Part shown: one piece after another, positions 1-64,000 of the stretch
Layout: each line of letters opens with the position of its first letter
Position numbering within the stretch: the first letter of the stretch is position 1
From: Axinella damicornis
Lineage: Eukaryota > Porifera > Demospongiae > Axinellida > Axinellidae
Assembly: GCA_963931865.1 (NCBI GenBank)
Contig: OZ007518.1
Location: 6,874,570 to 6,938,569, forward strand
Direction of reading: 5' to 3'
Length of the DNA stretch: 64,000 bases
Notes under the pieces: model-generated
Told to the model about the DNA's origin: nothing
Database searches by the model: none
The model's input: only the letters and a program-made list of their open reading frames with translations
Translations under genes and position numbers: made by a program

Positions 1-1793
1 CATGGTTGCATGGTTGCATAAAAATTTCAACTCCCATGCAAAAATTGACAGTATAAATATTTCTGTATTTCCTTACCATTTACAGAGTGTCCACCTCCAG
101 GAAAGCATGTTCTTAATGGCTGGCAGAAATCCTCAACCAAGTGCTGTGTAGTGCTTGTCCCACAGTACACAACAAATATCTTTCCAGTTTCTGTCCTTCA
201 ATTCTGCTCTCTGTGGCTCTCTATCTCGAGTTCTTAACCATAGTCATGTGATTCTGCCCTCAGCAGGTTTGACCGGAAGAGATAACATGACGTACATACA
301 GAGCACGTGAGAAGTAGAGTCATTTTGAACCACCACAATGTACCAATCATCACAATAGTGACAATTGTCCCAATCCCATTGGTCACTTCCATATGTGAGG
401 GATGGATCTCTCAAAGCCGTAGGCTGTTCTTGGGACGAGCCCTTAGAGAGGTTTAAATGAATTCACAGCTGTCAAATGGCAGCACAGATCTGGTGTTTTC
501 ATAAGTATGTAGGTTTGGAACACTATATCTCTTCTAAGTGGAGGGAGGGGTAAAATCTTAATGTCTTCACTCATTGCAATATACTGAAAAGTAGCCACAA
601 TTACTGGGTTTGCAATTGTTATCATGCAGTTCAACAGTTCTGTCCAGTATATGAATGTGATTAGATTTGGATCCTCGCTAGCAACATGAACCGTTAAACT
701 TTATGATATCAACTCTGTATCTACCTGTCCTCCTCATACACTCATTCCTTCTGACATGAATACTCGCTTACAAAATGCCATACTGTACTTCTACATGATG
801 AACTAGGGAGCCAAGAATCAGACCACATCATGCATAGTGCCTGGTACTACTTTCTGCTTTGTTAATATTGTTATTGGCAGGAATGTTGCAGGAGAATGGT
901 GTGTAACTGTATGTACAGGCAACCCAAAGTAGGTGTGACTAATGGTATTATGTGTCTACTTTTCCAATTCTTACCACTCAATTTACTGTGTGATGTATGG
1001 TTCGAGAATTATTTGCATAAGGTCGGCGTTACACACTCGTGTTCAGTGCCACTGGAATGACTGGACATACATGTAGCTCCTGGACAAACAGACTGATTGT
1101 ATACATGAATGCAGTGCAAGTAGCCAAATTCCTCTGAAGGGGGATTCATCAATTTTATTGGATGGCAATGCCAGCAGAATTTGCAGGACGTTTGTCGAGC
1201 ACACCTCAAACTGAGGCAAGAAGACCTTTAATTCCCTTTCTGGAAAGATATGATGCCATCAAATGACATAGCTCCTGGACAGTGCAAGTAGCCATTATTA
1301 AATCTCCATCATTATCTTACTATACCACTCTCGCATGTGCAATTAGGTATCAATCAGAGGTGGAGCTGCTTGCAATAACAATAACCGTAGCAGCCAAATG
1401 AGCCCTGAGAATACCCACAAGCCCATAAGAATTTATTTGTTAATACTTTGTACATGCTCTCCTGCTTCTTTAAGCTGTTTGCAGTATAGTAGGCAATGAG
1501 TTAATATAAAGGCTTTTGCAGTGCACATTCTAGCAAACCTCCTTCAGAAGAAATTAAAACTACAAGTGGAATCAACAATGATGTTGAATTTTACAGTGTG
1601 CATTTTTATCTGCTGACATACACATGCATAGGGGAGATGGTTCATTACACGGTATTATCTAAAATTACTGACAACCACTCAGCTCTGTTTTGGGGTTGTT
1701 TTTTTCCAGTGTCATGCAGTGAAGTGCATTGTGTCAAGAAAAGCTTGTACTGGTCATTCTGCTACCAGAACCCCGAGCTGTTGGCTACTTGTT
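1..1793. other. Stretch without an assignable gene
   Basis: I find no reading frame here that I can tie to a family. On the plus strand, an AG at about 72 opens a Cys-containing frame that runs to a stop near 238, so it could be an exon. On the minus strand, 1009-1209 is a Cys-rich open stretch. Neither has convincing paired splice sites, and both are left as unassigned. Confidence 0.4.
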
Positions 1794-2110
1794 AAAGGTC
1801 AACTGGCAGAGCCAGGAGGAGGAGGTATCACCCCACCTCCCAGAAGAACTACTGTATGATTGGTAGGATCTGCTTTCATGGATGGCCACTCATCATCAAA
1901 GTTATCGTGCAAGGGGGTCTGAATTGGAGTCATCTGGTAGCTACATCAACAAAATAAGTGTGTGCTTTTTGCCAAGTTTGAGTTACTAAAGCCCGAAATG
2001 GAGTTGCTGATCAGGGGCTCTGATAACAGCACCACTTTCAGAGCTGGCATCTTTGGTGAATGCACAGTTGTGGACAGAGTATTCGTGCTAACTGCATGTA
2101 TGGGTACCTG
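1794..2110 (-). CDS. Possible terminal exons of an unidentified minus-strand gene
   Basis: Read on the minus strand, an acceptor (TTTTGTTGATGTAG, ending about 1940) is followed by an open frame of about 47 residues to a TGA at 1794. It contains YQMTPIQTPLHDN, then DEWPSMK, a GGG turn and a PPPP run near the end. A second possible exon at about 2000-2105 starts after a CTTTCAG acceptor with VPIHAVSTNTLS. The phases of the two pieces do not join cleanly, so they may belong to different transcripts or include a missed exon. No family is recognised. The codon content looks more protein-like than the surrounding sequence, but this is a weak call. Confidence 0.25.
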
Positions 2111-2413
2111 AAAGGAGTTGAGTTGTTATGATCGCTATATAGAACTACTCTAAGTGATTATATGATTCATGCACTCATATAATACAGTGAGCACAATGCA
2201 CATTTCTGTATCACATAAAACTATTACATTGTAACTAACAAAAATCACTAAACGTTACACACCTCCCTTCCTTGAAATTTAACTACATACAAAGATCAGT
2301 TAACACAATACATGAACACTCACACATAAATGAATCGATGAGCAGGTTTACGATTTTGCACTGGATACCTTCTCGAAGAGTTCTGTGAACGGTTTGAACA
2401 GTTTTCCTCTCAG

Positions 2414-5400
2414 GTTTCCTCTCGACCATGATGGCAAATTCGCAAGCAGCACTTTTCACCAGATTGATCTTCACACTTTGCAGTGGAAGAATTTAATGGT
2501 CCGAAATCCCTCTAGTGGACCGCAAGGAAAGGTTGGCAGCAGAATGGTGTCCTTTGGGGACAACCAACTGATCATCTTTGCTGGCAAAGGCGTCAGCGGT
2601 TGCACGAATGAATTACACATCTTCAATATAGACAGAGGTGAGGAGCCGTACAGTCAGAACAATTGCAGGAGTTGTTCAGAGTTGTTGTTCTAACTAAGAG
2701 ACCAGTATTATCATGCACATCTGCATGTTCCTCCAGGAGAGTGGTCGTCTCCACCTGTGACTGGGACAAAACCTCCTCCTCGCTATAACTTCTCCTTTAC
2801 CAAGATCGACAACAGAAGGGCTGTGGTGTATGGGGGCCTGACAAGTGAAGGGGCTCTTGGTGATGCGTATGTCCTTGAGCTGGATAAGTTGGTACTTTTA
2901 TGATGCAGTTGGACAATTAAGTGACGCTTATTTACAGTAGGCTTTGTGAGATCTGAAAACTGATATGTTGGCAGTGGAGAGAGAGCTAGAGTACCATTTC
3001 CAACTGCAGATACCACTTGAAATGAAGTAGTTATGACCAATCAATTGGTACCTATACGTTGTACTTTATTTCAACCGCAACATAATTATATAACAGGAGC
3101 CCATAACGTACGGAGCCCATATGCGGTGCTCATAAGCTCCTGCCTATAAGTATCACATAATTCTAGCGGTGTTGGTATAATTATGTTTGTGGAAGCAGGT
3201 GAATGACAAAGGCAGGTGGATGTTATTTACTGCTGTGTGGCAATATGGATTCCCACTTGAATGTTGTGGTTAACTGAATCCCAATTCTGTTGTGGTTAAC
3301 TGCCATCCAAATTCTGTTGTGGTTAACTGCACCTACTGGTAAGTGGTTCTCAAATTCCTAGCCTATCGATGTGATTTCCCTCAGCATTGGAGCAAACTGG
3401 ACACCCAGGGTCGCAGTCCATGTGCAAGGTGGGGCCATGCTGCCTGTTGCATTGCTGGTCCCCATACTGGGGAGGAACATCCACTGCTACTGGTCGAACG
3501 TGGGTGCATTGACGGGGCAGTTTTCAATGACATATGGATGTTGGATATTGAGAGGAGGGTGTGGAATAAGGTAAGCTACTGGTTTCCATTGCTTCATTGT
3601 GTAGTTCTACATATGTGAATTTATACATGTGCGCATTTCAGTGCGTGCAAAATGATTGAATGGCTTTGTACGTGTACAGGTTACACTTCCGAAAGCCATG
3701 CGGCCGAGATGTTCACATACTGCTACTGTGTTCAGCATTGGACCTAATATTAGGGTCTTGGTACTCTTTGGCGGGCTGAGGAGTGGAGCACCAGTGGCTG
3801 AGACTGCCCTCCTCTATGTTGGTGAGTGTACTACTTCTACGGCTCCAGGCAGCTAGTATCTCGCTTCAGTCAGTTGGTCATAATAAAGGTGTCATAGCTA
3901 GGGTGGAGTGAATGTTGAACGGTCTTTACCAACCAGACTACATTGGAGGCAGTGGGTACTGTGACCTTTGGGCTTTGAATGTGCCCTTTGTGGTTTGAGC
4001 AAAATTGCCCCTTTGCCAGCCTTTGCACTTTGATGACTTTTAGCAACCACCAGAAATACTTGGCAGCAACAAAGTTCTGCCAGGAACACTGATTGGAGGT
4101 CTGCTGGTATATAAACATACCCCAGATCAATTAAACCAGCCCTCCTAAAATGCATTGACTTTGTTATTCTAACCTCACCTAACCATGGGCAATGCTTGAA
4201 ATGCTCTAGCTAGCTGGAAAATTGGCCTTGAGCACTAGGCCCTACAAGGTGAGATGGCTATATTTTGTAGGTCTTAAAATCAGAAATGGTCCGCCCACCA
4301 AGGGCTTTTGTATACCCAAGCTCAGACACGGCGATGCTGTTTTTCACACTTCCGGTGAACCCACCCACATCCCCATGTCCCACCCACATCCCCATGTCCC
4401 ACCTACATCCCCATGTCCCACCTACATCCCCATGTCCCACCTACATGCCCATTCTGTTCATTGATGGCTGGTTTACAATCATTGGAACAATAGAGCAGCA
4501 AAAGTACAGTGGTTTCTGCCATGTTTAGCGTTTGGTAGGTGATCTGATGGAGTGAAGTGGAAATTTCCCCATAACTTCCTTTTTCAATCTAGCTCTCTAC
4601 ACATTTTATGCTTATCCTCTGTTTTACAGAGCAGTGTGGAGAGAAGTGGGAGGTCACAAAGGTGGTGAAAAAAGAAGAGCTGGGGAAACCACCGGAGAGG
4701 CTGAAGGAGAAGATGGCAAAACTACAGCTGCTGACTACATCAACTGAGACGGACACCAATTCTGGGATGGGGAACGAAGGAAGGGATACCATGCTGGAGC
4801 AGATGCTTGTCATGGCTGAGGAGAGGGTGAGTAGACTGGGGCAGTGACATGGAGGCTAGCCTCATTCCCAGGGCAAGGAGGGGGAGGAGGAGAGGGCCTT
4901 TAGTGATTGCGTACGTACTTAATTATCCATAACTAAATAACATAAGGGGGAGGGTGCAAATCACATCTTCCTAGTCACATGGTTGAGCATGCAGTGCTTT
5001 CTATTTCACTACACTGGTCCTCCGTCTGCGAGATGAGTGGTGACATGACCGCAACTGCACTGCCACCAGCAACACACTTCGTCAGCATAATTATGAACGG
5101 AATGGTCTGGTAGCAAACTGACTCCAGCTGGTCGATATGACAGTGTGGGATGGGTAGTGGGTGAAGGTACAACACAGCCTGGGATGGGGAAGGGGTGAGG
5201 GTGCAACACAGCGTGGGATGGGGAGTTGGTGAGGGTGTAACACAGCGTAGGATGGGGAGTGGGTGAGGGTGTAACACAGCGTAGGATGGGGAGTGGGTGA
5301 AGGTGTAACACAGCGTAGGATGGGGAGTGGGTGAGGGTGTAACACAGCGTGGGATGGGGAGTGGGTGAGGGTGTAACACAGCTTCGGATGGGGCATTACT

Positions 5401-5946
5401 CTATAGTGTGACATGGAGCATTATTGTATATATACATGGTTAGAGTAACTACCCTATACACAGTTAAAACTCTAGGGTTGCAGGGTATACCTCACCTCGT
5501 TAACCCCCTACCGAATTCTTCCCACCAAGACAACACATTTTCATGCATTCAGCGCACACCACCTTCGTAGGTACTCCTCTCCCACAGCATTCAATCCTCA
5601 GTGGGGCTCGCACACACATGGAGAGCCCCCTCTAGCAATACCGTTAATGATATTCATGACGCCCACAAGCCCAGCAATTGGAGGTCAAAGGTGGATGTCA
5701 GCCTGATTTTCGCCCAGGATTTCCCTAAACTTGGGCCAGATCTGACTGATGGTACACCATACACCATCAATCTGCATGTTTTCTTGAGGCCGAATGCCAT
5801 AACAAGTATAACAGAATATGGGGAAGACCATTCTCAAGTACCATGAAACAGAAGTCAGGGTTCTATCCAGGATTTTGAGTTTGGGGGAGACAATCCTGAG
5901 AATCATGATGGGCGGGGGGCTCTGAGGTCATTCCCCCCTCTCCACT

Positions 5947-5981
<35 letters not shown>

Positions 5982-7725
5982 CCCAAGACGTTTTTGGAAT
6001 TTTGAGCCTTCTGAGAGTGGTTCTGAGGCACTCTGAGACTATTTGGAGCTCATAGTATGGAAATGTCCAGTGTGTATGCATGTGACAGTCATAGGATCAT
6101 TTTATGCAGCCTTCAGATTGCTAGCCCATGGCAAAAGTGTGAAGAAGACACTCAAGTGGACAGTTTTCAATTGTCAGAAATGTTGGGGGGGGGGGGGGGG
6201 GAGCCGGAGTGTTTGGGGGGAATCCCCCCCCCCCCCCCCCCCCCCCCCCCCCAGTAGATAGAACCCTGGAAGACTACATGGCAAAACAAACCTGATGATC
6301 CTGTTTTGTCTACAATATTTGCCTATTATTGTAGAGTAATTCTCGATTCTTTTAGCCGCCTAAAGTTATGGTAGGATAATGCATTAAGGCCTGCATGTAA
6401 TTGCCCAGCTCAGCAGAGCATCATTTCACTTCACAGATTGCTGATCTCCAGCGAACAACTGAGGCCAGGGCCCAAGAAATTGACACACTTAGGCAGAGGG
6501 CAGAAGAGGCAGAGAGAAAGGCCAGAGATGCAGAGAACACTGCCACTGTTCTGATAAGGCAGACTACCAATGCCAACCAAAGGGCAAGAGAGGCAGAAGC
6601 CAAGGCTCACGAAAGAGCTACCCAAGCTGACCAAAGAGCTACTCAAGCCGACCAAAGAGCTACTCAAGCAGACCAAAGAGCCAGAGAAGCCAACCACAGA
6701 GCAATGAAAGCAGCTGCAAATGCTGACCAAAGAGCCGCAGAAGCTGATGAAAGGGCCATGCAAGCTGACAAAAGGGCCACGCAAGCTGACCAAAGGGCCG
6801 CACAAGCTGACCAAAGAGCAAAACAAGCCGAGCAAAGAGCGTGCTTTTCACAGCAACAACTTGAGGAGGCAGGATTGAGAATTAGAGAAACAGAGCGGAG
6901 GGTACAAGAGGCGCTAGAGACAGCGAGGACAGCTGAAGTGAGTGATGGGATGGCTGAGACTAGAGCTCATGATCAGTACTGGGTGGTGCACAGGGAAGAG
7001 ATACAGCTCACTGACAGGGAGCTGGGAAGAGGTGGATGGGCCGTAGTCAGAGAGGCAAAGTTCCGAGGTCTCAGAGTGGCTGCCAAGTGTCTGCACACTT
7101 TCATCATTCTGACTACAACCGACAGCTGTTTGTGAGGGAGATGAGCATCGCTGCCAGAGTGCGCCACCCCAACCTTGTGCAGTTCATTGGTTCCACGATG
7201 GAAGGAGAGCCAATCATCCTGACAGAGTTGATGGCCACCAGTCTGAGGGCCATCTTAGAGCGTAGATCACTCACCCACACTCAAGTCATGGTGATCAACC
7301 TAGATGTAGCTAGAGCCCTCAACTACCTGCACCTGATGCAACCTGACCCCATAATCCACCGCGATGTGAGTAGTGCCAATGTTCTGTTGGAACCTGGACC
7401 CAGCAATAGTTGGAGGGCAAAAGTGTTTGACTATGGCTCAGCAAATTTTCTCCAGCAGCTGACGACAGCTGGCCCTGGCAACCCCACATATGCTTCACCA
7501 GAAGCAAGCATTCCCAGTCAACAATCACCGAAGATGGATGTCTATAGCTACGGTATCCTACTGGTTGAGATATGCAGCCAAAGGTTTCCTGATCTCGAGG
7601 AACGTGAAGCCCTACTTCAGCGGGTGCACCAACCCGCCATGGTGGCACTGATTAGACAGTGCTTGGAACAAGATCCCAATGGAAGACCAAACATGAGCGA
7701 GATCGTTGAACAGTTGGAGCGATGA
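2414..7725 (+). CDS. Kelch-repeat, coiled-coil, TKL protein kinase fusion (frame broken once)
   Basis: Six exons join by matching phase: 2414-2637, 2737-2891, 3385-3570, 3680-3821, 4630-4826 and 6437-7725. Exons 1-4 encode Kelch-type repeats (for example LIIFAGKGVSG, RAVVYGG, WGHAACC then FNDIWMLDI, and VLVLFGG), expected to fold as a beta-propeller for protein binding. Exon 5 is charged and helical. Exon 6 begins with a coiled coil built on QADQRAT heptads. It continues into a tyrosine-kinase-like domain: glycine loop GRGGWAVV, lysine in VAAK, catalytic loop HRDVSSANVLL, DYGSAN where DFG is usual, GNPTYASPEA, and RPNMSEIVEQL at the end. At about 7100-7113 the frame shifts by one base: VAAKCLHTFII is in one frame and SDYNRQLF in the next. 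A one-base deletion or an assembly error fits, because no intron is possible there. The first exon starts in phase 1, so 5' exons with the start codon are missing. Stop TGA is at 7723-7725. The family is known from sponges and choanoflagellates as expanded TKL kinases; the ligand is unknown. Confidence 0.8.
4360..4446 (+). repeat. 19-bp minisatellite in a Kelch-kinase intron
   Basis: About four and a half near-identical units of ACCTACATCCCCATGTCCC. They lie in the intron between exons 4 and 5 of the Kelch-kinase gene. Open frames across them are repeat artefacts. Confidence 0.9.
5138..5398 (+). repeat. 34-bp minisatellite in a Kelch-kinase intron
   Basis: About seven to eight units of a G-rich 34-bp monomer, with core GGATGGGGAGTGGGTGAGG followed by GTGTAACACAGCGTA. 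The array lies in the long intron before the kinase exon. Many GGG runs on one strand could allow quadruplex folding. Minus-strand frames over it are not genes. Confidence 0.9.
5850..6275. mobile_element. MITE-like element with terminal repeats and C/G homopolymers
   Basis: The ends carry inverted copies of CAGGGTTCTATC (about 5856 and, inverted, about 6256). Inside are a poly-C run near 5950-5978, a poly-G run near 6183-6200 and a second poly-C near 6225-6252. It sits in the intron before the kinase exon. No coding content is seen. Homopolymer length is likely to be unreliable in the assembly. Confidence 0.55.
6613..6852 (+). repeat. 21-bp coding tandem repeat making a heptad coiled coil
   Basis: Degenerate 21-bp units encode seven-residue blocks of the form ADQRATQ, repeated about eleven times inside exon 6 of the Kelch-kinase gene. 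Because the DNA period equals one protein heptad, unit gain or loss keeps both frame and coiled-coil register. Unit number would be expected to vary between alleles. Confidence 0.85.
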
Positions 7726-9485
<1,760 letters not shown>

Positions 9486-9836
9486 GGAGGGGGAGAACAG
9501 TACTCAGTGGCACAGAATTAACATAACTGCAGCATTGTGGAAGAATGTACATGCGTCAGAGCTATCCAATAACGTTTGAAATCCTGTTGCAATGCTATGG
9601 TGCATGTGGCTGATAACTATCACTACAGCACCAGCAGTCGCCAAAGCAACAACTCCTACCAAACCTTGAAGCTGGCTTACAACTGAGTTGTTCCTCAGCT
9701 GTAAGTTGCATGTTTGTCCCCATACAGCATGGAAAAGGCTCAGTACCAGACCCTCATACGCAGAGGAGGGTCTGGTGAACTTGCATCATAAAACTGTTTA
9801 TGGGATACGCTAAGGTTTCCTGAGTGATAATTGCAT

Positions 9837-10036
9837 CGTGAGGCATGTATTCAATTCAATCGTGAGGCATGTATTCAATTCAATCGTGAGGCATGTATTC
9901 AATTCAATCGTGAGGCATGTATTCAATTCAATCGTGAGGCATGTATTCAATTCAATCGTGAGGCATGTATTCAATTCAATCGTGAGGCATGTATTCAATT
10001 CAATCGTGAGGCATGTATTCAATTCAATCGTGAGGC
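9837..10036 (+). repeat. 24-bp tandem array, about 8.3 units
   Basis: Eight essentially identical head-to-tail copies of CGTGAGGCATGTATTCAATT followed by CAAT. There are no spacers, so this is not a CRISPR array. The unit is a multiple of three, which gives artificial open frames on both strands. Near-perfect identity suggests recent expansion or active homogenisation. Confidence 0.97.
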
Positions 10037-11187
10037 TGTATGTGGCTCAAGAAATGTTATGCACATATCTTTATTCCCTCAATAGCAAATACTTCAGTTT
10101 TGAGTGATAATTAATTCGTCAGAGGAAACCGGTGGCTACCTCTGACTTCTGAGAACAGCATCGCTGGCAAGAGTACGGACTCACTGCCTCTACTATAATA
10201 GCATGGTGACAAACTCCAGACAAGTTAAGATCCATGCACAAAGTGAAAAATACTTGGTTGAGCCCTCTTTCCCACAATGAATTTTTCCTGACCTTCCTCC
10301 TACTAGTAACAAATGAATTGGCTGTCTAGCAGTACGGTAGGCTCTCTAATTATGCGTTACTCAACAAATGATTATTTTGTAATGCAATAATAGAAACTCA
10401 GTCGCCAAATGGCAACGCAAGATAGGAACTACGACGTACGTATGATTAGAAAAGACCTCGCTATCAGATAAGTAAGGCCATTGCATAGCAGGGCCGTAGC
10501 CGCCGGTACGGTTGGTCAGGTTTAAACATGACCACTTTTGGGTAAAAAAACCTAGCGGCAATGACAATTATTACTAAGATGGCTGTGAATAGCTTGAAGC
10601 TGTCACTTCCTCTTCTTCTCATCATCCCAAGAACTTTTTGAGTTTCCCAAGCGAACTTTTGGTAAGTCGAAACCTGTACTGTGCTCCGAGCAGAGCCAGT
10701 GGTTTAATAGCTAGCTGGCCGTTCCTGCACTACGGTGAACAGGAAGCGCTGAGTCTGCATGCGACGTGTCACTGTAGCCATAGATATCCATGCTCTAGCT
10801 AGCAAGCACTGTGCCCCACAGCTGCAGATCTGTTCACTGTTCAACTTTACTGTGTGTGCTTTTGAGCTGTGCATGCTGTTATAATCGGGTAATGCAATAA
10901 TAGGAAACGAGTTCCTGGAGCGCAATGAATTATTGGTTTGAGACTTGGAACCGTTCAAGACTTCTCAGAACTACATAATTACGTAGAACGAGTGCCTACG
11001 ATAGTATATAATGTTGGTGCTTTACTAGTATGGACAAACATCATACTGTGGCAGAATTTGTTGCAAAATTGATTTCACTAACGTACCATTACTTCCAGTA
11101 ATAAACTGAGTATGGATGGAAACTCATTACCTTAAGATTTGTAAATGTACATAGAGGCTCGCGCAATGTAAGAATAATAATTACAAG
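10037..11187. other. Stretch without an assignable gene
   Basis: I see no exon with paired splice sites. The sequence AATGCAATAATAG.AA occurs at about 10381 and 10893, hinting at a diverged duplicated element. If the last exon of the sulfurtransferase gene exists, it must lie between about 7.7 and 11.5 kb, but I could not recognise it here. Confidence 0.4.
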
Positions 11188-11535
11188 CAGCATCGCTCGC
11201 TTTGCTCGCTCAGCTACTTCCCCCTCATTTGCCTACGTGAGTAATCTGGCGCTCTTTGTGCAGAGCTGCTACTCCCCAATTGTGTCCACTTAACTGCTGC
11301 TCCCCGATTGCATCGATCCGCTTCAACTGCTGCTCCCCGTTTGTGTCCACTTCAGCTTCTGCTCGCCGCTTGTGTCCACTTAACTGCTGCTCCCCGATTG
11401 TGTCCGCTTCAGCTACTGCTCACCGCTTGCATCCGCTTCAACTGCTCGATCCCGATTGCATCTGCTTTGACTGCTGCTCCCCGATTGCGTCCGCTTCAAC
11501 TGCTGCTCCCCGATTGCATCTGCTTGTAGCCCCGG
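11188..11535 (+). mobile_element. 29-bp-repeat element, copy a (3' truncated)
   Basis: The left end is CGCTCGCTTTGCTCGCTCAG, then CAGAGCTGCTACTCCCC, followed by about eight degenerate units of TCCGCTTCAACTGCTGCTCC plus CCGATTGCA. It stops at CTTGTAGCCCC. The usual right end (TTCGAGGTTCA... CCCACTTCCGTCACGCACAC) is absent. It lies just downstream of the last recognised exon of the MPST gene. Confidence 0.75.
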
Positions 11536-11574
11536 GAACCATCATTGCATTTCTTGGTCACAGTAGCAACTTAC

Positions 11575-14500
11575 ATCATACACTGGCACTTCCTTCCCCA
11601 GCAGGTGGGCAGTGAAGGCAACCAGTCCAGCCACAATGGCACCACCGCAGGAAACCACCAGCGGTTTGTCCAAGTCAATACCAGCCTTCTCAAATTCTGC
11701 ATTAACAAAGCAATAATTGAATGCAGTATTAAGTAAATGCCTGTTACAGTCTGTAATAGCTAGTTTGAATCTGTGCTTGCAGGGTGGGGTGGGGTGGGGT
11801 GGGGGGGGGGGGGTTGGGGTGGACAGATACACTGTCAGACAGTTTCTATACACTGTGAAAAATAGTGTATCTATATCAATGTTATCGGCATGTTTAAGGG
11901 TGTACTATTACAATTGTTGTTTTAAGAGAGTTGTTTTACCGGTTTTCATAAAAGTATATGACTAGTGGTAAACCACATGCAGAATCCATGCAAAAGACAA
12001 TAGTAAAGGAGACCATCATCAAGTAAACATTGTGCTTCCTAAGTGGTATTACAACACAAACCAAGTCTTCACCATATAGTTCATCTGCAGTCTCCTTTCA
12101 ACTATTGCACAGCGTGAAATAATGCGGGAAACAGGCAAGAAGGTAGCACTATATGAAGTTTGACACACAGTTGCAGAGAGAATGATTCCATATTCCCAAG
12201 CAAATAATTTCTGAGGATGGTCTTGGAACCAATTCACTTTAGCTAGGATGTGGGGCTTTTCTGTTGTCTGTGTGTCTCCATCTGTACTGACCTTAACAGA
12301 TGGCGTACGTATGTAGGAGAAAGTACTAAACAATTCATGCAACTCTGATATCATCTTGCGAGGGCTTTTTACTGGTCAAAATGCCCCCTGGACATGGCCA
12401 TGAAGCAACTATTGCAGCAGATCTAGCTGTCCTTGATCCAGCGAGCAGAGGTGTAAATCTCATTGAAAACCGCTACAGAAAGGAACTCTTCACAACGGAG
12501 TGGAACATGAACCACATTCTGAATGTGTAGACGGCGAAGCTCTTAGTTGCCACTCACTTCTATCAAAGCCGCTTGAACCAAACGTGGTTGGGAAACAGTT
12601 AAGACACTTGGAACAGCCACACATAGCTCTCCACATACTTTTCTTGTAGCAGGCAAATTGGAAGAGATATACACAAGAGCTGTTCTAATCGTCCTTGAAC
12701 CAAGAATGGAACCTGGTGTCTGCATTTGTACACCATCCCCAAGCTTCTGACTAAGGGCTCTAAGTATGGATTCAATTCAGCACAAGTATGTTCCTTTGGA
12801 CCTGGTATAGCGGATACAATGATAATATTCTCGGGCTTAAACCTCACTGACCTGGGTAGGTTCTGAATGACTAAGTAGATGACTCCAGTGCTATATTGAG
12901 TACGCTCAAATGGCTGGAACCAGTCTATGTTCAGCATGAAGAGCACGTTTCCTGGGACTTCAAGGAATGGTACACCATTGGATGTCTCCATCCATTCCTT
13001 CCATATAGCTATTCCCACCGTGAACATCAGATAGCCAACCACTTGGAACTTCACTCTCTCTATTCCTCCAATTCTCACAAGCCTCAAGGAATCCAGGTAT
13101 ACGTACAAGTCTCTGAAGTGCCTTCATAGATGAGCGAAATATGGCGATCCTTGTAGTTTAGGTGCCACTCTAATTAAAGCGCGTTTTTTGTGCAGAAGTA
13201 CCTGTAGTGTAATTTGCTGTGCTGTCCCTATACACTATAGGTCTTCAGATGTTATACCTAGACAACAAGTTTACAATTCTGCAGCTGCTCGGCGGCTGAC
13301 ATTCAATTCCCCAAGTAATTCTACCAGCTTTTACTCGCGGCACACTCTTCAGCCTAGGAATGATGTATATGTTCCCGAAACCCCTGATCGAGAGTCTCCT
13401 TGGCAACCATGCAGGACCTCTCCCAGTCTCATATACACAACCACAGACGTTTGAACAGCTTGACCACAGTGCCAACAATCAGCTTCCAGGAAGCTACACA
13501 ATGAGCCACCTATGTGGGATGTTACAGTCAATGCAGAGTTGCATTGAAAATAATTTTCAAGATGTCAAAGGGAGGCTGAACGAACTTGAAGATAGAATGG
13601 CAGGCATTGAATACAAACAGAGGCAGTTTGAACTACAACATGCATCTCCTATTTCCTCAAGTGAGAGCGCAAGTGAGAAGGGGCGAAAGCGACGTAGCCC
13701 TCCAGAACTTCAGGTATGCATATTGTTCGAGCAGGTGTGCTCTACATGATGAAAATGATCTCTACAACATTTTTTTAATTAGCACGACATCAGAAGGGTA
13801 CATTCACCATTGCTTGAAGAAAATCAGCTGAAAGTAGACCAAAGGTATGTGCATGCATTTTTTTATGCTATGTGCTGTTACTACCTCACTAACGTCTTAC
13901 TTTTGCAGGATTGACAGTGAGCACAACAAGATGGTCGTGACGAAAATAGCAACAGAAGTGGGCACCAGCAAGCATACACAGAGACAACTTGAAGGTATGA
14001 CAACCTTTACCTTAAACATTATGCTGGAATTACGTATTGTCCCTGTTTCTGTCGTAGATGGTGGGAAAACGTACAGAAAATCTCTTCGTAATGCAACAAA
14101 TGTGAGATCGGAAGAGGTTCAGCAGGGAATCCGAATACGATCTCGACAGCAACGGGTAGGCTAGTAGACTTAACATTTATTGTGTGTGGGAATCAAGGGG
14201 TAGGTTTTCTTTCGAGGATAAGTAGTGTGGTAGTGTGGGGAAAGCCTGGGGGACTACAACATTAGGAGTGGACTTGATATATCAGGGTGATGTACTGAAA
14301 TGTGAGTCTGAAACTCCACTTCAATACTGCGGAGACCTATTAAGCACATACACATGCCTTGAGTTTGCAAGTTAGCGAGACACTAAAAAATATCACGCAC
14401 AGAAGCACCCTGCACTCTCCAAGTTACCCTGAGTGGCCAACTCTTACGTGAAAGCTCGCGACAGACGTGGCCTACAACCACCACTCCCTTCACAAGGTGC

Positions 14501-17500
14501 ACAGCAAAATGGCTGTGATCATTCTCTCCTCACACTTAAGTTGAAGAACCTCACTGTCAATGTGCAGTAGGGGATCATACTCTCTTGTAGATATGATGAC
14601 CTTGCACAATACTCTCGTGCAGGGGCTCAGCATCTTCATCAGCTTGCCAGATCGATCCATTCCAAAAAAAATAGCACGTGTAAAAACTGCATACTGCTAT
14701 TATGCACATAATCAAGTCAACGTGTACTTTAAATGATGTTTAAAGCCAGCTTTAAATATAGTTAACAAGCGAAGGGTGGCCACTCCCCCGGGGTCAAATT
14801 CAGATCCTAATCAAGCTCGCAGATCAGCTAGGACGCATGCGCACAGCTGCTGGCTGAGTGCGCCACGTGTGCAATTCGGCAGCTGTGAAGCCTCCAATCT
14901 GTCTACTAAGACCTCTGTCTCTGCCCTAGAAACTATCCTTTCTGTCTAGAAGCTATCTACTAAGAGTTGTATTCCCCACTATGCCACCGAGAAGAGGCAG
15001 AAGACGAGGACGCCCAACTCAGGGTCCAACCCAGAGGTCATCGAGAGGGGCCACTCCGACTTCAGCCAGGGGCCATCGTGGATGGGGCACCAATCTGGCA
15101 ACCGGCGGGAACCAGTCAGCAAACACCGCCCAGCAGAGCCAGGCTCTCCCGGACGCTCTCAATGCGCTGCTCGCACTGGTAAGGAGCGCGCTGCTCGCAC
15201 TGGTAAGGCGCTGCTCGCACTGGTAAGGAGCGAGGTGACGTCTTCCTCTGGTGGTGCCCAGCACAGCGTAGGGGCGGGTCAAGGCAACTCTGCCCCTGAA
15301 TCTGGTGTGGGCCAGAGCACTGGCCACGATGGCTCCACCTCTTCCTCTCAAGGTCTGTGGTTAATTACATTTGTTGATGATAATAAAAAATAAAATAAAG
15401 CACGGGGCCCGGCCAAAGATACGACAAACTAGGTACTGCTGGTGGGTCATGTCCTTGTTGTGGCCCGGCACAGGCGCACATGGGTCTTCACAACCGAGTA
15501 GTGGATAGGCCATCCACATGCATGTATTTCTCTCGCTTCCCCCTGGTATTTTCCAACACTTCCTGGTTACACCTCACGCTCGGCACCCAGACCAACCCTT
15601 TGACCTTGGCTACTTATGTCTCTTGCTCCGGTAGTCTTCAACCTGGGCAGAAGTATCATCTTTACCCGTCCGGTGCTATTGTTTTCTTGGTTTTGTGGCA
15701 ACCTTAACGTCCAACCCGATCACCAGGGACCAGCTTGCGTATGCATGCCTCATTATCAAACAGGCCCAGAGTCAGGGAGGACACACATGGATGGACTATG
15801 ATAAAGCCTTGAGGCAGCAACTGGCAACGGACCCCTCCATGCGCTGGAATGCCGTCAACCCAGCCTGCTACGTAGCGTCCACCATGCTGGGACATTGATC
15901 AGACTCAAACCCCCTTTTGTACACTGTGTTGGCAGTAGACCACACGCGCACTCAGTGTGCACCTGCCTATTTAGAGCCCCCCGCCACCGCACAGGCTCCA
16001 TTTCAATGTGGACCCGTATCAGCCTGGCGCAAGCCTCGGTTCAGTCCAACCTGCTTTGCCTGGAACAGGGGGACGTGCCCATGTGCTGGCAGGTGTAACT
16101 ATCACTAAGTGTGTTCCACCTGCTCAGCCTACTCACACAAGGCACCGGATTGCCCCACGGCCGCAGCAACGCCTGCCCGACTGGCAGAGCCCCCTCGCCC
16201 CCACCAGCAACTTTAACAGCATAATGTACTCCTCCTTGGTTTGGCGTGATCACTGCATGATTCCTTATTTGCATCTTTGCATGCATGAAACAAACAAGTC
16301 ATAATTACGTATACGCGGACTACATATTGATTTGCAAAGCGAGTTGCTTTACTTACTGTTGGATAACGCCTATCGCTGCTGTAGGCAACTCGAAAACAGT
16401 TGTGTGTCCCAAGTTTAGCAGATCATAAATCAGAGGCCATCCTAAGGTTGATTGTTTGTTTGGAGGACATGACCACAAAGCATTTGGGATGGTCAGCCCC
16501 TTGGTCATAATGTACCTAGGTCAACTTCCTCCTGTTTTGGTATCCTGTGTGCTCCTCTGACCTATTTTGTGGTATCTGAGAGATTCTCATTAACAAATGT
16601 GGGTTGGTATGTGTTGGTAGTAATGCCAGCAATTTGGATGCCTTAAAATTTCCCAGCCAGTCAGGTTAGTTTGGACAGACATTTGATTCTGGGTGACGGC
16701 ATGTGCGCTTCCTGCACGTTGCGTAGGAAAACATTGTTGCATGTACACTTTGCCTGGGGAGTGTTAATCTGTCATTGCCCATGTGCTTACTTTGGCACCA
16801 CACACATTAGCGTCCTCTACTCATCCCCCCTCCCCTCCTCAGACTAATCAACACCTATGTCACTGCCATGTGCCAACATCGTTGACGGTGGGTACCGTAA
16901 CACCAATGATTTCCTAGCACTAGCATCAGCAGCTGCACCCCGGCCGTCAACACTGTGGCCCCGTTATCACACACCAGTGCGTCTGAATTCTCTGCACCCC
17001 TACCTGGATGCACACCGGGACCAGACCTATTCTAAGTACATTATGGGCCGGGCACTCTCATTTGGCTTGTGTTCCCCCCCAAAATCTTCAATGCTCTCGC
17101 AGATTTCATTGCCTGGGTGTTGCACCAACATGGGATAGCTCACCAGCTTCATTACCTTGACGATTTTCTTTTTCGTGGGGCCCCCTACTCAGACGAGGCA
17201 GCCAGAGCCTTGGAGTCAGTCTCAAGGGTGTTGCGTATGGTTGGGGTCCCCGTTGCTGTGCATGAAACCGAGGGTCCCACAACCCTGCTCATCTTCATTG
17301 GAACCGTGATCGACACTCACACCAGATTTCATTGCCTGGGTGTTGCACCAACATGGGATAGCAGAAATTTCTATTCAGGTAAGCCAGGTAAGTACATCGA
17401 TACCCTGTATAGCCGTGCAAAAACGAGCAGTTCAGTTCACCAAAAGCCGTAATTACCGCTATTCTCGAGCAAGACAGCAGATAAATTTATGCTATCAAAA

Positions 17501-20500
17501 AAAGCTTCTGTCATGTCCTGCACCTTGTGACAGCGTACCTCCACTGCCAGAATCAAGTTGCTCACGCTGTTCGTACCAGAGATTTTTGGTTAGCAAGCTT
17601 AAGTATACATTTCCCAATACATTTCGCACGGCGCGCGCACGAGTATCCCGTAACCTTAACGTCACTGTTCATAGTTGTTTGAGAGGTGGGCCAAAATGGT
17701 CAAGACCAACAGAATACACACTGGAAAGATGTGACTGCGGAGATGATGTCTGAGGAAGAACCAGATGGAGATGAATTTATTCGGCACCATCCTCCTACGT
17801 AGTTGGAGATCTCCGTTTCATTGCCAAGCTGGAAAACCGCTTTAGGAAAAAACATGGAAAGTCACTAGCTAAGCCTAGGAGTTACGGAAGTCCTATTGAC
17901 ATAACTGTTCCCGCTGGTAATTCTTCCTGGATGAAGGGCACAGCTGGTGATTAGTCTCGTGCCCAGACCCTCCTCGCACGTGCGAGAAAGAGGGTCTGGT
18001 TACACAAGTCCAAATCCTTGGGCTCGCTTCAGAATTTGAAAGCGGCCAATGAAATTGCAAAGTGGCGTTTATTAGAATAATTTGGTAGCGGAGGAATGTA
18101 GTCATCAGCAATAATGGAGTCTCAGCTAAACGGTGTGAGTCAAGCGTCTTCGCGAAAGGTTCCCTGTTGAAGTGCTAAAAGCAGCGGTGTTGTTTGGAGT
18201 ACAGGCATTAGGCTACGATGAACCCACGGAGGAACAAATGCACGTTCTGCGAGCATTTTTTTGTTGGAAGTGAAGTTTCTCCTGTCTTCCTAGTACCTAG
18301 CTACCGGGAGTGGAAAGTATCTGTGCTATGCTGCCTTACCGTCAGCTTTTGGATACCTACGATCTGTTGGAAGTCTTTCTGGCACGCATAGTACTCGGCA
18401 TCGGGCAGTCTTCTCTTGAAAGAAGGATCCATGAACTCGCCAACGAATCTCCGAACAGCTTCGTTTGTAAGTTTGCACAGGTTGAGCTTTCTGTGCTGTT
18501 TCACTGCTACAAGTATTATTTTGTCTCGCAGATGCCGCAGCAAATACATGTACAACTTTCAGCCATAATTTGGCCGTACTGAGTGTGATGATGAGATTCA
18601 TGTTTCATTTAGCATTTTTGCACCTACAATTACAAGGCTTCAGCACTTCCGCTAAGCCCAAGAATTCGGGCTTGTGTAACCAGACCCTCTCCCACTGGGG
18701 GTGGGGTCTGGGCACGAGACTAGCTGGTGATGGTGACAAAGAGAATGTGCACCTGAAGACGACAAAATGACAATGGTGAGGAGCTGTTTCATGGCAGTGA
18801 TGACTCTGGCAGTAGTGGTGACGAGTCGAACTAACATTACAATAGTGGCTCATCTGGACAAATGCCAAGCAGTTGGTTGTGTTGTACTCATAATGGTATG
18901 ATTATTATTGTAACAGTGGAAAGGTGTAACTTGGGGGGTGGGGGGAGGGTACAAATTCAACAATAAAAGGCTGTTATAAGCCTGCTATAGCACTGTTACA
19001 CAATCAATACACTAAGATTTTAACGTTTGTCTGTGTGTGTCTGTGAGTGACGGAAGTGGGATGTTCGTGGGGCAGGACTAGACTTACTGAACCTCGAACT
19101 CCGCGAAGAATGTTTGAGAACATCGGGCTGGAATCCAGCTGGGGCTGCAAGCGAATGCATGCAATCGGGGAGCAGCAGTCGAAGCGGATGCAATCGGGGA
19201 GCAGCAGCTGAAGCGGACGTGATTGGGAGCAGCAGCTGAAGCAGACGCAAGCGGCGAGCATGCAGCAGCAGCTGAAGCGGGCGCAATCGGGGAGCAGCAG
19301 CTGGAAGCGGACGCAAACGGGGAGCAGCAGTTGAAGCGGAAAGCAATTGGGCCCGGGAGCAGCAGCTGATTCGAAGCGGACGCAAGCGGCGAGCAGCAGC
19401 TGAAGCGGACGCAATTGGGGGGAAAGCGGACACAATCAGGGAGCAGCAGCTCTGCACAGAGAGCTGTCCGGTGCCGGATTACTCATGGTACGCGAACGAG
19501 GGGGAAGTAGCTGAGCGAATAGTAGTATAAATTTTTCTATAGCGTAGGTATATAGCCTGCATACTATGTCTTCTATAAGCTGTTTTATGTCAGTGTTATA
19601 CCCTGCTATACTTCATCCCATAACTAGCATAAAACCGTAGTATGAGAAAGCTATAAGTCATAGCATATAACCCCTCTTTTTCTTGGTGCTACTTTCATAG
19701 TGCTCGTGGAGGCCACCCGCTCATACTTTGTACCAATGAGTTTAGAGTGCAATTTGCACTCCTGTGAGCTTGGATGTTGAAATACCTGATTAAGAATGCT
19801 TAGGTGGAATAGCATGCATTGTTTAACCAATTATTCTCAGGTTTGAAGCTGAAAGTTTCACCCAACTGCCCTTGCAGCCATCCCCTGCAGATTCGTGACT
19901 CAAATCACACCTACACATTAACAACCTCTCACAATAGTCATGGCTCTCGGCCAATGCCCAGTACCAGAAGTTACATCATCAAGCTGAAATCTCACGTTGT
20001 AGATATGCAACTTAAAAGTGAAGATGGCAAGCAAATATAATGTACCTTTCTGCAATCCAGCTTTATCCTTCAAGGTTTTGCTCTGAGCATCAATAAAGTC
20101 ATAGAATGGAACGTTGGTAGTGCCCAGGACATGCCCACTGCGGAGCTTTGGGTTAGGCTCTGGAGCGGTGCCATCAAACCTCCCTGTTGGCCGTGCATCC
20201 ACCCACTGGTCATATAGATGATTGTGTACGTGAGAGAAATGAGAGGTCATGTGTAGGCCACATTCCACAGCACACGTAAATGCTATTTGAAAGTAGCAAT
20301 GGATAATCCCTCATTCGGATATGGATTAAAAGGTTTAGCATTGGCAAAATTAGCAAATTCATCACCGGGCGTTGGAGGCTTTATACTATAGCTATCGCTA
20401 CCTGAATCCATGGTGTGAAGATGTCATGGTCGGTACCTGGGGAAGCCTTTGTCTCTAGCAAGTACCAGAGGAGGGAGGACAGAACATCATGGCTTGGCGA

Positions 20501-23500
20501 AACCATGTGGTTAATTTACCATTCCTTTGAAATACAGATTCACCTGCGTAGCAGTTGACTATGTTAAAATACAGATTCAGCCTATAGCAGTCGCTATGTT
20601 AAGGCACTCAATCTATATACTGTAGAGTACGTATTAAGCGCCCAGGGTTTGGGGACAATAGAACGCCGCTGAACAGGGGGGTGGGCGCTAGATGCGTACT
20701 CGGACTACTTAGGCATGTAGTATCCGCCCACCCATTCAGCACTGTATAATCAACAAGCGCTGTGGTAAAGCTGTGAATATCAATGACCGGCTATCAACGC
20801 AAAGAAATTGATCGCACGTCTTTAAGACGCCATAAAGCATGCCGTAGTTCATACTTCACTGTAAATCGGCCTTTTTGAATGCACAACCTCACCCAGAGGT
20901 TAACAAGTGCTACTCAAAACTTTTACTACACTGCTTTTGGACCATGTGCAGTAACTTTCACGTGAAGAGGTTGTGGGCACTTGATACGTAGTCTACGGTA
21001 CTGTACTGTGTATCACGTACAAATATATCAATGAGAGTGCCGTAACTGAATCGACTTTGCATTTCAAGTGTATTTGTTAGTGCACGTATTAAGAGCTCGC
21101 AAATTCTTACTGAAATTGTATGGGCTCATTGCTACGTAGTACTATTCCGAGAGGATTTATTGAGCTTATTCGTAGCAAGGATAATCGTCTCCTCCCTCCT
21201 CTAATGTCACAATCGACTTTTTCAGGCAATATGGACTACACATGTGGTATACACATTACTCATTTTGCTTGCTTATGAGTACATTGGCTTGATTCAACAG
21301 GTGGCTTAGCCTCGTTCCCAGGTACCGCGTACTGAGTGCCACGAGTGCCTGGGAACAAGGCTACAGGTAAGTCTAATTCTTCATACAACCTGGATCATGA
21401 TGACACAATACACATTCATACACATACTTGTTTACTCTTGGAAGACAGGATGTCTGTCATCTGGTCTATGTTGTGAACAAGTGAAGGGGTATAGGATGCC
21501 TTAAACGAACAGGGTGACACTTCCCCTTGAGGCCCAGACACAGTGGGATGACCCTCAGAAATCCATTTGGGAAGGCCTCCATCAAGAATAGACACCTTAT
21601 GATGACCAAACACCTGAATGTTATGAAAGGCAGGGAATTGGGAGCGGAGGGAGAGAGGGAAGGGGGTGAGGAGGGAGGGAGGGATGGAAGGGGGAGGAAG
21701 GAAAGGGGAGGAGGGGGGAGGAGGGAGGAGGAAAGGAAGGGGGAGGAGGAATAGAGAGAAGGGAGGAGAGAAGGGGGAGAAGGGAGGGAGGAAGGGGAAA
21801 TGGAGGGAGGGAGAGGGGGAGGAGACAGAGAAGGGGGATAGAGGAGGGAGGCGGAGGAGGGAGGGAGGGGGAGGGTGAGAGGGAAGTGGAGGAGGGGGAA
21901 GAGAAAGGGAAGAAGAGGGTGGGGAGGGAGGGATAGGGGGAGGGAGGGGATAGAGAGAAGGGGAAGGATGGACAAATGGTTAAAGAGGGAGGAGAGGAAA
22001 GAAGTAACAGTGAAGGTAGGAAATTACGAGATGAGCAGAATGATTGATGAATTGTCACTCTGTTAGCCTAAGAATAATTACGCGTAACATCAGTTGATTG
22101 AGGCATGACATTGTACATAGCAGGCATATCCTACCCTGAATATCCACCAGGCCCTGCCAGCAGAGTAGAAACCAAACTTGGCATTGTTGTCGTATATCAC
22201 CACATGAGTGTCATTGCTGATGCCCATCTGTGAGGAAGAAGACCGACTCACTGCTATAGCATAGTTAGCAGGATACAGACATGTTGTTGGGCCTCTTGTC
22301 CAACACCATCAAGATTTTTATCTGATCCGATTTTAAGCGTGTGTGGGTGTATGACAAACGGAAGTGGGATGTTTGGGGGTGGAATTACAAGTGACATTGT
22401 GAGACCTTCTCATCATAGAATCTTCACCAGGTACATATGATTACACAAGACTTTCAGTGCATCAGAACTCAAGCAATGAGATATATCCTAGACTCTTGCA
22501 AACACAGTGAGAGAGAGGACAGGTCACACCTCTGAAGTATGAACAGTTGTGGGCCATACTAACATGAACACCACAAGGGAGGCGAGAGATCAGGCCACAC
22601 ATCTGCACGCTAAACTGACATACAGGGTGTACTCAGGGAGGCAAGAGCTCGAGCCAGGCCTCCGTGCAGAGAGCTGCATTATGGGCCAGACTTCAGCACA
22701 GAGATCTGTGTTATGTGCTGGACTGGTGCGGACACGATTAGGGAGCAGACCCTGAAGCAAGTGAGGTGAATGAAGCTACAATATATATTTGAAGGAATGA
22801 ATCCTCAACTCTTCAAAATTTTCAGCACTTTAAATAACTGTACTTTGGAACATAATTATTACAACTTTGCTTTTAGGCGCAAACCATTCATTACAAAAGG
22901 TTGGGTCATTAGGTGAGCTCTAGAGGGATCAGGAAAACAGACCAGGGCAGATCACAATGAGCTATGTACTGTAAAGTCCATTCTGGTGATCATGGAAACG
23001 GAGTGTCAAACAAGAATTGAAGCGTACATTTTAAACAAGTAGGTATTCGAAACGGAGTTGCCCCAGATGTATGTTAGTAAGAAGGAGGGCTAATGGAGTT
23101 GCTATAGCAAAACTACCACTCCATGAAATTTGAGAGGGATGAATCTCATTGGCTGATTGACCAGTAATGACGTTACACTCACCATGCATCAATTCCTATG
23201 CAAACCTGCTGACTGCACATGTACAAGTAAACAAAGTGATGTGAAAACAGCCAAGTGGGGTGGGTATTCTACAGTAACAGCTCAAAGATGGGGGAGAGTC
23301 TGTGAAAGGCCAATGATAACTTGACATGTACAAGAAGCTTCGCTTGCTTCGCTCGCTCAGCTGCTTCCCCCTCATTCGCCTACGAGAGTAATCCAACACC
23401 GGACATTTCTCTGTGCAGAGCTGCTGCCCCTTCAGCTGCTGCTCCACGATTGTGGCTGCTGCTTCCCACTTGCGTCCGCTTCAGCTGCTGCTCCCCGATT

Positions 23501-26500
23501 GCGTCCGCTTCAATTTCTGCTCCCCGATTGCATCTGCTTCAATTTCTGTTCCCCAATTGTGTCCGCTTCAACTGCTGCTCCTCAATTGCGTCTGCTTCGA
23601 CTGCTACTTTCCTAATGTTCTCGAAAATTCTTAGCAGAGTTCGAGGTTCATCAAATTGAAGTAGGAAGGTTGCGCATCACTAGTCTAGTCCCGCCCACAA
23701 ACATCCCACTTCCGTCACGCACACACACATACACGTTAAAAGCTTGATTGTAGTGATTGATCATTTTTGACAGGTAATGGAATGATGCTCTCTGCTGTAG
23801 TGGACTCCAGAATTATAGCAAGAGGCCGAAGCCAGAGTGGTATAATTCCACAGCAAAGCATGCTTTATGCGGCTTCTACGTAGTATTGTGGGCACCCCTA
23901 GAGACCTCATTGTAGTCAATTAAGGTTGTAATCACAGTCCTAGTTATGGCATGTATTGCATAGCAATACTGCATTCTGATTGGTCATGAGGGTGTCACTA
24001 CGCACGAATTTTTGCTAAATTCAACGTTCACCTCATTGTTTTTGTAACTGCCCTTTGGGGTTCTACGGTAGCCTTGTTCCCAGGCCTTCTCATCCCATGG
24101 CTTGTTGCTTGCAGTACTAACATGGGGAAGGCCTGGCTAAACTCGTCACATGCAGTGATGTAGGTGGACGTTATGTGGACATATCGAGGAGTGGCACACT
24201 CACAGAAGCAAGTTAGTGTGCCACTGATCGCAGCCACGAGACACTGAGTGACTGAGCGGTCGACATCAGGCAGTCTTGTCGATGTTTCTTGGGTCCAGAA
24301 AGCCACCCCAGAGCTGTACAGATGAATGTGCAACTCCTCCATAGGTCCATATTAGGTCCACCTACGTCACTGCACTTGACGAGCTTACAAGGCCTTCCCC
24401 GTGTTAGTACTGCAAGCGACAAACGCTGGGGTAAGAATGCCTGGGAACGAGGCAGGTTACTTGTACTGTATACTGTATGCACTTTGTGGTCTGGACCTTT
24501 TGCCCTTTGGTTATTTTAGAAGTACTTTATCAGGTAAGTCAGACAATTATGGTCACACTAATATACTGTGAATCTCATTATGCAGCCATGGTAAATTTCC
24601 TTGGCACAATAACCAAGAGCTGAAAGCCCATGCACTCCATCAAGTATATAGGTGTATACATAATGTACTGAAGTGTATGCATTTATAGGTGATATTATAT
24701 CCATGTGGCTTTGTCAATCGTCACACATAGTTTATGAAGTAGAGGTTGCCATAGCGATAGCCTCATTCCTCTCACGCGGCCTGGGACCAAGGCTATCAAA
24801 GTGAGAAGCTAACGAACTAAGAGTTGACAAAATTAAAAGCAGTATTCTCACTTGGCCATTTTGGGGTGGCACTATACTTGGATTGTCTGGCACACCACTT
24901 GGAAGTATAGGTAATTAGTCAGGGTGCTTACCTGCAGCCTTGGTCAGGACAACATCGCTGCCACTAATGAAGACTCCACGTACCGTTCCTTCGCTACAGC
25001 ATGTGCAGTCTGGGTTCCAGACCCTAACCTGTTAGGATCTGGGATCCAGATTTTGCAGTAGACCCATCAGCTTGGATATCCAGCCAAGGAAATCTAGTGC
25101 ATTAACTTACTACATAAACACACGCATGCTCTATTGTACCAGACCACACCCACAGTGCAACCACACCCACTGACCACATCCCTGAACCACTTGGAATGAA
25201 ATTCCACCACTTGGAATGAAAATTCTAATTCTGGCGAGAACACAGCTTGAAAGAATGGGAACTGACACAGGAAAAACTGCCTGTAGATACGGGACTGGGC
25301 GGGCCACCATAAACATCCGTGTCAACACTGTCTGCCCGTGTCCATGGAGAGACAACTTGAACGTTCGTATTCGGCCTTCTCAGCACTTCTCCAGTGTAGA
25401 GGTGTGCCCGTAGGTGTGGTCTATGCAGGAAATAATGTAAAGTAAAGTAGTCTCACTACGGACTTGAATGGGCGAGCCGACATTGCAATCACGGAGCAAC
25501 TTTTACGATGAAGATGTCCCGTATTACAAGGTTTTCCTGTGCATGGCCAAATGAGAAGCATCACTCAGCATATAAAAGTACCTTTCCAACTTGTTCCTCA
25601 AATTGTCCAGCCGGGGGCAGCATGAGGGGGAGGGGATTACTCTTGTCACGCACCTCCAGAAGATCAAACCTCAACGCACCCTCAATGTGCTGGTCCAGGT
25701 ACTCACGGTTCGCATCTCGCTTCAAGTGAGGCAGGTGGAAGGTGCCTGGAAACAACACAGGCTCACAGAGTTATGACATTTCATGATGGAAAGTTTAGAT
25801 GTACAGAATGTCAGTTTTATAATCTTCCAAGAAACTTTGAAGGCGGTGAGACTATAGTTTCAAGTAGATAGTTATTAGTTGCTGTTAATAATTATGAACT
25901 GCTTAGCAGTTCCATTGCAGCTGATGTCATCACTTTCAGAAAACAAACGAAGGAGAATGCTGTACCTGCATGGAGATTGTAGCTTCTATGGCAATCTCGG
26001 CAAATGCAATAACGCACTAAGAATACTGTGTTGAATGGAATGAAACGCTATGCTCTGCAAGCTTATAACTGCCTACCAGTGCATGATGGAGGGCATGTTT
26101 TGACTAATGCCGCATATGCGGTATTGGTAATACTGGTGTATTACGGTACACCAACATGGTGGCACAAGCTTTAACCTTGCACTCGATTCTTGCTGCTATC
26201 AGTTGAAGGACAAGAAGTCATCATTGGTGCAGGTAGATCTTTTTTTCCCACTTACAAACTACAAGAATGCTTTCCTCAATTAGTTGCAACACCGGCATAC
26301 AAAACTCTGATGTAGTTTCTTCACATTAATACGGCAAGTAACTGAGAAGGTCTGGGTACGAGGTTAAAACACTGAATGAGTCGGATTGTGCCACGGAGGT
26401 GACCTAATAAACTAAGATGGAGTAGCTATTCCTTACTGCCACTTTAGCTACCTAAGATGTAGCTAGTTACCATCCAGTATTCGTATATCTTGACGATTTT

Positions 26501-26549
26501 CATTCAACTGCTCCTTCAGCCACGCACAAGAAACAAGTGACGACACCAT
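11575..26549 (-). CDS. MPST: 3-mercaptopyruvate sulfurtransferase (tandem rhodanese), last exon not found
   Basis: Six exons on the minus strand join in phase: 26471-26549 (ATG at 26549), 25582-25745, 22135-22227, 21428-21613, 20046-20205 and 11575-11696. Together they give 268 residues with two rhodanese domains. Family landmarks are HIEGALRFDL, SNPLPLMLP, FGFYSAGRAWW, KVSILDGGLPKW, WVDARPTGRF and SGHVLGTTNVPF, and the last exon reads KPLVVSCGGAIVAG. The enzyme moves sulfur from 3-mercaptopyruvate to an acceptor through a persulfide on the active Cys, here Cys244. The active loop CGGAIVA departs from the usual CG(S/T)GVTA, while the Cys itself is kept. Exon 6 ends in YD|GTAAGT, so at least one more exon (expected to carry a GSW.EW motif) should lie below 11.5 kb; I do not see it. 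Intron 5 is 8.3 kb and full of transposons. The gene may be functional or damaged at its 3' end. Confidence 0.85.
12049..13108 (-). mobile_element. CACTA-type (TNP2-like) transposase remnant
   Basis: The minus-strand frame 13108-12599 contains GVIYLVIQNLPRSVRF, ENIIIVSAIPGPKE and LNPYLEPLV, resembling the tnp2 transposase domain of CACTA/EnSpm elements. The reading then shifts frame: RTALVYISSNLPATRKVCG appears in the frame of 12725-12543. A further block at 12354-12049 (WFQDHP, then ATFLPVSRIISRCAI) resembles the C-terminal region of the same transposase class in animals. With frame changes and gaps this is a dead copy. It sits inside the fifth intron of the sulfurtransferase gene. Confidence 0.7.
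13250..14164 (+). CDS. Unidentified spliced gene, divergent from the CACTA transposase
   Basis: Four exons join in phase: about 13360-13713, 13783-13844, 13909-13994 and 14058-14164 (TAG at the end). The protein has a proline/serine-rich start, a helical block (MLQSMQSCIENNFQDVKGRL followed by NELEDRMAGIEYKQRQFEL) likely to form a coiled coil, a basic KGRKRRSPPE motif like a nuclear signal, then HDIRRVHSPLLEEN and NKMVVTKIATEVGTSKHTQR. It ends in a basic SRQQRVG. Before 13360 a second frame (TFNSPSNSTSFYSRH) looks like the true N-terminus with a frame break near 13400. The promoter region would be shared with the TNP2-like remnant to its left, so it may be that element's accessory gene. The family is not recognised. 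Confidence 0.5.
14165..14966. other. Stretch without an assignable gene
   Basis: No coding frame or family is recognised. It separates the CACTA-associated gene from the DIRS-type element and may hold the left end of the latter, but I could not define the end. Confidence 0.35.
14967..17452 (+). mobile_element. DIRS-type retrotransposon remnant (gag-like and partial reverse transcriptase)
   Basis: A basic start MPPRRGRRRGRPTQ at 14981 is followed by frames broken by shifts. At 15695-15895, AQSQGGHTWMDYDKALRQQ then MRWNAVNPA resembles the ORF1 of DIRS elements. At 15917-16200 zinc-knuckle-like segments occur: CFAWNRGTCP and, in another frame, CSTCSAYSHKAPDC. At 16980-17320 reverse-transcriptase parts are seen: PYLDAHRDQTYSKYI, then PPKIFNALADFIAW, LHYLDDF (catalytic aspartates) and VPVAVHETEG. 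Between the first two of these, a large central part of the domain is deleted. A 38-bp segment (core TTGCCTGGGTGTTGCACCAA) occurs twice, at about 17103 and 17326. No tyrosine recombinase is recognised. It lies in intron 5 of MPST and is inactive. Confidence 0.75.
15169..15234 (+). repeat. Short tandem repeat in the gag-like region
   Basis: Three copies of GCTGCTCGCACTGGTAAGG at about 15170, 15193 and 15213, each carrying a GTAAG that looks like a splice donor. It belongs to the broken DIRS-type ORF1. Confidence 0.7.
17625..17930 (+). pseudogene. Decayed fragment of a transposon-associated protein
   Basis: Three frames carry a continuous theme: EMMSEEEPDGDEFIRHHP, then SWRSP, then RFIAKLENRFRKKHGKSLAK and YGSPIDITVPAG. 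The acidic MSEEE box followed by a WRS motif and a basic helix resembles proteins I associate with repetitive genes in sponges and corals, but I cannot name the family. There are stops and frame shifts throughout. Confidence 0.3.
17950..18724 (+). mobile_element. Helicase-remnant element with hairpin ends, copy 1
   Basis: The left end GTCTCGTGCCCAGACCCTCC and right end GGGGTCTGGGCACGAGACTA are inverted, and each end folds on itself (GAGGGTCTGGTTAC... partner). Internal landmarks GGGCTC.C.TCAGAATTTGAAA, TGTGAGTCAAGCG and GGCTTCAGCACTTCCGC recur in a second copy at 58846-59410. Two copies with the same internal order show a mobile family. The middle carries a broken helicase fragment. Confidence 0.7.
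18170..18420 (+). pseudogene. RecQ-like helicase fragment, frame-broken
   Basis: The frame from about 18160 reads KAAVLFGVQALGYDEPTEEQ then MHVLRAFF, followed by a stop. After one-base shifts, VGSEVSPVFLV and then LATGSGKYLCYAALPSAF appear. ATGSGK is a Walker A motif, and the spacing after an upstream Gln motif is that of RecQ/SF2 helicases carried by sponge and cnidarian repeats. Downstream motifs are not recognisable. A minus-strand open frame over the same bases is a shadow. Confidence 0.5.
18900..19014. other. AT-rich spacer between elements
   Basis: Nothing recognisable beyond a G-rich stretch at about 18930. It separates the helicase element from repeat-element copy b. Confidence 0.3.
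19015..19528 (-). mobile_element. 29-bp-repeat element, copy b (full length, minus orientation)
   Basis: Right-end sequence lies at the left (ACGTTTGTCTGTG, GACGGAAGTGGGATGTTCG, TGAACCTCGAACTC). About ten degenerate repeat units GAAGCGGACGCAAT.GGGGAG with CAGCAGCT follow. The left-end sequence comes last (CAGAGAGCTGTCCGG, ACGCGAACGAGGGGGAAGTAG, CTGAGCGA). It has both ends, so it defines the family of about 0.5 kb. The family is non-coding: frames such as repeated CCSPIASA are translation of the repeat. It lies in MPST intron 5. Confidence 0.8.
20206..21302. other. Intron 4 of MPST: no additional gene seen
   Basis: No exon-like frame is supported. GCGCCCAGGGTTTGGGGAC at about 20640 and a nearby inverted GGGGGGTGGGCGC suggest a small hairpin element. 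Confidence 0.35.
21303..21364. repeat. Short hairpin element of the AGCCTCGTTCCCAGG family
   Basis: TTAGCCTCGTTCCCAGG is followed, after about 25 bases, by its inverted partner GCCTGGGAACAAGGCTA. It lies in MPST intron 4. The same termini recur across the window. Confidence 0.8.
21628..22017 (+). repeat. 390-bp polypurine tract
   Basis: Almost pure A/G on the plus strand, with irregular GGGAGGAGGAAGG units and only a handful of pyrimidines. It sits in the intron between MPST exons 3 and 4, so the MPST transcript carries a long polypyrimidine run. Triplex or quadruplex formation is plausible. The long minus-strand frame of Leu/Pro/Ser is an artefact. Confidence 0.95.
22336..22760 (-). mobile_element. 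29-bp-repeat element, copy e (decayed)
   Basis: AAACGGAAGTGGGATGTTTG at about 22358 matches the right end of the family. GCAGAGAGCTGCATTATGGGCC and GCGGACACGATTAGGGAGCAG at about 22660-22745 match its other end and one repeat unit. Most internal repeats are gone or diverged. Confidence 0.5.
23328..23745 (+). mobile_element. 29-bp-repeat element, copy c (full length)
   Basis: The left end has CGCTTGCTTCGCTCGCTCAG and CTCTGTGCAGAGCTGC. About six repeat units (CTTCAGCTGCTGCTCCCCGA and variants) follow. The right end has GCAGAGTTCGAGGTTCA, ACTAGTCTAGTCCCGCCCAC and CCCACTTCCGTCACGCACAC. It lies in the intron between MPST exons 2 and 3. Confidence 0.8.
24064..24458. mobile_element. MITE with about 100-bp inverted repeats
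   Basis: The left arm GTAGCCTTGTTCCCAGGCCT and what follows (CAGTACTAACATGGGGAAGG, GTCACATGCAGTGATGTAGG) is mirrored on the right (CCTACGTCACTGCACTTGAC, CTTCCCCGTGTTAGTACTGC, GCCTGGGAACGAGGC). About 395 bp overall, non-coding. It is the largest member of the CCTCGTTCCCAGG hairpin family seen here and lies in an MPST intron. Confidence 0.8.
24900..25130 (-). other. Possible unassigned exon inside MPST
   Basis: A minus-strand frame EGTVRGVFISGSDVVLTKAA, about 24950-25010, ends at a GTAAGC donor and follows a CTGTAG acceptor. It is not needed to join MPST exons 2 and 3, which meet in phase 0, so it may be an alternative exon or chance. Confidence 0.2.
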
Positions 26550-26690
26550 TCTTCAACAGATCTCTGTCGACGACCTGCAGCTGACAAGACCTTTGACCTT
26601 GGCATGCATGCAATTACAAAGTCACGTTATTAAATTACGCGCAATGTTAGTCACGTACTTGCACGTATATACGAGCCTAGCATGTAACTA

Positions 26691-26728
26691 GTCTCGTTCC
26701 CAGACCCCCCTCGGGAACGAGACTACTA
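26691..26728. repeat. Short hairpin, AGTCTCGTTCCCAGA type
   Basis: TAGTCTCGTTCCCAGACCCC is followed closely by the inverted CTCGGGAACGAGACTA. It lies between MPST exon 1 and the NLR gene. Confidence 0.75.
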
Positions 26729-27076
26729 TGCTTGCTCAATCACACTTGTCCTCAATTAATGGTAAGTTCAATTTTCCTGCTCAGGGCTCAGAATGTGGTT
26801 ACTACTGGGAGCATGTAAGAATCCATGAAGCAATATTCTCGACTAGCTACGGTAAAACATCGATCAGGAGATACTTAGGCTGAAAGATGGAAAATGGATG
26901 CCGAAAGTAAAGACACAGTTAAATTACTGCACACTCTACATCAATGAGAAGCTTAAAAAGAGTACATGCGCAGCATTCATAATCAGTTTGGGTAATATGG
27001 CATTAACTTCTACAACAAGAACTGATTGAGGAGCCTATACCCAAGAAGTGATAAAGTCATTGTTGTGATAACGAGT

Positions 27077-30000
27077 TCACTGCACAGGACATATGTCCGG
27101 CATTTCGTGAGGGTTGAGTTTGGATTCAATTTCTTCAATCTCATGTGCAGGTAAGTGCTGAAGGTAGCCCAAGGCAGACTCACACAATTTGGCAAGTACG
27201 TCAAACATCTCTTTCAGTTCTGTCCCTTCCATTCGTGTTTCAGCAGTGATGGATGCCATCTGTTCCTCAGTGGCTATTCCTAATTTGTGCAAAGCAACAG
27301 TAGCCACTTCACTCATATTCTCAACGTCTTCAATGATTGTTCGATTTGATTGTCCTGGAGCTTGCGGTCGAAATCTCTGCGAAAAACCTCTCAAAAGAAT
27401 AAGTGGTAGTACATTCTTTTCACTCATTAATGTTTCAAAGTTGTCATAGTAAGCTGAAACCTGTTGGATCGACAAATGTGCAGACAATTTTTGGTCTTCC
27501 TCTGCCTTGATAAGTGTTTCGTTGTGTTTCCTTACCCATTGTACATGTCTATCTCTTTTCTTGGCTTGTACTACTGCAAACTCAGATTTGCAGATGTCTG
27601 ATCGAGCAGCACGTATTTCTGTGATGATTGCCTCGTGCTCGTCAGTGAGATCATGAGAGACGGTCACTTCCTTCAGTCCAGATTTGGGACTACTCCTTCG
27701 GAGTGAAAGGAAATCGGTGAAGGCCTCTGCAGAGTACGGATTGAATGAGAGATCCAGAGAGATGAGTGTTGAGTTGTGCTGCAGGCTCCTTCCAAAAGCA
27801 GCCACTCCATCAGGCTGAACATTACACTCAGACAGAGTAAGTGTTTCAATGGTGGAATTGATTTCGAAAGCCGCTGCCAGCAATGGGATAGCAGGTCCAA
27901 GCTGGTTCTGATCCAAGTGGACATGTTTGAGATGCTTTCCTGTTGTAATTATCAATATCAGGTACCATGTAAGATCTGAAGTGATCGAATTCTTACTGAG
28001 GTTTACAGTGGAGAGGCATGGCGGGTAAAGGGTACAGGTTGTGCTCACAACTGCTTTCAGAGCAGCATGCATGTCGGTATGAGCGGGTTGCCAGTTGAGC
28101 TGAAGATCTAGTAGTACAACAGTGTTGCAGGGAAGCTTTGTTATGGACTGACAAATGACCTTTGTACCCCGATGTGTAATCCTGTTTCCACCAAGATCAA
28201 AGTGGAGCTTCTTCTGTGGTTGATCTTTCAGATTTACAGTCAGCACACCTTCTACCTGAGAAAGAGTATTGAGCAAAGCTTTGACAATGTTGATGATTTC
28301 AGTGTCTTCCAAAAGAGACGAAACAAGTTGGAGGTAGACGTAGGTGACGTTTGGGCAACTCAGTCCCTGTGCAATGAACGTTCCTGTTCGTTTGCTCATT
28401 CCAACCTTGTCGTGTACAAAAGCAGTACTAGGAAGAGTTATGTGCAAATGGTTTGCTGTCCCAATCGGGAGGCTGACCTTTGTAGTGAAAAGATGTGCTA
28501 ATCCGACGGTTTGTGTTTCGTACACTGCATTGATTGCGTTCCAGAGGAGATAAGGATAGTTCCAAGTGGCTAGAATGGCTGTTGGTTTTAACACCATTAG
28601 CTGAAAGGTTTTCTTGCAGTGTTCAGCCAGGATATTCATAACGGGCTCACTCCTTTTGTTCAGAATTCCACTCAGAAACACAAGGGTACATGGACTGACT
28701 TTTACCAGCTGTTCCACGACAGAAATCTGGGTCTCTTCGGAACACATTCTCAGATGCTGTGCACCCAAAAACTCTTGCAACGACTGATGAAGGAATGCAT
28801 AGAGTACAGACTCCTTGCTCTCTCGTGTGCGGAATGATGTTTCTTTCATCAAACTAAGTGTATCCAAGGATTTAGGATCAATGTCAGCAAATACTTTGAT
28901 TGTCTCCATATCAACAACTGATTTACCATCTGAGATGCAAGCGTATGCCAGTTGGCACAGCAAGTGAAACTGTTTTGAGATTTGACATGGAAGCTTCTCC
29001 AATCCTTTCAAATGCTTTACTCCTAGGCTTGGATAGTGCATACGAACATGACGCAAGAGAACTGCTCGAATGAAGCACTCAAAGATGGCGGTCAAAGTGG
29101 TTAGTTTTGTCTCCAATATTGGTGCACCAACAATGCATATGAGAAATACAAGCATACTTGCATGAAGTGGGAGTTTGCAGAAGTCCACCACCACTGGTTG
29201 CTTGGTTTGGATGTCATGAAACGTGTCAAGAATGCCAGAGGGGTTGCTGGCATTAGCCTTAGAGAAGAACTGTTCAACCTGTTCTTGAGAGAATTGGGAA
29301 ATTCTCACCTTGGAAGAGATTAGAGGAAGGATCGCACTGGTTGCTGCCACACTGGGACGTGAGGTTACCAAGACACTAGCATTGGGAAGTGCTGCCGAAG
29401 GCACACCTTTCAGAATGTTGAGGACAAAGAGATTACCTTGTTCCTTCTGTGGTACCTGGTCAAGGCCATCGACTAAAATACCAACCTGTTTTCCTCCAGT
29501 GTGGACGATGGTGCCGGCTACAGCCTCCCTGACGTCATCATCTGGGTGAGGGATTAGGTCAGCGAGACAAGTAGCAGAAACTACTTTAGGGTCGGCAAGA
29601 TCGAGGGTAATGAGGAGATCCAGCTCTGGGAAGAGTTTTCCTTCTGCCCACTCCTTGCTGGCATACCATACGAATGTGCTTTTTCCAGAGCCAGCTGGGC
29701 CCTCTAGCAACAGGAATTTGGGTTTGCCCTGTGTGCCATGAGAGCAGAAGAGACCCTCTGGTGTAATCTCCCTCTCATATGTGGTGGATTGCATTCCTGG
29801 GGAGGTGTCAATCATGAGAGTAGGGCTAATGTACACACTATGCTCTGCCCGTGGCCAAGGGGTCACAAACGGTTGCTGCTTGTGTTGGTATGACCTCCTG
29901 AGGTGTTCTGCACAAACCAGAAGAGCAGTACGCTCTGGCCAATCTCGCTCGTACCTTTTTAGAGCTTCGACAAGACGATGGTAAGTTGCATTCTGGACGC

Positions 30001-30223
30001 CTGTTTGTTGTTGCCATTCCAAAAGCAGCTGACGTTTCTGCTGTTCATAGCTGGCTTCATGTTCCTGTTCTATTTCTTCCATTTTCACCTCATCAATTCC
30101 CAGATAGGGGGCCAAGATCTTCCATTCTTTGAGCTTCCCAACTAGGGTAGCGAGAAACTGGGCGGTACATGGTTGCTGGAGCTCACTTTCCGAAATACTT
30201 TGGAGCACAATGTCTGAAGCCAT
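27077..30223 (-). CDS. Death-NACHT-LRR receptor (NLR), intact single exon
   Basis: Uninterrupted 1048-residue frame, ATG at 30223 and TGA at 27079. Residues about 15-115 form a Death-fold domain (LKEWKILAPYLGIDEVKMEE, LEWQQQTG...ATYHRLVEAL). The NACHT ATPase follows: Walker A GPAGSGKST at 175-183, Walker B GILVDGLDQVP at about 248-258, and the sensor-like VLVTSRP near 285-291. FLHQSLQEFLGAQHL marks the end of the NACHT-associated helical part. Leucine-rich repeats run from about 670 to 860 (LHFDLGGNRIT, STVNLSKNSIT, HVHLDQNQLG, SLDLSFN). The last 180 residues are helical and unassigned. NLRs are cytosolic sensors that oligomerise on ligand binding; the Death fold would recruit a partner. The start aligns with that of the head-to-head paralogue. 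It resembles the expanded NLR sets described in sponges. The ligand is unknown. Confidence 0.92.
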   Translation of the reverse strand: MASDIVLQSISESELQQPCTAQFLATLVGKLKEWKILAPYLGIDEVKMEEIEQEHEASYEQQKRQLLLEWQQQTGVQNATYHRLVEALKRYERDWPERTALLVCAEHLRRSYQHKQQPFVTPWPRAEHSVYISPTLMIDTSPGMQSTTYEREITPEGLFCSHGTQGKPKFLLLEGPAGSGKSTFVWYASKEWAEGKLFPELDLLITLDLADPKVVSATCLADLIPHPDDDVREAVAGTIVHTGGKQVGILVDGLDQVPQKEQGNLFVLNILKGVPSAALPNASVLVTSRPSVAATSAILPLISSKVRISQFSQEQVEQFFSKANASNPSGILDTFHDIQTKQPVVVDFCKLPLHASMLVFLICIVGAPILETKLTTLTAIFECFIRAVLLRHVRMHYPSLGVKHLKGLEKLPCQISKQFHLLCQLAYACISDGKSVVDMETIKVFADIDPKSLDTLSLMKETSFRTRESKESVLYAFLHQSLQEFLGAQHLRMCSEETQISVVEQLVKVSPCTLVFLSGILNKRSEPVMNILAEHCKKTFQLMVLKPTAILATWNYPYLLWNAINAVYETQTVGLAHLFTTKVSLPIGTANHLHITLPSTAFVHDKVGMSKRTGTFIAQGLSCPNVTYVYLQLVSSLLEDTEIINIVKALLNTLSQVEGVLTVNLKDQPQKKLHFDLGGNRITHRGTKVICQSITKLPCNTVVLLDLQLNWQPAHTDMHAALKAVVSTTCTLYPPCLSTVNLSKNSITSDLTWYLILIITTGKHLKHVHLDQNQLGPAIPLLAAAFEINSTIETLTLSECNVQPDGVAAFGRSLQHNSTLISLDLSFNPYSAEAFTDFLSLRRSSPKSGLKEVTVSHDLTDEHEAIITEIRAARSDICKSEFAVVQAKKRDRHVQWVRKHNETLIKAEEDQKLSAHLSIQQVSAYYDNFETLMSEKNVLPLILLRGFSQRFRPQAPGQSNRTIIEDVENMSEVATVALHKLGIATEEQMASITAETRMEGTELKEMFDVLAKLCESALGYLQHLPAHEIEEIESKLNPHEMPDICPVQ

Positions 30224-31447
30224 TTCACCCCACTTCCATCAGTGGTTAGCAAGAAGTGACAAGTAGCTAGCTAGTATAGCTAAGAGAAATGTAGCTACCA
30301 ACTGAGAACAAAAATAGAACTTCTAAGAATAGCTTTTACTTAAAAGTACAAGCAAGGTGCTAAAAATAACCACCCTGAGTACAAAAATAAAATCAGTAAT
30401 GAATAGGTTTGAACTTGCGTGCTAATTATTTATTAAGCCTCCTACAAAGCCACAGAAGTGACGTACTGCAAGCAGCAAAAGGTGGGCGTGGGGCTAGGAG
30501 CGAGGCTAGTACTCACCCACTGTTCTCAGCTACTGGAGAAAACTTTGGTAAAATTATCTTTTCTCTGTTTATATAGAACTATAGCCTACTGACGTACATG
30601 CTGCACGCTTGCATAGATGATCAAGTGTCTAGCTACTGACCTAACAGTAGCTGAAGTAAAGGCCACGTCTCCTTGTAGCTAACTGGTACCCTTGATCCTC
30701 CCCTTGTGTTAGAGCATAGCAAAGCAGGTCAAGGTCCTACTTCTAGTTCTGCTGTAAGTCCATTTCAAAGTGAATATTTGCTGAGCCACTTGCCACTTAG
30801 TCATGCAGTCTGTCCAGCTCTCGCTCTGTGAGAGGTGGACATTTTAGTAGCTAGTTACCGTCAGCCCTGTCTCCCTTCAAGCCAGCCTCACACACAGGCC
30901 GGCATGAATATATGGAAAAGTGTCTGGTTTGCCTAGTCATAAATGTTTATTGGACACATTGGAAATCACAAAGTAGCTAGCTAGGTAGCTGTTGGTGATG
31001 ACTGAGCAGGGGATAGGCCGGGCATGCAGCAGCTCTATCAAATGGTTATTAATAGTCTTTCATGCAGTATAGCATTTAGTTACTAATACGAACATGTGTA
31101 CCTGGTCATGACTGCTGACTCAGCGTATAGAATGTAGCAATGCTAAACATGACTAACCTGTAACCCCAATTTTCAAGCAGGGCTGGGTGTAAAGACTTTT
31201 ATGCCGTTGCCTGAATGAAGACACTCAAACTGTAGAACCACTTACCTCATGAAGGGCAAGCCTCTTGTAATCTTTTTTTATTCAAGTAGAAAGAAGTCTC
31301 TTTGTTGTTGTTGGGTATCAAGTGAAGAAAGTGTGATGTGTCATTATTGATGCCACTAGCTATCTGTGCAGCAAGTATACTCAGACACCCTTAACTATTC
31401 TTATACCAGCAATTGCAACGTCACTCATCATTAGCTAGCTAGCTCTA
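30224..31447. promoter_or_regulatory. Left part of the NLR head-to-head intergenic region
   Basis: This lies upstream of the intact NLR. No gene is seen. Because the two NLRs diverge, any shared control would lie between 30224 and 33040, but I recognise no specific promoter element. Confidence 0.25.
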
Positions 31448-31935
31448 CAAAGAGAACTATCCGGCACCAGATTACTCACGTAGGTGAACGAGGGGGAGTA
31501 GTTGAGTGAGCGAAGCAAGTGAAACTCTTGTAAATAATTACTATCACAACAGTTATAATTAAGCATCGCATGCCCTGCTTCATATATATATATACGTATA
31601 CGTAAGATTACGTACGTAAGATTGCATCCGCTTCAGCTGCTGCTCCCCCATTGCATCAATTCGCTTCAACTGCTGCTCCCCGATTGCATCCGCTTCATCT
31701 CCTTCCTGGTTGCGTCTGCTTCGGTTGCTGCTCCCCGATTGCATCCGCTTCAACTGCTGCTCCCCAATTGCATCCGCTTGTAGCCCCAGCTGTTCTGGAA
31801 GATTCATGTTCTCGAACATTCTTCGCAGAGTTCGAGGTTCAGTAAATTGAAGTATGAAGGTCGCTCATCACTAGTAAAGTCCCGCCCAACGAATATCCCA
31901 CTTCCGTCACGCACACACACACACACGTAAAAAAT
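31448..31935 (+). mobile_element. 29-bp-repeat element, copy d (left end inverted)
   Basis: At 31448-31540 the left-end sequence is present in minus orientation (AGAGAACTATCCGGCACC, GGTGAACGAGGGGGAG, GAGTGAGCGAAGCAAG). From 31618 the repeats (CCGCTTCAGCTGCTGCTCCC, about five units) and the right end (TTCGCAGAGTTCGAGGTTCA, CCCACTTCCGTCACGCACAC) are in plus orientation. An internal inversion, or two elements abutting, explains this. It sits between the divergent NLR genes. Confidence 0.75.
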
Positions 31936-33040
31936 CTGTAACCACTTCAATTCCCTATATAAACCACGGCCACACCTAGCTACACTGCTATGAAACTTTG
32001 AGCCTTCTGAATTCATCTAAATTTTATAACACTTGATTGGACTAGTATCGTTATGCACATCAGCTGTACTAGTGCAAAATCACATATACCCTGTAGACCT
32101 TTAACTGTCATGATCAATTCCTAGAAACTCATGCAGATATAGGGTGGATTGTCCTCGGAGGGTATATCCAGGTTGTGTCCCTTCCACCACATGACCAAAT
32201 ATGTCATGGGAAATGTACATAACACAAGCCAGGGTGGATGTCCCTTCCACCACTGGACCCTATGACTCATGATCACTATCACAATAGTTATCACAACATG
32301 TGTAAAGGTCATAAGAGTTGAGATTCAAGACAAGTTCAGCTCCCAGGGGTAGCTCAGTATCAGAAGAAAATGCAGAGTAACTTCAGTCCCCCACATTTTA
32401 ATTTTGTAACCTGAATTATAGGGTCCAAGTGCATTCATACATCCTTCAGAACTGTATATGATATCCTCCACTACCTAGCTATTCTCTTAGTTATTTTCCT
32501 ACACACTTTGAGTTGACATGTAACACTGGAACCACTATAATGATTTTCAGAAACTGTCACCCCATGCATAGGTTTTGATATGTCATTATTAGATATACAA
32601 TCTCAGAACGCAAAGCCCAAAGGTGCCACACAAAACTGAAGGGTGCTCACATAACAGAAGAGTAGATTGAGTCATCCATACTGCTAATTTGACTAACGGT
32701 TCCATGGCTCAGTGAAAATGATAACTATGTATCCTTTTCTACAGTAATTAGTAGCCAGTCGGTACTAATCTAAATACCCAGTAGAAGACACATAAGCAAA
32801 TAGCAGATTAGCAACACGATTGCATATGTGTGAATGGCAGTTACTTAATTATTATGTGATCTGAGATCTTAGGCACTGTACTTGTGGTTGGGTCTGTGGT
32901 CACATGGAACCGTTAGCTACTGCCATTAATAGTCATTAGATCCTATGAATCCCTGATACAAGACTTAGTACATGTAGATGCTTGCATTGTCTCTTCACTG
33001 CAGTGCTGCAGACTGTGAATGGTGGCTCGCTGATCACTTA
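31936..33040. other. Right part of the NLR intergenic region
   Basis: No coding region is supported. GTGTCCCTTCCACCAC (about 32175) and ATGTCCCTTCCACCAC (about 32240) form a short diverged direct repeat. No promoter motif is identified. Confidence 0.3.
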
Positions 33041-35290
33041 ATGGCATCGCATTATATATTTCGTACGATTTCTGCAAATGAACAGGACTGCCCCTGCAGC
33101 AACGATGAATTCCTTGCTACTCTCGCCAGTCGTATAGAAAAATGGGAGCTTATTGCTCCATTTCTTGAAATTGATGAAGTGAAATGCCATGAGATAAGAG
33201 AAGACCTCAAGGGGGACTATCAGAATCAAAAACTTACGCTGTTACGAGTGTGGAGGCAAAAATTTGGTAGCAAGGCCACATATTGCAGACTTGCTCAGGC
33301 TCTCCAAAGATTTGAGCAGAGCACTCCGGAACAAAGCTTCATCAATAGCTGTGTGAAACATCTAAAGCAGTCTTATCTCTACAAACAGCCACCTTTTGCG
33401 ACTGTGTGGCCCGAAGCTGAACGCAATGTCTATATTAATCCTACCTTCCAAACATCTGGCCAATCACGAGCAATCCACTGCCCTAAAGAAATCAATGTAT
33501 CCAGTATTTTCCAACTCCCTGTAACAAGTAGTAAGCCCAAATTCATTCTGTTGGAAGGTCCTGCTGGATCAGGAAAGAGTACCTTTGTTTGGTATGCGGG
33601 AAAGAAATGGGCTGAAGGAGAGTTCTTTCCTAGTTTGGAGTTACTTGTTTTAATTGACCTGGCTAATCTGAATGTGCGACAAGCCTCATGCCTTGCTGAT
33701 CTTATACCTCACCCTGACAAGAAAATCAGGATTGCTGTAGCAAGTTGGGTAGTCCGTACAGGGGGAGAGCGATTTGGTATCCTAGCCAACGGCCTTGATC
33801 AAGTGCCCCATGCTGAGAGAGATGGTCTCTACATTACACGAGTGCTCAAAGGCTCTCCTGCTGTAGCTCTTCCAAATTCTAGCATACTAGTGACGTCGCG
33901 ACCTGAAGGAGCTGATCAACTGCTACCATACTTCTCTTTCCACATTAGAATCATGCCTTTCTCTCCAGAGCAGATCAATGCTTTCTTTTACCAGGCTGCA
34001 GAGGACCATCCCTCTGGTGACGTTGTCAAGCAGAAATTCCATGATATTCAAGAAACGCAACCAGCTATTATTGAATTCTGCAAGCTTCCACTCCATGCAG
34101 CCATCTTGGTCTATTTCATATGCAGAATTGGAGATTCCTTGCTTTCTGCTAACATAGTCACCATGACTGACTTTGTCACTCACTTTATCCGCAATTTCAT
34201 CCGACGGCACATTGAAGACTACTACCCCACTATGTCCAAGCCTCACTTCTTGAAGGGGCTTCCAAGGGATCCGGAAGTTGCTGGCCACTTCCAGTTCTTG
34301 TGCAAGCTTGCATACCACAGCATTAAAGAGGAAGTGATTGTCATGGATGAAGACTACATTGAATCAATCGCTGAAGATGGTGTAGATCCCGATCCTGCTG
34401 AGTTCTGTTCTCTGAGTCTAATGTGAAGTGAGCCCTATCCCACACTAGATGGTGGTGTTGGCTATCGATACAGTTACCTTCATCAAACGGTGCAGGAGTT
34501 TTTAGCTGCCTTTCATGCTTCAAAGTTGACAGAGGCTGAGCAGAATGCTGTTGCTGAAGAGCTTTTGAAAAGCAGCCCTCCAACCATGGTGTTTCTAGGT
34601 GGACTCCTGAAAGAGAGAAGCAAGCCAATTTTGAGTGTTCTCTGTGAACAGTTGATTCGATCTCTAGGAGATGAAAATGTGGAAGTAACTCTGTCAAACA
34701 AAGTTGATGATGTCACCAGTTATCCTGTGTTGCTGCAGCATCTACTCACAATGTCATTTGAAGCACAATCACAACCTCTCAGCCAGTATGTAGCAGAGAG
34801 AATATGCATCAATGGCAAGATAATTATTACACTGCCACCTCCGACTGTGCTGTCCGGGCCTGAGTGGATACCCTGCTTCATCTCATGTGCACTGCAGTGC
34901 CCAAAGGCTTCGGAAATCTATTTAAACCTAAACAATGCTACTCTTAATGACCCTGGGATAGTAACCCTCTTCAAAAGTGTGCAGCGTAGACTTCCTGATT
35001 CGTTAACCACGATCTGTGAACCTCAAAAGAAGCTGGTTGTTCTCCTAAGTGAGAGTCAGTTCACTCACAACGGCGCAGAAAGTTTCTGTCAAGCTTTGCA
35101 TTGCCTTCCACCTAACACGCTTACTTTCCTGGACCTCAGTGATAAGTTGCACCTGGACTCCACACATATTACAGGTGCACTCCTTGCTCTCTGCACAGCA
35201 GCCTTCACATGTCATGCACTTGTTGAAATTCACCTCAATGACCCATCGTCAAACTCCCAGTCACACACGTGGTATTTATACTATTGCTAA
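33041..35290 (+). pseudogene. Death-NACHT-LRR paralogue, broken by an in-frame stop and truncated
   Basis: The start at 33041 (MASHYIFRTISANEQ) aligns with that of the intact NLR; an upstream in-frame ATG at 32978 is less likely. The Death fold (ELIAPFLEIDEVKCHEI, ATYCRLAQALQRF) and NACHT (GPAGSGKSTFVWYAG) are clear. Two faults are seen. The Walker B first Asp is Asn (GILANGLDQVP against GILVDGLDQVP). An in-frame TGA at 34424-34426 follows LSLM, yet the same frame continues with family sequence (YSYLHQTVQEFLAAFHA) to 35290. It ends at LYYC, which aligns with mid-LRR WYLILI of the intact gene, so the last repeats and about 250 residues are lost. It is a probable pseudogene; stop readthrough is possible but does not explain the 3' truncation. 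Confidence 0.85.
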
Positions 35291-35639
35291 TTCACGCCTC
35301 CTGATGTACATTAATTATGTCAATCTGATACATGATGTTAAATGATATCTGTGGGGCCATACAGCTGTGTGCACATTTCTTCATCCCCAAATCTGAATTC
35401 CTGAATTCTATGCATGCACCCACAAACACACTACACGTACGTGGCTCCGATAACGCAGTCTCTGGAAACGTCCATGCAAATAATTATAATGCAAGCATTC
35501 ATGAGTGTTGTAGCTATCAGCTTTTAGTACTTTGACTCATTATTATTTTGCCATGCAGTAGGAATATTTCAGCCTACGTAGCTGTGAAGACTATTAGTGT
35601 AAGGTAATAAATCCCAGCAGAGTATAAGCACAAGACGCA
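35291..35639. other. Spacer without an assignable gene
   Basis: Nothing beyond the lost NLR 3' end is recognised. It forms the boundary between the NLR pair and the metallopeptidase cluster. Confidence 0.35.
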
Positions 35640-36330
35640 GATTGATGGCAAATGCTCACCACTGTTCATGGCATGCAGTCCAGCAGTGCTGGTCGATCAT
35701 CAGCTGTCTTGTGCTTCATGAATCCCCACAATGGGTGGCTCCTTACAGGCGCAGGCTTCTTGCCAGGAAGTTAAGGATTACAATCCTTTGTATTTCATCA
35801 ATTTCGACACCGCTTCGGAAGAACTGACCTGTTTGCGAGCATAGATGGTCAGAATCACTTGCAATATACATGTCATGCATTCAAGCCACAGCGTAGGTAT
35901 TTATTTAACAATGAAGCATAGCTAAACTGTATGCCCAGTTGACCGAACACATGCATGCACAGCCCAATCTTTAACGGGATGCGCAACATGGATCTATACA
36001 GAACACTGTCTTATATAGCTGTATGTTGTATGTCCACATGTATAACTGGTGCTCTGACAAGAGTAATTGCTGTCAACTTGTTGCTCTACTTTATGAGGCC
36101 CAACTAGCTTTGAACGTGTGACAATAGTTTGGTCTTACTAATACCTGAATACCAGAAGTGACAAAACACTTACTCTTTATTACATAGTTCGACTGTAGCT
36201 ATATAATCATAGACTCATTCCAATTAGGTAACAAAAAAACTCTGTACTGCAGTCAACATGCTATTCACTAAACTTGATGACTATTATGTGCTCACCATGG
36301 CCAATAACACCGTGTGAATCGTCGCAGTGG
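35640..36330 (-). pseudogene. Decayed 3' end of a third leishmanolysin-ITIH-C gene
   Basis: At 35660-35835 the minus strand matches the last exon of the two larger copies (FFRSGVEIDE, then a frameshift after IVIL). The sequence to 36330 matches the last intron of the 57-58 kb copy (GTGCTCTGACAA.GAG, TTTATGAGGC.CAACTAGC, GACAAAACACTTACTC). It stops just after the donor end of the penultimate exon (about 36295-36330, revcomp includes CACGGTGTTATTGGC). It is closer to the second copy than to the first. It is non-functional. Confidence 0.8.
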
Positions 36331-38227
36331 AGTATAGGTACTAAGATGCATAACTGAGGTACCGGTGACCAGAACCTGCTGGTTAAGCTCTTTCCACATG
36401 CTACAATCAGTCATGGAGTAACCACTCAGGGAGAAATAGCTAGCTATATATTTTTGTAGTGACATAATTATGATTCTTAACCCTCCAAATGTGCTTTTCA
36501 GATGGGATACTTGAATTGCTAAGCTTTTAGTGATAGCTACTGGGACAGGTTAGTACCTGAGGCCCTTTAGCAAACCACTGAGTTGAAGAGACAACTCATT
36601 TCCAACTGAATGTAATCTAATAAGATGCTTAGCTACAATGTAATTATATGCTTAGCTACAATGTTATCTAATAGGATGCTTACATCAGAGTGTACAAACA
36701 AGCAGGCGGCTTGCTACAACCATCCTCTGGTAATTCACTGTAAAAGATCATCTAGTTGCATCTCAGTGCCTCCTCCACTGTGCATGATCACTTAGGAATC
36801 AGCACACAAGTGCAGCCTACTTAGCTCATTCGGGTAGCTAGGAGAAGTATAGGGATACTATAGAAGTGCATGCAGCTGTACTTCTAGCAATTCTACACTG
36901 AATGGTTGCCACAGTTGCTGCTTCAATACCCAACATGCAATGTGCATCCAGGCAGATCATTTACACCACTTGACCCCTATAGGTCCTCCAACAGACACAC
37001 ATATGGGTAAACAATTAAGCTAAGTCATGTACCTATAATTAAGAAGTAAAGGTACACCACATTTGTGCATTCTTTAATCACCACAGAGGAGGCACTGAGA
37101 TCCAATAACTGTGGTGACCAGAGCCTGGCTAAATAAAACAACCCTTCTCCTTTATAGTGACCCAGCTCTGGTCTCCCCAGTACAGTTGCACCTGTCATGC
37201 AGTGTCTGCATGAGCACCTTGTTTTCACCTAGTTGTGGGTAGATACCGAGGAGGAGTACGAATGGTAGAAGAGCATGCGGCTCCACATATATAGCATCCC
37301 TATTACCTAGGAAATGTACCCTACAGCCATTATACTAACATGCAGCCGTAGAGTTCATGGATGGTGTGCGGCATCTGTTTAGCTTTGAGTGCCGACTGAC
37401 ACCCTACACCTTGGTGAATGTTCTGAGTATAGGGAAGACAAATGAATTAGAATGGCTTCTTGCTATTAGCCAAGTCCTTGAAGTGACTCTGAGGCACACC
37501 TGCTCAGTATATACATAGTGATGAAGCTACATTGAGAAGTTCCTTCACACTATAGCACATCTTCCTTGCCTTCCATGCACAATTGTAATGTTGGTATCCT
37601 TTCCCAGAGGCTGCCTTGAAGGAGTGTCAACAGCCTTTATTCTGTTCGGTGGCATAGCACTTCACTCTCTTTAGTGTTGGAGAAACAAACAGAGGAATTA
37701 GCTAATTACTCAAGTCCACCTCCCAGTTACCAAAGGAATTGTCCTCATGCTCTGTGAGTGAAGGGAGCATTATGGGTGAAGTATACAATTTCTCCATAAC
37801 TATGTTGCACACATTCACTTCCTTATTCCTCCCCCACGGTATAGCTTGAGAGCAAATTACAGGTGCCAGAGGTTAGTTTGTCTGTCCTTTGTAAATTTGA
37901 GCATAACCATTGGAATGCAACATGCAGTAAATAGTGAGCTAGTATAATGTCCACATGCAGCAGTGTTGTTTTTAGGTAATACCCTATTAGCAGCAAACCC
38001 TTCAGTAGCTACTGCAATGGAAATTGAGTCAGCAGCCAACACCATTTTCTGGATTTTAGCTTCAATTACACATAAATACAAAGTCTAGCATGTACATTGA
38101 ATTTAGGATGATTGCATCTCACTCCAAATCATAACACTTGTTTGGGAGATGTAAATCAATCTATAAAGTTATCAATATTGCTGCAGAGGCTTAAGTTGTT
38201 GCTTAGAGGCTAGGCCCAATGCAGACA
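36331..38227. other. Spacer with a broken copy of the 56.6-kb ORF
   Basis: About 37365-37780 matches the 156-codon frame at 56616-57086 but carries stops (for example TCTCTTTAGTGTTGG against TCTCTTTTGTGTTGG) and small indels. The rest of the stretch has nothing I recognise. It marks the left edge of the segment duplicated at 56.6-64 kb. Confidence 0.6.
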
Positions 38228-39932
38228 CTACTGCTTGAATTTGAAGTCATCAGAGAGTATATCGTTGACCAGGTAGTCCTGGTAGACTCCCTCAATCAGC
38301 CCTTCTCCCTGTGCACCATGGTTCATGGCAGTCCAGCAGTGTTGGTCATCCGCCGTTCTGGACTTCATGAATCCCCACAATGGGTGGCTCCTTACTGGCA
38401 CGGGCTTCTTGCCAGGAAGGATTACAATGCTTTTTTCTTCATCAATTTCTACACCACTTCGGAAGAACTGACCTGTTGTGAGCAGAGATGGGATGGCAAA
38501 GGTGCATAGCTAACATGGTATGCCCATGTAGCTAGTCAGCTGAGCACACAGCTCAAACTTTGTACAACGATGCACAACATCCGTATACAACACACCATCA
38601 GTGCTTTTGTCCTCCCATTGGCAGTGCTTTGACAGCTAGTGTGTGACATCACGTACATATTATGCATTAATTGGAGCAAGCCATACGTATGAGCTGGTGT
38701 AGACAATCCAATCACAATGAAGTATGCACAAGGTCAGGCTAAGCGAGGCATGAGGCATCAATCCAAGTGAGCTTGCTCTAACAGGAGGGTGACTGACACT
38801 TGTAGATACTCATGTGAGACTTGGTAAGATTATCTATTAGTGCATGAACGTGTCGCTTGTAATGTCCTTCAATTCTTGCTAACACTCTTGACCGGGAGAA
38901 ATCGTTATTGCTCCATTTTATGTGGAATGACTTTACACAATCAATGACACGTACTTACTTTTTCATTTCATGCTAGTGAGTAACAACAATAATTATTAAA
39001 TTACATGATTAGAGTTATGTTCTGAAGAGTTTAGCAATGAAAACGCTTTGCAATGCAGGCACCATGCTATTCACTTTAGCTAGACGTAATGACTGCTCAC
39101 CAATAAAGCCGTGTGAATTGTCGATGTCACTAGGTTGCCCCACACTCTGCCAAAATATTTCAAGGTGTATTCGAGTAAACCTGACGGTAAAGTGAAGACC
39201 AAAATCATCCAGACTGACGATCACACTGGGGTTATCTTCCATTTCCTGTCCACGAACTCGAGATACCGACAGTTTCCCGTTGTGGAATAGAATCCTCTTG
39301 ATGCTTTCAGCAGCTACAGGGGTTTTATCACCGATGCGAATCAGCCCAACTCTGCCGTCAAATGTGAGTTTGGTGTTACTGGACTTGCTATTGAATATCA
39401 CAACGCCCAGTGCGCCAATTCGAGTTGAGTTTTTGTTTCTATACTTGGCCACAAAAAGAGCGTTCATGAGGAGGTTCTTGTTGCTGATGAGGTTGTAGAC
39501 TGAGCCAATCTCTCCTTGTATCGAATAGCAGAACAGCTCATTGTTTGGCAGCACGATGCTGAAGTGGGGGTCACCTCCGGCCATCACTTCTGTAATTGGC
39601 ACTAGATTGTACGTAGAAAAGGAATCGTTGGGAGGTGATGAGGTGTGACAATCAGATAATCAAACAACAATTAATGAACAATTTTCATGCACAAATAAAT
39701 AAGCTGCTAAGTTCCTTACCTGCTGTTGTTACACGACCATAGCATGCAGCAGGCTCTGCAGTGGAAGAGCAATAGGAAGCTAAATGAATTGTCTGTATGA
39801 GTAACATTGTGTTAATGTCATTACTTGTGCTAACCTGTATCAGGACAGCTGCTACTATTATCCTGCAGGACAAAGACACAGATAGCTATATCAAGTCCTT
39901 AGAAGGCCAATTATCTGAGGTAAGACATTTTG

Positions 39933-39967
<35 letters not shown>

Positions 39968-42900
39968 ATAGCATCACTATTTCTGATAGTAGCTTACATC
40001 AAAAGTGAAGAGCGCCGGAAAAGGATACCCTGACCTACTTTTGTTCAGGAACTTCCATTGCAAGTAGGAAGGAGTTTGGGTGCAAGCTGTACGGTTCTAC
40101 CATGCCATGCTAATGATGAGGTCTGTGAGGGTACTATTGTTCGAGTTGGACGGCTGAGTCAGATGGGAAATTTGCCCCAGAGGTGTGGTATAACACTATT
40201 CCGTAGCCACACATCAATGTAATCACACAACATTAGTGACTGACTGTTGACATCGTTTCAGCCAATTATCTATTATCGCTATATTATAGCTAGTTTTGGT
40301 GCAGCTACACTGAGCAATTCATATCAGTATATAGGCTGGGCATATCTCAATCTCCATAATTGTTGATCATGAATCCTTGCTTTAGCAAAATTATATCTGA
40401 AAACACTTTGCCTTGGACTTTCAGACAAATGGAGTTGCCTTTCTAACAAGCATCAAAAATTATCTAAGAGGAGACTACTAAGAGGAGATTGTTTAACCCA
40501 CATTGCTGAGGCAGGCAGGGTTAATTTCAAAAGAAAAGGTATATGTGAACACTAAATGCATGCAGCACTTCGTAGGCCACAGGATTGTGGGCAGCGTGTC
40601 CCTCGCAATGAAGTTTGAACTATAGAATGAGTTGCTGCTTATTTGTCAAGCTGTTGCATGATGCATATTAAGCCACTTTCCCGGAATAAATGAACAGTGG
40701 GAGAAGATCTCTCTGGAGTGCTGTTTGATCCCAAGGTAACTGAAGCAGCTGTTTAATGTTCAATATCCATTGCACTTGTGCATGAAGGTTTCCAAGTAGC
40801 TAAGTTAAACACCAATCACAACTTACAAAACAGATCTGTGCACATGATGGGCAGATTAGAGAGCCTTGGAAACGTGTACTAGACACAGTAATATCCAGCA
40901 CCAACTGCATGGAAATGTAAGGAAATGCAGCAATTCGCAAATAGATGCGTGTCAATTCCTTACAGTAGGGGCATTTGAAGAGGATGAGGCTCGTGAGTTT
41001 GTAACTCAAATGTTCGACACATGCAGTCAAGTAGAGTGTGTTTTAGTAAGTCTGTTGTGGGAGTTAATGATACTCTTGGACATCTTAAATGCACTTATAT
41101 GAAGTGGACGTGAGACTTAAGCTTGATTATCACTCTCCCATGTAGCTAAATGGTTATTCACCAATATGAGAGTCACATTAATAATATTGTGCTACCATAA
41201 TAGGAGTGAATGGCAAAGGGGGATAATGGGCATGCGGTTAAATGGGTACAGCAACTGCATTATCACCTCTTCTCCTTCACAGTCACACTGAAACCACAGA
41301 TCCTGCACCTGAATCTTCACACTATTTGAAACCGAGCAAGTATGCTAATATACGAAGACAAAAAATGACAGTGAGTAAACCTGATAATACCAGGAAAGAG
41401 AAATTATTATGAAGTCAATTGGAAGAATCCATATGTTAGTATTATTAATTCAAGGGATGGTTACTATGGTGTACAAGAATACTGCCATACCTGGTAGCAT
41501 CCTCCTCCCCAGAAGCTTGCAGTTGTAGTAATTCCACCTACTGTTCTTGACCACTCCCTGCCATGCTCCACACAGCGAGAACCAGACCCATATGTTTCAG
41601 CTAAAACATTATCGGCCGGCTGTGCTGCTACAATGGAGCACTCCCTTAATGTGCCACCAATCTAGATTGGTGGCAAAATATTGCAACGGCAAATAGGCCA
41701 ATTAGCACCAGAAAAATTCTATGTAAACTGAAGGATGTGGAGTAAGTGAACAGTTCATATTGTGAATGAAGACACTGATGTGCACTCAGTTCTTGACAGG
41801 CATGATGCTGACTGAGAGATCATGCATGTCACAAACACTTGAATTGCATTTACGTACCGTGAATCGATCTTGAAAAGGGCAGAAGTCTGTAGAAAACAAC
41901 GATCCACCAACCGTTGGAGCAACGGTGCCGTCAAAATTCGCCCCATTGCTGCCAGTAAAATACTGCAAGGAAAATAACATTTACATGAACATTACGTATC
42001 AATCTCTAATAATTGCACATTCCACAACCAGGGTGTGCAGTGGCGCACTGGTCGAGTGAAATACTCAGCTCAGGCTCGATCTCTCCTGCATGGGTTTGAA
42101 TCCCACTAAAGCCCTTGGTTATTCTGGTTCGCATTAAAAAAGCTTTTCCCTTCCTTGTGTATTGGAGATGTGACATTCATGGTGTATGAAATCTGAACTG
42201 AACAAATGTGTAACTGAATGACCTGAAGCTAGTACTTGTTGTGACCTGTTGTGACCTGGTTGACCTGGTATATAGGGCTATCTTGGTTGCAGATCAACTA
42301 CCAAGAATTGTGCACACAAATAGAGCAGGACCTGACCACTAATGGTCCCAAAATTCGGTTAACAATAATAGAGTCAACCCAGGTACAACTAGCTCCACAA
42401 CCATGGCATTACTATGAATGCTACAAGAGTACAAGTGCAGCAATCCTTCAATTGCATGTGCTGTACAAGTGCAGCTGCACTTCTGTCATTCTGTAGTCCC
42501 TCTACAGCTATACGGTAGGTATGTGACTTGACTGATTTGTTTTCCCAACTACAAGTCTGAATTAGGGACAAGTCCTATAACAAGGATCTTTGTGTGTTGT
42601 GCTGTTGACTTGAATAAGTATTTGTTGCATGCAGATAATTGTTACTGGATCAGCTCTATTATGTGTTCTCCTGACAGACCTCAGTGTTTGTTAAGTTTGT
42701 TTGATCGATAGCATACCTAGCATAAAATTTAGCAGTTAGGTACATACAACGCTCAGGCTGAACCTGAGCTCCTGATTTGGTCTTACTGAATAGTCATGTG
42801 AGTTCACAGTGTGCTCCATTCTGGCTAGCCTCGTACCCAGGCCTTCAATCGCAATTGAAGGCCTGGCTGCCATGGGTACGAGGCTACATTCCGGCATGTT

Positions 42901-45900
42901 CGAAGGGGCACAGAACTAGTGTGATCGTTTAATAATTGGCTGCATCTCTGATGGGACATTCCACTATGGTTTTGGCCTCCTCAGGTGCAATGTTTCTTGG
43001 AATGAATGCACAAAATGTTTATTATAAATCAAGATTAAAATTATAACAGGCCCCATACGTGTATCTAATTTACCTGAAACTCTGATGGAGGTGGCGAAGC
43101 TCCAAGATCAACCAAGTTGCATACTGATACAATACTCCTGTCTGCAGTACACCCAAGTCGAATCGGAAACACACGCAAGCGATTGCAGAATGGAGCCAGT
43201 GTTGATTGACTGGGTAAGTAAGGCAAAGTATTTGGTGTTATTAAGAATCTATCAGCAGCTGTTATTATTTTGTGCGACACCTCAGCAGTTGTGTGTCAAT
43301 CCATTCCCCACAGCTTCCGTGAGCAAACCTACAGCCAGCATTTCTCCCCCATGCCAATTCTTCAGCCATAGAGTAGTTTGGAATGTACCACCTAGAAGTC
43401 CAAAGACAAAGCTTAATTCATGATTAACACACACTAGCTACCAAAATATACATCGTGGTGACCACAATTATTACACCCATCTTATTAGATTTGCTTGACA
43501 GTGCAAGCTAGTTATTTATGCAAATATAGCCCCGTTACACCAGGCATTTAAACTGGTTCAGGATCCGGATTAAACTAAACCGGATCGGTGTAAACGCTCT
43601 AATCTGGATTGGAAACCGGTCTACGTAGGATATGGCCATGGGTTGACCCGGATTGAATCGGGATTAGGATCAGATTAGGCCAGTTTGAGGTGCCAGCATG
43701 TAAACAGTTTCTAAGTGGATTATCTGCTGCACATTGAAGCTTTCAGTATTCATGACAAGTAGTCCAGCCCCACAGCCACAAGTTGTGAGAGAAGATTCAT
43801 GAGCTAAACTGGCTCAAAAGTTGCATGTGAGGGGGATCTTGTAAAGCAGCTAGGTGGATGTTGGGTGGGCTGAGAAATGTAACAGAAACAATACGTACTG
43901 TGATGGCACCTGTCTCTGTGGTTCAGGTGTTTCATATAAACCTTTCTGTTGTCATAAGCTACGTTTACACTACTAAACCGGATTACTTTAAACTGGATTA
44001 GAATCCGGAGTAGAAGTGTCAGCTGCAAATGAGAGTGTAGCATTAGTCTCACTAATGACAAATCTGAGAAATGAGAAAAAGAAATCTGCATGTCTGGCAC
44101 TATACTTAGCATAGCAAACTTCAGTTTATTAAGTCTATCAATTCCTAATTTTCTTGTCCGTTATAACAATGCTAGATATAGCATACTCAGAGCATGAATT
44201 TGAGCGTAACGAAAGATCGTGAAAGCCTTATCTCTATACACCCACTCTATTACAACATGCACTCAACAATCCTGTCTGAAGTGTGAGAATTGTGCTGGAT
44301 TTGGGAAAGAGACTTTGCATGTGTACTTATGGAACAGCATACCCACTGTCCTGAAGGAGTCCAAATGTAATTCTGGAGAATGGTGCATTAAACAAAGATA
44401 TTCCTGTCATTCCTTCATTCTGCAGGGAACAGCAAACCGTTATGATAAATCAGATAAGTGACAGGAATTGTTATTCAATAACTCAACGTTTGGATAAACA
44501 GTGAATTAATAAATTGATAAGGTTTCAGCAAGAGGAAGTAGTAACCAGATCAGCCTGAAACCCCAATACCATCATGCAGTAGGTTAGAGTTCAGAGAATT
44601 AATGGGTGGAAAGTGTTTACATAAAAAGGGTGTAAGGCTGTCAAAGGGATCAAGGACTGATTTCTACTCTCAATTCCAACTGCTTGCCACACATGCTACA
44701 CTGGGTATACAGTCCTCTACGACAGCTATAGAGTTGTTACTTCAATTTACCCCAAGCAACCGCTGTTCCCAGTGTGATGTTGCAGTGCCTGGACCACCTT
44801 GGTTCTCTACTTCAACTCCTCGAAGGGTGGAGCAGTTGTAGTGAATCATTGCTTGCTCCTGCACAAAAAGATCGTTGTAGCTATAGTATGTATATTATAT
44901 ACACACATTTACTCTCATGCTAAATTGCTAGTCCTTTGCAACAGTACGTTAAAACATACACAAACTGTGTACTACAGCTTACTATAACATTTGGTGTTAC
45001 AAGAAGTTGAACTTCATGATTTATAATTCCATTTCGTGTCTGCCAGTCAGTATACACTTCGGTTCTGAGAGTGTTGGTACTAGCAATCGGAAATCTGAAA
45101 AGAATTATTCATTCTGAAATAGCATAGTAATTACGCATGGCATCCAAACTCAATGAACAGGTCAGCTAGACAACACCAACACTGTGACTTAGATCATGAA
45201 GTGAGTATATGGTCGCATAGATTGCTTTACTCTACCCTGTGATAATCATTTCCTTTGCAATTCTTGGGTTAGGCTCTTGAAATACGTATTGGGTTGGTGC
45301 GTGAGCTAATACACTGGGCTTGGTTTAGGCTGTAATACACTCTGACACTTAACGGTTTACGTATACAACGGTTACATTACCGTGGACCAAAGAGTTGTTG
45401 TCTTTCTAGGAAATAAAGGCAATGCTAATGACGTAGAATAGATTGGCCATGCATGGTTTGTGTTTGGGTAGTGCACCCTTCCTTGCAGGTCACTTTTCTG
45501 GTGTAAAGAGTTCTCATTGATAGCTCTCGACCTCGGCAATCACATATCTTATAGCTTATGCGGGCCGGATGGCCCCAAGTTGTCCATATTATGGTGATAT
45601 ATCATGATACCTTTACAGGAAGATAGTGTTGCAAGATGGAGTGGAGTTGGAATACTTTTGAGTTACAGTACTGACCTTGTCATAGGGGGCACAAAATCTG
45701 CTGACAAGGGCAATACCAGTACAAGAATCTAGTTACTCTTGTTGTTGTGTGATGCAATTATGCATGCTGGCTATAGAGATTCATGATCAGTAACAAAATG
45801 AATACAGAATAATTTACCCAGAACCATCCAATGGTGGACGTCCAAACGTGTCTCTTGGAGTGCGGGGATCTCCAGCCTCATCACGGAAATATGCATACAA

Positions 45901-48900
45901 GAAAGAGCTAAAGCCCTGCATGAATAATATAATGATTAATAACCGTTTAAACATAATTCATTAGCAAACCATCCAACGAATAACTTTTTTTTCTTCTTTT
46001 TTTTTCTTCTTTTTTTACGAATAACTGCTGGACTCCCAAATATAAGGCTTGTGACTAGTATTTGACAAGCTTGCGGCAGGTAAACTTTCATAGGAGACTC
46101 ATCAGATTCAACAGATCAAGGTTCATGTAAGTATACTTCCATTTCTGGTTTACCCTATGCATGAAGCAACAGAGATTATTCCCCCTTCTTGTACCGACCG
46201 GCAGCCCATGCAACTAAATTAAATGCTTACTGTTATTCCTTGTTCTCCCATTCTGTTGCTCTCTGGAATGCTTTACCATCCTTTGTACATGCCTCTAACT
46301 GCCTGTCCTTGTTTAAACATGCATTATCTGAATTGATCTCACAGTCCTATGCTTTGAATCTTGACTGTTGACATGTGTAGTTTGTTAAACCTACGAAGAA
46401 GCCACTCAGGGGTACTAAGGTATGGCTTAGTAACGTAGATGGAATTAATATGGAATCGTATTGTCAATCCGTCGTAAAGTCTCCAGATTCTCCTGCATTG
46501 AAGGTGATCGGCAATGCAGAATGGAATGGAATAGACTAAAGAATCTGCAACTACTAATGAATTAATATCTTCATGGTTACAACTACATCAGGCATGCTGA
46601 GCTACGTAAACTTTGGGGCCAAGCAAAAATTGGGCTCAAGTCAGTGCATGCATGTGTAACTGATGTAGGCCTGCAAACTTTTATCGATCCTGGCACTAGC
46701 ATCCAGTTAAGGAATAGTACATTATTCACTGATGTACCTACAATTATAAAATTATACTAGTCTCGTTCCCAGACCCCCCTTGGAAAAATCGAGGGGGGTC
46801 TGGGAACAAGACTACAATTATACATGTTGGTCTTGAGAATTTGAAGTAACAGCAGTGATTACATGTACCAAGACAGGTCAGAAAATCCTGCCTATTTGTA
46901 ATAGGCTTCTGTTTTCCCTTTGAAAATAGTACATTGATGATTTAGGAGCTTTTGGCATAGTTCCTTTACATTCATGGTTGCAATAATACATACAATACAT
47001 ACCAGAGTATGAAGAACTTCATGTATCCCAGTTTCAATCATTTCCTGATCAGACTGACCATCGATCCGGGCAGCACAGAAATTTATTATTCCTGCAATTG
47101 GCCTGAAAAATATCAAGATTTGATTGAACTTCAATTCAATTGCAAGTACACAGACTGTTTATGATACGTATGACATGACTCTGTCCTATTGACTTGAAGG
47201 ATACTTTATAGCTTGATCAGAGGAGTCAGTTTACAACCATAGAGTGCGCACCCATTTCAAAGAGAGTGTAATTAACTATTAACACTTTCACCAGCAAGTG
47301 TACACACAGATCTGTCCCTTCAACCTTTCACGAATCTAATATTAGAAAGGTTTAAGCGAACGCTTAAAATTTTATCAATAAAGCAAGTCAACTAGTAGAC
47401 TTTTAGCCATGTATAAGTCCGTGAAAATTGTGCTTAGTTGAGAGGTGTTAATGGCCGTATCTCTCAACTGCTTGAGAATTCTTACATGTAAATGCAAACA
47501 TGCATGGAATTTGAACCCTGATAATTTGCAGCCTCCTAATTAACTGGGTTCAAATTCCACGGATGTTTTGCAGAATCTGATGTTTCTCACCTGTCTAGTG
47601 AGGACTCCAAATCACAAGACGTTGCAAACGCAAGAGTGTTGGGATTGGCACAGGGGATGGTTCCCACATACAGGATAAAGTCGGTAATGACTCCAGGCCC
47701 ATCAACTCCGACCGTTACACATGTATTGGAATCGCCATTGCATTGTACACATCGCTGAGTAAATAATAGAAATGACATTTTTCAGTGTTAGCCTTGTTCC
47801 CAGGCGCTCATATTACCAAACGCTTGGGAACGAGGCTAAGTCCAGTGTGTGTGTAGCTATATGTTAATAGACACTGGATAGATGATATCGTGCATGTTCA
47901 TAACACACTAACGTGTGTTATGAACATGCACGCATGTTATAAAGATAAGAGCTATAATATTCCATGATAGACGCTAATGTCAGTAACAACCATGAGGTGC
48001 CTCTGCGTATCTCAACAAGGTGAGCTAGAGGCATGTAAGATATGGGAATAGTCAAATGAATGCTATACGGTTTGAATAACGTGTTGACACCATACACTTT
48101 TCATGTATTGCAGAGGCCTCGGATTTATATATCTGTGGATAGAAAGAATGTACAGGAATCGGACTCATCTTTATTGCTGTGCAGACATTCAAGTAGTTGC
48201 TGCCATGATGCTAGGAAATAATGACCACTGAGACACACCAGTGATGTATATAAAATAAGCTGCGGCAATAATGCTATACCTAATGACATGAGAGCTAAGA
48301 AATTTCTCATTAACCACACCATACATTCTTGCCAGCTGGTTAGGTAAGTTAAGTGCAGAATGTGGACAATTTCAGACTTCATCATCAGTACGCTTCCATG
48401 ATAATCGAAAACAGAATTGCAACTTGCTGTCTAAAGTATTATGCAACTCGAAAATAATAAGGACTGACTCCTGCAGGAGCATATAACGAGAAGGAGCGTC
48501 CAACTGTGAGAACAAGTCTGTTCTAATTGTGCTTGTTGTTGACCATAATTATACGGCAAGTGGGAATCCGTAAAGTGATTTACAATTTTGGTCACAAACC
48601 AGCGGGTGGGCCAACACTTATTAGACTATGGGAAGGCCAGTTCTTGTTACCTAAAGAGGTTCCAAATAAGGGCACAACTAGGTTGCTGCTGTTTGAATGA
48701 ACAAGTTCTGAGTCTAAGTTGGACGCTCCTTCTCATTATGGGCTACTGCTCCTAACATGCCAGCCAAATTTGGGACCCTTATCTTCTGAAGGACCAACAA
48801 ACACTTGAAAGTGTCCAAAAGTTTGTGTGTCGGGTGTGCCTCAAACGCTGGGATTTATATTACTCGACTATGCTTGAGGACCTCATTATTCCCACCTTGC

Positions 48901-51860
48901 TGCACACAGCTGAAATTGTGCACTTTGTGCAACTATGTGCATGGGCTGTCCGTTGCTCCTACCGAAACTCTCTCACGAAGGGTACCACTTGTTTCGTTCA
49001 GGCATGTTCATGATCTCACCTTTGCCCGTCCATTTGCTCATACTAATAGAGACATGTACCCGATAGGATTTCTTTGTGGAACAACTTATCTAGTTCTGTA
49101 GTCCATTCTGGGACTTTCAAGCACTCCTTATCATTGTACCAAGTTAGCTAATATCCTTTTGTTAATTGGATGTATGTTCGTATTAGCTCTATATGCTACT
49201 CATGCATCCCTTGCTATATTGCAGCAAAAATAAAACATGCACCATCGTTCTTATATAAATTACAGTAGTGTAGTAGCTTACTGTTTTAGCTAAAGCAAAT
49301 TTGAAGGCAAGACTGGGAAGCCCTTTCTGATTGTACTATAGCTAAATACATACCAAGGCATACTTGTGGATTGATTAATCCTGAATTCTGAAGGCTACTG
49401 TAACCTATGGATCCAATCTGTCAATAGCCACATCCGTACACGGCACCTATCTCCAAAGACATTGCCGGTATAAATGACACCATCAAGCATGTTGCAGATA
49501 TGCAACGTTACGGCTTAAAGGGTTAATCTGTTAAAGCAGCATAGTTTTGTACGCCTAACCTTATAGATAGCTAACGTTCACAAGGTAACAACATCACTAA
49601 CAGTACCTTCAAGTGGTCTTCAGGGATTGTTATAACGCTACAGGTTGTTGTAGGTTCACACTGCTGTACACATTCCCGTACTGCTCCAATCGGAAGAAAA
49701 AAGGTACCACCCACACAGTCTCTACAGAATGCAAGTTGAGAGGATCACTTGAGGGACATAACAAGAGCTGTACGGTGTAGTGTATAGGTATCATTTATTG
49801 ACACATCCTAAATACCTATACTGTACAGTGGGGAATTTTTCATGCATGATACTATCATCCAATATTTTCACAGACGGATCACCGCTCTACACCCTAGAAG
49901 ATAGTGCTCTAGCTAGTGGTTCCCACACCAATGTAAGTGAGGGTTTATATATATAAGACTCCCTTTAACAATCTATCACATCTTTGCCAATTAGATGAGT
50001 CACTTAATCAATCTGTAAACGATCACTCCCCTGATTACTATTACAGTTGACTGTAGTAGAATCTATCTCCCAGACTGGAGTAGACCAGGTATACCAGTCA
50101 CTTGCAAGTGATAATAGAGAGAGCCCATTTCTCTCTTTGCACGCGAAGTGCACATTTATGTGCACACGCAATTCTTCCCGTAACAGCAAGCCACAGAAGC
50201 CACTACCTATGGCCTTATACGGAAGGTAGGGGCATCCCCTATCAATACCTGGCTTCTGCTACGCAAAGTGCTTCAACCGGAAGTACACCGGTGTGTTGTC
50301 TATCGCGCAAAAATGGCTGCCAATGAGATGAGCGTTCCGTGCGTCAAGAAGTGATCGATGCGAGTTTTTCGCCCAGTGTGTAAATGCACAAGGCCGTCTC
50401 AACCACAGTTGCTCGGTTTCTCACCGCCTCAATCCCGGGTAGACGACATCCTGGTGGCTTGAACGGACCGAGGTATGGGCAAGAATCAGCAAGGTAACGA
50501 GATAGCTACTCACAGCAGCTATAAGAAGCTTTGGACTACTATTTAAGGCTCTCTTTGTGTCTAGCTACATCTAGCAAACAACACCTCAAGCATTTCGAGT
50601 AGCCAGAAGCGTTATCAATTATCCAACGCAAAACGCTTCGCAAATTAATAACGCTTCATTATGATGTCATTATTGTCGCGTGCAAACTTTGAATGGGCAG
50701 GCCAAGACTATAGTCCCAAAGCAATCTTGTTAATTTCACTAATTCCCTTACCTTTCAAGCAGTATTGGGGCTGTAGCTGGAATGACTGTCAGGGCTTCTT
50801 CAAAGAAACTTTCCACCACAGGCATGATATTATTCTGTAGAGCATGGATTTCAAAAAAGTTAGATGTCAGTCTGAGTGCTACTGTAGACACCTGTTAGCT
50901 ATACGTGATGTCAGCTCACGTGGCTGAATCTGAAAATTATTAACTGATAAGAGCGGTTTATTTCCTATAAGCCATGCTGTGTAGCAGACTTGCATTAGCT
51001 ACTGTTTGCACATACATGAACCAGCTCATGAAATGATGGGTATCGTATATCGTTGTTCAGCTACCAACCGGACTATCATTCCATCCATGATCACTATTAT
51101 TATCATTTGTTGCACTAGGTATTGTTTGCATGGTTTAATATAAGGGTCTATTGATAAGAAGTCTTTGCACCTTTGGAAACAGTACATAAAGCTACACTGC
51201 AAGTACAAAAGATTCCAACCCATATACAAACTCACCTGGATCCTGTTTCTCTGGGTTACAGTGAGCCTGTAGGGAAGGGGAAAGTAATGATTGGGTTAAC
51301 CCAGACAAGACTACCACATGCTCCTCTTACCCATCCACACTGCTGTCATAAAAGACTGAAATCCTGAAAGGTGCAAAGACAGCAGATTGCCTCTTCACCG
51401 GCTGCCTTTCATTACCTATCTGCACTCCAACTACCATCTATGATGTGTATGCATAATAAGTTATTCAGAAGTGACAATAATCAATAGCAAATACAATACT
51501 ACATTCACTTAGCTGCAGGGTAGGAGTAATATTAATCTGGTATGTATGTATCTCTGCTGACATGCAGTGGCAGTATAATGATCACAACAGAAGCACAATG
51601 GGAAATTCACCTATACCCATGCACAAAACGGACCGAAAGCAACAGCATGCTGAGACAGTTTAGAGGCCTTCTCCATGACTGATTCTTGTTGTACTGTGCT
51701 GAGTTATAATTGTTAGGTAAAGTTCAAACTGTTGATCATAAACATAGCCTACGTATACCTTGGGATTTCTTTCGTGGATGCATTGGAAGTCCTCAGCTTC
51801 AGTACATGTAATCAACACTATCAAAACAGCACGCAGCAGGAGAGAAGATACACCAGCCAT
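38228..51860 (-). CDS. Secreted leishmanolysin-type (M8) metallopeptidase fused to an ITIH C-terminal domain
   Basis: Nineteen exons are placed on the minus strand: 51759-51860, 50752-50834, 49607-49721, 47591-47754, 47003-47102, 45818-45915, 44983-45094, 44751-44858, 44343-44419, 43281-43391, 43074-43209, 41858-41962, 41491-41661, 41267-41344, 40827-40904, 39835-39862, 39720-39755, 39101-39601 and 38228-38472. All phases agree and give about 815 residues; one N-terminal exon near 51.2-51.4 kb may be missing. It starts with a signal peptide (MAGVSSLLLRAVLIVLITCT). M8 features are LAFATSCDLESSLDRPIAG, the zinc motif HEVLHTL|GF split by an intron, TSHWEQR (third His), NEGMTG (Met turn), DSGWYIPNYSMAEELAWG, and many Cys. 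From residue about 568 it becomes GGDPHFSIVLPN...SHGFIGQFF...HCWTAMNHG, the C-terminal domain of ITIH proteins, which in vertebrates ends near the hyaluronan-linking site. It is likely a secreted zinc protease; the fusion is inferred from phase and from the paralogue. Confidence 0.85.
39936..39965 (+). repeat. Poly-G run of 30
   Basis: Uninterrupted G run in the intron between the 26-residue CPSC exon and the 9-codon linker exon of the first metallopeptidase gene. The same site in the second copy has only GGGGGG, so it expanded in one copy. Confidence 0.9.
42030..42235 (+). mobile_element. tRNA-derived SINE, copy 1
   Basis: An A-box-like TGGCGCACTGG at 42041-42051 and a B-box GGTTTGAATCC at 42093-42103 lie about 60 bp apart, as in a tRNA with a long variable arm. 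A tail ends in GAAATCTGAACTGAAC. It is not a functional tRNA: the acceptor stem does not pair and the sequence runs on. It lies in the intron between the CNLVDL exon and the YFTGSNGAN exon of the first metallopeptidase gene. Confidence 0.65.
42828..42890. repeat. Hairpin element, CCTCGTACCCAGGCC type
   Basis: GGCTAGCCTCGTACCCAGGC then CTTCAATCGCAATTGAAG and the inverted GGGTACGAGGCTAC. It lies in a metallopeptidase intron and is a member of the window-wide hairpin family. Confidence 0.75.
43525..44010. mobile_element. Possible MITE with AACCGGATT-rich ends
   Basis: Left: TTTAAACTGGTTCAGGATCC and ACTAAACCGGAT. Right: inverted-like TAAACCGGATTAC and AACTGGATTAGAATCCGGA. The unit AAACCGGATT repeats in both orientations. 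It lies within the intron between the NEGMTG exon and the WYIPNY exon. Element boundaries are uncertain. Confidence 0.4.
45976..46026. mobile_element. Pyrimidine tract flanked by a 10-bp direct repeat
   Basis: The sequence ACGAATAACT occurs on both sides of a 31-bp T-rich tract (TTTTTTCTTC units). A target-site duplication around a poly-T tract is what a fully 5'-truncated retroinsertion leaves, with the tail read on the opposite strand. It lies in a metallopeptidase intron. Confidence 0.55.
46140..46375 (+). pseudogene. LINE 3'-end fragment (non-LTR retrotransposon)
   Basis: RPAAHATKLNAYCYSLFSHS then VALWNALPSFV and SLFKHALSELI match the pattern at the C-terminus of many LINE polyproteins (a conserved WN.LP box, then SL..FK..L). 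It ends at a stop at 46371. The rest of the reverse transcriptase is absent. Confidence 0.6.
46757..46815. repeat. Hairpin element, AGTCTCGTTCCCAGACCCCC type
   Basis: CTAGTCTCGTTCCCAGACCC, a loop, then the inverted GGGGTCTGGGAACAAGACTA. It lies in a metallopeptidase intron. Confidence 0.8.
47789..47840. repeat. Hairpin element, AGCCTTGTTCCCAGGCGC type
   Basis: TTAGCCTTGTTCCCAGGCGC, a short loop, then the inverted CGCTTGGGAACGAGGCTAA. It lies directly upstream of the exon encoding RCVQCNGDSN. Confidence 0.8.
47890..47937. repeat. Perfect palindrome, arms of about 20 bp
   Basis: GTGCATGTTCATAACACACT and, after two or fewer loop bases, ACGTGTGTTATGAACATGCAC. It lies in a metallopeptidase intron next to the hairpin element above. 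It may form a cruciform. Confidence 0.85.
48780..49150 (+). pseudogene. LINE 3'-end fragment, second
   Basis: LESVQKFVCRVCLKRWDLYY then LEDLIIPTLLHTAEIVHF follows the L..VQ+.A.R......YS..L..L..P.L..R pattern of the region after the LINE reverse transcriptase. RISLWNNLSSSVVHSGTFK follows in another frame (WN.L box). It contains stops. It lies in a metallopeptidase intron. Confidence 0.6.
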
Positions 51861-51982
51861 CGTGCATCCTTCACTTCAAACACTCAGTAGGATGTAGATA
51901 CCGGTAATGGAATTTGATTCCACAGGAAACATTATGGCTATGGTACCTTGAGCAAAGTGGTGCAATGTGACCAAAGGAATTA

Positions 51983-52195
51983 CACTTGAAGGTTTCTATG
52001 CATGTATTATTGAGTAAGCCTTACAAAGGACAACAACAACATGCATGTTGGTCTGCTTACTGGAATTCCTGCCTGGTAATTTGATCAATGCTATCAAATT
52101 ACCAGGCAGGAATTCCAGTAAGCAAACCGATAGGTAAACCATAATAATGCTAGTTATTGTCCTTCCTCAATAATATGCATAGAAACCTTCAAGTG
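51983..52195. mobile_element. Foldback element with near-perfect long arms
   Basis: The inner arms TCTGCTTACTGGAATTCCTG plus CCTGGTAATTTGAT and their inverted copy are separated by about 6 bp (centre near 52089). The outer arms CACTTGAAGGTTTCTATGCA and the inverted TGCATAGAAACCTTCAAGTG close the element. It lies just upstream of the metallopeptidase start codon, so it could affect its promoter. Confidence 0.9.
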
Positions 52196-52261
52196 CTGTT
52201 AGAATCCATGACATTATGTTCCTTTTGGCACGGTGCACCACCTTAGCTAGGTACTATAGCC

Positions 52262-52315
52262 ATAGCCTCGTTCCCAGGCGCTCTTGGTAATTGGGGAGAA
52301 GAGCGCCTGCACCAT
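52262..52315. repeat. Half-copy of the CCTCGTTCCCAGGCGC hairpin
   Basis: TAGCCTCGTTCCCAGGCGCT, then GAGCGCCTG, after which the second arm is lost. Confidence 0.6.
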
Positions 52316-52528
52316 TTTATGCATGGTTGGTACATGCACAATGACTGAAGTAACCAATCTGCACTACCTATTCATTGACAACAGAGGGCAGGACGAGAAA
52401 ATAGTCCTCTTAATTAGGAAAATACTGTTACAGAGAGAGCCCATTTCATGAATTAGCCACTAAACTTTGAATGGAGGGTAGTACTTTGGCCGAGGTGCAG
52501 ACCAAGACTGTAAGTCCCAAAGCAATCT

Positions 52529-52610
52529 AAGCAGTGTTGGGGCTGTAGCTGGAATGACTGTTAGGGCTTCTTCAACAAAACTTTCCACCGCAGGCATGAT
52601 TGCATTCTGT
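52529..52610 (-). pseudogene. Decayed duplicate of metallopeptidase exon 2
   Basis: The minus strand reads NAIMPAVESFVEEALTVIPA, matching NNIMPVVESFFEEALTVIPA of the real exon at 50752-50834, but the donor GTAAGG is replaced (TTAGATTGC). Flanking sequence at 52490-53010 also matches 50740-51190, so a segment of about 0.5 kb with one exon was duplicated upstream of the gene's own start codon. Confidence 0.8.
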
Positions 52611-53020
52611 AGTGCATGGATAATATAAGAAATAATTTTATGTCAGTCTGAGTGCAACTGCAGACACCTGTTTGTACAAGTGTATGTGATGCTAACTCGC
52701 GGGCTGAATAAAACTAATATAGCTATATAAGAACTGTATATCCTTGTTCCTATCCCATGCAGTAGTAGGAGAGAAGTGGCTTAGCATTATCATTTGCGGA
52801 TGCATGTACTACCTCATGAAATGATCGGTATCGTATATTGTCGTTTACCAACCATACTATCATTCCATACATGACCATCGTATATATTTGTTCACGATTA
52901 TCAGTCATTGCACTGATAGTAGTATGGTTGAACTTGGCTGTGTGGTTGGAAGGGTTCACAGTACTGAAAAGATACTGCTGAGTTCCATGCACCTTTGCAA
53001 AACTAAGCACATACCGCATA

Positions 53021-53150
53021 GCACTTGAAGGTTTCTGTGCATCATAATTATTGAGTAAGCTGCTTGAATGACGAACAACTTGCGTGGTTAGCTAGTTGGT
53101 TTGCTTACCAGAATCCTTGCCTGGTAATTTGACCCACTGCTATCAAAACT
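53021..53150. mobile_element. Single-arm copy of the 52-kb foldback element
   Basis: AGCACTTGAAGGTTTCTGTG, then GGTTTGCTTACCAGAATCC and TTGCCTGGTAATTTGA follow the order of the left arm of the element at 51983-52195, with no right arm. Confidence 0.7.
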
Positions 53151-53340
53151 AGAGCTCTGTAGAGCACATACCCCGTGCGCAGTATGCTGCAGTGTATGGT
53201 GATGGTAGTAGCTGTGGGGTGTAGATGATAATACGACTTGGTAACCTTTACGTATAATTAGCTTGAGCATTTGGAGTGCTGAGCAGAAGTATTTGATCAA
53301 TGAAGTGAGAGTACATAGAGATTACATGATGATTCTTTGA

Positions 53341-54369
53341 TCATTGGATAATTTGAAATTCAAAAGATTTACAGTGTGTGCCTAATGGATTTAGATCAGA
53401 TAACTCTGTTGGGATATCTTCAAGATCTAGCTTGTTGGCTTTGGCCTGAGCAGGCATTCTCCCTCGTCTCAGAGCATAATCATGTTTTGCATAACCATAC
53501 TTTGTCTTTTGCACTGGTACATACAGACATGGCTGCAAATTCTTCTGGTGCTTTGGTGTACTTGCCGATGTTAAATTCAAGGACTGTCTTCCGGACATCA
53601 GACGATGACAACAGGCACAGATGTAGTCAGGCCCTTCCTTCACAGCTGAGAGGAAAATCTTTGAGACTTCCTCTACGCTTCGCACAGCAGTGTTGCTTGA
53701 TCCTCCACTCTCGTTTGGCTGAACTATCTTGCTGCTTCAGTTTTCTCTTTACTTCTTCTGTCCCTGAGTTACGTTTCCTGAATTTGAACAGAAAGTCATC
53801 AATCGTGTATACAGAAATGTAAACAACCTTGTACACAATATAACTCTTGGACTGTACCTTTTCTGAGCCCGGGCTTCTCGCTGTCTCCTTGCCTCTGAAT
53901 CCTCGAGTGACTCAGATTGACGCTTAGCTGCCTTAGCCCAGGCATCTTGCTGTCTTCTTGCCTCTGCATCCTCGAGTGACTCAGATCGACGTTTAGCTGC
54001 CTGAGCCTGGGTTTCTCGCTGTCTCCTTGCCTCCGCATCCTCGACTGACTGAGATTGGCGCTTAGTTGCCTTAGCCTGGGCTTCTTGCTGTCTCTTCTCC
54101 TTAGAGCAGCGCTTCCTAAACATATACATAGTCAGTATAAAAAGCATGTACACAGAAATGTGCATGCATTGTAATCAACCTCGTACATAATATAACTACA
54201 TGTATTACCTTTTCTTGGTCTGGGCATCTTGATGTCTTCTTGCCGCCGCATCCTCGAGTGACTCAGATCGACGCTTAGCTGCCTGAGCTTGGGCTTCTTG
54301 CTGTCTCCTTGCCGCCGCATCACGAGCCTCTTGCTGTCTTCTTGTCTCCGTATCCTGAGCTTCTTGCAT
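53341..54369 (-). pseudogene. Helitron-like ORF, N-terminal part only
   Basis: Three segments are seen: 54209-54369 (possible ATG at 54369), 53858-54115, and 53341 to about 53785. The first two join in phase and encode repeated charged helices (ARRQQEAQAQAAKRRSESLE and variants), a pattern common at the start of animal Helitron-type proteins. The third has SVEEVSKIFLSAVKEGPDYI followed by CACCHRLM, and GRMPAQAKANKLDLEDIPTE with LSDLNPL, which resembles the DUF6570-like region before the Rep/helicase part. A frameshift lies between KQHCCAKRRG and SVEEVSK. No Rep or helicase domain follows, so it is a truncated remnant. Confidence 0.65.
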
Positions 54370-54986
54370 TTCGCCGTATTCCTCAGTATGAACACGTGCC
54401 AGAAATCCGTGTACGTCCGTCTTTATGTCCGTATTTGAGTTGCAGACCGTAAAAATGGCCGATGTTTAATAAGAAAGAGCTGGAGTGTGCAACGAATTCA
54501 AGCGGTATGGTAGCTATCAGGTGCACAAACGCTTTTTAATTTTCTATTGCAATCTTTTTGTCTGGTTTAGCAATTGTCTAACAATGTACATTACGAGATT
54601 TCAATATTTTTCGAGTAACAGACTGACAGACAACACCGATTGCTTAACCCCGCTTCGCGCATGCGCGCACGGGGTAATAATGACGGTGAGTGTCATATGT
54701 GAGACTGGCACTGTACTGATCTGATTACTATACGTCAAGGTTAAATTGAGCAGGTAGTTGACTTAGTTATCACAGAGTCGGTAGACTCTGTATGTAGGGA
54801 TATGACGTACACGCAATACATGCCAATACAAAAAAATCTCTCCAAATCTCAGAAACGGTACACTTATAAGCCTTTATAACCACATACCGTTCATCTTCGA
54901 GTGTTTTCATGACCAACAAGACTCCTCGCATCGCGAAAAACCGTCGTGAAAGTACCTCACCAGGTACTCGCAAAACGGGCAAATTG

Positions 54987-55040
54987 TTTTTCTTTCTTTC
55001 TTCTTCTTCTTCTTCTTCTTCTTCTTCTTCTTCTTTCTTC
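54987..55040 (+). repeat. (CTT)n microsatellite
   Basis: TTTCTTTCTTTC followed by about twelve CTT/TTC units. It makes an artificial poly-Ser/Leu frame. Confidence 0.9.
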
Positions 55041-55389
55041 AGACAACTTAGCTCAACGTTGCCTCAATCTGTCACGATGGTTTTCGCACGAAACAGCAGC
55101 ATTTTCAACCGAGCAGTGCAACGTCCCATCGCTTTTTCGCTACCTCCAAGTCTTCACCAGGCGGCTGCAGCTGCCCACTCAATAACTATGGCTTCGTTTG
55201 TCACGCCATTTTCACGTTTGTACGCATGCGCACTTAAACGATCACTTAGCAACGATACGTAATTATTACTCAAGATCGCTGAATTAGAAACAGTGGGGAA
55301 GATGCGTTGACCGATGTGTTGTCAAACGAGGCACTCTTTATAAGACTGAGGTTACTCCCTGTACGCATGATTTAGCTAAGCTTATATTG

Positions 55390-55632
55390 CTACCTATGGC
55401 TATACTGTATTCTGTGAGCAGGGTGAATGCCTATCTCAACTCTCCACACCCATATGAATGTCCCTACTATAAACTGCCTATGCCATGGTCTTCTTGAGAT
55501 GCCCGGGCCTGATTCTTCAGCCAATGCTGGAAGTGTAATACCTGAGTAATATTCCAAGGCAAGGATAGCTACTGCCCAAGGCCAGGTGCCTGTGAGGTCA
55601 CTGACTTCTGCAGCAAACTTCAGCTCAAACAT
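55390..55632 (-). other. Open frame of unknown meaning
   Basis: An 80-codon minus-strand frame (LTGTWPWAVAILALEYYSGI near the middle) without splice support or a recognised family. It is probably chance or an unknown repeat fragment. Confidence 0.15.
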
Positions 55633-55661
55633 GCACCTGCTGCCCCAAAAAATTTACATAA

Positions 55662-55938
55662 ACAAGTAATAAAAAACATTAAAAATGTATCAGGATGTAG
55701 GGATACCAGAACGGCAAAAAGTAAGGAAACAAGAGGGATGATCGAACATAACAGTGAAGTATACACTCACCCCTACATATCTTTTTTCATTGTACATGTA
55801 TAATTATATGGAAGAAGATCTCTGTAGGGGTGATTGTATACTTCACTGTTCTGTTCGATCATCCCTCTTGTTTCCTTACTTTTTGCCGTTCTGGTATCCC
55901 TACATCCTGATACATTTTTAATGTTTTTTATTACTTGT
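55662..55938. mobile_element. Foldback element, arms of about 115 bp
   Basis: The left arm 55662-55776 (ACAAGTAATAAAAAACATTA, GGGATACCAGAACGGCAAAA, GAACATAACAGTGAAGTATA) is mirrored almost base for base at 55824-55938, with a spacer of about 47 bp. High arm identity suggests a recent insertion. It abuts the next element. Confidence 0.92.
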
Positions 55939-55939
55939 A

Positions 55940-56521
55940 ATAGTCGAATTGGCAAAGTATATAGGCTGCACGTACAGCCTGACACCCTAAAAGTTGAACC
56001 TTGCTCAACCTTCTTGCAGTGGTTTCATGCAAGTAAGCCAAGTCACAGTTCTTTGCAATATTGCAGTGATGTACTTATGGAGTCCCATAAGTGCAGTTAG
56101 CAGCATGCACTTGTAGCATTCCTACTCCTCATAACATAATAATATAGCTATAGCAATTATAGCTATTGCTGTATTCGACAGTTGACAGCTATATAGCTAG
56201 TCTGTAGACAGTGTTTAGATCTCTGGAGGCCTTGCATTTGTAATGTTATACTTTCATGCTAAAACTGAGAGTTACTGCCTTGAAATGCTCGATAAATTGA
56301 CATGACTAACTGTGCCAACTGATCAAAGAGTTGAGTGAAACCACTGCAAGAAGGTTGAGAGAGGTTCAACTTTTAGTGTGTCAGGACTGTACGTACGTGC
56401 AGATCGAGAAGAGGATTGTTTAACCAAGCTCTATAGTCACCTCAGTTGCATGGCATCTCAGGGCCTCCACTGTAGTAATCAAAGAATGTGCAGCCTATAA
56501 ACTTTGCCAATTCGACTATTA
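55940..56521. mobile_element. TIR element, about 580 bp, right arm interrupted
   Basis: The left end AATAGTCGAATTGGCAAAGT, then CTGCACGTACAGCCTGACAC and TCAACCTTCTTGCAGTGG, is matched inverted on the right (CCACTGCAAGAAGGTTGAGA, GTGTCAGGACTGTACGTACG, CAGCCTATAAACTTTGCCAA, TTCGACTATT). An insert of about 90 bp at about 56403-56492 splits the right arm. No coding sequence is seen. Confidence 0.8.
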
Positions 56522-56615
56522 TCCTATTCGAAGAATGTCATTATTTATCGATGTGTTATTAGGCGCATCTCGCTTATAGGCGCATATTATTTTCCTTCCT
56601 GTGGAGTTATAGGCG

Positions 56616-57086
56616 ATGGTGTGCACCATCTATTCAGCCTTAGAGTGCCGCTATTTTAGACAGAAGCTGACACACCTTGGTGAATGTTCTGTGTACAGAG
56701 AAGACAAACCAATGGCTTTTCACATTAGCCAAGCCTTTGAAGTGACTCAGAGGCACACCAGCAAGGTACCGGTAGTGATGAAACTAGCTACATTCAACAA
56801 GTTCCTTCACACTGTAGTGCATCTTCCTTGCCTTCCACAATTGCTGCATAACATGTCACGCTTAGTTTCGGTAGCCTTCCTCGGAGGCTGCCTTGCAGGA
56901 GTGCCAACAGCCTTTGTTCTTTTCAGTGGCATGGCACTTCACTCTCTTTTGTGTTGGAGAAACAAACAAAGAACTAATTACTCAAGTCCACCTCCCAGTA
57001 ACCTAAGGAACTGTCCTCATGCACTGCGAATGAAGGGAGCATCATTATATTATACTTTCTGTAGCACACATTTACTTGCTAATTAG
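56616..57086 (+). CDS. Hypothetical 156-residue protein
   Basis: ATG at 56616, stop at 57084-57086. One hydrophobic stretch, FLGGCLAGVPTAFVLFSGMA, is long enough to cross a membrane. No family is recognised, and no splice sites or promoter were identified. The parallel segment at about 37365-37780 has stops and indels, so the frame is not conserved in the older copy. It lies tail to tail with the second metallopeptidase gene. It could be a chance frame in duplicated DNA. Confidence 0.25.
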   Translation: MVCTIYSALECRYFRQKLTHLGECSVYREDKPMAFHISQAFEVTQRHTSKVPVVMKLATFNKFLHTVVHLPCLPQLLHNMSRLVSVAFLGGCLAGVPTAFVLFSGMALHSLLCWRNKQRTNYSSPPPSNLRNCPHALRMKGASLYYTFCSTHLLAN

Positions 57087-57430
57087 CGGTGCCAGAGAAG
57101 GTTAGTTTGTCTGTCTTTGTAAAATTTGAGGGTAACAGTAACACGCACTTATTAGTGAGCTAGTATATATAGCTAGTGTCCCTATGCAGCAGTGCTGTTT
57201 TACAGTGAACCCTTCAGTAGCTACTGCAATGGAAATTGAATCAGCAGCCAAAACTATTTCTAGATATTAGCTTCAATCACAAAAAAAAATCTAGTACAAT
57301 GAAAGATAATATTTGCATCTCACTCCAAATCACTTATGGGAAATGTAAACAATCAATCTATAAAGTTATTAATATTGCTGCAGAGGCTTAAGTTAAGTCA
57401 ATAATTGTTGCTTAGAGGCCCATGCAGATA

Positions 57431-60400
57431 TTACTGCTTGAATTTGAAGTCATCAGACAGTATATTGTTGACCAGGTAGTCCCGGTAGACTCCATCAATC
57501 AGCCCTTCTCCTTGCTCACCATGGTTCATGGCAGTCCAGCAGTGTTGGTTAACAGCTGTCTTGTGCTTCATGAATCCCCACAATGGGCGGTTCCTCACTG
57601 GCACAGGCTTCTTATTTGGAAGGATTGCAATCCTTTGCATTTCATCGATTTCGACACCGCTTCGGAAGAACTGACCTATTTGTAAGCATAGATGTTCAGA
57701 ATCACTTGCAATATACATGCCATGCACTCAAGCCATAGTGTAGATGTTTATTTGACAACAAAGCATAGCTAAAATGTATGCCCAGTTGACCGAACACACA
57801 GCTCAATCTGTTATGGGTACCCAGTTGAATGGAAGTATTTAATTAGGGCAGCTGCGTGTTATTTAGATTCCTGTGTGAAGTTACTTATCCACGCATTCAA
57901 CAACTTTTGTCTCAGAAAAGGTAGTTGAGATGGAAATAGACACTAACATAACCATATATCAAGGTCGAGAGCTATGTTATATGCCCACATGCATAACTGC
58001 AGCTGGTGCTCTGACAAAGAGCAAGCGAATAATTGTCGTCAACTTGATCTACTTTATGAGGCTCAACTAGCTGTGAACGTGTGACAATACTTTGGTCTTA
58101 CAAATACCTGCATATTAAAGGTGACAAAACACTTACTCATGCTAGTGTTCAACTATAATCTAATCATAGACTAACTCCAATAATCTGTACTGCAGTCAAC
58201 ATAATAATGCTAGCTATTCGCTAAACTTGATGACTACGTGCTCACCAATAAGACCATGTGAATCATCACTATGTTGTCCAACACTCTGCCAAAATATTTC
58301 AAGGTGTTTTCGAGTAAACCTGACGGTAAAGCGAAGACCAATATCATCCGCACTGACTGTCACACTGGGGTTACCTTTCTGTTTCTGACCATGAACTGGA
58401 GACAATGACAGTTCCCCATCGTGGAAATCAATGCCTTGGATGCTCTTAGCAGCTAGAGGGATTCCATCTGCAGCTGCAATGTCAATCAGCCCAACGCTGC
58501 CATCAAACGTGAGTTTGGTGTCACTAGACTGGTTATTGAATATTACAACACCGAGCGCACCGATCCAAGTTGCATTTCTAGATCTCTTCCCAGAATTGTG
58601 AACAAACAGAGCATTAATGTGAAAGTTCTTGTTGCTGATGAGGTTGTAGACCGAGCCAATCTCTCCTTGTATCGTATAGCAGAACAGCTCATTGTTTGGC
58701 AGCACAATGCTGAAGTGGGGGTCACCTCCAACTGTCACTTCTGTAATTGGCACTAGGTTGTAAAAGAGGAATCATTATGGGCCAGTGAGGTGTAATAATC
58801 AGATACCAGTACGTGGGTAAGCTGAGTAGTGTTACGTTAGAGGCCTATAGCTAGTCTCTGGCCTGCAAAAACCACACTGACAAAGGGGGCTGAATCTTTG
58901 GGCTCACATCAGAATTTGAAATAGACCAACGAAATTGTAGAACAGTGTTTATTGGAATATATAATAGGGTAGAAAAAGAATTCATGTATTTTGGTGTGAG
59001 TCAAGCGCATCTGTTGTGTGGCTTCAGAAAGTCTATAGTCTCAGTCCCAGACCCAACCAATCCCAGTGCGGATACTCTAATATACTGTAAGCGATATATG
59101 TGCTGGATGATCGGGAACGAGACTATACTGAAAGTCCTTCTCGTACTAGTACTGTACTATAGCAGTCATCGTGGGGCCATACTCTATTGACACTTTAAGA
59201 AGGACAAGAACCTCTGAACTTTGTTGCAGGGTTCTGTTTCATTTCACTATCCATGTTACAGATGGTACAGCGAATACATACTGTGTGATGATACTATGAT
59301 GAGATGTTATTTTCACTTACAGTTACTGAAGGCTTCAGCACTTCCGCAAGCTCAAGGATTTGGCTTTGTGTGACCAGGCCCTCTCCCCTTGATGAGGATG
59401 AGGTCGAGGCACTGGAGTGCAAGTGGCAAGCACATAGCTACAAGCAATTTTACTGCACTGTATAATTTTATTGTTTCATGACGCAAGCACGCACGATCAT
59501 CCGTGAAAGATTTTCACTTAAAATGAACTGCTGTACACAATTCCTCTCATTTTGTTACCTGCTGTTGTGGTTCGACCATAGCATGCAGCACGCTCTGCAA
59601 TGGAAGAGTAATAGGAAGCTAAACGTACGAGTAACATTGTGTTAATGTCATTACTATAGTGCTAACCTGGAACAGGGCAGCTGCTAGTACTATCCTGCAA
59701 GGCAAAAAGATAGAGATATAAGTTAATCAAGCCCTCAGGCGAGACATTTTGGGGGGACACATAGCATAATAGCTATTTCAGATAAAATACAGAAATAGCT
59801 TACATCAAAGGAGAAGGGGCCCAGAAAAAGGAAAAAGATACCATGACCTAGGAGTTTGGGTGCCAATACATGTAGAAGTTGTCGAATCGGAATGTTGTGT
59901 GAGATATTACTGAGGTGCTAAGCATAGCAGTGTGTGCAGAAAAAATAAATTATGTCAGATATAGGACTATCCTATGGAAATTTCACACCGCTGTTGGACC
60001 TTAGATTTAGACTTCCCTGAAGACAGTATGGCTCTACCGTGCCCAGGACTCCAACCATCATGAATTATCAAACGAGGTAGAAAAATAGGAGTGTCTTGCC
60101 CAAATTGCTGAGGCAGATAAGGTTATTCTCAAAGGGAAAGATATCTGTGCATGAATGAACGCTAAAATTAATGCATACAGCACTTTGTAGGGCAGGAGGG
60201 TTGTGGGCAGTATAGTGTACAAGTCCTTGTGATCAAAAGATTGGGCTCCAGCAACTACAATTATTATGAGTTGCTGTATTGCTTGCTTATTAGTCTGTTG
60301 TGGTATTTTTTGGTGCATGAGTAAAACCAAGGGCGTATTGAGCCGCGACGGCGGCGAGAGGGCATCCGCAAACGGCAAAATCTATCTATTTATAGAATCA

Positions 60401-63400
60401 CGTGCTACATTGTTTGTTTCAGATCCGCGGCGCGCGCAGCTCTGGCATGCTAACCACACTGTAGTCACAGCCACAGTTCCTGAAAATATCCATTCTCTAA
60501 TAAGTCAATGAACTTCTAATCTAAACTCAATGTTATTACCCTGCATGGACGGCGCTTACCACTGCCTTCTCCTTGCCTCAGTTTTGCCAATGAACCGTGT
60601 CATTCAGTGGAGACGGTCCTGAGCGAAGCCTACGGCACCTGCGCACAGTGGCTGCCGCATGTAGGACGGACGGGCACGTTGATTCCAGCCGTCAAAACTT
60701 GGATGGCATCCATTCATCCACTCTATGCGATCGATGTCTGGCCTGCTCTGCGATATTCACACATATAGCTACCCTCTGCACATATACGGTTACATACCAA
60801 TATCTAAACATAGCTAGTATATCTGGAGGCCGCATTTGGATTTTGCTGTTTTCATTGTCAATACGAGAGTTGCATGCCCTCTTCCAGTTAGGGTCGATGC
60901 GCCCTTCAATTGGTAAAACCTGACGGAAAGTGGGTGATCGAAGGCCTCCTTGGAGTGCCAAAGATGCTAGCTATCTAATATTTTACCTTCAGTTGTGCTC
61001 ATGAAGGTTTCCTGTTGTTATTATTAGTATAATGCAACTAACACCAATCATGACCTACAAAACAGATTTGTGTACACGATGGGCAGATTAGAGAGCCTTG
61101 GTAACGTGTACCAGACACAGTAATATCCAACACCAACTGCATGGAGATGTAAGGAAATGCAGTAATGATTATAACATGAGACAAGTAGTGAAGGTGGGAT
61201 CTACAGAAATTCTTTAGGGGAAGTGGATGGATATGTAGATGTGCAGAAAACAATGAGAAACGAGCAAAGGCTCGTTGTTAGACTTTCATTTTTGACTGGG
61301 ATGAGACCAAGATAACTCACAGACAAGACCTTTAAGGCTTAAGTACGAATTGCAGTTTTGTGCCAATGTGACATAATGCAATTGTTTTCAGTGGCCGAAC
61401 ACAGGATTTCTAACTGAAACATTCCACTCAACAAGAATAGAGTGTGTTTTAGTATAAGTCAGTTGTGGAAGAGTTAATGAGACTCTAGCACTTATTAGAC
61501 ATCTTCCGTGCACTTACATGAAGTGGATATGAAACTTAAGATGAGAGTCACTTCCTTGCCATATAAATTGTGATGGTATAATAGGAGTGGATTGCAAAGG
61601 AAGAAAATGGGCATGCTGTTAAAATTTGGGTATTGTAATAATAACCTCTTCTCCTTCACAGTCACACTGAAACCAAAGATCCTGCACCTGAATCTTCACA
61701 CCAGTTGAAACAGAGCAGGTATGCTAATATGCAAAGATAAAATGGCAATGGGAATTGTTTAAATTCAAAGGATGGTTTATATAATCACTAATGGAGTACT
61801 ACCATACCTGGTAGCATCCTCCTCCCCACACTGCAGTTGTAGTAATTCCACCTACAGTTCTTGACCACTGCCTGCCATGCTCCACACAGCGAGAACCAGA
61901 CCCATATGTTTCAGCTAAAACATTATCGGCCGGCTGTGCTGCTACAATGGAGCACTCCCTTAATGTGCCACCAACCTAGCAAAATATTGCAGCAGCAAAT
62001 AGGCCAATTAGCACCAGAAACATTCTATATAAACTGAAGGATATGGAGTAGGTGAACAGTTCAAGTTGGAGGCAGCTGCCAGGTAGTTTACATAAAACAA
62101 TGAGATAACATTATTCATAGTGGAAGCGTGTTACAAACTCAATTAACTGCAGACTAATGAGGCCTTATACTTTGCGTCAAATTTTACGAAGGGAAATTGT
62201 TTCTCATGTGTTTTGACTTGTTGCACGGTAGCCTGGTATATTTTGCAGGGCGGCACGAAATTTGGGCACGGAACGAAGACTATGCATGCCTAGAGCAGGT
62301 TCTTCTTGGATGATCCGGTAAGTTATTGTGCAGATAGCTAAAAGTATACACGGATCACCGAATATCTCTTCATCACGACCTAGCAAATATTTCATGGTAG
62401 TGCCAGAGAATTTTTGACGGCTGGGCACCCATCTGCCTCTGCAGAAATTTGATGCAAAAGTGCTTGAGCAGTGAGTCTAATTGCCTAGGTCCAAATACCC
62501 TGGGGCATTTTACTTCCCTGTTCCCAGAGTTTCATTTGGTGTTGTAATGTTGAAATGCAACTTACTATCTGTTATAGTTCCTGAGATATAAAGCAGCAAA
62601 GTTACCAGCAAAAAATTTAATCGAATAGTACATCGTAACCTTAATGAAGACACTGACGTGCACTCAGAAGGTTTCATTTTTGACAGACATGATGCTGACT
62701 GAGAGATCATGCATGTCACAAACACTTGAATTGAATTTACCGAGACTAGATCTTGATAAGGGCAGAAGTCTGTAGAAAATAACGATCCGCCAACCGTTGG
62801 AGCAACGCTGCTGTCAAAATTCGCCCCATTGCTGCCAGTAAAATACTGCAAGGAAAAGAACATTTACATTAACATTACGTAGTTTCAATCTCTAATAATT
62901 ACACATTCCACAACCAGGGTGTGCAGTGGTGCACTGGTCAGGTGAAATACTCAGCTCTCGCTCTCTCCTGCATGGGTTCGAATCCCACTAAAGCCCTGGG
63001 TTATTTTGGTTGGCCTTAAAATAGGAATTTGTCCTTTGCCCTCCCAGAAAAAACACGTTGGTGAAATGCTATTTATGGTAACTCAGTGATTCCCCCCCCC
63101 CCCCCCACACACACACACACCTCCACGTTCATGGGGCTCAGTACATGCATGAAAACCTTGCATGTATTTGAGATGTGACATTCTTGGGTTATGAAATCTG
63201 AACTGAACTTCAAGGTAGTGTCAGCAAATGTGTAACTGAATCACCTAAAGCTAGTACCTGGTTGACCTGGTAGGGCTATCTCAATTGGCTGCAGCTCGAC
63301 TATCAAAAATTGTGCACACAAACAGAGCAGGTACATTACCTGACCACTAATGGTCCCAAATTTCGGTTAATAATGGTCAATACCATAATCTTGTGGATGA

Positions 63401-63533
63401 GTGCCCCCACCCCCAACATTTTGGTTCAATTTCCTGCAATTGATGTACTTGATCTGCTTAATATAATATTAGCCTCATTCCCAAGTCCCTCACATGCAGC
63501 AATGAAAGTTAAGCTTCTTTGCAGTGCATGCAG

Positions 63534-63569
<36 letters not shown>

Positions 63570-64000
63570 GCCTGGGACCGAGCCCACAATTGTTCGGTAG
63601 AACTTAAGTATCTTTAGCTGAGTCAAACAATCCCTGCAGTGAACTGCTTATACCTATCAGTTTGAGTGTTATTAGCATTCATTTGGTCAATTTTGCCACA
63701 GTGAAGAATTAAGCTGTAGTGGAAAGGAATCATCCCTACAACAATGCAACAGCCACCCTGTAACCACGTTCCATTAAAATTCCTATCAAAACCAAGGAAT
63801 GATCATGAAGGATGTATATATGGTTGTGTAATTTTGGGCCAAACTTCAGTCTGTTTACAAGGATCTTCATGTGTTGTGCTGTTGACTCGAATAAGTATTT
63901 GTTGCATGCAGATAATTGTTACTGGATCAGCTCTATTATGTGTTCTGACAGACCTCAGAGTTTGTTATGATTGGAAAGGTTGTTTGATCAATAGCATACC
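57431..64000 (-). CDS. Second leishmanolysin-ITIH-C gene, last nine exons (5' part outside the window)
   Basis: Exons on the minus strand: 62741-62845, 61808-61975, 61646-61723, 61059-61136, 59667-59694, 59559-59594, 58246-58752 and 57431-57675 (TAA at 57431-57433); an intron runs from 62846 to the window edge. Lengths equal those of the first copy except one codon fewer in the GGTLRECS exon and two codons more in the ITIH-C exon. Landmarks are YFTGSNGAN, LFSTDFCPYQ, VGGTLRECS, WGGGCYQ, LICPSCTQICF, the linker DSTSSCPVPERAACYGR, VPITEV, GGDPHFSIVLPN, SHGLIGQFFRSGVEIDE and GLIDGVYRDYLV. Every visible reading frame is intact, so this copy may be functional. The catalytic exons lie outside the window. 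The call counts eight coding exons plus the upstream part that cannot be seen. Confidence 0.82.
58846..59410 (+). mobile_element. Helicase-remnant element family, copy 2 (non-coding)
   Basis: CTAGTCTCTGGCCTG at the left, then GGGCTCACATCAGAATTTGA, TGTGAGTCAAGCGCATC, GGCTTCAGCACTTCCGCAAG and TGACCAGGCCCTCTCCC follow the order of the copy at 17950-18724. A nested hairpin (GTCTCAGTCCCAGACCC ... GGGAACGAGACTATA) lies at about 59038-59126. The helicase fragment is absent. It sits in an intron of the second metallopeptidase gene and is not in the first, so it inserted after the duplication. Confidence 0.7.
60240..60960. mobile_element. Probable insertion in the second metallopeptidase copy
   Basis: The intron from the CPSC exon to the linker exon is about 1.36 kb here but about 0.96 kb in the first copy. 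This stretch has no counterpart there and contains a GC-rich piece (GAGCCGCGACGGCGGCGAGA, CCGCGGCGCGCGCAG) unlike the surrounding AT-rich intron. Its element type is not recognised. Confidence 0.4.
62918..63215 (+). mobile_element. tRNA-derived SINE, copy 2
   Basis: An A-box-like TGGTGCACTGG at 62927-62937 and an exact B-box GGTTCGAATCC at 62975-62985. The tail matches copy 1 (ATTTGAGATGTGACATTCTT, GAAATCTGAACTGAAC) and contains a C-run plus (CA)n insert at about 63093-63120. It lies at the same intron position as copy 1, so one insertion predates the gene duplication. Confidence 0.65.
63537..63568 (+). repeat. Poly-G run of 32
   Basis: Uninterrupted G run, preceded by TAGCCTCATTCCCAAG and followed by AGCCTGGGACCGAGCC, that is, inside a hairpin of the CCTCGTTCCCAGG family. 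It lies in an intron of the second metallopeptidase gene. Confidence 0.85.

What the first reader, a model, noticed from the sequence alone, without database searches (positions are those of the whole stretch)
38228..51860. Leishmanolysin protease fused to an inter-alpha-trypsin-inhibitor C-terminal domain
Seen: exon phases run without a break from the M8 peptidase (HEVLHTLGF rebuilt across an intron, then SHWE and NEGMTG) through LICPSCAQICF (phase 0) into a 28-nt exon, a 36-nt exon and then VPITEV..GGDPHFSIVLPN, ending in the ITIH C-terminal pattern. Known: ITIH heavy chains carry VIT and vWA domains before this C-terminus and can be linked to hyaluronan; M8 peptidases are zinc proteases. 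Inference: a secreted protease carries a matrix-linking tail. I know of no described M8-ITIH-C protein.
Basis: partly seen in the sequence, partly recalled or inferred. Interest (0 to 1): 0.9.

Follow-up and report, generated by a model that had tools for sequence, protein, structure and literature searches.

The report
Self-cutting tail on a sponge protease
In what is most likely a sponge genome, two neighbouring genes are each predicted to join a zinc protease to a tail domain that likely cuts itself off at one Asp-Pro bond, which would leave the protease with a reactive end that could bind it to matrix sugars.

Summary
A 21-exon minus-strand model (51860-38228), 20 of 20 introns GT-AG, phases continuous, gives 847 residues: an M8 protease (Pfam E 1e-58), then a tail of 237 residues counted from the Pro of a DPHF motif. 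A tandem gene repeats all 21 exons with an open frame; omega is 0.44 (M8) and 0.35 (tail). The mini-exons are M8 C-terminus: four M8 relatives carry similar residues.

The architecture claim is right, the mechanism less so: in ITIH this domain is a pro-domain that is removed, not the linker. Likely: Asp-Pro self-cleavage leaving a C-terminal Asp. Attachment to sugars is speculative. No transcript was available; no paper describing the fusion appeared in the listings seen.

The parts
51759..51860 (-). exon 1: predicted signal peptide (by eye) and pro-region with QCIH (cysteine-switch-like, recalled)
   Evidence: kept in tandem copy
51331..51437 (-). exon 2: pro-region / start of M8
   Evidence: 99% identical to tandem copy
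51236..51266 (-). exon 3 of M8
50752..50834 (-). exon 4 of M8
49607..49721 (-). exon 5 of M8
47591..47754 (-). exon 6 of M8; Pfam match begins
47003..47102 (-). exon 7: first part of zinc motif HEVLHTL
   Evidence: aligned to leishmanolysin 1LML
45818..45915 (-). exon 8: GFSS, rest of zinc motif
44983..45094 (-). exon 9 of M8
44751..44858 (-). exon 10: SHWE, third zinc ligand region
44343..44419 (-). exon 11: NEGMTG, Met-turn
43281..43391 (-). exon 12 of M8
43074..43209 (-). exon 13 of M8
41858..41962 (-). exon 14 of M8
41491..41619 (-). exon 15 of M8
41267..41344 (-). exon 16 of M8 C-terminal domain
40827..40904 (-). exon 17: GSLICPSCAQICF, end of Pfam M8 model
39835..39862 (-). exon 18, 28 nt: DNSSSCPDT, M8 C-terminus
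   Evidence: similar residues in P0124-P0127
39720..39755 (-). exon 19, 36 nt: EPAACYGRVTTA, ends in phase 1
   Evidence: ERAACYGRTTTA in tandem copy
39101..39601 (-). exon 20: tail; GGDPHF motif and most of the predicted VWD-fold domain
38228..38472 (-). exon 21: end of tail (GQFF ... GEGLIEGVYQDYLV) and stop
39567..39572 (-). Asp610 and Pro611 codons, predicted self-cleavage bond
   Evidence: sequence (gac ccc); motif invariant in 118 of 118
57434..64000 (-). tandem paralog with the same M8-tail architecture (the window holds its 3' part; the rest lies beyond the window)

Best explanation
The gene is predicted to encode an 847-residue secreted leishmanolysin-type (M8) zinc protease followed at its C-terminus by a predicted VWD-fold domain of the ITIH C-terminal kind that likely cleaves itself at an invariant Asp-Pro bond. 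Shown: the exons, frame and phases; the M8 match; the tandem copy; the tail family with its invariant DPHF. Predicted: splicing and fold. Inferred: in the secretory pathway the Asp side chain attacks its own backbone carbonyl, helped by the following His and probably by a near-invariant Gln (119 of 121), as worked out for VWD domains. This would free the mature protease with a C-terminal Asp and shed, or loosely keep, the tail. Relatives end instead in a hydrophobic, GPI-like stretch (P0127, P0128, by eye), EGF repeats or a Kunitz domain, so the tail likely replaced another C-terminal module by phase-1 exon shuffling and changed how the protease is placed. Speculative last step: as in ITIH, the activated Asp is passed to a glycan hydroxyl, fixing the protease to a chondroitin-like matrix.
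Confidence: 0.66

Rival explanations
1. The tail is a VWD-fold domain that cleaves but stays attached, stabilising itself, and acts as a binding or folding module; nothing is released or linked.
For: In cleaved FCGBP D10 the piece before the cut stays bound to the domain and cleavage is said to stabilise it (PMC10880436 title and passages). The fold match is to such domains.
Against: In FCGBP a disulfide ties the strand before the motif to the rest (figure legend). Here the 17 residues before the Asp hold no Cys, and conservation across relatives is under 1.6 bits from the third residue before the Asp outwards, against 4.3 bits at D, P, H and F. Those upstream columns include intron read-through, so this is weak.
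Confidence: 0.25
2. No fusion: the M8 gene ends at another exon and the tail exons belong to a separate gene or are skipped.
For: No RNA was available; most tail loci of the genome have no M8 beside them.
Against: Intron 19 is 118 nt and phases join; read-through after exon 19 adds only GKELSSLFICA before a stop, too short for a usual GPI signal (ORF 39685-39885). The Met just before the motif (MAGGDPHF) is not kept in the tandem copy (VTVGGDPHF), so a separate start there is unlikely. Two tandem genes and a broken copy on C9 keep the same order.
Confidence: 0.07
3. The tail is a matrix- or hyaluronan-binding adhesion domain, and stays on the protease.
For: Kinship of the family with ITI_HC_C; ITIH heavy chains sit on hyaluronan.
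Against: In ITIH this part is removed and the bond is through the C-terminus left behind. No Link module match in the genome, although no control rang in that search.
Confidence: 0.1
4. Assembly error or recent pseudogene.
For: Copies on C9 and C3 are broken, so the region duplicates and decays.
Against: Both C14 copies are open end to end with omega below 1 for M8 and for tail; the order recurs at three loci.
Confidence: 0.03

Closest known systems
Metazoan leishmanolysin-like peptidase (LMLN/invadolysin, M8)
   Same: M8 match E 1e-58; HExxH, downstream His, Met-turn; CPSC end and a CPxxEPAxCxG continuation shared with P0124-P0127
   Different: Those end in a hydrophobic stretch (P0127, P0128, by eye), EGF (P0124, P0125) or Kunitz (P0126); none of the 111 hits carries DPHF or DPHY
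[quoted passage not shown]
   Same: C-terminal domain of like length (237 from the Pro, against pro-domains of 239/244), relatives match PF06668, GDPH motif at the start of the domain in ITIH3/5/6
   Different: No VIT, no vWA, a protease in front; the window's own tail is below Pfam notice; the 16 VIT matches of this genome lie over 1 Mb from the tail loci
GDPH-cleaving VWD domains (RGMB, FCGBP, MUC2)
   Same: Predicted fold, motif at the start of the sandwich, Asp, Pro, His and a later Gln
   Different: No PF00094 match for the window tail, and none of 13 genome VWD matches is at a tail locus; no Cys tie just before the motif
Sponge tail-domain proteins (Dysidea 'ITIH H3-like', Halichondria LOC135336475 and LOC135347821)
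   Same: Tail 36-49% identical over 90-97% of its length
   Different: Partners are Calx-beta, EGF, Sushi, Reeler or SRCR, or Cys-rich repeats (P0005, by eye), not a protease

Membership tests
Peptidase M8 (PF01457) | Profile match over curated cut-off | tested here: met
   199.5 bits against 21, residues 158-582
Peptidase M8 (PF01457) | HExxHxxG, later His, Met-turn in register with leishmanolysin 1LML | tested here: met
   alignment; HEVLHTLGF, SHWE, EGM
Peptidase M8 (PF01457) | Proteolytic activity | not testable with these tools
   sequence only
ITI_HC_C (PF06668) | Window tail over Pfam cut-off | tested here: not met
   no match at E up to 10
ITI_HC_C (PF06668) | Relatives of the tail match the model | tested here: met
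   20 of 121 at E<=0.5, best 4.1e-6 at the cut-off (P0025); P0014 over 20-188 of 189 at E 0.064
ITIH heavy chain | VIT and vWA domains before the C-terminal domain | tested here: not met
   only M8 found at a meaningful score; VIT exist elsewhere in the genome, none near a tail
VWD (PF00094) | Sequence profile match | tested here: not met
   window tail none at E up to 10; not among the 25 of 58 families shown for 121 relatives
VWD fold | Beta-sandwich matching solved VWD domains | tested here: met
GDPH self-cleaving domain | Asp-Pro-His at the start of the domain | tested here: met
   118 of 118 relatives that cover it (3 of 121 do not); both M8 genes
GDPH self-cleaving domain | Cleavage at Asp-Pro | not testable with these tools
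   needs protein

The most novel reading that the evidence does not exclude
A protease that welds itself to the extracellular matrix: its own tail cuts at Asp-Pro and passes the activated Asp to a chondroitin-like glycan, leaving the M8 enzyme ester-bonded to sugar. The tail family (about 47 loci here) would then be a general sponge kit for covalently mounting ectodomains (Calx-beta, EGF, SRCR, vWA, protease) on glycans, older than or parallel to ITIH.
Probability: 0.2. Interest if true: 0.9.

Novelty: new variant of a known kind. Interest (0 to 1): 0.63.

Why it matters
If true it would be, as far as my searches show, the first M8 protease with a self-cleaving VWD/ITIH-type tail, and it points to a large, little-noticed sponge family that ties ITIH C-terminal domains (by sequence of relatives) to VWD domains (by predicted fold). 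That makes two open matters testable: where the ITIH pro-domain came from, and whether covalent protein-glycosaminoglycan bonding began before vertebrate ITIH. It would also show a protease swapping a C-terminal module, in some relatives a likely membrane anchor, for a processing module by phase-1 exon shuffling.

Tried and rejected
Separate gene for the tail: disfavoured, since the in-exon Met is not conserved and phases join. Hyaluronan binding by the tail: not favoured (the Xlink search rang in no control, so it shows no absence). PDB sequence searches with the tail and its 4-row profile gave 0 hits at E up to 10. A PF06668 genome search gave one match, E 0.26 with a stop, not at a tail locus, so that model alone does not find these loci. 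Peptidase_M36 and HRM on P0002 sit on Sushi repeats and were not counted as partners. No ITIH C-terminal domain appeared among the solved structures listed, so kinship with ITIH at fold level is untested. Partner domains were read for selected loci only: tblastn with nine queries over 26 loci, and Pfam on 8 hand-picked upstream ORF sets from 5 of the 14 loci prepared (VWA_4 at one locus, Calx-beta over cut-off at two and below it at one, nothing at one). Joining of those partners to tails was not modelled.

Counts and rows set aside: the 47 loci were counted by eye from the 111 rows (46 matches that span the tail start, plus the split, stop-bearing C3 copy); some hold stops, so not all are intact. 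M8 loci, 13 with one weak, were counted by eye from the 65 rows; 3 of 13 lie beside a tail. Alignment A2 holds 121 of the 123 proteins (P0001 and P0002 left out; 276 further hits were not listed). A3 holds the window exon and 99 of them. The tail model is of relative P0008; the window's own exon 20 alone was modelled, without exon 21.

Papers: PMC10880436 and PMC7170535 were seen as passages only; every other paper only as a search listing (8 searches; the top 2 to 20 rows each). Recalled, from no call: that RGMB residue 169 is the first after its own cleavage, that the cysteine-switch motif is as named, that phase-1 introns mark exon shuffling, that CHGN covers chondroitin polymerases, and what length a GPI signal needs.

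Full report
The gene. assembles 21 exons on the minus strand, 51860 to 38228, with 20 of 20 introns GT-AG and continuous phases, for 847 residues. Pfam finds Peptidase_M8 at residues 158-582, 199.5 bits. The one PDB match is leishmanolysin 1LML, E 8e-30, with the zinc and Met-turn stretches in register. The protein starts with a hydrophobic leader (by eye).

The junction. After CPSCAQICF come DNSSSCPDT (28-nt exon) and EPAACYGRVTTA (36-nt exon). The best M8 relatives are from sponges (Halichondria P0124-P0126, Amphimedon P0128) and an unnamed source (P0127). P0124-P0127 carry a similar continuation, for example DDLESCPSAEPAACPGRI in P0125. So the mini-exons are most likely M8 C-terminus. What follows differs by protein: EGF, Kunitz, or a hydrophobic end in P0127 and P0128. 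Here the next exon, 118 nt on, is the tail, entered in phase 1.

Copies. A second gene on the same contig keeps all 21 exons with splice sites and an open frame of 848 residues; its 3' part is window 57434-64000. A copy on C9 is frameshifted and a partial one on C3 is broken. Between the two intact copies residues 1-577 have dS 0.065 and omega 0.44, the tail dS 0.39 and omega 0.35; the first 145 residues taken alone show 1.14 on 12 changes. DNA identity between the copies is mostly 81-94% down to about 41.4 kb (one piece 72%) and 71-81% after it, save exon 17 at 91%. The halves thus differ in divergence, as gene conversion or exchange would leave.

The tail family. One-sequence search: 3 hits at E<=1, all sponge, none with M8. 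Profile search among proteins of similar length: 396 hits at E<=10, 120 listed; [quoted passage not shown] Own genome: 111 matches, about 47 loci, some with stops. M8 loci in the genome: 13 by eye, 3 of them beside a tail. Partners elsewhere include Calx-beta, EGF, SRCR and a VWA_4 domain upstream, for the loci looked at. A phase-1 acceptor candidate precedes 19 of 20 tail starts, though some rows offer other phases too. The 16 VIT and 13 VWD matches of the genome are not at tail loci.

How it likely works. In VWD domains GDPH is cut between Asp and Pro without a protease; in FCGBP, D-to-A, D-to-N and H-to-N block it and a Gln mutation weakens it. The same paper notes the motif in ITIH3, 5 and 6 inside a predicted VWD-like domain (PMC10880436 passages). 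In ITIH the 239-244-residue pro-domain is removed when the heavy chain is esterified through its C-terminus to chondroitin sulfate (PMC7170535 passages). The window's tail has 237 residues from the Pro on. I infer self-cleavage leaving ...AGGD at the end of the protease. Since no Cys lies in the 17 residues before the Asp, release seems likelier than in FCGBP, where a disulfide ties that strand. Glycan bonding is possible in that nine strong chondroitin-synthase-family matches exist, but nothing here shows it, and the vWFA site that TSG-6 uses to move heavy chains onto hyaluronan is absent.

Novelty. Literature searches for the fusion, the Pfam name, GDPH with metalloproteases and sponge leishmanolysins listed no report of it; only the top rows were seen, and only open-licence papers are held. 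The parts are known; the combination appears undescribed.

Noticed in passing
window 57434-64000 and G000:C14 to about 6948908: Tandem intact paralog with the same 21-exon M8-tail architecture, mostly beyond the window.
   Followed up: yes
window 52529-52612 and 35674-35859: Stray remnants: an exon-4-like piece upstream (82% aa identity) and a last-exon-like piece downstream with stops.
   Followed up: partly
L002 4219-4467 and L004 5913-6167: A plus-strand last-tail-exon copy lies inside the span of both the C14 tandem copy and the C9 copy, so it likely predates their split.
   Followed up: no
window about 41.4 kb: Identity between the two tandem genes falls from mostly 81-94% to 71-81% (exon 17 excepted); M8 dS 0.065 against tail dS 0.39.
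   Followed up: partly
window 27080-30238 (-) and 32978-34423 (+): Two Death-NACHT (NLR-like) open frames in opposite orientation near the protease.
   Followed up: no
window 6401-7722 (+): Coiled-coil-like stretch (Alanine_zipper match) followed by a protein kinase domain in overlapping frames.
   Followed up: no
window 12602-13123 (-): Weak Transposase_21 match, just under cut-off.
   Followed up: no
L012 (C14:7362k) and L020 (C14:7888k): vWA-type ORFs lie upstream of tail exons, an ITIH-like order without a VIT match; Pfam was run on L012 only (VWA_4), L020 is by eye; splicing not modelled.
   Followed up: partly
L027 about 3360-3695: Another M8 paralog (C11) continues after the mini-exons into a Cys-rich stretch resembling the repeats before the tail in Dysidea P0005 (by eye).
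   Followed up: no
P0126: Halichondria M8 protease with a C-terminal Kunitz inhibitor domain.
   Followed up: no
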